The notes under the pieces were generated by a model. It saw only the letters and a list, made by a program, of their open reading frames with translations, ran no database searches and was not told the DNA's origin. From NCBI GenBank assembly GCA_900696465.1, contig CAADGE010000018.1:1-46276 (forward strand): DNA of 46,276 bases, in the 5' to 3' direction. Shown here piece by piece: positions 1 through 46,276 of the stretch (the first letter of the stretch is position 1; each line of letters starts with the position of its first letter). The DNA comes from an uncultured Planctomycetota bacterium. GTDB lineage: Bacteria; Planctomycetota; Phycisphaerae; UBA1845; UTPLA1. A program made the translations under genes and the position numbers.

Positions 1-2
1 AG

Positions 3-506
3 GCGCCCGACGCCCACGATCCACCGACGGGCCCGGAGACGATGCGGATTCGGTTCTATGCCCCTCGCGCAAGCGACGGCCTGCCGGACAGTACAAACAT
101 CCTGTTCGAGGAATCGTTCCTGAATCCCTCGCGGGAGGCAACAGGTCGCACACTCCTCCTGCCCGGCGTACCTGATGAGTACGAGTACGTCGTCGATTTA
201 GGCACACCCTTCCACCTTGCGGCTGACACGCTCTACTGGCTGGAGATTTCCCAAATTGGCGACCGTGCGAGCATTTTTCGTTGGGAACGTGGGACAGGAC
301 TACTAGCAGGTTTTTATTTTCTCAATCCCAATGTGTCCGATTGGAGCCACTCACCTGGCAGTTTCGCCGTTCAACTATCTACGATTCCAGAGCCCAGCAC
401 CGGGCTGCTGGTCATGTTGTTGTGTACAGTTCAGTTGCTGCGCAGCAGGGGAAGGAGATGGGCGCCCCTCTATAGACCTTTGGTCGTGCGACAAGTCATT
501 TGGTAA
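3..506 (+). CDS. PEP-CTERM sorted exported protein, 5' end outside window
   Basis: The reading frame is open to the left edge, so the N-terminus is missing; the first ATG at 42 is probably internal. The visible part is a beta-rich extracellular type domain of about 115 residues. It ends in the tripartite PEP-CTERM signal: IPEPS, a hydrophobic stretch (TGLLVMLLCTVQLL) and an arginine cluster (RSRGRR). In planctomycetes such proteins are exported and processed by an exosortase, which recognises the PEP motif. The gene runs 16 codons past the arginine cluster, longer than usual, so the end may have drifted after DNA rearrangement. The substrate or partner of the protein cannot be told. Family assignment rests on the C-terminal signal only. 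Confidence 0.75.
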   Translation, partial: APDAHDPPTGPETMRIRFYAPRASDGLPDSTNILFEESFLNPSREATGRTLLLPGVPDEYEYVVDLGTPFHLAADTLYWLEISQIGDRASIFRWERGTGLLAGFYFLNPNVSDWSHSPGSFAVQLSTIPEPSTGLLVMLLCTVQLLRSRGRRWAPLYRPLVVRQVIW

Positions 507-576
507 TTGTCGGACGGCACGATTTACTGTCAGTTCTTGGGCATAAGTTCAATCGTTTGAACAAGGAGTAAGGAGT

Positions 577-676
577 ATGACGACTCTGAGCGGATATTCC
601 GCGCGCCAAACGAAACCGTACCTTCATGCACTGACGATCGCTGTGGTTCTGGTTTCTGTGACGGATCCGATGCATG
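577..676 (+). pseudogene. 5' fragment of a secreted-protein gene interrupted by the IS3 element
   Basis: A very strong ribosome binding site (AAGGAGTAAGGAG) precedes ATG at 577. The first 33 codons read as a classical signal peptide: a basic n-region (SARQTKPY) and a hydrophobic core (LHALTIAVVLVSV). The frame then runs straight into the left inverted repeat of the IS3 element at 677. I infer a secreted protein gene, downstream of and perhaps co-functional with the PEP-CTERM gene, destroyed by the insertion. No remainder of this gene could be recognised on the far side of the two insertion sequences, so the rest was probably deleted or has moved. Confidence 0.5.
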
Positions 677-745
677 TGACCTTTCCCCCAGAAACTGATC
701 CAGGTCTTTCGTTAGGATTGGGGTCTGGATCATGGAGGAAAGGTG

Positions 746-1024
746 ATGAGCAGGAAGCGGTTCAAGCCGGAGGAGATCGTCAACAAGCTGCGTGAGGCGG
801 ATGTGCTGATCGCGCAGGGACGGACGGTGGCCCATGCGTGCAAGCAGATCGGCGTGACGGAGCAGACCTATTACCGCTGGCGGAAGGAGTACGGCGGACT
901 CAAGACCGATCAGGCCAGGCGGCTGAAGGAGCTGGAGCGTGAGAACGCCCGGCTCAAGCGGCTGGTGGCCGATGCGGAGTTGGACAAGGCGATCCTTCGA
1001 GAGGCCGCCCGCCCAAACTTCTGA
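746..1024 (+). CDS. IS3-family transposase OrfA
   Basis: OrfA of IS3 elements is the DNA-binding helix-turn-helix subunit and forms, by -1 frameshifting, the N-terminus of the OrfAB transposase. The protein (92 residues) begins MSRKRFKPEEIVNKL, has the HTH at about residues 25-48 (ACKQIGVTEQTYYRWRKEYG) and a leucine-zipper-like coiled coil (RRLKELERENARLKRLVADAEL). ATG 746 is preferred over the GTG at 743 because AGGAAAGG lies 6-8 bases before it. OrfB lies in the -1 frame and starts at the very end of OrfA, as expected. Confidence 0.85.
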   Translation: MSRKRFKPEEIVNKLREADVLIAQGRTVAHACKQIGVTEQTYYRWRKEYGGLKTDQARRLKELERENARLKRLVADAELDKAILREAARPNF

Positions 1025-2044
1025 GCCCGCAGCGGAAGCGTCAGGCGGTCCAGGAAGCCGTGGACCAGCTGGGCGTATCCGAGCGGCGGGCGTGCAAGGT
1101 ATTGAGTCAGTCTCGCGCGACGCAGCGTTTTCTTCCATCGGTTCGTGAGGATGAGGACCGGCTGACGCAGCGGATCATCGAACTGGCGGCAGTGTACGGA
1201 CGCTACGGGACGCCGCGGATCACGGGCTTGATCCGGAACGAAGGGATGCTGGTGAATCACAAGCGGGTCGAGCGAATCTGGAAGGCCGAGGGGGTCGAAG
1301 GTGCCGAAGAAGCAGCCCAAGCGTGGCCGTTTGTGGCTGAATGACGGCTCGTGCATTCGGCTTCGGCCGGAGCACAAGGATCACGTCTGGGCGTATGACT
1401 TTGTGCAGGCGTATACCCACGACGGGCGGCCGTTCCGGATGCTGACGCTGGTGGACGAATACACGCGGGAGTGCCTGGCGATTGATGTGGCCAGGAATCT
1501 GAGATCGGATGATGTGCTGGAGCGGCTGTCGTGGTTGTTTGCGACGCGTGGCGTGCCGGAGCATATTCGGAGCGACAACGGTCCGGAGTTCACGGCGAAG
1601 GTGGTGCGGCAGTGGCTGGCCCGGGTCGGCGTGAAGACGCTGTTCATCGAGCCGGGCAGCCCGTGGGAGAACGGCTACGTGGAGAGTTTTAACGGGAAGC
1701 TGAGCGACGAGTTACTGAACGGCGAGATCTTCTACACGCTCAACGAGGCGAAGGTGCTGATTGAGCGCTGGCGGGTTCATTACAACACGGTGCGGCCGCA
1801 CAGCGCGTTGGGGTATCGGCCACCGGCCCCGGAGGCGAGATTGATTGCGTCGAGGATGGGGATGGGAAACAAACTGGTTGAGGGAGGGATGCCGGAAATG
1901 GGACGCGGTGCCGGCAGGCCAGAAAGCTCGGTGCGGGTTGGTGAGAGAGTCGCACCGCCGTGGGCAGGCTGCGATCCGCTCGGTTCCCTCGCTCCGCTCC
2001 GCCCGCTCACGGCGTGTGCTTCGAGTGGTACTGGACTAACATAG
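1021..2044 (+). pseudogene. IS3-family transposase OrfB (DDE integrase), frameshifted
   Basis: The catalytic subunit is split over two frames. Codons from 1021 (LSPQRKRQAV, SERRACKVL) run to a stop at 1342-1344. The main rve domain is in the next frame and begins around PKKQPKRGRLWLNDGS (about 1300). An extra base near 1293-1300 (GGGGGTCGAAGG) moves the ribosome out of frame. The DDE residues are visible: D in WAYDFV, D in IRSDNGPEF and E in WENGYVESFNGKL. The C-terminal tail after RPPAPEARL is unusually long (about 60 residues) and not typical. The element is probably not autonomous unless the shift is a sequencing error or is recoded. Confidence 0.8.
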
Positions 2045-2053
2045 AGGTTGGAC

Positions 2054-3355
2054 TTAACCGTGGGGGAAGGTCAGACGCACCTCGAAGCCGTCGGCTCGTC
2101 GGGCCTTGATGTATCGTTCCAGTTCTTCTCGCTCCAACCTGGTGAACTTCACTTTCTTCCAGCGCTCGCTCGAACGCCACAGCGTGGCGAACACCAGCTT
2201 CAGGCATTCCTTCTCACCGCGGAATCGTGGGATCACTTTGGCACGACGCCGCTCCTCCACGAACCCGCGCTCGCACAGATTCGTCGTCCGCACCGCCCTG
2301 CGATGCCGTGAAGGCAGCTTCAAATGCGCCAGGCTGGCCTCCAGATCATCCTTCAGGCAGGCCGCCGCACCCGGCAGGTCACGCTGCTCCAACTCGTCGA
2401 TCAACGCCGCAGCCCGCTGGCGGCCCTTCTCCTGGTTGGGCGCATCGCGCATGTCGATCAGCAGCCGCTTGATCTCCTCGTGCTGATCCTCCGGGACTTT
2501 TTCCAGCACATTTTTCATCTTGTGGAACCAGCAGCGGATCCGCTCGGCCATCGGCCTGGTCGATTCGATCGCCGCAATGGCTCCCGGCGCCCCGTCGCTG
2601 GTCACCGTCAGCGGGTTGGGCAGACCCCGGGAGATCAGACTCCGGAAGTGCTCCTGCCAACTGGTCTGGCTCTCCCGGTTGCCCAGACTCATATGCACCA
2701 GCGCCTTGCTGCCATCCAATAGAATGGCCCATGTAACGAGAATGGCCTCCTTGCAGCCGGCCTGCTGACGAAGCGACTCATAGACCGCATCGCAGAAGAG
2801 ATAGACCACATTCAGTCCCGACAGATCGCGGCGACTGAAGGCCTCGTACTCCTCCCACAACACCTCGCTGATGCGGCTGACGCTGCTCTTGCTCAAGACC
2901 GGCCGGTCGTCGCCATCGTCGATCTCGCCGAGCAGATCTTCGACGTCCCGGGTGGACAGCCCGCGGGCGTACATCTCGCTGGCCAGCTTGTCGAGCACCT
3001 CGCTGCGCGATCGCAGCTTCGGCCAGATGTGCGACGTCCAGCCCTCGGCATCACGCACCTGGGGCAGTTCGATGAACACCTTCCCTTCGGCGGTGCGCAG
3101 CTGACGGAGCTTGTGACCATTGCGATAGCCGGGTGCCGTGGATTCCTTCGCCTGGCCATCGGCCGCTTCGCCGACATCGCGACGCTGATAACGCTGGCGG
3201 CCGAGCCGCTCGTCGACCTCCGCTTCCAGCATCTGCTCGATGACCATCTGCGCCGCCCTGCGAAACACGTCGCTGGTCAGCTCCTTCATGGCCTCGGGGT
3301 TCTGCAACTGAGAAGCCAACTTCGCAATTCGCGCTTCTATGGGTAAACTGTTCAT
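2054..3355 (-). CDS. IS256-family (Mutator) transposase
   Basis: A 433-residue DDE transposase of the Mutator/IS256 type, catalysing cut-and-paste or copy-out movement. Family features: N-terminal MNSLPIEARIAKLASQ region, VIEQMLEAEVDERLG, APGYRNGHKLRQLRTAEG, the first aspartate region (YLFCDAVYESLR), TSDGAPGAIAAIES with the second aspartate, the CWFHKMKNVLEKVP motif and the C-terminal glutamate region (RTTNLCERGFVEERRRAKVIPRF). Length is normal and no break is seen. The last residues (LTFPHG) and the stop codon are encoded by bases that also form the right terminal repeat of the neighbouring IS3 element, so the natural C-terminus may have been replaced. The matching left end of this IS was not identified. 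Confidence 0.9.
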   Translation of the reverse strand: MNSLPIEARIAKLASQLQNPEAMKELTSDVFRRAAQMVIEQMLEAEVDERLGRQRYQRRDVGEAADGQAKESTAPGYRNGHKLRQLRTAEGKVFIELPQVRDAEGWTSHIWPKLRSRSEVLDKLASEMYARGLSTRDVEDLLGEIDDGDDRPVLSKSSVSRISEVLWEEYEAFSRRDLSGLNVVYLFCDAVYESLRQQAGCKEAILVTWAILLDGSKALVHMSLGNRESQTSWQEHFRSLISRGLPNPLTVTSDGAPGAIAAIESTRPMAERIRCWFHKMKNVLEKVPEDQHEEIKRLLIDMRDAPNQEKGRQRAAALIDELEQRDLPGAAACLKDDLEASLAHLKLPSRHRRAVRTTNLCERGFVEERRRAKVIPRFRGEKECLKLVFATLWRSSERWKKVKFTRLEREELERYIKARRADGFEVRLTFPHG

Positions 3356-3926
3356 GGCGTCTGGGGCTCCTTTCTGAGCACGTGAAACATGCCCGACAGG
3401 ATACCCAGACCGCCACTATTTACAGCTATTGTGGGACATCACCCCGTTCGTGAACAGGCAGTTGCAGTGAGTGTTTTTGCTTGCGGGCACGGAGCATTTT
3501 TCTGCGGGTGATGGTTTTCTGTTGGCCGTGCATCGAAGGAACGTTAATGAAGATAGCATCACCCTCCCTCTTGAACAGTGTTGAAACCCTCACCGAGGCC
3601 GCAGGAATTGATGACTCCAGTCTAACAGCTTGGAGGACAGTTTAAGGGTCGCCGGGCGTCAAGAATCGAGAGATTCTCGTAAGTGCGCGAGAATCAAGTG
3701 AATGTGAACTGCCTGAAAATGAAACGGAGAGGGAGGGAATCGATCTCCCTCGTTTTCTCAACCTCTGCCGCGCGCTCAGTTTATCGCCCAACCTCAAGAG
3801 CGACAACGACTTCGCGCGTCTCGCTGATGTTCTGTACCTCCACGGTTTTTTACCGTCTCGCGGCGCGTTTTGAGGGCAGTTTGAGGGCAGTTTCGTACAT
3901 GTAAGCATTCACGCGAACGCTCAGAC
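3356..3926. other. Intergenic: outer end of IS256-type element, no gene seen
   Basis: This 571-base stretch follows the transposase start. The outer end of the element is probably near TATTTACAGCTATTGTGG (3418-3435). A weak partial match to the other side (around 2029-2050) can be drawn, but it is too poor to define inverted repeats. From 3460 to 3926 composition is AT-richer than the surroundings. The short frames there have no ribosome site or family-like sequence. I see no RNA gene. Confidence 0.4.
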
Positions 3927-5204
3927 CTACGCCGCCTTCGACACACCATCGCTGCTACCGAACAAGGATTCACGTATCAGAGCCCGAATCACGGTGCGAT
4001 CGGTCCCATCCGGCATGAGGCCCCTCGATTCGCGTGAGGGCTGGTTTCGGCTCAGGGAATCCGTTCGAGGCCGAGTAGCAGCTTGAGAAGCGGCACGCAA
4101 TCGCCGCCGTGCTGCATCCTCGTCATCCAGCGTCGCATAGTGCCAGAGCTTTCGGCGGACCAGCGTCGCGAAGAGGCCGCAGGGGTTTCGCGTCCCGATG
4201 GCCTTGGCGTGCTCGGCCGTTGCGAAGAACCGAAGCCGATCGCATTCGGAACCGTTGACCAAACCGATGCTCAGGGCCTGTCGAAAAAGTTCGAGGAGCC
4301 GACACGGCTCTCGGAGGTCTTCGGCCACGATATGCCGGAGCGTGGGGTTCCGTCCCCTGCCCTGCTTTGCGAAAGCACCAGCCGGTCCGTGCCCGGGTTT
4401 CTGGTGTTGATCAAATCTCGAAGAGAGTTTCTTGTCTTTATAAGGGGGTGCTGATCCGGTGGCGGAAAGCCGCGAACGGGGTGATCGTTTTTCTGCCGGG
4501 CTTACGTCGTCCCTTGACCACTCCAGGTTGATCCGTGCCCGCTGGCCGAAGCGGTTAAGGTACGTTTGTCCGCGAACGACCGGCACGAGCCAGCCGATCG
4601 CCACCAGATGTTGCCGAGCGGTCTTGACGTTTCGAAGACTCACGTCGAAAACCTCCGCGATCCAGGACGCCTTGCACGATCCCTCCGGCTCGCAGCGGCC
4701 ATTTCGGTAGTAGAGGCAGCGAAGAAGGTGGGCCAGGATGGTTGCAATCACCACGCGACGCGCGCCGCCCGCGATCAGGCGAACAATTCGACGCGGCACC
4801 GGCACCAACCGCCGATGATTCGCAACTAGCTCGCACATTCTGAGCAGATCGCTCACTTGAGACCCACCATCGCACTTCGGCACGGTGATGCACGAGTCGC
4901 TCCATTTGACAAGACCCGATTTTTCGAGACGAGCGACCGAATGGCGCAGATGTTCGCCCCCTGCCCCGCCGACCAGCGACCGGATCTCCTCGATACGGTA
5001 TTTCGGCCGGATGCCCTTTTTAGCAACGCAGCGCCTCGCCACGAGTTCGAGGCACGCGAACCATACTCGGAGGTCCACCAAGCGAAGATCGCCGCGCCTG
5101 TAGGCCGCCCAGGCCCTTAGAAGCGAGGTCCCTGAAACAAGGCAGAATCCCCCGGCCGGTTTTCGAAGCGAGTCTCCCGCTCTCGCGTCACATTTTGTGT
5201 TCAT
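3927..5204 (-). CDS. Plasmid replication-initiator-like winged-helix protein
   Basis: A 425-residue basic protein with two winged-helix-like segments. One is at about residues 40-130 (RLVDLRVWFACLELVARR ... HSVARLEKSGLVKW) and one at about 145-230 (ARRVVIATILAHLLRCLYYRNGRC ... DVSLRNVKTARQHLVAIGWL). Tandem winged helices are the architecture of Rep_3/RepA type initiators, which bind iterons near their gene. A basic, disordered tail follows. Start chosen at 5204, because GAAGGG lies 7 bases upstream; an in-frame ATG at 5255 lacks a site. The gene is divergent from parA, with a repeat cluster and a possible antisense transcript between them, as in plasmid maintenance modules. No family motif is conclusive; it could also be another element-borne regulator. 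Confidence 0.5.
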   Translation of the reverse strand: MNTKCDARAGDSLRKPAGGFCLVSGTSLLRAWAAYRRGDLRLVDLRVWFACLELVARRCVAKKGIRPKYRIEEIRSLVGGAGGEHLRHSVARLEKSGLVKWSDSCITVPKCDGGSQVSDLLRMCELVANHRRLVPVPRRIVRLIAGGARRVVIATILAHLLRCLYYRNGRCEPEGSCKASWIAEVFDVSLRNVKTARQHLVAIGWLVPVVRGQTYLNRFGQRARINLEWSRDDVSPAEKRSPRSRLSATGSAPPYKDKKLSSRFDQHQKPGHGPAGAFAKQGRGRNPTLRHIVAEDLREPCRLLELFRQALSIGLVNGSECDRLRFFATAEHAKAIGTRNPCGLFATLVRRKLWHYATLDDEDAARRRLRAASQAATRPRTDSLSRNQPSRESRGLMPDGTDRTVIRALIRESLFGSSDGVSKAA

Positions 5205-5293
5205 CGGATTTCCCTTCGGATACACGAAGAGCGACCGTCCGACAGGCAGACGCATCAGGGCGCACGAACCCTGTGCAGCGATGAAGAATCCTC

Positions 5294-5413
5294 TTGACGG
5301 GAGCCGTGGACGCGGGCTAGGTTGAGTTTGCGAGATTCAACCGGCTTCGCAATCTTCGGCTTCGCTGGGGATTTTCAAGCCACGAAAACAGGCGACCCCA
5401 CGGTCGCTTTTTT
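5294..5413 (+). ncRNA. Candidate short antisense RNA over the rep leader
   Basis: On the plus strand TTGACG (5294-5299), a 17-base spacer and CTAGGT (5317-5322) make a plausible sigma-70 promoter. About 80 bases later is an excellent intrinsic terminator. The predicted RNA of about 85 bases contains a direct repeat GGCTTCGC (5343-5350 and 5358-5365). It would be antisense to any rep mRNA starting beyond 5413, the arrangement of counter-transcribed copy-control RNAs. No protein of useful length is encoded. The rep promoter itself was not located, so the antisense relation is inferred. Confidence 0.3.
5392..5413 (+). terminator. Rho-independent terminator
   Basis: Stem GCGACC (5392-5397) and GGTCGC (5402-5407), loop CCAC, then six T. 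The flanking ACGAAAA and TTTTTTCGT can also pair, so it may act in both directions. It is not downstream of any protein gene on the plus strand. Confidence 0.6.
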
Positions 5414-5563
5414 CGTTTCTGGCATGTCGCGTTACGTCATGGCGCTCTTCCAATTTTGCACGGCATACGATGGGTTCTTCCCCACTTTCGCGCCGATCAA
5501 TCCAGCTCTCGCACGGTCACAACTACCTGACAAGACACATTCTTCTGCATGCACTACCGAATC

Positions 5564-5771
5564 CCCGCATGCCGGAGTGCGGGCATGCCGGACGGCAGGC
5601 ATCCCCGCGGACGGGCGGACCGGCGCGCGGGCATGCGGGCACGACTCACCACCGAAAAATCCATCTTGTTCAAACACTTGAATCGTGATGGAACGGAGGA
5701 ATGCGGGCACGCGGGAGATCGGGCCTTCCCGATAGCGGGCCGGCAGCCATGCGGGCATTCCCGCAGGCGGG
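5564..5771. repeat. Cluster of GCGGGCAT repeats upstream of parA
   Basis: The core TGCGGGCAT or GCGGGCAC recurs in both orientations: CCCGCAT at 5564-5570, TGCGGGCATGCCG at 5578-5590, GCGGGCATGCGGGCACG at 5627-5643, ATGCGGGCACGCGGG at 5701-5715 and ATGCGGGCATTCCCGC at 5749-5764. Some units are themselves palindromic (GCATGC centres). Lying between rep and parA, they could be a partition centromere, Rep iterons or a parA operator. The spacing is irregular, unlike classical iterons. The 5256-5793 gap contains this cluster and the short RNA candidate but no protein gene. Confidence 0.45.
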
Positions 5772-5793
5772 AGATGATTGCAGTGGAGGCAGC

Positions 5794-6696
5794 ATGACGA
5801 ATTCGAATCAGCAAGGCGTGGTGATCGCCGTGGGGAACCAAAAGGGCGGAGTAGGGAAGACCACCAACACCGTCCACATCGCGGCGGCACTCGGGCAACG
5901 CGGGTTTCATTGCATGGTCATGGATCTCGACCCGGCGGCAGGCGCCACCAAGCACCTGGGCGTGCCGGTCAACAGCTTCGCGGGCACGCTGGAGCTTCTC
6001 ACCACGGACGAAACGATCGACAGTCTCGCCATCGCCGACAAGATGCCGCAAAACGTTCACCTTGTTCCATCGCGGCCGCAGCTCAGCGAAATCGACAACC
6101 TTGTCTCCAAGTACGTGGACCGCACGCGAATCCTCGAACGGCCCATCGAAGAGGCGAGGGCGAAGTACGATTTCATCTTCCTCGACACCGGCCCGTCGGC
6201 GGCCTTCACCACCACCGTCGCCGCTTACTCGACCGCCGAATGGTTTTTGCTGTCCGCCTTTCCGCATCCGCTCTCGCTCGGCGGCTTGACCGAGGCCTTC
6301 AACGACATCGCCGATGTTCGCAAGCACCGCAATCCCGGTCTGGAGGTATTGGGCGTCGTGTTCACCAACGTCGATGGCCGCGCCACCAGGCTTCGCGCCC
6401 AACTGGAGGCGGTGGTCAACGAAGCGCTGCCGGGCAGGCGCTTCGACACGTCGATCTCGCAGGCCGTGATCCTTCCCGACGTGTCCGGACGAGGAAAGAC
6501 GCTCTTTCAATTCCCGAAGTTCGAGAATATTCCGGCAGCCCAACAGTATCTTCGGCTCTCGGTTGAGATCGAACACCGCGTGCGACACCGCGAGGCATAC
6601 CTGCAAGGCGCGCTGGGACCACCGCCGTTTGCCGCGATGGGCATGATCGACGATGAAGCCGACCGAGTGACACCGGCCTTGGCAGCCAACGAATAG
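5794..6696 (+). CDS. parA: ParA-family partition ATPase
   Basis: A 300-residue ParA/MinD-type ATPase that would segregate or position the element by ATP-dependent, nonspecific DNA binding. The deviant Walker A box KGGVGKTT is at residues 17-24 with the signature first lysine; switch I region MDLDPAAGATKHLG is at about 43-56 and the Walker B segment DFIFLDTGPS at about 126-135. ATG 5794 follows GGAGG by 6 bases; the upstream ATG at 5701 would run through the repeat cluster. There is no N-terminal helix-turn-helix, so this is the short (Ib-like) ParA type. It is followed after 10 bases by a small gene that is probably its partner. Confidence 0.9.
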   Translation: MTNSNQQGVVIAVGNQKGGVGKTTNTVHIAAALGQRGFHCMVMDLDPAAGATKHLGVPVNSFAGTLELLTTDETIDSLAIADKMPQNVHLVPSRPQLSEIDNLVSKYVDRTRILERPIEEARAKYDFIFLDTGPSAAFTTTVAAYSTAEWFLLSAFPHPLSLGGLTEAFNDIADVRKHRNPGLEVLGVVFTNVDGRATRLRAQLEAVVNEALPGRRFDTSISQAVILPDVSGRGKTLFQFPKFENIPAAQQYLRLSVEIEHRVRHREAYLQGALGPPPFAAMGMIDDEADRVTPALAANE

Positions 6697-6706
6697 GTGA
6701 GGGGAT

Positions 6707-7198
6707 ATGGCCAAGCCGCTACGCACGCCGCCGCCCTCATCATCCGTCGCCAGGCTCTTCGATCTTGACGCCGCCGCGCGAGCGGTCGCAGCCCCGACTC
6801 CGATGCGGGAGATTGCCGAGACTCAGCCGGTGCAGCAGCAGGAACCGGCCGTGCCGCCTAGAAGTCCGGCCAGCCCGGCTTTCGTCGTCGCGTCGCCGCA
6901 CATCAAGCGCGAGTTTGTTTTCACGCCTGCGTCCGAGGCGACCTTCTCGCAGCTTGTGGAGATCTATCGCCGAAGCACGGGAACAAAGCTCACCGCCAGC
7001 CACGTCGCCCGCTCCCTGATGAAGGGCGTCGCTCACTGCATGGAGCATCTGGAGAAGGAAGCCCGCCGCATCGGCCCGCTCAAACTGCCGTCCAATGCTC
7101 GGGGCAGGGAATTGGAGCGCGATCGCTTCGAGGCGAAGATCGCGGACGCATTCATCGCGGGCATCCGCTCGGCGCCGGCAATGGACCGCGAATCGTGA
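6707..7198 (+). CDS. Small ParA-linked protein, possible centromere-binding partner
   Basis: A 163-residue protein starting at an ATG with GAGGGG six bases upstream, 10 bases after parA, so surely co-transcribed. Residues 1-60 are proline and alanine rich and likely disordered. Residues about 65-115 form a compact, charged region (REFVFTPASEATFSQLVEIYRRSTGTKLTASHVARSLMKGVAH) that could be a ribbon-helix-helix or HTH fold. The C-terminal half is helical and basic. I do not recognise a named family. Position and size fit the ParB-analogue role of type Ib systems, where the second gene binds the centromere; that is inference. Confidence 0.55.
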   Translation: MAKPLRTPPPSSSVARLFDLDAAARAVAAPTPMREIAETQPVQQQEPAVPPRSPASPAFVVASPHIKREFVFTPASEATFSQLVEIYRRSTGTKLTASHVARSLMKGVAHCMEHLEKEARRIGPLKLPSNARGRELERDRFEAKIADAFIAGIRSAPAMDRES

Positions 7199-7225
7199 TC
7201 GCTCAATTCTATTTGAAGCCGAATC

Positions 7226-7693
7226 CTATCGGGAGCCGTCGAGCAATCGAAGGACGATGTCCTCGTCGATGTAAAACCCGATACCCTGAAGTTGCTTCAG
7301 CACCGTGGGAAGTTCGACGAGTCCGCGTGCAGAGGCCAGTGCCAGAATGCCGACGGTGCCCGTGATCGGCAGGTTCAGTCGCCGCGCGACCATGCGCGCT
7401 TCCTTGTCATCGACCAGCAGAAAATCGGCATGAAGTTCGAGGGCCAGACTGATCGCTTCGCGTTCACCGGCTCCGCTCACCAGGGTCGGATCGACCTTGG
7501 CGGGTTTCCGAATCGATAACCACGCCGGCGGCCCCGTGATCCACTCACGAACTTCGGTCGGCGCATGGGCATGCGACAATTCTGAAACGACGGCGGGCGG
7601 AATTACGACCTGACCGTAAAGCTTCGAAAGGATTTCCGACAGACCCAGGCGGATCAGCACATTGAGGGGCGTAGCATCGGCGACAACGAGCAT
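7226..7693 (-). CDS. DUF3368-type PIN-domain toxin
   Basis: A 155-residue PIN-fold protein, predicted Mg-dependent ribonuclease. Acidic residues expected in the active site are visible: D6 (VVADATPLN), E38 (VVSELSH), E77 (GAGEREAISLA) and D95-D96 (LLVDDKEARMVA). The segment GTVGILALASARGLV is typical of DUF3368. It follows the UPF0175 gene with a one-base overlap of stop and start (TAATG), so the two are translationally coupled. This pairing is a known type II toxin-antitoxin arrangement and would stabilise the element. The target RNA is unknown. Confidence 0.8.
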   Translation of the reverse strand: MLVVADATPLNVLIRLGLSEILSKLYGQVVIPPAVVSELSHAHAPTEVREWITGPPAWLSIRKPAKVDPTLVSGAGEREAISLALELHADFLLVDDKEARMVARRLNLPITGTVGILALASARGLVELPTVLKQLQGIGFYIDEDIVLRLLDGSR

Positions 7694-7968
7694 TAGATAT
7701 TGACGTTGAAGTGCTTGCGAAGGGTTTCGCGGTCGGCTTCCAACTCTTCCAGATCGTAATTCAACGGCACCTTGCGATCAGCCAACCACTTCTGCGCCTC
7801 GTAGCGCGTCGGCAGGCCGAGAACGCTGGCGACGAAGCCCATACTGATGCGGCCGGTGCGGTAGCCGTTGATGAGCAGCGCTTCCCGCGCTGCTTCGCTG
7901 AGGTCCGGTCCGAAGGCCTTGCGAAATTGCTCGACCGCGTTCTCCGGAATGTCGATCGTCACGTCCAT
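7693..7968 (-). CDS. UPF0175 family antitoxin
   Basis: A 91-residue protein beginning MDVTIDIPENAVEQF. The rest is a helical DNA-binding-like region (DLSEAAREALLINGYRTGRISMGFVASVLGLP TRYEAQKWL) ending with the acidic YDLEELEADRETL tail, all typical of UPF0175. It is the likely antitoxin and autoregulator of the downstream PIN toxin. A perfect TATAAT lies 6 bases before the ATG, suggesting a leaderless mRNA. Confidence 0.8.
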   Translation of the reverse strand: MDVTIDIPENAVEQFRKAFGPDLSEAAREALLINGYRTGRISMGFVASVLGLPTRYEAQKWLADRKVPLNYDLEELEADRETLRKHFNVNI

Positions 7969-7974
7969 ATCGAG

Positions 7975-8004
7975 ATTATATCACACCAAGCGCCTCAGTG
8001 GAAA
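7975..8004 (-). promoter_or_regulatory. Promoter of the toxin-antitoxin pair, probably leaderless
   Basis: On the minus strand, TATAAT occupies 7980-7975 and the antitoxin ATG begins at 7968, so the transcript would start at or within a base or two of the start codon. A weak -35 (TTTCCA or TTCCAC) lies 17-18 bases upstream. The short dyad ATAT...ATAT across the -10 could be the antitoxin operator. Confidence 0.45.
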
Positions 8005-8318
8005 CGCAAAGTGCTCCCGCTCACGCGATACCAGTTCGCCGCCGATCACAGCCCTATCGCAGAACAACGCCTATCGACTCATCTGCCGCCTCTATCGGTC
8101 CCGGCGGTAGATTCGGAGCTTTCGTCGGCTCGGTTGGCTTGCTCGCTTCCTGATCGCTCCGCGTCCGGTCCGCTCCCGGCTTGACGCCGCCGGGCCGGGC
8201 TTGCATCGGGCGCGCCAGGCACACTTCGTTCTTCGCCTTCGGCTTCGGCCTGTCACGCCCGCTGCCGACAGCCCGTCCCTGGAGCGGCCCGGCCGCTGCG
8301 CTCTTGTCCATCCGGTTC

Positions 8319-8361
8319 GGGGTTTTGGTTTCCCACGGCTTGTGAGGAAACACAAAACCCC
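8319..8361 (+). promoter_or_regulatory. Long stem-loop in the ardC leader
   Basis: GGGGTTTTG (8319-8327) pairs with CAAAACCCC (8353-8361), TTTCC (8329-8333) with GGAAA (8346-8350) and CAC (8334-8336) with GTG (8342-8344), leaving a five-base loop. The structure ends 18 bases before the ardC ATG, just ahead of its GGAGGA site. It could be an operator, a translation-control hairpin or a single-strand replication or transfer signal. The GC-rich stretch before it (7981-8318) holds no convincing gene. Confidence 0.5.
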
Positions 8362-8379
8362 AAACACGGAGGACAATCC

Positions 8380-9192
8380 ATGAAAGCAGAGCAAGCCAAA
8401 AAACTCGCCGACGAAGCCCTCGAACAACTCATCGCCGAAGTAGAGCGCGGCGGAAGTGACGCCCTCAAGGCCTATCTCGCCACGATGGCCTGCTTCCATC
8501 ATTACAGCTTCGGCAACTGCATGATGATTGCGATGCAGAAGCCGGATGCGACGCGCGTCGCCGGGTTCAATCGCTGGAAGGAACTCGGACGCTTCGTGAA
8601 GGCCGGCGAGAAGGGCATCGTCATCATCGCCCCGATGCTCATCCGCAAGAAGGGCGACGACACCAACGGCGCGCCGGCCGACGATAACGCTGCCGAGAAG
8701 CTCCTACGCTTCCGGGCCGTCTATGTCTTCGATGTCAGCCAGACGGATGGTGAGCCGCTGCCCGAGCTTCACCGCGTCGGCGGCAATCCCAGCGGTCACA
8801 CCGACCGGCTCAAGGACTTCATCGCCGGCCGCAGCATCGCCCTCGAATACTCCGATGACATCGGCTCGGCCGACGGCGTCTCCAAGGGCGGCAAGATCGT
8901 GATTCGCACCACGCTCAGCCCGGCCGAGGAGTTCTCGGTGCTGGTGCACGAACTGGCGCACGAGATGCTTCACCGCACCGAGCGGCGCAAGGAAACCACC
9001 AAGACCATCCGCGAGACCGAAGCCGAGGCCGTCGCGTTCGTCGTCTCGCAGGCCATCGGGCTGGACGCCAACCACGCCGCGGCCGACTACATCAAGCTCT
9101 ACAACGGCGACCGCGAGACGCTGACCGAGTCGCTGGACCTCATCCAGAAGACCGCGGCGCAGATCCTCGAAGCGATCAACGCCAATGAATGA
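8380..9192 (+). CDS. ArdC-like antirestriction zinc metalloprotein
   Basis: A 270-residue protein of the ArdC type carried by conjugative plasmids, which protects incoming single-stranded DNA from host nucleases. The N-terminal half is the single-strand DNA-binding domain (LATMACFHHYSFGNCMMI, KELGRFVKAGEKGI and RFRAVYVFDVSQTDG). The C-terminal half is an IrrE/ImmA-like zincin with HELAH at residues 190-194 and the third ligand glutamate in RETEAEAVAFVV (about 211-222). The start has GGAGGA 8 bases upstream. A strong hairpin precedes the gene and an intrinsic terminator follows, so it is a single-gene unit. Its presence argues that the element passes through a single-stranded transfer stage. 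Confidence 0.85.
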   Translation: MKAEQAKKLADEALEQLIAEVERGGSDALKAYLATMACFHHYSFGNCMMIAMQKPDATRVAGFNRWKELGRFVKAGEKGIVIIAPMLIRKKGDDTNGAPADDNAAEKLLRFRAVYVFDVSQTDGEPLPELHRVGGNPSGHTDRLKDFIAGRSIALEYSDDIGSADGVSKGGKIVIRTTLSPAEEFSVLVHELAHEMLHRTERRKETTKTIRETEAEAVAFVVSQAIGLDANHAAADYIKLYNGDRETLTESLDLIQKTAAQILEAINANE

Positions 9193-9198
9193 ATTTCC

Positions 9199-9224
9199 GG
9201 GCCGGTTTAACGCCGGCCCTTTTT
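9199..9224 (+). terminator. Intrinsic terminator after ardC
   Basis: Perfect stem GGGCCGG (9199-9205) with CCGGCCC (9213-9219), seven-base loop and TTTTT. It lies 6 bases beyond the ardC stop and shows that the upstream ATG at 9189 is not the start of the next gene. Confidence 0.8.
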
Positions 9225-9308
9225 ATACCCGGACGATACGACACGGCGCAACGCGGTCATAACTCACAGCAGAAGGCGAATGCCGCTTCTGATTCCACGC
9301 GCAACACG

Positions 9309-10310
9309 ATGAGCAGATACGTTCAACAAGAGTTTCAGTGGCCCGAAAAGGGGCGGGAATCCGACAACGCCACATCCGAACCCGCGCCAGCACAAGCGAT
9401 TGAACTGCCACCACAGCCGGAACCGCCGGTTTCAGATTCGCCCCAACTTGAGGCGGCCTCATTCGTCCGCGACGAATTCGCCGACGTGCCAGTCGCAATG
9501 CCGCTGCCGCAGGCCGTCGAACATGGCGTCTTCGGGATGACGACCGCAGGCCCGATTGAACCCGATGCCGAGGAGGTCCGCGCCATGACCACCGAGCAGG
9601 CGCGGGAACTGGCATGGATGCTTCGCGATCTTCAAGCCGTCGAAGATGCGGCACGCACCGGCGAAGACCCACGGACCGGAAGGCAGCCCAGGACGGAAGA
9701 AGCCGCGGCGAAGCTGCGTCAGTTTCTTGAAGGGGAAGAACCGCGACTCAAGCAGGCGTATGCCGATGCGCTCTCCGCGTACGCGAACGGATTCGGCGAT
9801 GACGCGGCGAAGGCACTCGACCTCTGGGTTTGCCGGACGGTCGCGGACCTCACCATCGAACCGGGCGACCGCTACGACCCCGGCCATCCGTGGCACTACC
9901 TGCCCGATGGCGACAACGCCCGCCCGATTCCCGTCGATGCGATCGAACCGGACATCGACGCAGGCCGGTACATCCAGCAGGAACTGCCCAAGAACCCAGC
10001 GAAGCGGGCCGAGAGGCTACGGGCGATGCTCGCACATGAGCGGGAGCGCGTCGAAGAAGACAAGCGGCGGTATCAGGAGATCGTCGTAAAGGGCGCCGAG
10101 GCGCTCTCACGCTATGACCGCGAGATCGCCCACACCAATGACGAGATGGCCGTGGCAACTGCACTCTCACTCAAATACAACCACATTCGCTATGGCCTTG
10201 GCTGCGTGGCGTGGATGGAACGGCAGGGCGAAGCCAGGGGCAGGCGTGAGTCAGTGTTCCCCGATACACAAGAATCCGAAACCATCGACGGTCGCAGCGG
10301 AGCTGATTGA
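9309..10310 (+). CDS. Hypothetical acidic protein, element-encoded
   Basis: A 333-residue protein of unknown function. The start at ATG 9309 (MSRYVQQEFQWPEK) is chosen because the upstream candidate at 9189 would be cut by the ardC terminator. Residues 1-90 are proline and acid rich and likely disordered. Residues 95-190 are helical (TTEQARELAWMLRDLQAVEDAAR), followed by a region with DRYDPGHPWHYLPDGDN. A coiled coil lies near residue 240-290 (KRAERLRAMLAHERERVEEDKRRYQ). The N-terminal SRYVQQEF is echoed later by GRYIQQELP, hinting at a repeated short motif. No signal peptide or membrane segment. I do not recognise the family. Confidence 0.6.
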   Translation: MSRYVQQEFQWPEKGRESDNATSEPAPAQAIELPPQPEPPVSDSPQLEAASFVRDEFADVPVAMPLPQAVEHGVFGMTTAGPIEPDAEEVRAMTTEQARELAWMLRDLQAVEDAARTGEDPRTGRQPRTEEAAAKLRQFLEGEEPRLKQAYADALSAYANGFGDDAAKALDLWVCRTVADLTIEPGDRYDPGHPWHYLPDGDNARPIPVDAIEPDIDAGRYIQQELPKNPAKRAERLRAMLAHERERVEEDKRRYQEIVVKGAEALSRYDREIAHTNDEMAVATALSLKYNHIRYGLGCVAWMERQGEARGRRESVFPDTQESETIDGRSGAD

Positions 10311-10487
10311 TGTCCTTATCAGCGCGTTAAATCTTGTGTTGCTAGGAACTTGGCACGCACTTGCCACTTGATTACAATCCCGATTCGTTCGGAGTCCTGA
10401 GCCAGATCGGCACCTCGCAGAATAATCAGATGGCCCCGCCCAATACCTTAGGAGTTCTCACCGGCCCGCCACGATGGAGAATCCGTT

Positions 10488-11006
10488 ATGTCCAGAGACT
10501 GTTTGCCAGCCCTTGTGATACTGATTACCTGCTGCGTCTTCGGATGCGATTATCGCAGCAACGAACCGTTCTTGATCGAAGTCGAAGCCGGGGCGACTGT
10601 GCCATGGTTGTACCGCGAACATTCTCACGATCTCAAACCTCGGCTTCGTGACGGGACTTTGGAATACCCTCCGCGAACCGTTTGTTGGGCTGGCGGCCAT
10701 CTTCCCTCTATCGCCGTACAAGCCGGTGGCTATATCGAAGTCGAATGCGGTCCCCTCGAAGGCGAACCGGCGGCTACGGTGCTCTTCTGCGCAAAAGAGA
10801 ACGGCCGGATGCTGAGCGAGGATTCAAAAACACCTGGCGCTGGTCAGGGCAAGCGCATTGACTCTACTGGGCGCGCTTTCGTCAAGCTACCGTTCGTCGA
10901 AGACGGCAACCTCAACTTCTTCTCGTTCGCCGACCCTGCGCACGGGTTGCGTGTATACAGGATAAAAGTCTTCCCGCTGCGATTGCCCCATTTGTCCGGA
11001 AAGTGA
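10488..11006 (+). CDS. Hypothetical lipoprotein
   Basis: A 172-residue exported protein. The N-terminus MSRDCLPALVILITCCVFGCDYRS is a short lipoprotein signal peptide with a lipobox ending at CVFGC (acylated cysteine about residue 20). The rest is a small beta-rich domain (FLIEVEAGATVPWLYRE, VQAGGYIEVECGPLEGEPAATVLFCAKE) without catalytic motif. A weak site (GGAGAA) lies before the ATG. It is probably surface cargo together with the secreted gene that follows. Function unknown. The 177-base gap before it shows no clear promoter. Confidence 0.65.
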   Translation: MSRDCLPALVILITCCVFGCDYRSNEPFLIEVEAGATVPWLYREHSHDLKPRLRDGTLEYPPRTVCWAGGHLPSIAVQAGGYIEVECGPLEGEPAATVLFCAKENGRMLSEDSKTPGAGQGKRIDSTGRAFVKLPFVEDGNLNFFSFADPAHGLRVYRIKVFPLRLPHLSGK

Positions 11007-11136
11007 GCACTGAGTCGCGAGAGGGGATAAGTCGGCTCTGAGGAATCGTGTCGGGCGCAGACCGACACCATGCAACGGGAGAACGGCCAACTGCATAAGA
11101 ACACTCAGGCCGCTACACGGTGAAAGGAAACACCAA

Positions 11137-13689
11137 ATGAATACGAATTGCCGCAATCGGTTCCAGCTATCCATATGGGTATCCTGTAACTGTTACACTC
11201 TACTGATACTTCCGATGGTTAAAGCCGAACCGGTGCTCCAGCAATGGCCGGTCGTTGGAACTGATGACTCGGTAGCTGTCGCATCCTCCGCATTGGCTGG
11301 CTGGTACGCCGTGGCAGATTCATTCCAGAACAAGATCGAAATTCGAGACATAAGTCAGCAACTGATCCGAACCATTACAAGCTCAGAACTCCAGGCTTTG
11401 TCCCCAGGCCACAACTATAGTAATGGCCAAGACGGGCCATGTGGGTTGGCTTGGTCGGACTCTGGTCGATATCTTTTCATTCTTATTTACGATGACGTTG
11501 GAACCAGTGACGCAGTACTTCGCTACGACACGTTCACCGATCAGCTTACGAGCTTCGCTCAGCTAAACCTCTTTTTCCATGGTGGCTGCTGGCCGCATTT
11601 ATCCGCCGTTCATTATCACGGTAGGCTATACGTAGGCACCTACCTAACCGGTATTCGTGTATACCAGGCTGGCTCGAACGATGCCACAGGCTCGCTTCTC
11701 TATACCACGCAGCTTCCCACGGGTTCCTACGTTCGTGGCCTGGCCGTGGATCGAAAAGCAAACCTTCTCTATGCCGCTAGCGAGTCTGCGATCTATCGCG
11801 CCGATCTTAGTCAAGATTCGTTAACCTCCGGTGATTTCGAAATCGTAGGCTCCATTCCCAATATCTGGGCGATCACTTTCAGCGATCATTACGGCGGAAG
11901 TGGGAACGAGGGCATGTATGTGCTAACCTCAACGGCTCCATCCGGAACCTCGCCTCCATGCCAACCAGCCGGCGCGGTTTCTTCACAGGTACACCATGTT
12001 CCTATCGATCAGGCGAGGGGGCTGGCCGCTTTTCAACCTTCGGCTTACGTCTCGCAAGGGGCGACATGGCATGATGTAGCGGCTACAGCGGATGGTCGCC
12101 TGCTGGTAGGTCGTGGCGATCTATCTGGGCCCGCTCATGATGCCGTCATCGTTTCAGATTCGTCCGACTCGAGATTATCTTACCAAGCATGGCTCCAGGA
12201 CGAATTCATCGAGGTGGTCAACTTTGGGAAAAGTCTGATTACGCCAGATCAGGCCTTACTTTCTGGCTGTAAGGTCGAATGTACCCCGAACGATGAGCCG
12301 CCGGGTTGGGTCCTCGATGCCGATGTGCAGCAAACGTGGTGCCGGTTCCATCCAGCGACAGCCGACGGGGCCGCATGGGTAATGCTGCTACTCATAATGA
12401 ACGATCATATCAACGGCGATCCGGAAGCGCAAGATTTAGTGCGTCTTATTCTGCAGCGCTACGCCGGTCTCGCGCCGGATGGGATTGGACCGGCAGTATC
12501 TGCTGATGGGCTTATCATACATTGGATCGATCCATGTACCGGAGGCTCGAAGGCAGGATGGCAATTGGAGCACGCGATATTGAGCACGATGAAATTGGGC
12601 ACCGCAGCCGCGCGTGCCATGCAGTTCTACCCAGGCGATGCTCAGATAGTAGAGGCCGCCCAGACCATCATCTGCCGCATCAAGAATTGGGATTCGTATC
12701 TCCAGAGTAATACGTGTGCTCTCGCACTCGTGGGTTTATCCGCGGGAGGCCCGCAGCTAGAAAGTTTCACGAATCCATTCTACGAAGGGTTCATGTTTGT
12801 TGAACAGGCAGCGGCATACAACGGACCGGTATCTCTTCATTGTTTTGACCAATGGCTCAATCGCGCACTCTGGCCCACAGCAGAATTCGTTATCGGGAAA
12901 CCGGTCACCGGGAATGCTCCAGGCCAATTCCAGGCCGCATTCGTTAGTCTTTATCCATATCTCATTTCGGAGCCGTATCGCACGAGTACGGACTGGCAGG
13001 CGCAAGTGAATAATCTGTCTTGTTCGAATGCCGCATGGATGGACGATAACGGGGCGTGTTTTTATACTGTTTTTTCAGCGGGTACTACAAAACCGGAATG
13101 GTCCGCATCCGGCTACCACGCCGATAGTCTCTCGTATCATCCCGGCGATATCACGACGTTTCCTTCTCTCATGGCATTCGCCGCGTCGGGGCGCACCGCA
13201 AAAGCGGTTGCCGCCTATTACGCGTATCGTCAAGGTGCGAGGCAAACATTTGCCGGGGGTGCGAGCATTCTGTACCGGCGGTCGAATGAGGATCCTACGT
13301 ATCAACCGAATTCGGCCGGGCTGCCTGATGTTGCTCTCGGCGCGTTGGGATTGGCTGAGCTACTCTCACCCGGATCGGTTGACGCAATACTCGCACAACC
13401 GTATCCGCCAATGAGTGACCAGGATGGTGACGGTGCCCCAGACTGTATTGACAACTGTCTCTATGTAGCGAATTCTGACCAGTTGGATTTCGACGGCGAT
13501 GGGGTTGGGAACGCCTGTGATCCAGACATCGACGGCGACGGAGTTTCCAACGAAGACGATGTTTGTCCCATGAATACCCCCAGTCTGCCCGTGGATTGTG
13601 AAGGACGGCCGCTACGTGACTGTAACCTCGACTGCAATGTGGACGGCTTGGACGTACAATGCGTCGTGGCGGAGATGCTTGGTCAGTAA
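11137..13689 (+). CDS. Large secreted protein: propeller-like, glucoamylase-like helical domain, TSP3 repeats, dockerin-like tail
   Basis: An 850-residue exported protein. Residues 1-31 are a signal peptide ([20 protein letters not shown]). Residues about 35-350 show repeated beta segments with W/Y patterns ([26 protein letters not shown]), like a beta-propeller. Residues about 400-750 are helical, with repeated short hairpins ([48 protein letters not shown]), resembling alpha/alpha-toroid carbohydrate-active enzymes, though no catalytic residue can be named. Residues about 760-820 are thrombospondin type-3 calcium repeats ([34 protein letters not shown]). The end, [20 protein letters not shown], is half a dockerin-like calcium loop. 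GAAAGG precedes the start. A polysaccharide-related role is inferred. Confidence 0.7.
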
Positions 13690-13770
13690 GCGCCGCGTGC
13701 CGTGGTTCTCAAACCGAAGCGTGTGAGCGCCCTCCGGCTCCGGACCGATCCGGCAGAGCAGTAGCGCGGG

Positions 13771-13821
13771 GTTGGATCGAAGGTGTCGCAACGGAGTGTT
13801 GGATCGAAGGTGTCGCAACGG
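13771..13821 (+). repeat. Two-copy tandem repeat, 27-base period
   Basis: A 24-base unit starting GTTGGATCGAAGGTG and ending CGCAACGG occurs at 13771-13794 and again, identical, at 13798-13821, separated by AGT. It lies in the 253-base gap after the secreted gene, which otherwise shows nothing. Two copies are too few for a CRISPR array. Confidence 0.8.
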
Positions 13822-13942
13822 ATGCCGCTTCAGCCCTCCTCGCCGGGGACCCCTTCTTGCGAGCCCCGACGATGATGGCCGAAGACGGCAGAACCAGACG
13901 AGCGTAATTGAGTAGCCGCTGCGCCCATGCTATGGATCTGCG

Positions 13943-14521
13943 ATGAGGGGCAGGAGAGGGGCGACGCAACGCGGAACAGCAGGCAGGCAGTGGCGACCGC
14001 ACAGTCGGCGTCGACGGTTTGCCGCCAGGCGGCGCCAAGAGTCACTTCCCTATGAAAGCCGCGGGACGCTTCTCACCAAGGGCGAGGCCGCATTCTATGG
14101 CCCACTTCAGAAGGCCGTCGGCACGGAATTTCAAATCATGTGCAAGGTTCGCGTCGCCGACGTACTCACCTGCTCGGAGGCCGACTGGCGGCGGGGATAC
14201 GGCGGAGCGATTTCCCAGAAGCACCTCGACTTCGTGCTCTGCGAACCGGGGACGACGCGGATCATTCTCGCCGTGGAACTGGACGACCGGACACACGAAG
14301 CGCCTCACCGCCAGCGTCGCGACCGGTTCCTGAATGAAACCCTTTACGCCGCCGGCATTCGGCTCCTGCGCATCCGGGCGCGCGCCGAGTACTCGGTCGA
14401 GATTCTTCGGCGATTCGTGTTTGCACGGCTCGGACGCGGAGCGCGGCCGACATCCATCGAGGCGCAGCCAGTGCACAGCGATGCCAAATCCACGTCACAC
14501 CACCACCAGCTTGCTTCATAA
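13943..14521 (+). CDS. DUF2726-type nuclease-like protein
   Basis: A 192-residue protein with a DUF2726 domain at about residues 42-155. Pattern: LLTKGEAAFYGPLQKAVG, a beta strand with MCKVRVADVL, then KHLDFVLCEPGTTRIILAVELDDRTHE and RRDRFLNETLYAAGIRLLRI. This is the PD-(D/E)XK nuclease-like fold known from topoisomerase- or helicase-linked proteins, with D in LDFV and E in VELDD as likely metal ligands. The first 35 residues are arginine rich and may be non-native; the true start could be later, since no ribosome site is seen at ATG 13943. It may process DNA of the element or act in defence. Function not established. Confidence 0.65.
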   Translation: MRGRRGATQRGTAGRQWRPHSRRRRFAARRRQESLPYESRGTLLTKGEAAFYGPLQKAVGTEFQIMCKVRVADVLTCSEADWRRGYGGAISQKHLDFVLCEPGTTRIILAVELDDRTHEAPHRQRRDRFLNETLYAAGIRLLRIRARAEYSVEILRRFVFARLGRGARPTSIEAQPVHSDAKSTSHHHQLAS

Positions 14522-14570
14522 CCCTCCGTAACAGGTGGACTGTTCGGACCTCCGGAAAGGATGGTGCTTT

Positions 14571-14819
14571 ATGCCTAACAGCGATAAGAACCGACCGATT
14601 CGGGAGATTCGATACGGAACCGTCAAGGTTCTGGTTTGGGAAAACAAGACCGCCAACGGCGCCATGCACAACGTGACGGCCGTGCGGCTCTACAAGGACG
14701 GCGAAGACTGGAAGGAGACGGGCGGCTTTCATGCCGACGACCTTCCCATCCTCGCCAAGGCCCTCAACGACGCTCACTCGTGGATTCACGACCAGCGAGC
14801 GGCGCGCAAGGCCTCCTGA
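14571..14819 (+). CDS. Small conserved protein of planctomycete elements
   Basis: An 82-residue protein: MPNSDKNRPIREIRYG, then a small beta-rich domain (TVKVLVWENKTANGAMHNVTAVRLYKDGEDWKETGGF) and a helix (DDLPILAKALNDAHSWIH). I recall near-identical patterns in many planctomycete and other environmental mobile elements, without known function. The alternating strands and terminal helix resemble a PC4-like single-strand nucleic-acid binding fold; that is inference. The start at 14571 has AAAGGA 9 bases upstream; the ATG at 14535 lacks one. Confidence 0.7.
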   Translation: MPNSDKNRPIREIRYGTVKVLVWENKTANGAMHNVTAVRLYKDGEDWKETGGFHADDLPILAKALNDAHSWIHDQRAARKAS

Positions 14820-15120
14820 CCGGCCATTCGTCAGACACGTTCGTTCGAAGGAATACCAAGAGGTTTCACGCGAGGTCCGGGCATCCACCTGCCCATTCTT
14901 CACGCTTTCCAACAAACGCCCGGCTGCGCCGGATGTTTTCATCGCTGGGGATCGTCTCGGCTTCGGTTGCGGCGACGCAAGGCCCGCGCCGGCCTGCGGC
15001 CGCCCGCTTCGCGGGCCGCTCCGCGGTCACGGCCCTTGCCATGCCCCCGCTGCCCTCCGCCATCGACTCACCCCGCGTCCACCAAGCGGAATCGAGCTGA
15101 CGCTCGATGCTGTCTTGTGG

Positions 15121-15192
15121 GGCTTTTCCCGGGGGCCGGTTTTTTCCGGCAGGTCGGGCGACCGAAAAAAACCGACCCCGACGGGAAAAGCC
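15121..15192. repeat. 29-31 base inverted repeat in a non-coding leader
   Basis: The left arm 15121-15149 begins GGCTTTTCCCG and continues GGGGCCGGTTTTTTCCGG. The right arm 15162-15192 is its complement (starting CCGAAAAAAACCGACCCC and ending CGGGAAAAGCC) with two substitutions and a two-base insertion; the loop is 12 bases. It lies 75 bases before a three-gene operon, in a 448-base stretch (14820-15267) that is otherwise GC rich and shows no gene. Candidate roles: bidirectional terminator, protein-binding dyad or transfer-origin hairpin. Confidence 0.6.
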
Positions 15193-15267
15193 GGCTGGCC
15201 TGGCGATGACCCGCGGAGAAACAGCCGACGCGCTCGGGGTAGCGGCGGCTCGAAGGAGATGAACAAC

Positions 15268-15492
15268 ATGAACGGTGAAATGAAACCCACGAATCTGCCG
15301 GACGCCCTTCGTTCCGCGCTTCACGACATTCTGGAACACCTCAGACATGAGGAATACTTGGAACATGCGATGTACAGCGACCTGCTGGACGAGGCCCTGG
15401 AAGTGGTCCGCTGTCTTCTGGTCGGCATTGCCGCGAAGGCCGAGCGTGAAACTACCAAGTGCAATGTGCGCGGGGAGGGCTGGAGCTTATGA
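15268..15492 (+). CDS. Small helical protein of the element
   Basis: A 74-residue protein beginning MNGEMKPTNLPDALRSAL, helical throughout (HDILEHLRHEEYLEHAMYSDLLDEALEVVRCLLVGIA). ATG 15268 is chosen because GAAGGAG lies 9 bases upstream; ATG 15259 is too close to that site. Its stop overlaps the next start (ATGA at 15489-15492), so the following gene is translationally coupled. Family not recognised. Confidence 0.55.
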   Translation: MNGEMKPTNLPDALRSALHDILEHLRHEEYLEHAMYSDLLDEALEVVRCLLVGIAAKAERETTKCNVRGEGWSL

Positions 15493-15806
15493 AGACCCAG
15501 ACCAACACGATGGACGGCGCCCGCCTGTCGAAGCTGGGCAGCGGCGCGTTTCAAGGTCACTTCGGCGGATGCCCAGATTGTGGCGACGCCGAAGGACCCT
15601 ACAACGTCGGCCGCGCCCATTGGCTTGTCTGCCCCGAGCACTGCGTGCGCTGGTTGATTGGTGAAAACCTCTTCCGGGCATGGCGAGACGAAAGCCCCGA
15701 GGAATGGGAAGCCACTCAGCGATGGCTCGACGGCTTCCGCGTTGTCAAACCCGTCTATGGTGACGACACGAACCCGGACGGGGAGGCCGACAACGATGAC
15801 CGCTAA
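15489..15806 (+). CDS. Small zinc-binding-like protein
   Basis: A 105-residue protein with a four-ligand pattern typical of a zinc ribbon: CPDC at about residues 28-31 and CPEHC at about 48-52. A conserved-looking WLIGENLFRAWRDESPEEWEATQRWL segment follows. Proteins of this pattern are frequent next to the preceding and following genes in integrative elements; function unknown. Start and upstream stop share ATGA, with GGAGGG 7-12 bases upstream. The end overlaps the next gene by 11 bases. Confidence 0.65.
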   Translation: MKTQTNTMDGARLSKLGSGAFQGHFGGCPDCGDAEGPYNVGRAHWLVCPEHCVRWLIGENLFRAWRDESPEEWEATQRWLDGFRVVKPVYGDDTNPDGEADNDDR

Positions 15807-16065
15807 ATTCACACTCGGGCAGACCGTCATCACGGCCACGGCACACAGCATCCTTCATCCCGAAGACGTGCGCGCCGCGTTGCGACGGCACGCCCGAGGC
15901 GACTGGGGCGAGGTGTGTCAGGATGATTGGGCGGAGAACGAAACTTCGCTCGGTCAGGGCTTCCGGCTGCTGTCGGTCTATCGGGACCGCGACGGGCAGA
16001 AGTTCTGGATTATCACCGAGGCGGACCGCTCGGCGACGACCATCCTGCTGCCGGACGACTATTAA
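15796..16065 (+). CDS. Small conserved element protein (DUF-type, WIITEADRS motif)
   Basis: An 89-residue protein ending in the very characteristic string GFRLLSVYRDRDGQKFWIITEADRSATTILLPDDY, preceded by HARGDWGEVCQDDWAENE. I recall this family as widespread on conjugative and integrative elements of Proteobacteria and Planctomycetes, always annotated hypothetical. It overlaps the zinc-ribbon gene by 11 bases and is the last gene of a three-gene unit closed by an intrinsic terminator. Confidence 0.75.
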   Translation: MTAKFTLGQTVITATAHSILHPEDVRAALRRHARGDWGEVCQDDWAENETSLGQGFRLLSVYRDRDGQKFWIITEADRSATTILLPDDY

Positions 16066-16072
16066 TCACCAG

Positions 16073-16105
16073 GGGCCGACGGCGCGTGTCGTCGGCCCAA
16101 CTTTT
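16073..16105 (+). terminator. Intrinsic terminator after the small-protein operon
   Basis: Perfect nine-base stem GGGCCGACG (16073-16081) with CGTCGGCCC (16090-16098), followed by AACTTTT. Eight bases after the stop of the previous gene. Confidence 0.75.
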
Positions 16106-16276
16106 CCGAATGCTCGACCTTGCCGATGCCCATCCGATTCGGCCACCGTTTCGGCTGCACCGGTTCCTGCCTTCGATACGGAAGTCTCGTCCGTTATAAC
16201 TTCGTCTCTGGCAATGCCTTAACCAATCTGCCCTGCGCAGTCTCCGTACCCTCCAAGATGACCGGAGAATGTTCCG

Positions 16277-16927
16277 ATGGCCGTGCCGAAACGTACCAGC
16301 GTCAGCGTGCGGGACGAGGAGGTGCTCGACTGCCTCACACGCCGCGTCCGAGTCCTTTCGATTCGCCAGATCGCTCGCACGTGGTTTGGAGAGACGAGCG
16401 ACCCGGCCCGGCAGGCGCGAAGGAGGATGGCCATGCTGGAGCAGGCGGGATTGATCCAGGGGCGGACCGTCTCGGCCCGTCCCGAGTTGACGCTCATCCG
16501 CCCGCTTGTAACTTGGACGCCCGGCGAACCGACGCCCGACCACGACCGGATGGCATACCTGTTGGAGGCACGCTGGCGTGAACCGGCCATCCTGACCGAC
16601 TTGGTGATTGCCACGCGCGGCGCTGGTTCAGCCAGGGGAGGAAGTGGTGGGCGCTGGCCCCGCCGCAGCGAGGTCAGCCATGACCTGACCTTCGCCGGAT
16701 TATACTTGGCTTGGAGGACCTCAGCCCCAGCTCGTTCGGCCGAATGGATTTCCGAAGCGCGGTTGCGACAGGAAGGTTGGGGCGAAGACGATCGACTTCC
16801 CGACGCCATGATTGAGTGTGATGGCCGTCGCCTCGTCATCGAATTGGGCGGGGCCTACGGCGCTGCGAAACTTCGAGATTTCCATCGGTTCTGTGCGGAG
16901 CGGAGACTGCCCTATGAGCTTTGGTAA
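16277..16927 (+). CDS. Winged-helix, relaxation/mobilisation-like protein A
   Basis: A 216-residue protein. Residues about 1-70 are a winged helix (VRDEEVLDCLTRRVRVLSIRQIARTWFG ... RRRMAMLEQAGLIQGR). The C-terminal third has a nuclease-fold pattern: LPDAMIECDGRRLVIELGGAYGAAKLRDFHRFC, which resembles PD-(D/E)XK (D, E, then a basic residue). This mix recalls replication-relaxation and mobilisation accessory proteins. It overlaps the next gene by 14 bases, and that gene overlaps the coupling ATPase by another 14, so the three are one translational unit. Named family uncertain. Confidence 0.55.
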   Translation: MAVPKRTSVSVRDEEVLDCLTRRVRVLSIRQIARTWFGETSDPARQARRRMAMLEQAGLIQGRTVSARPELTLIRPLVTWTPGEPTPDHDRMAYLLEARWREPAILTDLVIATRGAGSARGGSGGRWPRRSEVSHDLTFAGLYLAWRTSAPARSAEWISEARLRQEGWGEDDRLPDAMIECDGRRLVIELGGAYGAAKLRDFHRFCAERRLPYELW

Positions 16928-17621
16928 GCTAACGGACCGCGACCGCCGTGTGCTGGGCCATATCGCCCGCTACCGCTTCAGCTTCAAGGAAGTCCTGAGC
17001 GCCCTGTACTTCGACGGCAACGACCCGCAAAAATGTCTCGACCGACTCCGCGACGAAGAGTTCGTCGTCGCCCGAAAACCCTTCAAGGGAAACCGAAGCG
17101 CCTATCAACTTGCCCCCAAAGGCGCTTCCGCGTTGGGCGTCAGCCGGAGACGAGCCGAGGGTCTCGGTTCCGAGGCCCTGCCCACGCACTTGGCCGTTTT
17201 CGGCTTCTGTCTGTTGCAAGGTCTTCCGCGCGTCCGGCTTGAAGATGACGAAATCGAGTCGCTCTTTGAGAGTGGAGCGCCGCCGGGACGGTGTCACTGT
17301 CTGGAGCGAAGCACGCGAGCGACGCGCGTTTACCACGTCTATGTACCCTCCGATGCCACGAAGCCCAATGATGTCGTCGCCATGACACGATCACACATCG
17401 CCGAACTGATTCAGATGCCGAACATGCTCCCGTGGCTGGCGAATCAGGTCTACTCACACGCGGTCCTCGTGGAGTCCAACGAGCGAGCCGAGGTGCTCAA
17501 GACCGCCTTCAATCGGGCCACGTTTGATGATCACGTGCAACTCCGTGAGGTGGCCCACATTCGCGTCGAGCGTATACCGGGATTCGGCAACTTGGAGGAT
17601 GCGCTGCATGCTCTGGCCTAA
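16914..17621 (+). CDS. Winged-helix, replication-relaxation-like protein B
   Basis: A 235-residue protein starting MSFGKLTDRDRRVLGHIARYRFSFKEVLSALYF. Residues 5-75 form a winged helix ending in the wing VVARKPFKGNRSAYQLAPKGASALG; the C-terminal part is mixed alpha/beta (RVYHVYVPSD, HAVLVESNERAEVLKTAF). This is the layout of replication-relaxation family proteins beside coupling ATPases on plasmids. ATG 16914 lies inside the end of the previous gene; the longer ATG 16812 would overlap that gene by 116 bases and is rejected. Probably binds DNA near the transfer or replication origin; inferred. Confidence 0.6.
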   Translation: MSFGKLTDRDRRVLGHIARYRFSFKEVLSALYFDGNDPQKCLDRLRDEEFVVARKPFKGNRSAYQLAPKGASALGVSRRRAEGLGSEALPTHLAVFGFCLLQGLPRVRLEDDEIESLFESGAPPGRCHCLERSTRATRVYHVYVPSDATKPNDVVAMTRSHIAELIQMPNMLPWLANQVYSHAVLVESNERAEVLKTAFNRATFDDHVQLREVAHIRVERIPGFGNLEDALHALA

Positions 17622-19758
17622 GAAGCGCAAGAAGATAGACCTCACGCAGTTCGAGGAATATCTTGCCGGGCAGCCGCGCTCCAGTCTGCCCGAGTCGCTG
17701 GCCGCGACCGGTCCCGTCCTGGTCTGGAATCGCCCGCTCAACATCCGACTCGGTCGAGTCGATTTCGAGGCCATGTGGCGACGACTGGGCGATCGCGCCT
17801 GGGAGCTTCTCAAGAAGTGCAGGATGAAGGCGTTCTTTCCGGGCGAGGAGCCATGCGAATTCACCCGCTATCTCGACACGCTCCGTCGTTCCAGCCCGGT
17901 CTATCGCGAAGAGGTTTTCGTCGGACTTCGACATCCCGACCACCAGCCGCTCTTGGTCCCGCGCTTCGTCTTCGAGAATCACGCTTACATTCTGGGCGGC
18001 TCGGGTTCGGGAAAAACATCGCACGCGCTCTCTCAATTGCTCCTGCAACTGGCCGAGGGCTACGAGGATCAGCTTGGCAACACCCATGCACCGCCCCCGA
18101 TTCTGATTGTGGACCTCAAGCAGAATGGAGATCGCTATCTCCGGGCGTTGGCGAAGCAGATTGCCGAGGCAAGGGGACAGCCCCTGCGGTTCTTCTCCGT
18201 GGACCCGGACTACGAGAGCCTCAGCTTCGACCTGTTCCATTGCATTCGAGCGGTCGCCTATCCGCTCAAACGCGGCGAGTTGTTCCTCAAGGCGTTGTCC
18301 ATGATCTACCCGGAGGGGTATGGCTCGGACTTCTTTACCGACGAGCAGCGGACCCAGCTCAACGAGATTCTTTATCACGACCGCCCCGGCACGATGAACG
18401 AGATGATCGCGTTCATCCGCCATGCCACGACGGGCAAATCGGGCAACAAAGATGCCCGCGGACTCTACTCCGCCCTTCAGGCGCTGGAGTATGCGAAGAA
18501 CATTCACACCGACGGCGCGCCGTTGGGCCGCGACCGGCTGATCGACTTCGAACGCTTTTACGAAAACCGCGAAGTGCTCTACGTCCACCTTGATTCGCGC
18601 GCCCTGTCGCTCCTGTCCGGCGACGTGGGAAAGCTCATCTTGTTTTGCCTTCTGGAAACGGCTTCGCGACGTGAAAAGGATGGGCGCAAGATACAGTGCT
18701 TCGTCGCCATCGACGAGTTCCACCGGTTGGCTGCGCGAAACGTCGTGGAGATGCTGGAGGATGCCCGCTCCGCCGGCGTGGGATTCATCCTTGCCCACCA
18801 GTCATCCAACTCGCTCAAAACACGGGATGCGGACCTTTATGGAAACATCTTCGAGAACACCAGCTTCAAGCAGTGCCTCACGCTGGAAGACCCGCGCGTC
18901 ATCGAACTCTTCAAGATCATCGCCGGTCGAACCACGGAGCGCAAGCTAGGCGGCTCGACATCGGAGTCACACGCCAAGGGGACAACCGCCTCGTCTTCGG
19001 GCAGCTTCGGATCGTCCAGCGGAGGCTCCGATACCGTACCGGACGCATTCTTCGGAACCGGATCCCATACCACGTCTTCTTCAACCGGCCACAGTTCGGG
19101 ATGGGGTTCCGGGACCAGCGAAACGCGCGGCAGTTCTGAAACCAAGTCCTGGGAGGAGGACAAGGTTCCGGCCCTCACGCCCGAGATGATTTCGATAGTC
19201 AACGACATCAATCTGATGTCCCTCATGCACGTCAAGGGGACGGGCGGCCGCTGTTTGACCCCGACCGGCGGCATCCCCCTGCTCGTTCAAGGGCTTTACC
19301 CGTTCCATCACAAAACAGCCGAGGAAATGGGCAAGGAACCGTGGCCACACCGCAGTATCGACGACCCTGAATGGTATTACGAAGAGTCTCGGCGCGCGAT
19401 TGCCGGCGCCCTGAAGGGCGGAAAGCAGCCTCAACCGTCGCGCGACTCAACCGGTGAGGGGCGAACCTCCGGACCTCCGCGGCCCTCGCGATTCACGGGG
19501 GCCAACGAGGGCGACTGCCGAAAGCTGGAAGCGAAAGTGCGGGAGATCGCCGATCAACTCGCATCGGAGATGCTCGAACAATCGATGAGCCTTCAGCAGT
19601 TTTCGCGAGCGCAACGGGTGACCATGCAGGCGGTCATCGAGGCGGGCGCCACCATCGGTCTCGACCTTTCGACGCGCCAGACTGACCTCACGCCGATGGA
19701 GGTTCGACGGCTCAAGCGCGTTCTTGAGGGCCAATCTGATTCGGAATCGGGGGCGTAA
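17608..19758 (+). CDS. VirD4/TraG-like coupling ATPase
   Basis: A 716-residue AAA-like ATPase of the FtsK/TraD/VirD4 superfamily, which brings DNA to a secretion channel. Walker A GGSGSGKTS is at residues 130-138 and Walker B QCFVAIDEF at 363-371. The motif GVGFILAHQSSNSLK (391-404) and NTSFKQCLTLEDP are usual in this group. A serine/glycine-rich insert (about 448-512) is unusual and looks like a flexible linker. No N-terminal membrane segments, so it is a soluble coupling type. The C-terminus is a coiled, charged domain (KLEAKVREIADQLASEML). The ATG at 17608 has GGAGG 9 bases upstream. Mobilisation role is inferred; no relaxase gene is visible nearby. Confidence 0.75.
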   Translation: MLWPKKRKKIDLTQFEEYLAGQPRSSLPESLAATGPVLVWNRPLNIRLGRVDFEAMWRRLGDRAWELLKKCRMKAFFPGEEPCEFTRYLDTLRRSSPVYREEVFVGLRHPDHQPLLVPRFVFENHAYILGGSGSGKTSHALSQLLLQLAEGYEDQLGNTHAPPPILIVDLKQNGDRYLRALAKQIAEARGQPLRFFSVDPDYESLSFDLFHCIRAVAYPLKRGELFLKALSMIYPEGYGSDFFTDEQRTQLNEILYHDRPGTMNEMIAFIRHATTGKSGNKDARGLYSALQALEYAKNIHTDGAPLGRDRLIDFERFYENREVLYVHLDSRALSLLSGDVGKLILFCLLETASRREKDGRKIQCFVAIDEFHRLAARNVVEMLEDARSAGVGFILAHQSSNSLKTRDADLYGNIFENTSFKQCLTLEDPRVIELFKIIAGRTTERKLGGSTSESHAKGTTASSSGSFGSSSGGSDTVPDAFFGTGSHTTSSSTGHSSGWGSGTSETRGSSETKSWEEDKVPALTPEMISIVNDINLMSLMHVKGTGGRCLTPTGGIPLLVQGLYPFHHKTAEEMGKEPWPHRSIDDPEWYYEESRRAIAGALKGGKQPQPSRDSTGEGRTSGPPRPSRFTGANEGDCRKLEAKVREIADQLASEMLEQSMSLQQFSRAQRVTMQAVIEAGATIGLDLSTRQTDLTPMEVRRLKRVLEGQSDSESGA

Positions 19759-19790
19759 AAAAGACAACAGGTCCCGCAGGACCCGTTGTC
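19757..19790 (-). terminator. Intrinsic terminator, minus strand
   Basis: Stem GACAAC AGGTCC (19763-19774) with GGACC C GTTGTC (19779-19790), one mismatch, four-base loop. The A-run 19757-19762 gives six U on the minus transcript. The plus-strand side has no U-run, but the hairpin may still end the coupling ATPase message. The minus transcript it would stop is not identified. Confidence 0.55.
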
Positions 19791-19938
19791 GATTCTGCGT
19801 GCTGCCCGGTGTTGGTCTGTTGTCCCAGGACTCTCCGGTTGGCCCATGTTTTTTCGATGGTCTGGACCGTTCGGAGGGCACGCTACACTCAATTATGTCT
19901 ACATGTTAGCGGGGCTGCGAACAGGTTTCAAGTCGACG

Positions 19939-19968
19939 TTGCCTTGCGGTCCCGCGACGTGCTAAATT
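19939..19968 (+). promoter_or_regulatory. Promoter of small membrane protein, probably leaderless
   Basis: TTGCCT (19939-19944), an 18-base spacer and TAAATT (19963-19968) are followed after six bases by the ATG at 19975, with no ribosome binding site. A start on the A of ATG is expected. Confidence 0.4.
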
Positions 19969-19974
19969 CGCTAC

Positions 19975-20130
19975 ATGGAGAAAATTGAAAGTCTTCCTTC
20001 GCGAATCTGCCGCGCCATAATCGGCGAACCGCTGGCATCGGACGTGTCATGGTACTTCAAGTTCAAGGTGGCGGCCGTCGGCGTCGTGTTGGGCGCATTG
20101 GCCGGAATCTGGAGTCTGAACTACTGGTAA
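19975..20130 (+). CDS. 51-residue single-span membrane protein
   Basis: MEKIESLPSRICRAIIGEP is followed by a clear transmembrane helix (VAAVGVVLGALAGIWSL) and ends LNYW. It is too short for usual gene finders but has a start close behind a promoter and ends exactly before a strong hairpin. The N-terminal amphipathic helix with two arginines suggests a cytoplasmic N-terminus. It could be a small inner membrane helper or toxin; function unknown. Confidence 0.5.
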   Translation: MEKIESLPSRICRAIIGEPLASDVSWYFKFKVAAVGVVLGALAGIWSLNYW

Positions 20131-20160
20131 AAAAAGAGGGAGGTCGTTAGACGACCTCCC
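20129..20160 (-). terminator. Intrinsic terminator, minus strand
   Basis: Perfect ten-base stem GGGAGGTCGT (20138-20147) with ACGACCTCCC (20151-20160), loop TAG, with seven A (20129-20135) that become the U-run on the minus strand. It ends the minus-strand gene whose stop is five bases away, and the hairpin may also serve the convergent small gene. Confidence 0.8.
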
Positions 20161-20165
20161 AAGCA

Positions 20166-20477
20166 TCAGTTTGCCATCAGAAGATACACGCCTCTCGCAA
20201 TCGAGAGGGCTATGAGTCCTCCGAAGAGCAGAAAGAACCGGACCTTCCAGATGTCCGGCAGAAGTGACCATCGCTTGAGCACGATGACCGACTCTCTTTG
20301 CGTCTGATCCTTAGCTTCGTGCAGGAAGACGGTGTAAGCCATCCCCTTCAGAAACACAGGCTCATCATAGTCCGGCGAAACGATCGTGATGCTGCCGACC
20401 GATCGCCAAACCGGCGCTTTGCCTACTTGTTGGTGGAAGATGCGGGACTTTCGTTCCGCGTATTTTTCATCGTCCAT
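20166..20477 (-). CDS. Small protein with a C-terminal membrane anchor
   Basis: A 103-residue protein. Residues 1-75 are soluble and charged (MDDEKYAERKSRIFHQQVGKAPVW ... TVFLHEAKDQTQRESVIVLKRW) with a beta-rich middle. Residues about 78-100 are a transmembrane helix (VRFFLLFGGLIALSIARGVYLLM), giving a tail-anchored layout. The start is fixed by AGGAGG 8 bases upstream. Convergent with the 51-residue membrane gene and sharing the hairpin between them. Family unknown. Confidence 0.6.
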   Translation of the reverse strand: MDDEKYAERKSRIFHQQVGKAPVWRSVGSITIVSPDYDEPVFLKGMAYTVFLHEAKDQTQRESVIVLKRWSLLPDIWKVRFFLLFGGLIALSIARGVYLLMAN

Positions 20478-20842
20478 AGGGTCCTCCTATTAAAGTCCGG
20501 CGGAATTGCCGTACGTTAAACGGAAGGCCCTGGACAAACGCTCAAGCATCCACCAAAAAGCAGCCCGCGATTTTTTCGATCCCAGCGGGCGTCAGGATCG
20601 TCCACGTATCGAGCCCGCGAACGCATCGCTTTGACTCGACCGACGTGAATCCTCAGTATTCACAAAAGCCCTGAGGCACGGCCTGAACTAACTCCTGCTA
20701 GATTCTACGCGGGCATTTCGATGGATGTAGGGCTTGCCGAGAAAAAATCATGCCTGTAAAACTGCCGGCCGGGCCGGCTCGGATGGACGTGCCGGAGCCG
20801 CGGCAACGCCCGGTGGGCTGGGCGCGGGTGTAACCTTCGACC
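20478..20842. other. Intergenic region, one possible tiny ORF
   Basis: This 365-base stretch separates the divergent genes. It holds only a possible 27-codon frame (20750-20833, MPVKLPAGPARMDVPEP...) with no convincing ribosome site, which I do not call as a gene. No RNA gene or strong promoter is seen. Confidence 0.4.
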
Positions 20843-21901
20843 ATGCAAACGGTTGGCTACAAAACCCTATTCCAGCGGTTGGGGGTGTCGCCGGACGCCG
20901 ACGACGAGGCCATCAGCCAAGCCGGTGCCGAATGGCTGGCGCGATGCCACGGGGATTACAATGCCATCCCGCGAGACATCGACCATGCGATCCGGTTCCT
21001 GTCCGTCGCCGACAATCGCAGGCATTACCGCGACCTGCTCGACGCCTGCGAGAACGGCCACGGAATCGAATTCGCTCCTGCGTCGCACGAGAGTCTTGCA
21101 ATCCTCTGCAAGATGACCGAAATCCGGCCCATTGCTGACCCGCATCGTGCGAACACGTTCCACTTTCGTCGGCCGGATCAGCCGGATCCCGAGTGGTTGC
21201 AGCCGCGCATCGAGCGCCCCGGCGTCATCCGCGATGAATCATCAGCGCTGTGGCGATTCTTGACGTTCCAGGTGTTTCGTCACGCTTCGCCCCGACAAAA
21301 GGCGGGCTATGCAGCGCTCTACGCGGCAATTGTCATCGGCCTCTACGGCGGCGTGGAATGGATCTCGCGCGGCCGTGACGAAAGCACCATCGCCAGAATC
21401 GTCGTCGGGCCGAGTCCGGCCGCCGTCGAGCAGGCGCGGCAAAAAGCCCTCGAACAGTCCATCCGGTCCAAGCTGGCGAACGCACAAGCCGAATTGAAGT
21501 CACTGGACACCGCGATCGCCGGGATCGGGCGCAGCTTCAAGGGAGTCGTCGGACTCGACTGGCAGGGCGCCGACCAGCCCGGCATTCAGAAGTCCCGCGA
21601 ACTGGACTTGGCGCTCATCCGTCACGATTCCGTCCGCGAGGCGTGGACCAGTCTGCTGGCTTCACGCATCCCCACGGACGAACTCACATCACGCCGCAGC
21701 ACGGTCGAGGCCATCGATCGCCAGGCAGAGAACGGGAAGTTTCGGGTCGAGGATGAACAGACCTTGCAGCAAATAATCGACTGGGGGCAGGGGAGGGGAC
21801 GGCAGTTACAATCCCAGCCACGCAACATCGAGCACATTCGCGTCATGCTTGCGGCCGAGACGTTCGAGATGGCCGGCGACGAAGAAAGGAGAGCACCCTA
21901 G
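20843..21901 (+). CDS. J-domain-like, membrane-spanning protein
   Basis: A 352-residue protein. Residues 1-75 resemble a DnaJ-type J domain by order of helices (YKTLFQRLGVSPDADDEAISQAGAEWLARCHGDYNAIP ... LSVADNRRHYRDLL), but the HPD triad is replaced (RCHGD), so Hsp70 stimulation is doubtful. A membrane segment follows at about 152-170 (AGYAALYAAIVIGLYGG). Residues 190-230 look like a coiled coil (AVEQARQKALEQSIRSKLANAQAELKSLDTAI). The stop TAG abuts the GTG start of the next gene, so the two are an operon. Function unknown; perhaps membrane assembly of an element-encoded complex. Confidence 0.55.
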   Translation: MQTVGYKTLFQRLGVSPDADDEAISQAGAEWLARCHGDYNAIPRDIDHAIRFLSVADNRRHYRDLLDACENGHGIEFAPASHESLAILCKMTEIRPIADPHRANTFHFRRPDQPDPEWLQPRIERPGVIRDESSALWRFLTFQVFRHASPRQKAGYAALYAAIVIGLYGGVEWISRGRDESTIARIVVGPSPAAVEQARQKALEQSIRSKLANAQAELKSLDTAIAGIGRSFKGVVGLDWQGADQPGIQKSRELDLALIRHDSVREAWTSLLASRIPTDELTSRRSTVEAIDRQAENGKFRVEDEQTLQQIIDWGQGRGRQLQSQPRNIEHIRVMLAAETFEMAGDEERRAP

Positions 21902-23242
21902 GTGACCACCAACATATCTCCAATCATATTCCGCATTGTCTTGATGGGCGTCGTCTGCGCTCCGCTTCTGTTCAGCGATGTCGCGCTGGCTCAAAGCCAA
22001 AGCGACAAGGACCGCGTCGAGGCCGAGGCCCGCGAGGCGGAGCGTGAACGCCGACAGCGCGAAATCGAGGATGCGAGAACCCGCCGTCTCATCGAGGGCT
22101 TCACGGCATCGGCCCGAGAGGCCCGTGACTTGCTCGCGAATCTGGAGACTCGCGCGACCGGACTTCACAAGCGCTTCGAAGACCTCCTGACCAATGACGA
22201 CGGTAAGCGACTTGCCCAGGACAAGCTGTCATTCTTCGCGTATCTGCGAATCCGCGACGAAGCCACGATCTCGCTGGAGCAGATCAAGACGCGCAAGAAG
22301 CAGGCCGAATCGATTTTGAGCGGCCTTGAGGCCGAACTCAAGCGGCTGAGCGTCGGATGGCTTCCCGACGAAACGCAGCGACGCGATGTCGATGGCCTGT
22401 ACTTCTGGGCCAAGGAACGAATGGAGCAGATCGAACGGCAGGAATCGCTACTGGCCAGTGCAATCTCGCGAAGCCCGAAGGACATCGACCTTGCCAACGC
22501 GAAGGCGCTTCAGGATGTCGTCCAGGAGCATGAGGCGCGGATGCTCGAAGCGTGGATCGTCTCCAAGGCCCAGGGCGAAGAAGCCGCCCTGAAGGAGGGG
22601 CAGGAAAAAGTCCGCGAGTCCGCCCGCATCGCGCAACTGGAGAAAGCGACCCTCGAAGCCGAGCGGCTTCTGAAAGAAGAGCGGGCCAAGCTGGCCAGCC
22701 TCAAGGCCGAATACGAGTTGGCGCTGCAACAACGCGAAATCGAAGAATTCAAGCGCCGCACCGAAACCGAGACCCAGCTTCGCGATCTCGCCGCCGAGGT
22801 CGAGCGACTCAAGCAGTTGGCGGACGCCCAGCGCTTCGCCAAGAATGCCGAGGCCAAGGTCGCCGCGACGACCACGATCACCGAGGCGGAGAAGAAGCTG
22901 CTCATTCAGAAATGTCAGACCGCCGAGGTCAAGAGTCTGCTGGCCCCCTTCCTGGCCGAGGGTTACTCTCAGCCCGGCTCAAAGCATCTTGAATACAACA
23001 AGGGGCCGATTTCCTACTCGAAGCTTGTTTCCTTCGGCGCCTTGAACCCCGACCGCCAGGGGCTTTGTCAACTTCTCGATGTTGCGACCTCGAAGGCGGA
23101 CAAGGTACGCCCCCGCTGGAGTGTGTCCGCCTGGCGATTTGAGCAGCTCAAACCAGACGAGATTGAACGTTACAAAAAGGCACAACAGCTTCTCATCGAG
23201 CTGGGGCCGACGATGGTAGAGCAGGGGATGCTATCGCCGTGA
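21902..23242 (+). CDS. Exported long coiled-coil protein
   Basis: A 446-residue protein starting with GTG immediately after the stop of the J-like gene; AAAGGAG lies about 10 bases upstream. Residues 1-31 are a signal peptide (FRIVLMGVVCAPLLFSDVALAQ). Residues 32-330 are almost continuous coiled coil rich in E, R, K and A (EAEAREAERERRQREIEDARTRR, EERAKLASLKAEYELALQQREIEEF). The last 110 residues form a compact domain (LLAPFLAEGYSQPGSKHLEYNKGPISYSKLVSF). The pair with the J-like membrane protein suggests an envelope-spanning structure. No family recognised. Confidence 0.6.
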   Translation: MTTNISPIIFRIVLMGVVCAPLLFSDVALAQSQSDKDRVEAEAREAERERRQREIEDARTRRLIEGFTASAREARDLLANLETRATGLHKRFEDLLTNDDGKRLAQDKLSFFAYLRIRDEATISLEQIKTRKKQAESILSGLEAELKRLSVGWLPDETQRRDVDGLYFWAKERMEQIERQESLLASAISRSPKDIDLANAKALQDVVQEHEARMLEAWIVSKAQGEEAALKEGQEKVRESARIAQLEKATLEAERLLKEERAKLASLKAEYELALQQREIEEFKRRTETETQLRDLAAEVERLKQLADAQRFAKNAEAKVAATTTITEAEKKLLIQKCQTAEVKSLLAPFLAEGYSQPGSKHLEYNKGPISYSKLVSFGALNPDRQGLCQLLDVATSKADKVRPRWSVSAWRFEQLKPDEIERYKKAQQLLIELGPTMVEQGMLSP

Positions 23243-23285
23243 TCTATCACAACGAGGTCCGAGGCTGACACAATGGCGGCGGGGA

Positions 23286-23525
23286 TCAGTGTTTCGTGTC
23301 GCGGGGTGGAAACGGGTCCTTCGACCCATAGGTGTTACTGTTTTGAATTCGCCCGTCCTTGCCCTTGATTCGGAGTTCCCCTCCGCTCTGCTTTGCTAGA
23401 TCGCGCCCCGCATCAACCGCGTCTGACTTCTTTTCGTGAACCGATGATGCTCGCTCCGCACCATCGCGCTTGACCTGCCAGCCTTCGTCATGCGGTCCAA
23501 CACTGTAGTTCTTGCTATTTGCCAT
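23286..23525 (-). CDS. DUF2188 domain protein
   Basis: A 79-residue small protein with the DUF2188 pattern: VGPHDEGWQVKRDGAERASSVHEKKSDAVDAGRDLAKQ, then GGELRIKGKDGRIQNSNTYG and the tail DPFPPRD. The domain has beta strands with a conserved W-x-V-K and AV-x-AGR helix, thought to bind nucleic acid or to be a stress-type protein; no activity is known. ATG 23525 is preferred because it is preceded by an AGGAGAAAC-like site, whereas ATG 23558 gives a sequence outside the family. Confidence 0.75.
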   Translation of the reverse strand: MANSKNYSVGPHDEGWQVKRDGAERASSVHEKKSDAVDAGRDLAKQSGGELRIKGKDGRIQNSNTYGSKDPFPPRDTKH

Positions 23526-23600
23526 TTCAGTTTCTCCTGCGTACCTGACCGGTAGCACTCCCTTGCCACCCGAGCAGAAACCAACGCCGGCTCAAGCTTG

Positions 23601-23652
23601 GTGGACTAATAATACGATAGTGCTTGTATTCTAGTCCACTTGATGATATGCT
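23601..23652 (+). promoter_or_regulatory. Promoter with overlapping dyad operator before ietA
   Basis: Perfect arms GTGGACTA (23601-23608) and TAGTCCAC (23632-23639), with an inner AATAC/GTATT pairing. The -35 TTGTAT (23624-23629) and -10 TATGCT (23647-23652), 17 bases apart, surround the right arm. CTAGTCCAC recurs at 23718-23726 inside the ietA coding region. This is the classic layout of a repressor operator; it could also serve the divergent DUF2188 gene. Confidence 0.6.
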
Positions 23653-23678
23653 GTCAATTATTGAAAAACGAGGGAACT

Positions 23679-24794
23679 ATGGATAACGCGGACAAGACTC
23701 GCGGGATTGAGAATGATCTAGTCCACCTTGCCCGGCTCGCACTAACCAGTCGCGCACAGGACGTACAGCTATTCGTCCGACGCCTATCGAAAAGGTATCG
23801 CGGGTCGATTCCTGACGTTGCCGAGGGCCTGTCGGAATTGCTCCGCGAGGCCCCCACCAGGGAGTCGCCGCTTCGCCGCGACAGCGTCGCAGCCGTTCCC
23901 GTTGACCTCGACTCCCGGCTTCACTTGGTTCGCCTTGAGCACGTCTCGGCTCTCGATGTCGAGCCGGTCTGGTTGGCGAGTGTCCGAAGCGGCCTTGAAC
24001 AACTGGTTCAGGAACGTCAACGACAGGCCGAGCTTGCCAAGGCCAGCTTGGCCCCCACGCGAACCGTAATCTTCACCGGCCCGCCGGGTGTCGGCAAGTC
24101 GCTCGCCGCTCGCTGGCTTGCGTGGCGGCTGGAGCGACCGCTACTTGTGCTGGACCTTTCGGCTGTAATGAGCAGCTTTCTTGGCCGGACCGGAACCAAC
24201 CTGCGTTACGTCCTGGATTACGCCAAGAGCGTCGATTGCATCCTCTTGCTCGATGAATTGGATGCCGTCGCCAAGCGAAGGGACGACATCCTTGAAGTCG
24301 GCGAACTCAAACGGCTCGTGACCGTCCTGCTCCAAGAGATAGACGATTGGCCCGCTACGGGCTTGCTCGTTGCTGCAACGAATCATCCAGTCCTGCTCGA
24401 CCAGGCGGTCTGGCGGCGGTTCGAGATGAAGATTGAGTTTCCGATGCCGGATTGTGAGGCAGTCGGGAAGGCGATAGAGGCGTTCAGCGGACCAGGCGGT
24501 TCGCTACCGCCCGAATGGAACGGCACGCTGACCTCACTGCTACAGGGCTTATCGTTTAGCGACATCGAGCGTGAAGTCACCGCGATGAGACGTGATGCGG
24601 TCATTCGCGGACACTCACTCGAACACTCTTTGCAGCAACTAGTTAGGCGTCGTATTGGCGAACTACCCCGTTCAGAGCGGGGAGCCATCGCTTCGACGCT
24701 CACAAAGCTGGGTCTCTCGCAACGACAGATTCACGACTTGACCGGCGTGAGTCGAGACACGATTCGGAAGGCGGCGGCACGCTCTCGTTCTTGA
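23679..24794 (+). CDS. ietA: AAA ATPase of an IetAS-type defence pair
   Basis: A 371-residue AAA ATPase. Walker A GPPGVGKS is at residues 134-141, Walker B LLLDELDAV at 189-197, sensor-1 AATN at 232-235 and the arginine-finger region RRF at 246-248. The N-terminal 120 residues are helical. The C-terminus (about 340-366, TLTKLGLSQRQIHDLTGVSRDTIRK) is a helix-turn-helix, which I see as a possible autoregulator of the dyad upstream. It is followed after 18 bases by a subtilisin-like protease gene; AAA ATPase plus S8 protease is the gene content of the IetAS antiphage system. ATP hydrolysis probably controls the protease. Length and order fit; the HTH is a notable extra. Confidence 0.75.
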   Translation: MDNADKTRGIENDLVHLARLALTSRAQDVQLFVRRLSKRYRGSIPDVAEGLSELLREAPTRESPLRRDSVAAVPVDLDSRLHLVRLEHVSALDVEPVWLASVRSGLEQLVQERQRQAELAKASLAPTRTVIFTGPPGVGKSLAARWLAWRLERPLLVLDLSAVMSSFLGRTGTNLRYVLDYAKSVDCILLLDELDAVAKRRDDILEVGELKRLVTVLLQEIDDWPATGLLVAATNHPVLLDQAVWRRFEMKIEFPMPDCEAVGKAIEAFSGPGGSLPPEWNGTLTSLLQGLSFSDIEREVTAMRRDAVIRGHSLEHSLQQLVRRRIGELPRSERGAIASTLTKLGLSQRQIHDLTGVSRDTIRKAAARSRS

Positions 24795-24812
24795 GTCGTC
24801 GGAGATTGAACT

Positions 24813-27071
24813 ATGGCGAAGACAACGAACTTTCTGCTCGGTAGCGGCGAGAACTTGACCGGCCCCGTCGAACTTCCGCGTGGCGGAAGCACTCCCAGGC
24901 CGCCCTACACATTCTTGGAGGCCAAGACGCGGCTCTCCCCGCAGGTGCAACAAGCAGCGGCCGCAATCGCGGAACTGTCGCCGGCCGCGTGCCCCCGTGA
25001 CTACGCTGTGGCGGTTATGACTTTGCACCCGGAATACATCGCCAAGAGCTATCATCCGAGCCGGCTGCTGTCAGCGGTGGGGCTTGAAGCCGTGGGAAGC
25101 CGCCCTCGAAAACTCGCTCCCGAGAAATGGCGTCCGAAGTCTGAATCGACCAGAGCGAAGAGACCGCCGCCCGAGGAGGCCGAAGGTGTAGACTTGTTCG
25201 TCGCTGGTAAGCGGACACGGTTCCAGCAGTTTGCGAACGCGCTCCCGACGTGGACCGAGCACATTGAGGGAGCAGGTCAGTTATTCGAGGTCGAGCAATT
25301 CCGTGCCGCAACACCAAGCGACCGCCTTCGCCCGCTTCAAACCGACGCCGCCGAACCGCTTTTGGAGGTTGTACTCCATGTTTTTGAGCCATTTGTCATA
25401 GAGAGTTTTGAGGCGTACCTCACCACGTTCCAACTCAAAGCGGACATCGACCGCCGATACGTAGCGGGGTCGCTGTGCTTCATGCCGCTTCGCTCGCCGC
25501 GTGAACTTATTGAAGAAGTCGCTCAATTCGCGTTCTTGCGAGTCGTTCGCGAGATGCCGCGTCTCAGGCCGCTCCGTCCGGTGTCTCGCTCCTTCCAGGG
25601 CTTGCAACCATTTGAGTGCGTGATGCCAACGGAGCCGCCGCTCGACCGCAAAGTGAAGGCGGTTGTCTTCGACGGTGGATTGCCGGTGAACGCGGGCCTT
25701 GAAAAATGGGTGACGGCCATCGAAGGGGAGAATCTGACCGAACCGTTGCCGGAGTACCTTGAGCATGGTCTGGCCGTCACCTCCGCTCTGCTGTTTGGTC
25801 CGTTGGATGCGGGTATGCCGCCATCGCGTCCCTACGCACACGTTGACCACGTTCGAGTGCTGGACGACGAGTCGGACAAGGACGAAGACCTCTACGACGT
25901 GTTGCCCCGAATCCGAACCGTGCTGGAGACAGGCAAGTACCAATATGTCAATTTCAGCATCGGCCCTTACCTGCCCATCGAGGATGACGACGTTCACGCA
26001 TGGACCGTCATGCTCGACCAATATCTTTCGACGGGCAACACACTCGCGGCGGTTGCCGTCGGCAACTCCGGCCACCTCGACCGTGCGACGGGAAACGCAC
26101 GAGTTCAGGTTCCGTCAGATTGTGTCAACGCCGTGGCTGTCGGTGCGTGCGACCGCCGCAGTGGCGGCTGGAGGAGAGCCAGCTATAGCTCTCTGGGGCC
26201 AGGACGCAGCCCCGGACTCGTAAAGCCCGACGTGCTCTCCTTTGGCGGTTGGGATGGCGAGCCGTTCTGGGTACTCGACGCTGCAAAGGCGGGACATACC
26301 GTTCCCACCTTCGGCACGAGCTTCGCCACACCATCAGTCCTTCGCATGGCGCTTGGCGTGCGTGCTCATTTCGGAGACGTAATGTCGCCGCTAGCACTTC
26401 GTGCTCTGTTGATTCACGCAGCCGAAGACGACGGGCACGAGCGTCATGAAGTTGGTTGGGGCCGTCTTGCCCACGAGCTTGAGAGCATCGTCGTCTGCCC
26501 AGAGGGCATGGCCCGGGTCGTGTACCAAGGTGTACTCGACCCGTCTGGAGCAATTCGTGCTTTCGTCCCTGTGCCGAATGAGCCGCTTGACGGGAAGGTC
26601 ACCATTCACGCAACAATGTGTTTTGCTACAACCATTGACCCTGCCCATCCAAGCAATTACACCCGCAGTGGAGTCGAGATTTTCTTCCGACCTCACATCG
26701 AGAAGCGGAATAAATCAGAAGAGGGTCTGCCGCCGCCGCTTCACGCCAAGACCAAGTCGTTCTTCCAGGTCAAGAACTACAGCCCGGAGAGCGACCTTCG
26801 CCGCGACGCTCACAAATGGGAAACCGTTTTGAATCGGGCTCAGAACTTCCAGGGCCGGTCGTTGAAAGACCCAGCCTTTGACATCTATTACCACGCTCGC
26901 GAAGGGAGTCAGGCAACTACTGCCGCGGACAAGATTCGGTATGCACTCATCGTGACCGTCCGCTCACCGCGGACACCCGACCTTTACGACGGCATTCTTC
27001 GCAGATACCGAACCCGACTAACGCCCCTGACGCCGCTCATCCAGATTCCGGTTCGGACCACAGGAACTTAG
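24813..27071 (+). CDS. ietS: Subtilisin-like S8 serine protease of an IetAS-type defence pair
   Basis: A 752-residue protein with an intact subtilase triad: D287 (VVFDGGL), H318 (LEHGLAVTSALLFG) and S503 (FGTSFATPS). The oxyanion asparagine is N418 (AVGNSGHL). There is no signal peptide, so it acts in the cytoplasm, unlike secreted subtilases. A 280-residue N-terminal region and a 220-residue C-terminal beta-rich part (GVLDPSGAIRAFVPVP) flank the catalytic domain. Linked to the AAA ATPase 18 bases upstream, it is the IetS-type effector, presumably cleaving a host or phage target when infection is sensed; target unknown. The start is ATG 24813, which lacks a strong ribosome site, so coupling to ietA is likely. 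Confidence 0.8.
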   Translation: MAKTTNFLLGSGENLTGPVELPRGGSTPRPPYTFLEAKTRLSPQVQQAAAAIAELSPAACPRDYAVAVMTLHPEYIAKSYHPSRLLSAVGLEAVGSRPRKLAPEKWRPKSESTRAKRPPPEEAEGVDLFVAGKRTRFQQFANALPTWTEHIEGAGQLFEVEQFRAATPSDRLRPLQTDAAEPLLEVVLHVFEPFVIESFEAYLTTFQLKADIDRRYVAGSLCFMPLRSPRELIEEVAQFAFLRVVREMPRLRPLRPVSRSFQGLQPFECVMPTEPPLDRKVKAVVFDGGLPVNAGLEKWVTAIEGENLTEPLPEYLEHGLAVTSALLFGPLDAGMPPSRPYAHVDHVRVLDDESDKDEDLYDVLPRIRTVLETGKYQYVNFSIGPYLPIEDDDVHAWTVMLDQYLSTGNTLAAVAVGNSGHLDRATGNARVQVPSDCVNAVAVGACDRRSGGWRRASYSSLGPGRSPGLVKPDVLSFGGWDGEPFWVLDAAKAGHTVPTFGTSFATPSVLRMALGVRAHFGDVMSPLALRALLIHAAEDDGHERHEVGWGRLAHELESIVVCPEGMARVVYQGVLDPSGAIRAFVPVPNEPLDGKVTIHATMCFATTIDPAHPSNYTRSGVEIFFRPHIEKRNKSEEGLPPPLHAKTKSFFQVKNYSPESDLRRDAHKWETVLNRAQNFQGRSLKDPAFDIYYHAREGSQATTAADKIRYALIVTVRSPRTPDLYDGILRRYRTRLTPLTPLIQIPVRTTGT

Positions 27072-27366
27072 ATCGCTCCGCATCGTCCCTCAAAACAACA
27101 GACAAGACTTGATGTGTAGCACGATGCCGTACTCACAAGGATAAGGCCAGCTTCGGACACAGGTTTAGCGACTGACCGTTAGCTTAAGCTGTGCGACACT
27201 GGTTGCGGACATAGCCACACGGCACCTATACAGAAGACCCAATAAATGCTACATAAAGGACGTTATGATACGCCAATCGAGCCGGTAGGGGACCCCAAGC
27301 GATAACGCCGTTTGTGACCGTCCCGGCGCGCCGGGACCCGCCGTCGGCCCCGTCATCGAAAGGAGC
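27072..27366. promoter_or_regulatory. Leader of the integrase-defence operon, with palindromes
   Basis: A 295-base non-coding stretch. It has a candidate promoter: TTGCGG (27203-27208), an 18-base spacer and TATACA (27227-27232). A perfect 18-base palindrome, GTCCCGGCGCGCCGGGAC, lies at 27320-27337, about 30 bases from the integrase ATG. AGCTTAAGCT at 27181-27190 is a second perfect palindrome. The site AAAGGAG is six bases before the ATG. The 18-mer could be an operator or attenuator. No attachment site was recognised, though this is where one would lie. Confidence 0.5.
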
Positions 27367-28344
27367 ATGAAGGAAGATCGCGCCCTCGCAACTCGCAAGT
27401 ACCTTGCCCGCATCGGGCTTGAGGCGCTGCCGGCCATTGTCGCCCAGGCCGGAGAGCGGGCCGGCCGCAGGTTCATCGAGTTCTTCACCGCCAACATCCG
27501 GAACCGCAACACGCGAATCGCGTATGCCCGAGCAATCGCCAATTTCTTCGACTATTGCGACGAACGCGGCCTGCGGCTATCAACCATCGAACCGGTCGCC
27601 GTCGCGGCCTATATCGAGAATCTCGCGGCCGTGCGATCGGCCCCGACCGTCAAACAGAATTTGGCGGCGATTCGGATGCTCTTCGACTGGCTCGTCGTCG
27701 GCCAGGTCGTGCCCTTCAACCCGGCAAGCGCCGTCCGCGGGCCGAGGCACGTTGTAAAGCGCGGCAAGACGCCGGTCCTCACTGCCGACCAGGCCCGCAA
27801 GCTCCTCGACTCCATCGACACCGAGACCGTCGTCGGCCTCCGCGACCGGGCGCTCATCGGCGTGATGGTCTATTCGTTCGCCCGCGTCGGCGCCGTCGTC
27901 GCCATGCGGGTCGAAGACTACTTCCAGAGCGGCAAGCGCTGGCAGGTGCGGCTCCACGAGAAAGGCGGCAAGCGGCACGAGGTGCCGTGCCACCACAACG
28001 CCGAGGCGTACCTCGACGCGTATATCGAGGCCGCCGGCATCGGCCGCGACAAGAAAAGCCCCCTCTTCCGCAGCGTGGACCGGCAGCGGCGGCTCACTGA
28101 CCGGCCGGTTCACCGGATCGACGTTTTGCGTATGATCAAGCGCCGGGCGCGGGCCGCTGGGTTGCCTGAAAGCACGTGTTGTCATACGTTCAGGGCCACC
28201 GGAATCACGGCGTACCTCGAAAACGGCGGCACGATTGAAAACGCCCAGGCCATCGCCGCCCACGAATCGCCGCGGACGACAAAGCTCTACGACCACACCA
28301 GCGACGAGATCACGCTGGACGAGGTGGAGCGGATAGCGATTTGA
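27367..28344 (+). CDS. Tyrosine recombinase / integrase
   Basis: A 325-residue tyrosine recombinase with an N-terminal SAM-like core-binding domain (about 30-115) and a catalytic domain (about 135-320). Catalytic residues are visible: R173 (YSFARVGAVV), K199 or K202 (EKGGKRHEV), H273 and R276 (CHTFRATG), H299 (IAAHESPRTT) and Y308 (TKLYDH). AAAGGAG supports ATG 27367. The stop overlaps the TTG candidate start of the helicase gene and lies 5 bases before ATG 28350, so integrase and defence operon share a message. Integrases are usually at element ends; this one faces into the defence genes, suggesting it moves them as a cassette. Confidence 0.85.
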   Translation: MKEDRALATRKYLARIGLEALPAIVAQAGERAGRRFIEFFTANIRNRNTRIAYARAIANFFDYCDERGLRLSTIEPVAVAAYIENLAAVRSAPTVKQNLAAIRMLFDWLVVGQVVPFNPASAVRGPRHVVKRGKTPVLTADQARKLLDSIDTETVVGLRDRALIGVMVYSFARVGAVVAMRVEDYFQSGKRWQVRLHEKGGKRHEVPCHHNAEAYLDAYIEAAGIGRDKKSPLFRSVDRQRRLTDRPVHRIDVLRMIKRRARAAGLPESTCCHTFRATGITAYLENGGTIENAQAIAAHESPRTTKLYDHTSDEITLDEVERIAI

Positions 28345-28349
28345 AGGTC

Positions 28350-31300
28350 ATGACTATCGACGCACTCAAACCAGGTTCAACCGTGCGTGGCGCTCTTTTC
28401 CCTGAGCCCGTTCAGGTAATTGTCTGCACTCCGCTCGGAAGCTCGTTCAAGCTGGTCGGGAAGGGTCTCGATTCGGGGCGTGTCTATGAGCCGGTCCTAG
28501 ACGCCGGCCAACTCGCCGCCCTTCAAATTAGTCCAGAACAGCCGCCGTTCGACGGCGACCCTGTGCAGTTCCGGCTCGGCGTGGAGGCCCTCCGCCTGAC
28601 CTTGGCCTACGAGTACGACCCTTATTTCTCGCTTTCAATCGCCCGCGTTGATCCCCTGCCCCACCAACTTGAAGCCGTTTACGACTACTTCATCAAGCTC
28701 CCGCGCATTCGGTTCCTTCTAGCTGACGACCCCGGCGCCGGCAAAACGATCATGGCCGGGTTGTTACTTAAGGAGCTTAAGGTCCGAGGATTGGCAAGCC
28801 GAACGCTCATTGTCACACCGGCAAATCTGACGTTTCAATGGCAGCGCGAACTCAAAGACAAGTTCCGCGAGACTTTTGAGATCGTCCGCGGTGACGTGCT
28901 ACGAGCAAACTACGGGACGAATCCGTGGCAGGACAAGAAGCAGGTTATCACTTCCGTGTCATGGGTGTCGCGAGTCGACGATGCTCGTGAAAGCCTCCTT
29001 CGCAGCCATTGGGACCTGATCATTGTTGATGAAGCCCACAAGATGTCGGCATACAGCGCCGACAAGAAGACACTTGCCTATCAACTCGGCGAACATTTGT
29101 CGGCCATGACCGATCATTACCTTTTGATGACGGCAACGCCGCACAAGGGCGATCCGGAGAACTTTTGCCTGTTTCTACGACTCCTCGACGATGACGTGTA
29201 CGGAGACGTAAAGAGCCTTGAAGAGGCGATGCAGCGAAACTCGGCGCCGTTTTATCTGCGACGAATCAAAGAGGCATTGGTCACATTCCCCGACCCCGAC
29301 ACCGGCCAGATAAAAAAGCTATTCACGAAGCGAAACGTCCAGACGGTGAAGTTCCAGATCGACAGCGATGAGTGGGACCTATACGACGCGCTCACCCGCT
29401 ACGTGGAGGACCAGTCCATCAAGGCCCAAGCCGCAAACGCCACGACCGGCCGCGCTGTCGGTTTTACGATGGCTATGCTACAGCGCCGACTGGCATCCAG
29501 CGTTTACGCCGCACGTCGAAGCCTTGAGCGGATGCGTGAAAAACGCGAAAAGATTCTCAAGGACCCGCAAGCCTATCGTCAGGAACAAATCGCAAAGAAA
29601 CTCCCAGAGGACTTCGACGACCTTCCTGAAGACGAGCAGCAGGAAATCCTTGGTGAGCTGGAAGACGTGGTCGCCTCCGTTGACCCCGCAGCACTCCGTG
29701 AAGAAATCCTACAACTCACCAAGCTGATCGAACAGGCACGAGTGCTGGAACAGCGAGAAGTCGAGACCAAGCTCAATCGGCTTCGCGAGGTCCTTTCCGA
29801 ACAGGGAGCGTTCAAAGACCCGACAATGAAGCTCCTCCTCTTCTCGGAGCATAAGGACACGCTCGACTATCTTGTGGGTAAGCTCACCGAATGGGGCCTT
29901 TCCGTCACACAGATCCACGGTGGGATGAAGATCGGCGACCGAGACACGCCGGGCAGTCGCATCTACGCGGAGCGGGAGTTCCGGGAATCCGCCCAAGTCC
30001 TTGTCGCCACTGAGGCGGCCGGCGAAGGCATCAACCTCCAATTCTGTTGGTTCATGATCAACTACGACATCCCCTGGAATCCCGTTCGGCTCGAACAGCG
30101 CATGGGCCGCATTCATCGCTACGGTCAGGAGAAGGATTGCCTCATTTTCAATTTCGTCGCGACGAATACCCGTGAAGGCCGGGTGCTTCAGAAACTTTTT
30201 GAACGCCTGGAACAGATCGAGCACGACCTCGACCCGCAGCGCACCGGTAAAGTCTTCAATGTGCTCGGTGACGTGTTCCCCGCGAATCAACTGGAAAAGA
30301 TGATCCGGGAGATGTACCTCCACAATCAAACCGAGGAAAGCATCAAGGCCCGGATCGTCCAGGAAGTCGATACGCAGCGCTTTCGGGAGATCACCGATTC
30401 CACGCTGGAAGGCCTCGCCAAGCGCGAGCTAAATCTCTCAGCCATCGTTGGCAAATCTGCCGAGGCCCGCGAGCGGCGGCTTGTGCCCGAAGTCATCGAA
30501 GATTTCTTCGTCCAGGCAAGCCCCGTGGTCGGACTGTTGCCGAAAGAAACCGCGACCGGCTCTCACCTCTATCGCATCGGTCGCGTTCCGCGCCACCTTT
30601 GGGCGATGGGAGACAAGCTCGAACCCCGCTTCGGTAAGTTCGGCCACGAGTACAAGCAAATCGTTTTCGACAAGGCGCTACTCACCAAGGACCCCACCTG
30701 CGAATGGGTCACTCCCGGTCATCCACTCTTTGAAACTGTTCGCCAAACGCTTTGGGAGCAGGTCCGCGAGGGGCTGGCTCGCGGCTCGGTCTTTTACGAC
30801 CTGCACAGCAGTACGGCCTATCACCTCGACGTGTTCTCCGCATCGGTAAAGGACGGGCTGGGCAACGAACTGCACCGGCGCCTGTTCGTCGTACAGGCTG
30901 GCCATGATGGCCAACTTTTGGTCCGGCAGCCAACCATTTTTCTTGATCTTGCCCTCGCCCCCATTGGCACTGCCCCTCCGACGGTCGAGACCTTTCCAGC
31001 CCGCGAACGCCGGGAGCAGGCGCTGACCGAGCAATGCCTGACCGCGTTTCTGGCTGAGATTGCGGCGCAGCGGAAAAAGGAAACCGACACCATCCGCCGT
31101 CACATCGAAATCAGTCTCAATGAATTGATCCACCGCCAGCAGTTGACCTTTGCGGGTCTCCACGAACAAGCTGCAAAGCTCACGACCACACCGCCGTGGC
31201 TCGCCGCAAGCATGAAGCAGTCCGAGGACCGGCTGGAAGAACTTAATGCCCGACGGGAGCAGCGCCTAGCCAATCTCGACCGCGAATGCCAATGCACGAT

Positions 31301-31787
31301 CGGCGACATCCAGCACGTCGGCTCCGCGTGGGTCCTCCCCCACCCCGAGCGGACATCGCCCGGCGTGGCCCCGATGGTTCGGGACGATGAAATCGAACGA
31401 ATCGCCGTCCAGGCCGTGATCGCCCACGAGGAAGCCCAGGGCCGCAAGGCGGAAAGCGTTGAGGCCCAGAATCGCGGCTTCGACCTGATCTCCCGTCGCC
31501 CGCACCCGGAGGACCCGCAGACAGCCGTCGAGGTGCGATTCATCGAAGTCAAAGGCCGTGCCGGCGTCGGCGAAGTGGCGCTGACGACCAACGAGTACAA
31601 GACGGCCGAGCGGCTCAAGAACGACTACTGGCTCTACGTTGTCTACAACTGCGGCTCCAAGCCCGAGGTACACGTCATCCGCAATCCGGCCCGGCTGGGG
31701 TGGAAACCGATCGTGACTGTCGAGCACTACTCAGTCGACGCACGATCGATCATTGCGGCCGAAGAGAAGCCGGGACAAGGAACTTAG
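28350..31787 (+). CDS. SNF2-family helicase with DUF3883-like C-terminal domain
   Basis: A 1145-residue DNA translocase of the SNF2 type. Motif I DDPGAGKT is at about residues 126-133, DEAH (VDEAHK) at about 227-230, motif III TATPHKG at about 261-267 and the RecA2 motif QRMGRIHRYGQ near 580. The C-terminus, about 1035-1130 (GFDLISRR, VRFIEVKGRAGVGEVALT), is DUF3883-like with a nuclease-type beta core. Start: ATG 28350 (MTIDALKPG) fits the family; TTG 28341 inside the integrase end is possible. It is the helicase of a helicase-methylase-ATPase (Hma-like) set. It also resembles DISARM DrmD, but drmA/B/C are absent here. Confidence 0.85.
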   Translation: MTIDALKPGSTVRGALFPEPVQVIVCTPLGSSFKLVGKGLDSGRVYEPVLDAGQLAALQISPEQPPFDGDPVQFRLGVEALRLTLAYEYDPYFSLSIARVDPLPHQLEAVYDYFIKLPRIRFLLADDPGAGKTIMAGLLLKELKVRGLASRTLIVTPANLTFQWQRELKDKFRETFEIVRGDVLRANYGTNPWQDKKQVITSVSWVSRVDDARESLLRSHWDLIIVDEAHKMSAYSADKKTLAYQLGEHLSAMTDHYLLMTATPHKGDPENFCLFLRLLDDDVYGDVKSLEEAMQRNSAPFYLRRIKEALVTFPDPDTGQIKKLFTKRNVQTVKFQIDSDEWDLYDALTRYVEDQSIKAQAANATTGRAVGFTMAMLQRRLASSVYAARRSLERMREKREKILKDPQAYRQEQIAKKLPEDFDDLPEDEQQEILGELEDVVASVDPAALREEILQLTKLIEQARVLEQREVETKLNRLREVLSEQGAFKDPTMKLLLFSEHKDTLDYLVGKLTEWGLSVTQIHGGMKIGDRDTPGSRIYAEREFRESAQVLVATEAAGEGINLQFCWFMINYDIPWNPVRLEQRMGRIHRYGQEKDCLIFNFVATNTREGRVLQKLFERLEQIEHDLDPQRTGKVFNVLGDVFPANQLEKMIREMYLHNQTEESIKARIVQEVDTQRFREITDSTLEGLAKRELNLSAIVGKSAEARERRLVPEVIEDFFVQASPVVGLLPKETATGSHLYRIGRVPRHLWAMGDKLEPRFGKFGHEYKQIVFDKALLTKDPTCEWVTPGHPLFETVRQTLWEQVREGLARGSVFYDLHSSTAYHLDVFSASVKDGLGNELHRRLFVVQAGHDGQLLVRQPTIFLDLALAPIGTAPPTVETFPARERREQALTEQCLTAFLAEIAAQRKKETDTIRRHIEISLNELIHRQQLTFAGLHEQAAKLTTTPPWLAASMKQSEDRLEELNARREQRLANLDRECQCTIGDIQHVGSAWVLPHPERTSPGVAPMVRDDEIERIAVQAVIAHEEAQGRKAESVEAQNRGFDLISRRPHPEDPQTAVEVRFIEVKGRAGVGEVALTTNEYKTAERLKNDYWLYVVYNCGSKPEVHVIRNPARLGWKPIVTVEHYSVDARSIIAAEEKPGQGT

Positions 31788-31789
31788 TC

Positions 31790-32836
31790 ATGGCAAAGAC
31801 CCGCATTTCTCAGCTAAAGGCGCTTGCCGACATAATCTCCGACTATCGAGCGGGAAGTATTCCGCCGCGAGACTCCAACTTGATCAACGATTGGCTAGGC
31901 CAGTTCCCGGCTGTCGAGCAAGAACCGTTGCTTGACGCACTCGTCCATGTACTCCAAAAGACATACATTTCAAAAACTGACTTCAAAACCTTCCTCGAAG
32001 CGCTGGCATCTACTGACAAATTATCTCCTGGGTCTGATCCAAAGACGTACTGGAAGTCGGTCAATCTGCTTAACATCCAAAAAGGGGGCAGAAGCCAGCG
32101 CGAGATTCTTTCCACATTCGACGAGGTGCTTAAGACCACGCACGGATTCGGAACGCAGGAGACTGGAAGCGTCGGGGGACACTATGTGTATCTCGACGAT
32201 TGTGTCGGCACTGGAAGCCGTGTACGGGCAGATGTGTGTACTTGGCTCGAATCCGATGCTCCGAAGTCCATTGAGCTGCATATTATCACGCCCGTCTTGT
32301 ATGTGGGGTCGTATTGGATCGACCAGAAGATTCAGGAAACAGCGACAGCTCACGGAAAGACGATAACCCTTCATAAATGGCGACTCGACCAATTCCAAAT
32401 GGAGAATCGCCTAGCACGACGGAACACGTCGGACGTGCTTTGGCCCACCGAGTTGCCCACCGATCCTGCGGTGCAAGCCTACGCCGTACAGCTTCAGAAT
32501 TCAGGTCATCCTGCCATCCTTCGTGATCCAGGAAACGTGGGCGCGTCAGGGATTTTCCAAGACGACGCACAAAAGATGCTGCTTGAACAGGCGTTTCTTC
32601 GTCGCGGCTGTCAGATTCGACAGGAATGCAGCAACCTCCCCGACAAGGCTCGTCCGCTTGGATACCACAACCTCGATTGCCTTGGCTTCGGCTCTATGTT
32701 CGTAACGTACCGCAATTGTCCGAACAACTGTCCCTTGGCTCTTTGGGTGCAACAGGCTGAGTATCCAGCTCTCTTCCCTCGCAAGACTAACACGCAAACG
32801 GCCATCCAGAACCTTGTCGCGGAGCTTAATCAGTGA
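31790..32836 (+). CDS. PRTase-CE phosphoribosyltransferase-like protein
   Basis: A 348-residue protein with a phosphoribosyltransferase core at about residues 100-250. The PRPP loop is YLDDCVGTGSRVRADV, near residue 133, with the DD and GTG pattern of this fold, followed by a helix-strand region (SIELHIITPVLYVGSYW). The N-terminal 95 residues are helical. The C-terminal 100 residues have cysteines (CQIRQECSNLPDK, CLGFGSMFVTYRNCPNNC) that may bind metal. The family matches PRTase-CE, found in conflict and defence loci. It starts 2 bases after the helicase stop and its TGA overlaps the GTG of the methyltransferase. A ribosyl-transfer step in the system is inferred; substrate unknown. Confidence 0.65.
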   Translation: MAKTRISQLKALADIISDYRAGSIPPRDSNLINDWLGQFPAVEQEPLLDALVHVLQKTYISKTDFKTFLEALASTDKLSPGSDPKTYWKSVNLLNIQKGGRSQREILSTFDEVLKTTHGFGTQETGSVGGHYVYLDDCVGTGSRVRADVCTWLESDAPKSIELHIITPVLYVGSYWIDQKIQETATAHGKTITLHKWRLDQFQMENRLARRNTSDVLWPTELPTDPAVQAYAVQLQNSGHPAILRDPGNVGASGIFQDDAQKMLLEQAFLRRGCQIRQECSNLPDKARPLGYHNLDCLGFGSMFVTYRNCPNNCPLALWVQQAEYPALFPRKTNTQTAIQNLVAELNQ

Positions 32837-35800
32837 TTGCAGACAAGGGACAAATCCGCATCTACCGCCAAGCGGAATGCATTACGTTCCGAAGCACAAA
32901 GGAACGATTCGGCGGCCTGTCGAACATGGCTGGCGGGTATCCGCTGCGCGTCAACGGAATCGAGGTACTCAGTTCCGAAGCACTCTATCAGGCGTGTCGC
33001 TTCCCAGATCTGCCCGATATCCAACGGCTGATCATCGAGCAGAAAAGCCCGATGACCGCCAAGATGGTCGGCAAGCCTCATCGGGACAAGACGCGCCCCG
33101 ACTGGATGCAGATTCGTGTCCGCGTGATGCGCTGGGTTCTGCGGGTGAAGCTGGCTATGCACTGGCCGGAGTTCGGCGGTCTGCTCCTGGAGACCGGCGA
33201 CACACCCATCGTCGAAGACTCGCGGCGCGACGACTACTGGGGGGCACTAAGGCAGGAGGACGGCACGCTTGTCGGCATGAATGTGCTCGGTCGGCTCCTG
33301 ATGGAACTACGCGAGGAACTTCGCGGCCCCGGCAAGGACGCACTCCGAATCGTCGATCCGCCGCCATTGCCAGACTTCCTTCTCTACGGTGAGCCGATCC
33401 GGCGAGTGGGCTTCGCCAAGGCCGATGCCCAAATTGCGGACCCAGATGCATCGGTGCGGCCGGACACACTTTGGGCCTCCCCACCGCCCGCAATAGCTGA
33501 TTCCGAATTAGTAAACGACGATCCCGTGCCGGTAGCGCACGGCAAGGCCAGCGATGACAAGCCAATGACGTATCCCAAGCGCCTCATTGAAGTTGACCTG
33601 CCTATCAAGCGGATATCCGCACATGCGCGTCGCGAGAAAAGCATTCGCCACGGGCATATCGCGACGCTGCACATTTGGTGGGCACGGCGGCCGTTGGCGT
33701 CGTGTCGGGCGGTGATCTGTGCGGCATTGTGGCCGGACCCGGCGGATGAGCATTGCCCTCAGCGGTTTCGCGAGGGCACCTCCCGGATCATGGCCGAGCT
33801 GCGCCAGCGGGTGCTGAACGGCAAGATTTCGAACGATCAGCGGGCGGCGCGGGAACCGGTCGAACGCATCCACGTGCCAGAAAATACGGACGACTATCTC
33901 GGCCTGCGCCGGGCGCTGCTCGACTTCATCGCCGAATTCGCGAACTGGGGCCTCTCGACGAACCGGTTCTTCCTGAACGCGAGCCGGGCGCTCACGCAGT
34001 CGGCCCACGAGGCCCTCGGCGGCGCGCCGGGCACACGGCCGCTGGTCGTGGACCCATTTGCCGGCGGCGGCGCAATCCCATTGGAAGCCCTGCGAGTTGG
34101 CGCGAGTGCCTTTGCCAGTGACCTGAACCCTGTGGCTGTACTAATCAATAAGGTAGTCTTGGAGTACATCCCCAAGTACGGCCAGCGCCTGGCCGACGAA
34201 GTTCGCAAGTGGGGCCAGTGGGTCAAGAACCAGGCCGAGAAGGAACTGTCCGCCTTCTATCCTAAGGACCAAGACGGCGCGATCCCCATCGCGTATGTCT
34301 GGGCACGTACAGTGCGATGCGAGGGTCCCGGTTGTGGTGCCGAGGTCCCTCTTATCCGCTCTCTATGGTTGGCCAAGAAGGGCAAGAAGAGCATCGCCAT
34401 GAGGATGCTACCACGCCCGAGGGCAAAGCGTGTGGACTTTGAGATCATCGAGGCGGCCAGAGCCTCCGATGTCGGGGTCGGCACTGTCGCGCGAGGTTCC
34501 GCGACCTGCCCCTGCTGCGGTTTCACAACACCGGTAGGTTCTGTGCGCAAACAATTGACTGCTAGAATGGGTGGAGCAGCCGACTCAAGAATGCTTGCGG
34601 TAGTCCTTGCACACGAGAGCAAACAGGGACGATTCTACAGATGCGCTCTTAAGACCGATATCGACGCTGCGGCGCGAGCCGCCTCTCACCTTGAACGCAC
34701 TAACTTGCGACCTGCCGGGCACAGCCCTGTGCCTGATGAGCCATTGCCGATCATGAGCGGTGTGTTCAACGCGCCGATCTACGGGCATTCCACATGGGGG
34801 AGCCTCTTCACGCCACGGCAAGCGCTTAGCTTGGTAACGCTTTGCTCGCTTGTACGCAAAGCGGGCACCGAGATTCGGCGGGGCCACGACGCTGGGTTGG
34901 CGGTCGCAGTGGAGACCTGCCTTGCGTTGGCCATCGACAAGCAAGCAGACAGCAACTCGTCGCTCTGCGCGTGGCGAGCCACAAGTCAAGACATCGGGCA
35001 TACCTTCGGCCGTCAAGCGCTTCCCATGATGTGGGATTTCGTGGAGGCCAACGTGCTCAGCGGTTCGACGCGCGACTGGAGCAATGCCATCGAGGGAGGG
35101 CTGAAAGCGCTGGAGAGTCTTGACCCAGATATCGGCGAAGGGCACGCCGAGGCGGCGTCGGCGACAAAGCATCCACTGCCAGATGACTCAGCCAACTGCT
35201 TTGTGACTGATCCACCGTACTACAACGCAGTCCCCTACGCTGACCTGTCCGACTTCTTCTATGTGTGGCTAAAACGCACAATACCGGACCTGTACCCCGA
35301 GCTTTTCGCAGAGCCACTGTCACCGAAAAAGGATGAATGCTGTGAAATGGCGGGCTGGGACCCGGAGAGGTATCCAGAGAAGAACGGCCATTGGTTTGAA
35401 CAGCAGATTGGCAAGGCGATGGCGGAAAGCCGACGAGTCTTGGCTCCCAACGGCATCGGCACCGTGGTTTTTGCCCATAAGTCTACTGGTGGTTGGGAGG
35501 CTGTCCTACAGGCAATGATCGACGCTGGCTGGACGGTCACAGCATCGTGGCCGATTGATACGGAGATGGGGTCTCGTCTGCGTGCAATCAACTCGGCGGT
35601 GCTGGCTTCATCCATCCATCTTGTCTGCCGCCCTCGCGAGAACCCCGACGGCTCGGTTCGGACTGCGGAGATTGGCGACTGGCGCGAGGTGCTGGCCGAG
35701 CTACCGAATCGTATCCACGAGTGGATGCCACGGCTGGCAAATGAGGGAGTTGTCGGCGCGGATGCCATTTTCGCCTGCCTTGGCCCCGCCTTGGAGATTT

Positions 35801-36573
35801 TCTCCCGTTACTCCCGCGTCGAGAAGGCCAGCGGCGAGCAAGTTAGCCTCCGTGATTACCTGGAGCAAGTCTGGGCCGCCGTCTCGCAGGAGGCGCTGAG
35901 GTTGGTATTTGAGAAAGCGGACGCCAGCGGCTTTGAGGAAGACGCCCGACTCACTGCCATGTGGCTCTGGACGCTCAGCACAGGTAATTCAGAAGGCAAA
36001 ATGCAGAAGGCGGAAGTGGAAGACGAGGAACACGCGGGTGAAGAGGAGCCGGAGGACGGCCGCAGGAAGAAGAAAGCCAACGGCGGCTTCGCGTTGGAAT
36101 ACGATGCCGCGCGCAAGATCGCCCAGGGATTGGGCGCGCACTTGGAGAACCTCGGCACGGTCGTCGAAATCGACGGCGACACCGCCCGGCTGTTGCCAGT
36201 CTCCGAGCGGACCAAGGCCCTGTTCGGCAAGGACCAGGCCGATGCACCCACCGGTAAACGCAAGAAAAAAGACAAGCAGATGAAACTTGCCTTCGCCGAG
36301 GAGTTGGAGCAGGCCGAATCCGAAGGCGGCTGGGGCGAAAAGGGCGCGCCGAAGGTCGGCACGACCACGCTCGACCGCGTTCACCAGTCCATGATCCTCT
36401 TCGCCGCCGGCCGAAGCGAGGCGATGAAGCGGTTCCTCGTCGAAGAAGGCGTCGGCCGCGACGGCCGCTTCTGGACGCTGGCCGATTGTCTATCGAAGCT
36501 GTACCCGCCGAAGACCGACGAGAAGCGCTGGGTAGATGGCCTGTTGGCCCGCAAGAAGGGGCTTGGGTTCTAG
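32833..36573 (+). CDS. NADAR domain fused to DUF1156 adenine-specific DNA methyltransferase
   Basis: A 1246-residue fusion starting with GTG in a GTGA overlap with the PRTase gene. Residues 15-165 are a canonical NADAR domain: TKERFGGLSNM, SSEALYQACRFPD, RPDWMQIRVRVM, LLLETGDTPIVEDSRRDDYWGA and GMNVLGRLLMELREEL. From about 246 on is a DUF1156 methyltransferase (RLIEVDLPIKRISAHARREKS, HIWWARRPLASCRA). It has SAM motif VVDPFAGGGAIPLEAL near 405, two CxxC-type pairs (about 495 and 558) and DPPYYNAVPYADL near 790. DPPY indicates amino-methylation of DNA, the self-marking enzyme. A charged linker at about 1050-1090 contains the mobile-repeat sequence. NADAR enzymes act on ADP-ribose-type adducts; why one is fused here is unknown. 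Confidence 0.85.
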   Translation: MIADKGQIRIYRQAECITFRSTKERFGGLSNMAGGYPLRVNGIEVLSSEALYQACRFPDLPDIQRLIIEQKSPMTAKMVGKPHRDKTRPDWMQIRVRVMRWVLRVKLAMHWPEFGGLLLETGDTPIVEDSRRDDYWGALRQEDGTLVGMNVLGRLLMELREELRGPGKDALRIVDPPPLPDFLLYGEPIRRVGFAKADAQIADPDASVRPDTLWASPPPAIADSELVNDDPVPVAHGKASDDKPMTYPKRLIEVDLPIKRISAHARREKSIRHGHIATLHIWWARRPLASCRAVICAALWPDPADEHCPQRFREGTSRIMAELRQRVLNGKISNDQRAAREPVERIHVPENTDDYLGLRRALLDFIAEFANWGLSTNRFFLNASRALTQSAHEALGGAPGTRPLVVDPFAGGGAIPLEALRVGASAFASDLNPVAVLINKVVLEYIPKYGQRLADEVRKWGQWVKNQAEKELSAFYPKDQDGAIPIAYVWARTVRCEGPGCGAEVPLIRSLWLAKKGKKSIAMRMLPRPRAKRVDFEIIEAARASDVGVGTVARGSATCPCCGFTTPVGSVRKQLTARMGGAADSRMLAVVLAHESKQGRFYRCALKTDIDAAARAASHLERTNLRPAGHSPVPDEPLPIMSGVFNAPIYGHSTWGSLFTPRQALSLVTLCSLVRKAGTEIRRGHDAGLAVAVETCLALAIDKQADSNSSLCAWRATSQDIGHTFGRQALPMMWDFVEANVLSGSTRDWSNAIEGGLKALESLDPDIGEGHAEAASATKHPLPDDSANCFVTDPPYYNAVPYADLSDFFYVWLKRTIPDLYPELFAEPLSPKKDECCEMAGWDPERYPEKNGHWFEQQIGKAMAESRRVLAPNGIGTVVFAHKSTGGWEAVLQAMIDAGWTVTASWPIDTEMGSRLRAINSAVLASSIHLVCRPRENPDGSVRTAEIGDWREVLAELPNRIHEWMPRLANEGVVGADAIFACLGPALEIFSRYSRVEKASGEQVSLRDYLEQVWAAVSQEALRLVFEKADASGFEEDARLTAMWLWTLSTGNSEGKMQKAEVEDEEHAGEEEPEDGRRKKKANGGFALEYDAARKIAQGLGAHLENLGTVVEIDGDTARLLPVSERTKALFGKDQADAPTGKRKKKDKQMKLAFAEELEQAESEGGWGEKGAPKVGTTTLDRVHQSMILFAAGRSEAMKRFLVEEGVGRDGRFWTLADCLSKLYPPKTDEKRWVDGLLARKKGLGF
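35986..36014 (+). repeat. Copy 1 of a dispersed CAGAAGGC repeat, inside the methyltransferase gene
   Basis: The 29 bases match the inverse of 36979-37007 at 26 of 29 positions (AATTCAGAAGGCA and CAGAAGGCGGA at the ends, three differences in the middle). In frame it encodes NSEGKMQKAE at the start of a charged linker between methyltransferase domains, so it was tolerated as a linker insertion. Confidence 0.7.
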
Positions 36574-36582
36574 GGTGGAAGG

Positions 36583-36975
36583 ATGAAGGCGGAAGGCAGA
36601 AGTGAAGACAGGCGAAAGCCGCCACGCGACCTCAGGGAGCGGACGACGGAGTTCGCCTTGCGCATCGTGCGGATGTTTGCCGCGCTGCCGAAGACTACGG
36701 AGGCCCAAGTGTTGGGTAAACAGGTATTGCGGAGCGGGACGAGCGTCGGGGCGCACTACCGCGAGGCGTCGCGTGCACGTTCGAAGAAGGAATTTGCCAG
36801 CAGGCTCGAAGGAGGGCTGGCGGAGCTGGAAGAAGCAACATATTGGCTCGAACTGCTAGCGAGAGCGGGAATCGTAGATGCGGCAAGGGTGCAACCGCTC
36901 CGCGATGAAGCCGACGAACTACTGCGAATCTTCGTGACAAGCAGCCGCACGGCCAAGGGGGAGAGGTACTCATGA
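36583..36975 (+). CDS. Four-helix-bundle protein (23S rRNA IVP family)
   Basis: A 130-residue helical protein with the hallmark pattern: DLRERTTEFALRIVRMFAALPK, then VLGKQVLRSGTSVGAHYREASRARS, EFASRLEGGLAELEEATYWLELL and a fourth helix. Such proteins were first found within intervening sequences of 23S rRNA genes and now occur in many mobile contexts; activity unknown. Here it sits between methyltransferase and DUF499 genes, 9 bases after the methyltransferase stop, and is flanked by inverted repeat copies. I see it as an inserted cassette, not an original operon member. The N-terminal 16 residues are encoded by the repeat and may be extra. Confidence 0.8.
   Translation: MKAEGRSEDRRKPPRDLRERTTEFALRIVRMFAALPKTTEAQVLGKQVLRSGTSVGAHYREASRARSKKEFASRLEGGLAELEEATYWLELLARAGIVDAARVQPLRDEADELLRIFVTSSRTAKGERYS
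36585..36603 (+). repeat. Copy 2 of the CAGAAGGC repeat, at the four-helix-bundle start
   Basis: GAAGGCGGAAGGCAGAAGT at 36585-36603; its last 12 bases (36592-36603) are the exact inverse of ACTTCTGCCTTC at 36990-37001. It overlaps the first codons of the small gene. Confidence 0.6.
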
Positions 36976-36978
36976 ACA

Positions 36979-37007
36979 TCCGCCTTCTGACTTCTGCCTT
37001 CTGAATT
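36979..37007 (-). repeat. Copy 3 of the CAGAAGGC repeat, before the DUF499 gene
   Basis: On the minus strand it reads AATTCAGAAGGCA, GAAGT, CAGAAGGCGGA. It ends ten bases before the DUF499 ATG. Together with 35986-36014 it encloses about 1 kb holding the methyltransferase C-terminus and the four-helix-bundle gene. Confidence 0.7.
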
Positions 37008-37016
37008 GGAGCGATC

Positions 37017-39941
37017 ATGGCATTGAAACCTTGGTACAACGCAATTTTCCCCCGCGAGGACCTGCGCGAAGGCAAGCCACTGGACGCTTCCGAGTTCGCC
37101 GTGCACCTCGACCAGGTGCGCGATGGCCGGGCGAACGCGGATTATCAGGATCCCGCGCGGTTTTTCAGCAAGACCTATCTGACCAAGAATCTGCTCGCCG
37201 TTGCCGCGGAAGCTGTTCGCCGGTTGTCGGGAATTAAGACCGAGACCTCAGCCGTATTCAACATGACCACGCAGTTCGGTGGCGGCAAGACGCACGCTCT
37301 TACGTTGCTATACCACCTCGCCCGCGCGGGCAAGGACGCCAAGGGCTGGACGGGTGTGAGTTCGATTCTGGAACGCGCGGGTGTTGCGGAACTCGCGAAG
37401 GCGGAAATCGGCGTATTCGTTGGTACCGAATTCGATTCCATCACCGGTCGGGGCGGGCAGGACGGCACGCCGCTTCGCAAGACGCCGTGGGGTGAACTTG
37501 CATGGCAAATCGGCGGCAAGGAGGGATTCCAGGCCGTCGCCGAGCACGAGAAGAAGCTCATCGCGCCTTCCGGCGAAGTCATTCGATCTTTTCTTCCCAA
37601 GGGAAAGCCATGCCTGATCTTGATGGACGAGCTGATGAACTACGTCAGCCGAAACCGCAAGAGCGGTCTGGCGACGCAGCTCTACAATTTTCTCCAGAAT
37701 CTCTCGGAGGAAGTACGCGGGCAGGATAGAGTTGTGCTAGTCGTATCCATCCCGGCGAGTGAGTTGGAAATGAACGCTGAGGACCAGGCCGATTACGACC
37801 GCTTCAAGAAGGTGCTCGACCGGCTTGGTAAGGCCGTCATCATGTCGGCGGAGACCGAAACGGCAGAGATCATTCGGCGACGACTATTCGAGTGGGATGG
37901 GATTACGAAGGACGCGGATAAGACAATCACGGCATTCGCGGAATGGGCCGTTGACCACCGGACGCAGATACCCGGCTGGTTTCCGGTAGACAATGCGCGA
38001 GAAGCGTTTCGGGCCTCCTACCCCTTTCATCCAGCTCTGCTTTCCGTCTTTGAGCGAAAGTGGCAGCAATTGCCCCGCTTCCAGCAGACCCGCGGCATTC
38101 TGCGACTGCTCGCCCTTTGGGTTTCAAAGGCGTATAATGACGGATTTAAGGGCGCCCACAAAGACCCGTTGATAGGACTGGGCACGGCGCCGCTGGAAGA
38201 CCCGTTCTTTCGCACGGCTGTCTTTGAACAACTCGGTGAATCCAAGCTAGAGGGCGCCGTCACGACTGATATATGTGGCAAACGCGATTCGCACGCAGAC
38301 AGGCTCGACCGTGAGGCCGTCGAGGACATCAAGAAGGCCCGGTTGCATCGCAAGGTCACGACTGCTGTTTTCTTTGAATCAAACGGCGGGCAGATGCGGG
38401 CTGAGGCCACCGTTCCTGAAATTCAGTTGGCCGTTGGAGAGCCGGATCTCGACATCGGGCATATTCAGACAGTCATGGAGACACTTATCCAATCGTGCTA
38501 CTACCTCTCAGCCGAGCGCAACCGTTACCGATTCAGCACGACGGAAAACCTGATCAAGCGATTCTCCGATCGCCGTGCGAGCATATCGGACAAGGCCATT
38601 GAGGAGCGGGCGCGTGCCGAGATTCAGAAAGTATTCGCACCGCATGAAGGAATCGAGCGCATTTTCTTCCCCGACAAGAGCAATGCCATTCCCGATCGCC
38701 CGGCGTTGGTTTTGGCGGTGCTTGCTCCTGAGCATTCAATCGACGAGGAGTCCGCCACTAAGGCCCTCGCGAAAAGCATGACATGGGAGTGTGGCAAGTC
38801 GGGCCGAACGTTCAAGAGCGCGATTATTTGGTGCGTTCCAGAGTCCGCTCAGATTCTGCGTGATGAGGCTCGCAAGGCCCTGGCATGGGAGGCCATCGAG
38901 TCTGAGAAGGACGAGTTACATATAGAGGAGAGCCAGAAGCGTCAACTCGGCGAGTACGTCGGCCGGTCTAAACGCGATCTAAAAGAGGCCGTCTGGCGAA
39001 GCTACAAGTTCCTCCTGCTGCTCGGCAAGGACAACGAGCTAAGAAAGACTGACCTTGGGCTCTTGAACTCCAGCCAAGGCGGCTCGCTCATCGAGGTAAT
39101 CCTCAAGCGGCTTCGCGATGATGGAGATATCGAGAAAACTCCGAGTCCCAATTATCTGGTTCGCAAATGGCCGGGTTTCAAGGAATGGAGTACGAAGGCG
39201 GTACGCGATGCGTTTTTCGCGTCGCCCGAGTTCCCCAGACTTCTAAACGCAGATGCCGTGAAGGAGACCATCGCCAGAGGCGTCAGCGAACGCATCCTCG
39301 CATACGTGGGAAAACGCCCCGACGGAAGTTACGAACCGTTCGTCTTCGAACGAGAACTGACGCCAACTGAGGTAGAGATTTCAGACGATGTTTTCATTCT
39401 CACCGCAGATGAGGCAAAGAAACACGTCGAGCCGCCGAAGCTGACCGCACTTTTTATCACGCCCCAAGACGCGCAAGTTAAACCTGAGGCCCATCTCACC
39501 TTTCAAGCCCGAGGGGCCGACCAGCACGGCAGGCCCATTGCTCTGTCAAACGTCACTTGGACTGCCAAGGGTGGAGCGATTGATGACACGGGGGGCTTTA
39601 CCGCGGGCAAGCAAGAAGGAAGCTTTCTCATTGAAGCGGCCGCCGGAGGCCTTTCTGCCCAGGCAACCGTTGCAATCACCAAGGACGTGTTGCAACCGCC
39701 TCCTCAGCCACCACCGAAGCGGGAGGCGAAGTCGCTTCGCTGGTCAGGTCAAGTACCACCGCAAAAATGGATGAACTTTTACACGAAGGTGCTCGCGAGG
39801 TTTGCCAACACGTCCGATTTGAAACTTAACGTCAGCTTCGAAGTGACCCCCGACGGCGGCCTGTCGCCGTCTCGAATTGAGGAAACCAAGGCTACGCTCC
39901 GCGAACTGGGACTAGATGATGACGTACAATCGGACGCCTGA
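37017..39941 (+). CDS. DUF499 ATPase with Ig-like domain, Hma-type operon
   Basis: A 974-residue P-loop ATPase beginning MALKPWYNAIFPREDLREG. Walker A is GGGKTHAL near residue 86 (in TTQFGGGKTHALTLLYHL). Walker B is LILMDELMNYV near 201-209. Residues 300-780 contain winged-helix and helical parts. At about 808-890 is a Big-type Ig-like fold (LTALFITPQDAQVKPEAHLTF, WTAKGGAIDDTGGF), odd in a cytoplasmic protein. The end (LRWSGQVPPQKWMNFYTKVLARF) is a DUF499-type tail. Proteins of this family go with DUF1156 methyltransferases and helicases in defence loci; likely the ATP-driven sensor or motor. The start is ATG 37017 with a GGAG site 5-8 bases before. Confidence 0.85.
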   Translation: MALKPWYNAIFPREDLREGKPLDASEFAVHLDQVRDGRANADYQDPARFFSKTYLTKNLLAVAAEAVRRLSGIKTETSAVFNMTTQFGGGKTHALTLLYHLARAGKDAKGWTGVSSILERAGVAELAKAEIGVFVGTEFDSITGRGGQDGTPLRKTPWGELAWQIGGKEGFQAVAEHEKKLIAPSGEVIRSFLPKGKPCLILMDELMNYVSRNRKSGLATQLYNFLQNLSEEVRGQDRVVLVVSIPASELEMNAEDQADYDRFKKVLDRLGKAVIMSAETETAEIIRRRLFEWDGITKDADKTITAFAEWAVDHRTQIPGWFPVDNAREAFRASYPFHPALLSVFERKWQQLPRFQQTRGILRLLALWVSKAYNDGFKGAHKDPLIGLGTAPLEDPFFRTAVFEQLGESKLEGAVTTDICGKRDSHADRLDREAVEDIKKARLHRKVTTAVFFESNGGQMRAEATVPEIQLAVGEPDLDIGHIQTVMETLIQSCYYLSAERNRYRFSTTENLIKRFSDRRASISDKAIEERARAEIQKVFAPHEGIERIFFPDKSNAIPDRPALVLAVLAPEHSIDEESATKALAKSMTWECGKSGRTFKSAIIWCVPESAQILRDEARKALAWEAIESEKDELHIEESQKRQLGEYVGRSKRDLKEAVWRSYKFLLLLGKDNELRKTDLGLLNSSQGGSLIEVILKRLRDDGDIEKTPSPNYLVRKWPGFKEWSTKAVRDAFFASPEFPRLLNADAVKETIARGVSERILAYVGKRPDGSYEPFVFERELTPTEVEISDDVFILTADEAKKHVEPPKLTALFITPQDAQVKPEAHLTFQARGADQHGRPIALSNVTWTAKGGAIDDTGGFTAGKQEGSFLIEAAAGGLSAQATVAITKDVLQPPPQPPPKREAKSLRWSGQVPPQKWMNFYTKVLARFANTSDLKLNVSFEVTPDGGLSPSRIEETKATLRELGLDDDVQSDA

Positions 39942-39973
39942 AACAGCGGTAAGATGATTTCAGAGAAACAGCC

Positions 39974-40013
39974 AAGCGGCTGGGAGCGACGTTTCGTCGC
40001 CCGCCAGCCGCTT
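39974..40013 (+). terminator. Strong nested hairpin between convergent genes
   Basis: AAGCGGCTGG (39974-39983) pairs perfectly with CCAGCCGCTT (40004-40013), with an inner GCGAC/GTCGC stem. It lies 32 bases after the DUF499 stop. There is no U-run, so it is probably a factor-assisted or bidirectional end for the defence operon and the convergent membrane gene. Confidence 0.6.
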
Positions 40014-40053
40014 CATCGCTGATGCTTCCCCTGCCCTCTCAGCGCAGGACGAC

Positions 40054-40809
40054 TCAGGGCCGTGTCGTCCGTGCCGATGCCTCGGCCTTACTCTTCTCCG
40101 CCGGGGCGCTCGGTGGCGACGCCTGCTGCTCCTGCTTCGGTGGCGTCTCCCTGATCTGGGGGGCCTTCGGGACGTTCTCCCGAATCGTCTGATTGTGTGG
40201 ACCGCATCCGTTTGACATGACATCATCCCTTTCCGTCGAGTCTTCCGTCCGCAGGACTTCAGAGGCTCGACTGTAGTATTTTCGAAGCGTGTCTCGCGAC
40301 GTTGCAAAGAGCACGGCTTCGACGACGAGAAATCCGCAATCCGCCCATCCGAATCCCCCGCACCACGAACAGCCACCGGCCAGGCGAACTCCATAGACGA
40401 CCGCGACGGCCACCAACGTGTTCGCGCAAAACTGGTAATACCGATAGTGGTACTCGACCAGCATGCCGAAAGCCGCCAGGTTGGGCTGGAGCTTCGAAAA
40501 ATCCAAATGGGGCGGAGTTATTCCTGTGCGATGATGAATGGTGTCGATGACGATGAAACGAGTCGAACTGACAAGCATCCCGGCTGCAAGCGATGCAAGC
40601 GTGATGAACAGGACGCCGCCAACCGTAGGCTGCGAATCGGGTGAAGTCGCCAGCCACGCGCCGAAACTCGGTACGATGCCGCCCACGGCAAGGACCGTGA
40701 TGAAGCCTGGAACCAGGTATGCGATGAGAAGCCCGAAGTTCCGGGCCGAAATCTCCCCCACCAATTGTCCTGACGAAATCGAGCACGAGAATGCTCCAGC
40801 AAGCGTCAC
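40054..40809 (-). CDS. Multi-span membrane protein with proline-rich tail
   Basis: A 251-residue protein with about four membrane helices: FGLLIAYLVPGFITVLAVGGIV, GGVLFITLASLAAGMLVSS, an interhelical loop with YHYRYYQFCANTLVAVAVVYG, and GFLVVEAVLFATS. The last 70 residues are cytoplasmic, charged and proline rich (KAPQIRETPPKQEQQASPPSAPAEKSKAEASA). No family known to me. The start at 40809 lacks a strong site; a later start (for example near residue 15) is possible. It converges on the defence operon and shares the hairpin. Whether it belongs to the defence system is unknown; it may be a cargo gene. Confidence 0.55.
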   Translation of the reverse strand: MTLAGAFSCSISSGQLVGEISARNFGLLIAYLVPGFITVLAVGGIVPSFGAWLATSPDSQPTVGGVLFITLASLAAGMLVSSTRFIVIDTIHHRTGITPPHLDFSKLQPNLAAFGMLVEYHYRYYQFCANTLVAVAVVYGVRLAGGCSWCGGFGWADCGFLVVEAVLFATSRDTLRKYYSRASEVLRTEDSTERDDVMSNGCGPHNQTIRENVPKAPQIRETPPKQEQQASPPSAPAEKSKAEASARTTRP

Positions 40810-40881
40810 GATGACGCTTCTGCCTAATTATTGGCTGAAACCAAACTGGTTTCAAGACCCGCGTCGATCATTCTTTGCAAA

Positions 40882-41121
40882 ATGCCCACCAAGCCCCAGC
40901 ACGCCCGCCGCTACCAGCCCGTTACGACCCTGATCCGAGAGTTACGCGAAGAAGCCGGCCTCACCCAACGGGCACTCGCCAATCGGCTGAGCCAACCCCA
41001 GTCCTGGGTTTACAAGTGCGAGACGGGAATCAGGCGGATGGACATCGCCGAGTTCTGCGACTGGTGCAAAGCTTGCGGTGTCGAACCCGGAAGGGCCATT
41101 CGTCGGCTACTTCGAGGATAG
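40882..41121 (+). CDS. XRE-family helix-turn-helix regulator
   Basis: A 79-residue protein, almost entirely a lambda-repressor-type HTH: LIRELREEAGLTQRALANRLSQPQSWVYKCETGIRRMDIAEFCDWCKACGVEPGRAIRRLL. The recognition helix is LSQPQSWVYKCETG. ATG 40882 (MPTKPQHARR) is preferred; the longer start at 40831 has no ribosome site and an unusual N-terminus. It is in the same direction as the defence operon but separated by the minus-strand membrane gene. It could repress an integrase or element genes; the binding site is not known. Confidence 0.75.
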   Translation: MPTKPQHARRYQPVTTLIRELREEAGLTQRALANRLSQPQSWVYKCETGIRRMDIAEFCDWCKACGVEPGRAIRRLLRG

Positions 41122-41131
41122 CTGGAAACAG

Positions 41132-41815
41132 TTAGGCTGCGGCAACGGAGTCAAATGCAGGTCGTTGAATCGGCGTGCATGAAGCTGGATGGGGTTCACC
41201 AAACGGCTTGACCACCCGGCGTCGGAGCCGAAGCGCCGAGATCGGCACCGGCTCGAATCCCGCTTCCGCTCGGAGGCGGTTGACGGCGCGGAGCAGGTTG
41301 AGGAGCTGTCGCCGGACGGGGGCATACGGCTCGAAGCGGATACGACGGAACTCGCCGATGAGCTTCTCGACCGACCGATGGCAGGCGATGCTGAGCAGGT
41401 ACGCCTTGAGCGTGCGGTATTCGTCGGGATGGATTCGCACCGAAGGGTGCATCCGCCGATCTACGCCCATGCGATAGCCGATGCTGTAGCCCGCGAATCG
41501 GATGGGATCGCGGCGAACATCCTTGTGGTTCGGCTCATCCTCGAAGAATCGGTGCCGCCCGCGCGAGGCGATAAGCACGAAGAACCGGCCATGCCGGATG
41601 TAATGCACGTTGGCCAGTCCCGCCCGCCTGTGCCGCGCCCTCGTCCACTTGGACAGGTCGGCGTCGTATTGCTCCAGCAGCTTCTCGTCCACCCGTCGCG
41701 GGTCCTTCCGCTCCGGGATGATGCCCGTGACGTAGAACCAATATCCATGCCCGATGTAGCTGATGGCAAGCTGCTGGACGAAGCCCTCGATTGAGATCGC
41801 TTCACAACGATACGA
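41132..41815 (-). CDS. Conserved planctomycete-type hypothetical protein
   Basis: A 227-residue protein: MSYRCEAISIEGFVQQLAISYIGHGYWFYVTGIIPERKDPRRVDEKLLEQYDADLSKWTRARHRRAGLANVHYIRHGRFFVLIA. Charged, beta-rich, ending in an arginine-rich helical region (FEPYAPVRRQLLNLLRAVNRLRAEAGFEPVP). I recall this pattern from many planctomycete genomes, often near XRE and mobile-element genes. The many conserved H, R, W and Y residues suggest a nucleic-acid or nuclease role, but no catalytic motif is clear. ATG 41815 is preferred over 41833 for family likeness. Convergent with the XRE gene (11-base gap). Confidence 0.6.
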   Translation of the reverse strand, partial: SYRCEAISIEGFVQQLAISYIGHGYWFYVTGIIPERKDPRRVDEKLLEQYDADLSKWTRARHRRAGLANVHYIRHGRFFVLIASRGRHRFFEDEPNHKDVRRDPIRFAGYSIGYRMGVDRRMHPSVRIHPDEYRTLKAYLLSIACHRSVEKLIGEFRRIRFEPYAPVRRQLLNLLRAVNRLRAEAGFEPVPISALRLRRRVVKPFGEPHPASCTPIQRPAFDSVAAA

Positions 41816-43353
41816 CATGGCACTGGTTATCACACGCCCCGGCGCTACTCAAACGCGATGCCCTTGAAATGGATGGGATTGTTCGCAGGCACAATCCCCA
41901 AAGCCCATGAAACCGCACGATGACGGAATCCTGTCGCTCTCTTGCACGACTTCGCGCCGAACGCAGGTCACCGCATCCCAACCTCGCATCAAACCATCAT
42001 CCTTTTGCATCACCTCCTCGCTGCCGTCGCGCATCCGGGCGCGCCGTCTGTATTCCAGATCAGCCCCCGCCCAATACATACGCGTAGCGCAGCAAAAACC
42101 TCCGGCGAATCCTGGATACACATCCAGTGTTCGCCGTCATTCCGCCATCAAAAGACGACTCACGTCCCCGTGAGACCTCTTTCGATCGCAGCATCGTCCT
42201 TCCCAGGAACCGGGCGGCGGGCAGGCGCAATTCGCCTGCCGCGCCGACCACACGCTTCAAGATGGATATGACCCGTCGCCGCTTTCGTTGTCGTTTATCC
42301 CCGGCACCACCCGTAAGGACACAAACGGCTGCACCACTGCCTTGCAGTGCCTCCGCTCCGCTCCCGCGGACTTCTACTTGCGGCACTCTCCCAGACTACG
42401 GCCTTTGAATCATCCGCCTGACTTGGCGGACACCGGGCACCACCCCGGCAGCCACAGTCCTTCCCCGGTTATTGATAGTCGTTGCACAATCGGTCACGTC
42501 GGTAGGGCCGGTTAAGGCCCGGTCCGGCAGCGTATGTCCGAGGCTCCCGCCCCGGCATAGTTTCCGCCCGCACAAGCGCGGACGATTTCGAGGTCCAGAA
42601 TACAGAAGCTGACCCCTACCCTTCGCTGCGGGATGTTCCCTGTTCGGCACCATCTCCGATTGCACTGACCGGCAAGGGCTTGACGCCCCTTTCATCGTTG
42701 AGCTTTTCGCCATCGGGCTTTTCAAGGCCGCATCAGCGGCTCACCCGAATGCCGAGCTTGTGTCATCGCCCGGTTTAGCGTGTCGCCACGCGAAAGCTCC
42801 CGACGCCGGCAAGCGTTGAACGAACCTGACGGGACTTTCACCCGAATTGTCCGCCGTGGCGGACTGTGGTCCCGACCCCGCTTGGGGGATTACGCCGCGA
42901 ATGCGGCCTCACCCCTTCGACCATCACGGCTCGCCTTGCGGCGAGTCTGTCCCGGTCGCCCGATTTCCAGTTGCACTATGGGATAGAACTACAGGATTGC
43001 TCCAACGAACTACTTCGCAGGGATTACTCTGTAGAGCCTCCCTCGAACGTGGCGAGCTACTCTCGCAGCACCACGCTCTACGGGTCGTGGACCATGACGG
43101 CTGGTGAAGCGCGTCCCCTTAGTCCCGATGGTGAGTCGGGATTTACCGGGCGGTCCACGCCCATCTTGAAACGTCAGATACGCGGTTCGCGTTCCTGACA
43201 GCCGCGGGATGGTGGTCCCGCTCGTCGAAACCTTAGCCCAATTCCGTTTGGCAAATCAAATCCACTTCACCAGCGCGGGTGTTGGCATTTTCAATCAGTT
43301 TCCATACAATATCCGATTCTCCGAGCCTTGAAGGCATCGCAAGGAGGCCTCAG
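41816..43353. other. 1.5 kb without protein genes; structured DNA
   Basis: No frame here has family-like sequence. Many short perfect hairpins occur in the second half: CCGCC/GGCGG near 42415, CCGGG/CCCGG near 42432, GTCCGCC/GGCGGAC near 42850, CTCGCC/GGCGAG near 42930, GTCCCGA/TCGGGA near 43120. The first 300 bases (41850-42150) show nothing. See the group II intron candidate. Confidence 0.5.
42150..42870 (-). ncRNA. Probable group II intron relic (5' part, no maturase)
   Basis: On the minus strand a GTCCGCC-ACG-GCGGAC stem is followed by AATTCGGGTGAAAGTCCCG and TCAGG (about 42865-42825). This matches the usual start of bacterial group II intron domain I, which has a hairpin, UUCGG, GGUGAAAGUCC and CAGG. 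Alternating GC-rich hairpins continue to about 42150, like domains I to III. No reverse-transcriptase frame and no domain V (the GAGC...GUUC hairpin) are found, so it would be a truncated, inactive relic. The identification is by pattern memory. Confidence 0.4.
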
Positions 43354-44724
43354 TTGGACTCACGAGCCGTCAACGCCACCCCTAGCGCTTCCGATATTGC
43401 GGCGAGGCTAGAACGTCTCCCGATATCGCGTTTGCACTACAGGCTGCTTCTTATTCATGGATTCGGTTGGTTGTTCGACGCGATGGACGTTGGGATCATC
43501 ACATTCGTCATCGTCGCACTTTCAAAGGAGTGGGTGCTCTCGCCGAGCGAGGTTGGCCTGATTGCAAGCTCTGGCCTTGCTGGAATGTTTTTGGGCGCCG
43601 CCGCCGGCGGAATCGCAGCAGACCGTTGGGGGCGCAAGGCCGTCTTTCAAATCACACTTCTCATTTTTGCGATCTCAACAGCCTTGTGCGCGCTCGCTTG
43701 GGGTTTCTGGTCGATGATTGCCTTTAGATTGTTAGTCGGCTTCGGTTTGGGTGCCGAACTGCCTGTTGTTTCCTCCCTTCTGAGCGAGTTTGTGCCCGCT
43801 CGCCACCGCGGACGGTTCATCGTGCTACTTGAGAGCTTTTGGGCATACGGTTGGCTCGCTGCCGCAATCGTCGCGTTCGTAGTCATACCTACATTTGGTT
43901 GGCGCCCGGCGTTTCTCATCGGTGCCTTACCCGCATTCTACGTTTGGGTTATTAGGCGCTCCTTACCAGAGTCACCACGCTGGCTTGCAAGCAAGGGCCG
44001 TGCGGAAGAGGCAGAGTCGGTCATGGCTGCCTTGGAGCGGGAAACCGAACGCGCAACAGGGGAGGCACTCCTGCCCTTAGAGTCGTCAGAACGATCAATC
44101 CTCGCTGCTTCACAGCAGTCTTCCCTAGGAGCCCTATGGTCTGCCCGACTTCGTCGGCGTACCACAATGCTCTGGATTCTGTGGTTTGGCCTGGTCTTCG
44201 GTTATTACGGTATTTTTGTCTGGCTTCCATCATTACTCGTGAAGTCAGGCTATTCGATGGTGAACTCGTTCCTCTATGTAGTCGTTATCACGCTCGCCCA
44301 AATCCCAGGATATTTTAGCGCCGCATACTTGATTGATCGCATTGGCCGCAGGCCCGTGATCATCTCTTACCTAATCGCCTCTGCGATTTGTGCGTTTCTC
44401 TTTGGCCGCTCCACGACAACGGCAGATATACTAACTTGGGCCTCGCTAATGTCATTCTTTAACCTTGGTGCATGGGGAGGCGTTTATACCTACACGCCAG
44501 AACTATATCCGACGCACATTCGCGGAACTGGAGTTGGCACCGCAGCAGCGATTGGGCGCGTCGGCGGAATCCTCGCTCCAATCATTGTTGGGGCACTCTT
44601 GCCGAGCATTGGGCAAGCTGGTGTGCTCACGCTCAATGCCGCACTCCTAGTCGTTGCCGCGTTGTCCGTTGCGATTCTCGGCAAAGAGACCAAGGGAGCG
44701 ACACTTGAGGAGCTCTCAACATGA
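43354..44724 (+). CDS. MFS transporter, metabolite:H+ symporter type
   Basis: A 456-residue, 12-helix major facilitator. Signature pieces: GFGWLFDAMDVGIITFVIVALSKEW (helix 1), GMFLGAAAGGIAADRWGRKAVFQ (the D-R-x-G-R-K loop between helices 2 and 3), LLVGFGLGAELPVVSSLLSEFVPARHRGR, and the second-half repeat YLIDRIGRRPVI and YTPELYPTHIRGTGVG. This is closest to the aromatic acid or niacin (NiaP-like) and sugar-related group; substrate not assignable. TTG 43354 is the start because AAGGAGG is six bases upstream; the ATG at 43279 has none. The gene is lower in GC than its neighbours. Its stop overlaps the next start (ATGA). Confidence 0.8.
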   Translation: MDSRAVNATPSASDIAARLERLPISRLHYRLLLIHGFGWLFDAMDVGIITFVIVALSKEWVLSPSEVGLIASSGLAGMFLGAAAGGIAADRWGRKAVFQITLLIFAISTALCALAWGFWSMIAFRLLVGFGLGAELPVVSSLLSEFVPARHRGRFIVLLESFWAYGWLAAAIVAFVVIPTFGWRPAFLIGALPAFYVWVIRRSLPESPRWLASKGRAEEAESVMAALERETERATGEALLPLESSERSILAASQQSSLGALWSARLRRRTTMLWILWFGLVFGYYGIFVWLPSLLVKSGYSMVNSFLYVVVITLAQIPGYFSAAYLIDRIGRRPVIISYLIASAICAFLFGRSTTTADILTWASLMSFFNLGAWGGVYTYTPELYPTHIRGTGVGTAAAIGRVGGILAPIIVGALLPSIGQAGVLTLNAALLVVAALSVAILGKETKGATLEELST

Positions 44725-45935
44725 ACAGATCAGACCCTAGTCTGAAGAATACTCAAAGCGACCTGACGCGACCGATCTGCGTACTGTGTCCGCGTGCCAA
44801 TACTGACATTGCCAAGCACCGTGACGATGAGTATTACCAGGACGGAGACATCCAAGAGCAAGGCTTCTTTGATGCCATCAGACAATGGGAGGCTTCTGGA
44901 AATGGCCGTTCGCACCATGTGGTGATTCCCGGTGTTCGGCAGGGGCAGACTGGGGAACAGTTAGTCAAGTTGTTGCAGTTTTACTACGCCCTGGGTGTGC
45001 GCTACTTCATAATGACAATGTCGGAGAATCTAACAAACGTCAAGGAGCGCTTTATTGAATGGCGTAAAACATGCGACATCGATGATGCCCCTGTTCTCAT
45101 AGCAACAATTGCCAGTGCTCCCGGATTGGCACGAATAGCGGACGGGATCGTAAGGTACTACGTCAGAACAGAAGAGGAAGCCAAGACTCTTGGCGAATTT
45201 TGTAGGGAGAAAGAGAAGTGTGCATGCGCGATAAGCTTCTATCTCGACAATCCCTACGGCAAAGCGACATCCAAATTGTTTCTCGAAACTGTTAGGAACA
45301 AGAGCGACGTGGCGGCACCGAACTGCGAGAACCCGGTCACAGCCGATGATGCCGCTGAAATCGTGAACATATGGTTTAAGGAGTATTATCCAGCTTTCCA
45401 GAGGCAAGAGATTCCAGATTTGATGCAAAGAACGGCGATTCTGGTAGCTGGCTATGGCCGAATGCTCCGAGAAACGCTTTCCGCCCTCTCCCTAAAATAT
45501 GCTGAGAAAAGTGGTGGATTTAAGATTATCGCCTGCACGTCTACGCTAACCCAGGCCGCATGGCAGCCTAAGCCTAGTGAAATGGATCGAATCATCTTTA
45601 CAGTGCGTCCCAACCAAGCAAGGGGTGGTTCACCAGGCGGTGGCGGTCTAGACCGAGACCTAGTCTACCATTTTGCAAAACGAACGCTTCTTCGAGTCCT
45701 CGCGATGGCCAAGGATGCCAAGAGCACCAAAGCATTTCTTGATCGCTGGTCGCTTGGCCAATTTCCAGAGGAGGATGATTCTGCGCTCGACGAATCGGTG
45801 GAGAGCATCACTGGCGACATTGCGATCAAAGTCGAAGTCATCAACAACACAAGATGGCGTCATAAGGACTCCGGGTCTGGCGCCCCAATGCGGCCGAGAA
45901 GACTCTCCAAAGATTCCGCGGCAAGGCCCAAGTAG
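44721..45935 (+). CDS. Cytoplasmic periplasmic-binding-protein-like protein
   Basis: A 404-residue protein with an alpha/beta fold like type I periplasmic ligand-binding proteins: VLCPRANTDIAKHRDDEYYQDGDIQEQGFFDAIRQW, HHVVIPGVRQGQTG, LLQFYYALGVRYFIMT, PVLIATIASAPGLARIADGIVRYYVRTEEEAKTLGEF and AILVAGYGRMLRETLSAL. There is no signal peptide, so it is cytoplasmic, unlike true transport binding proteins. It overlaps the MFS gene by 4 bases (ATGA) and is translationally coupled to it, suggesting a ligand sensor or an enzyme for the substrate carried. The last 60 residues are acidic then basic. No named family. Confidence 0.55.
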   Translation: MNRSDPSLKNTQSDLTRPICVLCPRANTDIAKHRDDEYYQDGDIQEQGFFDAIRQWEASGNGRSHHVVIPGVRQGQTGEQLVKLLQFYYALGVRYFIMTMSENLTNVKERFIEWRKTCDIDDAPVLIATIASAPGLARIADGIVRYYVRTEEEAKTLGEFCREKEKCACAISFYLDNPYGKATSKLFLETVRNKSDVAAPNCENPVTADDAAEIVNIWFKEYYPAFQRQEIPDLMQRTAILVAGYGRMLRETLSALSLKYAEKSGGFKIIACTSTLTQAAWQPKPSEMDRIIFTVRPNQARGGSPGGGGLDRDLVYHFAKRTLLRVLAMAKDAKSTKAFLDRWSLGQFPEEDDSALDESVESITGDIAIKVEVINNTRWRHKDSGSGAPMRPRRLSKDSAARPK

Positions 45936-46084
45936 AAAACCTGCCTGGGCGTCGCCTCGTTCGCCCCGTCGGGACCACTCCGGTGCTCGCTCGAAAGGAT
46001 GGTATCCGTCCGGCCAAACACACGGAGCAGAGTGAATTGGGCCACGCTGATTGCTGGCGATTCCGGTCTTGTTGATGAGGAACT

Positions 46085-46276
46085 TCAGGCGAGCGCGAGG
46101 GGCGTCTGCCGTGCGGCCTTCCATTGATCGGGCAGGAACTGATCGAGTTGACTCATCGGTGTGGCGGCGATGCGGGTCAGCACATCGCGGAGGTAGGCAA
46201 AGGGCTCGACGTTGTGGCGCTGGCAGGTAGCGATAAGACTGAACAAGATGGCGGCGGTGTGGCCGCCGTTGTCGGA
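46085..46276 (-). CDS. IS66-family transposase (TnpC), 3' end only
   Basis: The frame is open at the right edge; 63 C-terminal residues are present. SDNGGHTAAILFSLIATCQRHNVEPFAYLRDVLTRIAATP and MSQLDQFLPDQW are the typical IS66 C-terminal domain. The rest of the element lies outside the window. The region 45936-46084 is the outer end of this element or spacer and holds no gene. Confidence 0.85.
   Translation of the reverse strand, partial: SDNGGHTAAILFSLIATCQRHNVEPFAYLRDVLTRIAATPMSQLDQFLPDQWKAARQTPLALA

Follow-up and report, generated by a model that had tools for sequence, protein, structure and literature searches.

The ietA gene of the 46,276-nt stretch of planctomycete DNA analysed here (hereafter, the window) very probably encodes an autorepressor, an AAA+ ATPase that would act through two operator-like dyads, A and B. 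Dyad A lies across the predicted promoter of ietA and dyad B within the first codons of the gene, and both were compared, together with the C-terminus of the protein, across a collection of ietA loci from genomes, plasmids and viral contigs.

The ietAS locus and the C-terminus of IetA

PADLOC assigns the window ATPase to IetA (E 3.8e-78), in keeping with the first-pass annotation of this DNA, which had called it IetA-like, and assigns the gene that follows to IetS (Table 1). An IetS match was likewise present in 165 of the 173 IetA loci that we collected, namely the best 80 from named genomes, the best 80 from viral contigs, 12 from plasmids and the window itself. Among the structural matches listed for the AAA+ core of IetA, the best were proteasomal, Vps4 and FtsH-type ATPases. 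Judging by its gene content, the window IetAS is predicted to have anti-phage or toxin-antitoxin activity. Downstream of ietAS the window, which comes from a genome of 4,143,326 bases (4.14 Mb), also holds the Hma defence genes HmaA, HmaB and HmaC (28341-39941), a tyrosine integrase gene between these and ietAS (27367-28344), and, on the minus strand, an Rfam match to a group II catalytic intron (RF00029, 44.1 bits, 42978-43080). In four plasmid loci (L148, L149, L141 and L144), ietAS adjoins caspase-family genes or multiubiquitin and ThiF-type genes.

For the last 82 residues of IetA, structure prediction gives a mean pLDDT of 91.4 and three helices (residues 331-343, 348-355 and 359-370) arranged as a helix-turn-helix (HTH), and so the earlier reading that the ATPase ends in an HTH holds, though with sub-threshold Pfam matches. 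None of the Pfam HTH families (HTH_23, Xre-like, Trp repressor, HTH_3) scored above its curated cut-off for the window IetA, the best being HTH_23 with 16.9 bits against a cut-off of 24.6. A Foldseek search with the HTH returned no match at E <= 0.001; the rows listed include Trp repressor, sigma region 4 and IstA, and the highest probabilities belonged to 2x48 (0.99) and the IstA transposase (0.82), none of them significant by E-value.

To obtain a non-redundant set, we left out 36 of the 173 loci that shared upstream DNA, had less than 120 nt upstream or were absent from the alignment, which left 137. The first-pass annotation had suggested checking whether other IetA proteins carry the HTH, and the answer is divided. 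Scored with a profile that was built from the same IetA collection, the HTH is present (score >= 30) in 124 of the 137 non-redundant IetAs, the window included, but it is missing from all 29 more distant relatives taken from the window's phylum, a few of which end in a different segment, and from the founding IetA of pTiC58, which at 328 aa stops short of it. The C-terminal HTH is therefore a proposed trait of an IetA subfamily, neither universal among IetAs nor defining for them.

Table 1. Features of the ietAS locus and its upstream region, in window coordinates
Feature	Position	Strand	Basis or remark
DUF2188 (PDC-S16) gene, divergent from ietA, with a putative common intergenic operator	23286..23558	-	Pfam/PADLOC
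Operator-like dyad A, GTGGACTA-N23-TAGTCCAC	23601..23639		same kind of dyad in 58/137 ietA upstream regions
Predicted ietA -35, TTGTAT	23624..23629	+	TTG 8 nt before the right arm in 19/56 operators
Predicted sigma-70 promoter facing DUF2188, TTGACA-18-TAGAAT	23628..23657	-	11/12 consensus matches
Predicted ietA -10, TATGCT	23647..23652	+	TANNNT 9 nt after the arm in 17/56 operators
ietA, AAA+ ATPase, 371 aa	23679..24794	+	coding start best placed at ATG 23679; listed ORF opens at TTG 23640
Operator-like dyad B, CGGACAA-N23-TAGTCCA, first codons of ietA	23689..23725		12/14 matches; left arm degenerate
Intragenic half-site TAGTCCAC, right arm of dyad B	23719..23726	+	sequence match; encodes L-V-H
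C-terminal HTH, residues 331-370; recognition helix 359-370	24669..24788	+	predicted structure
Candidate specificity residues S358 and D360	24750-24752 and 24756-24758	+	covariation scan
ietS, S8 subtilase, partner of IetA	24813..27071	+	PADLOC IetS E 8.5e-38; Pfam S8

Two dyads at the start of ietA

Dyad A consists of two perfect arms, GTGGACTA at 23601-23608 and TAGTCCAC at 23632-23639, separated by 23 nt. The first-pass annotation had placed a perfect dyad over the -35/-10 region of ietA, and this placement stands, with the right arm falling within the 17-nt spacer of the predicted ietA promoter. The two elements of this promoter were picked by eye and are below the strength needed by a consensus scan, which picks a stronger promoter on the minus strand (23657 to 23628), facing DUF2188, the -10 of which overlaps dyad A. 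Both ietA elements (TTG at -8 and TANNNT at +9 from the right arm) occur together in 11 of the 56 operators classified below, and the counts for each element are modest (Table 1). When the window is aligned with its two closest relatives, the arms, the TTG.AT and GCTGTC motifs and the half-sites of dyad B are kept, and the surrounding DNA has changed. The inverted repeat thus overlaps the predicted promoter of its own gene, as it does in type II toxin-antitoxin autoregulation, and repression is the predicted outcome when a right arm so placed, between the -35 and -10 of a sigma-70 promoter, is occupied.

The arm sequence itself is enriched locally: TAGTCCAC has 3 copies in the window against 0.29 expected, a number reached in 2 of 100 shuffles, and the whole dyad, with any gap from N20 to N26, has a single copy in the entire window genome. 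The longer TCTAGTCCAC occurs at 23630, at 23717 within the gene and at one further place in the genome; this 10-mer alone is not unusual, because a control pattern that reads it backwards has 4 genome copies.

Across the 137 non-redundant loci we searched for dyads of the form TGGAnnA...TnnTCCA, allowing spans of 34-42 and settling ties in favour of the span nearest 37, and found one upstream of ietA in 58, compared with a mean of 0.14 and a maximum of 2 in 100 dinucleotide shuffles of the same upstream regions. All of these dyads span 36-39 bp, and 51 of the 58 span 37 or 38. A motif-free count of perfect 8-bp inverted pairs, made on 140 upstream regions that had passed a slightly different filter, gave 32 pairs at gaps of 21-25 against about 3 in shuffles; in the same count a gap of 29 also stands out (7 against 0.45). 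The carriers of the dyad include records of Planctomycetes, Acidobacteria, Proteobacteria, Actinobacteria, Gemmatimonadetes, Bacteroidetes and Paenibacillus.

The dyad was found at 56 of the 124 IetAs that bear the HTH and at none of the 13 with a weak or missing HTH score. It was also absent upstream of all 29 of the more distant relatives and of pTiC58 ietA, these 29 being both HTH-less and more distant, so that the two facts are confounded. Under the strict rule, 68 of the 124 HTH-bearing IetAs had no dyad; two of these (L260 and L203) had odd matches, with unusual arms that overlap the start codon, and were dropped from the 56 operators used for class counts. IetAs of the SQH type account for part of the remainder, with a dyad at only 1 of 22, and start codons may be misplaced in part of the other dyad-less members. 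Six loci with SQH-type or related IetAs (L150, L248, L249, L251, L252 and L267) have another dyad some 100 bp upstream, TATAGTATT with a gap of 27 nt. A DUF2188 match was present at 6 of the 173 IetA loci, in 5 of them upstream of ietA; in this collection the dyad goes with IetAs predicted to bear the HTH, and not with DUF2188.

The first-pass annotation had also pointed to a recurrence of the half-site inside the gene, near 23718, which is indeed there as the third copy of TAGTCCAC. What it overlooked is that this copy forms the right arm of a second dyad, B, and the presence of this dyad near the start of ietA is a new finding. In the window, dyad B has the 37-bp span typical of dyad A, and its centre lies 87 bp from that of dyad A. 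Scoring all centre offsets from 50 to 159 at a threshold of at least 12 of 14 matches, we found a second dyad in 31 of the 56 operators, all 31 at 74-77 or 85-87 bp, compared with 2 of 56 in an equally wide control window. Eleven of the 31 touch the called start codon (8 of them with a left arm that opens at the T of the ATG), 14 begin in the first codons and 6 lie upstream of the called start codon. About one helical turn separates the two distance classes, suggesting a single protein assembly that holds both sites on the same face of the DNA, with both putatively bound by IetA.

The downstream half-site also matches the right arm of the upstream operator in type: the two agree in 19 of 30 cases, compared with a permutation mean of 8.5, and none of 10,000 permutations scored as high. 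Among the 20 members with a matching L-V/I-H/Q motif, 13 encode the half-site as TTA or CTA followed by GTCCA; in the window ietA, TTA and CTA make up 10 of the 56 leucine codons.

Co-change of the recognition helix and the operator arms

The arms of the 56 operators are mostly of three types, TGGACTA, TGGACGA and TGGAAGA, and these types follow two residues of the HTH. The TGGACTA arm was found with 27 of the 36 proteins that have Ser358 and with none of the 20 that have Ala358, the remaining 9 Ser358 proteins lacking it. TGGAA in both arms was found with all 7 proteins that have Glu360, each of these with TGGAAGA, and with 5 of the 49 that have Asp360. In 20,000 permutations of the labels, which ignore relatedness, neither the Ser358 nor the Glu360 value was reached.

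These two residues also emerged from a permutation-corrected scan of 290 variable IetA columns that was blind to the position of the HTH. By permutation z-score, S358 and D360 took ranks 1 and 2 for arm base 5, for arm base 6 and for the four-letter arm class. When mutual information was divided by joint entropy, D360 and S358 came out on top for base 5 and S358 for base 6, and neither was on top for the four-letter class. By raw mutual information they ranked low (S358 35th and D360 73rd for base 5, 5th and 162nd for base 6), because the raw measure favours columns of high entropy. A tree computed with the HTH columns left out offers 4 supported independent pairs; on average 3.4 and 3.0 of them agree and none is opposed, a number of pairs too small to reach p < 0.05.

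The arm bases thus change with the recognition helix of the HTH, indicating IetA itself as the binder. The first-pass annotation had proposed that the ATPase binds its own promoter and releases it on phage sensing, and this interpretation is partly supported: from the dyad tracking HTH-bearing IetAs and its bases tracking the recognition helix we infer, with strong support, that IetA binds its own promoter. Binding of the dyad by another protein, which the same annotation had named as the outcome that would speak against it, is made unlikely by this co-change and by the scarcity of DUF2188.

Proposed autorepression, alternative readings and known systems

In the mechanism that we propose, the C-terminal HTHs of an IetA oligomer would bind two dyads of 37-39 bp, A and B: the right arm of A would fill the space between the -35 and -10 of the ietAS promoter, and B would cover the ietA start codon or the codons just after it. 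Since A and B are 7 or 8 helical turns apart, a single oligomer, or two that cooperate, could span both on the same side of the helix, in a proposed geometry and stoichiometry. Binding would shut off ietAS and, in the window, probably the divergent DUF2188 promoter as well. How repression would be relieved is a guess, a change in the level or state of IetA, for instance through engagement of IetS or sensing of a phage, being our candidate.

That IetA binds and yet activates the genes, or merely marks a plasmid or island, without repressing, is unlikely. The position of a site is by itself silent on the sign of regulation, and dyad B could act otherwise than dyad A, but a protein bound to a right arm within the -35/-10 spacer is expected to block RNA polymerase.

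The same dyads also occur away from ietA. In IMG/VR loci L037-L139, viral contigs with no ietA, GTGGACTA-N23-TAGTCCAC is over-represented (examples are L059 7341-7379, L076 3641-3679 and L070 9015-9053). Scans with four arms returned 103, at least 120, at least 120 and 99 loci, and sites were counted among the matches listed. Counted in this way, GTGGACTA arms gave 56 distinct N23 sites against 1-4 at spacings of 19-21 and 25-27, and GTGGACGA arms 37 against 2-10, compared with 8 against 3-12 for a made-up control arm, which had a mild peak of 14 at N24. In the 80 loci listed for each scan the N23 sites numbered 41 for GTGGACTA, 28 for GTGGACGA and 8 for the control arm. An N23 excess of GTGGAAGA (30, among the matches listed) was discounted, as it stems partly from homologous genes common to up to 14 loci. 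Promoter elements were missing at the viral GTGGACTA sites and at the other scanned sites in the 80 listed loci per scan, and IetA was found in 1 of the 46 records with N23 GTGGACTA sites.

An integrase-like ORF lay within 2 kb of 11 of 59 GTGGACTA sites (N22-24), compared with 2 of 72 controls, a link weakened by the origin of four of the seed integrases in those same loci and by the location of several sites inside the ORF; the N23 sites of GTGGACGA had no such link (1 of 28). On these grounds, proximity to integrases establishes neither an attachment site nor a decoy role. L070 and L076, which encode related integrases, have about 70 bp around the dyad in common and otherwise unrelated flanks. 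A BLAST search with one shared element gave two weak phage matches and no plasmid match, and a tighter pattern search gave one contig. A further reading would explain the promoter-less N23 excess in viral contigs without ietA: a phage or plasmid that enters with IetA dyads would draw IetA away from its promoter, and perhaps off IetS, the copy number of the sites thereby being sensed, or else phages would use the sites as decoys. We regard this reading as improbable.

The matching viral dyads could also be taken to favour an unrelated host regulator that recognises a common operator upstream of ietAS, which we consider quite improbable. The dyad adjoins ietA in several phyla, and the ietA copy is the sole one in the window genome and in both of the two genomes, among six other IetA genomes searched, that have the exact GTGGACTA type. 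Moreover, a host factor is not expected to shift its specificity with residues 358 and 360 of IetA. A broad host regulon was rejected on the single genomic copy of the N20-26 dyad and on a search of 392 genomes of the phylum, in which the N23 form had only that copy; in 337 genomes of another class no dyad (N19-27) was found.

Regulation by the divergent DUF2188 protein, with the dyad as its binding site, is very improbable. A DUF2188 gene does stand upstream of ietA in the window and in L232 (on the same contig as L035), L152, L180 and L188, and in the window its predicted promoter overlaps dyad A, but its match at just 6 of the 173 loci, against a dyad at 58 of 137, led us to reject it as the binder, and the arm bases track the HTH of IetA and not DUF2188. 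Lastly, the dyads are inverted repeats and might be RNA structures (an attenuator or terminator) or chance, a reading that is hardly credible given that dyad A lies across the predicted promoter, ahead of the point where the transcript is predicted to begin and hence outside the ietA RNA, that Rfam has no match at its position, and that shuffles all but lack such dyads.

Self-silencing of defence and toxin-antitoxin systems is a live question, and the autorepression proposed here would give IetAS a testable regulator, a testable operator and two testable specificity residues. With an operator inside the coding sequence, part of the IetA N-terminus may be shaped by DNA binding, and if binding depends on the state of the oligomer or of the partner, transcription would become a readout of the defence complex's state.

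IetAS of plasmid pTiC58 was reportedly first described, in 2009, as a toxin-antitoxin pair, and a defence role of IetAS is said to date from 2020. The window locus has the same order of an AAA ATPase followed by an S8 subtilase as pTiC58 IetAS and the IetAS of defence catalogues, and pTiC58 IetA matches the IetA profile built here; it differs from the window protein in ending without the HTH and in having no such dyad. SgiAT of Salmonella genomic island 1, an IetAS homologue, is likewise a toxin-antitoxin pair (PMC5006074), with a predicted promoter of its own (PMC5006074) and, as a difference, a LexA-like box and promoter activity (PMC9927553), and a mycoplasma homologue pair has toxin-antitoxin activity (PMC8562856). 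Searched for such terms, PMC5006074 and PMC8562856 gave no mention of a helix-turn-helix or palindrome, and these two and PMC9927553 gave none of autoregulation of an IetAS-type pair. In the open-access papers searched, we came across no account of an HTH in IetA or of an operator for it.

Autorepressing type II antitoxins bind dyads in their own promoters. The ietA locus resembles them in its dyads at its own promoter, with the difference that the putative antitoxin is here an AAA+ ATPase with a terminal HTH and that one operator falls within the coding sequence or at its start. DnaA and NtrC-like proteins combine an AAA+ module with a C-terminal HTH, couple DNA binding to their oligomer state and are autoregulated. 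IetA has the same combination of an AAA+ module and a predicted C-terminal HTH, but its core is closest, among the matches listed, to proteasomal, Vps4 and FtsH-type ATPases, and its partner is a protease.
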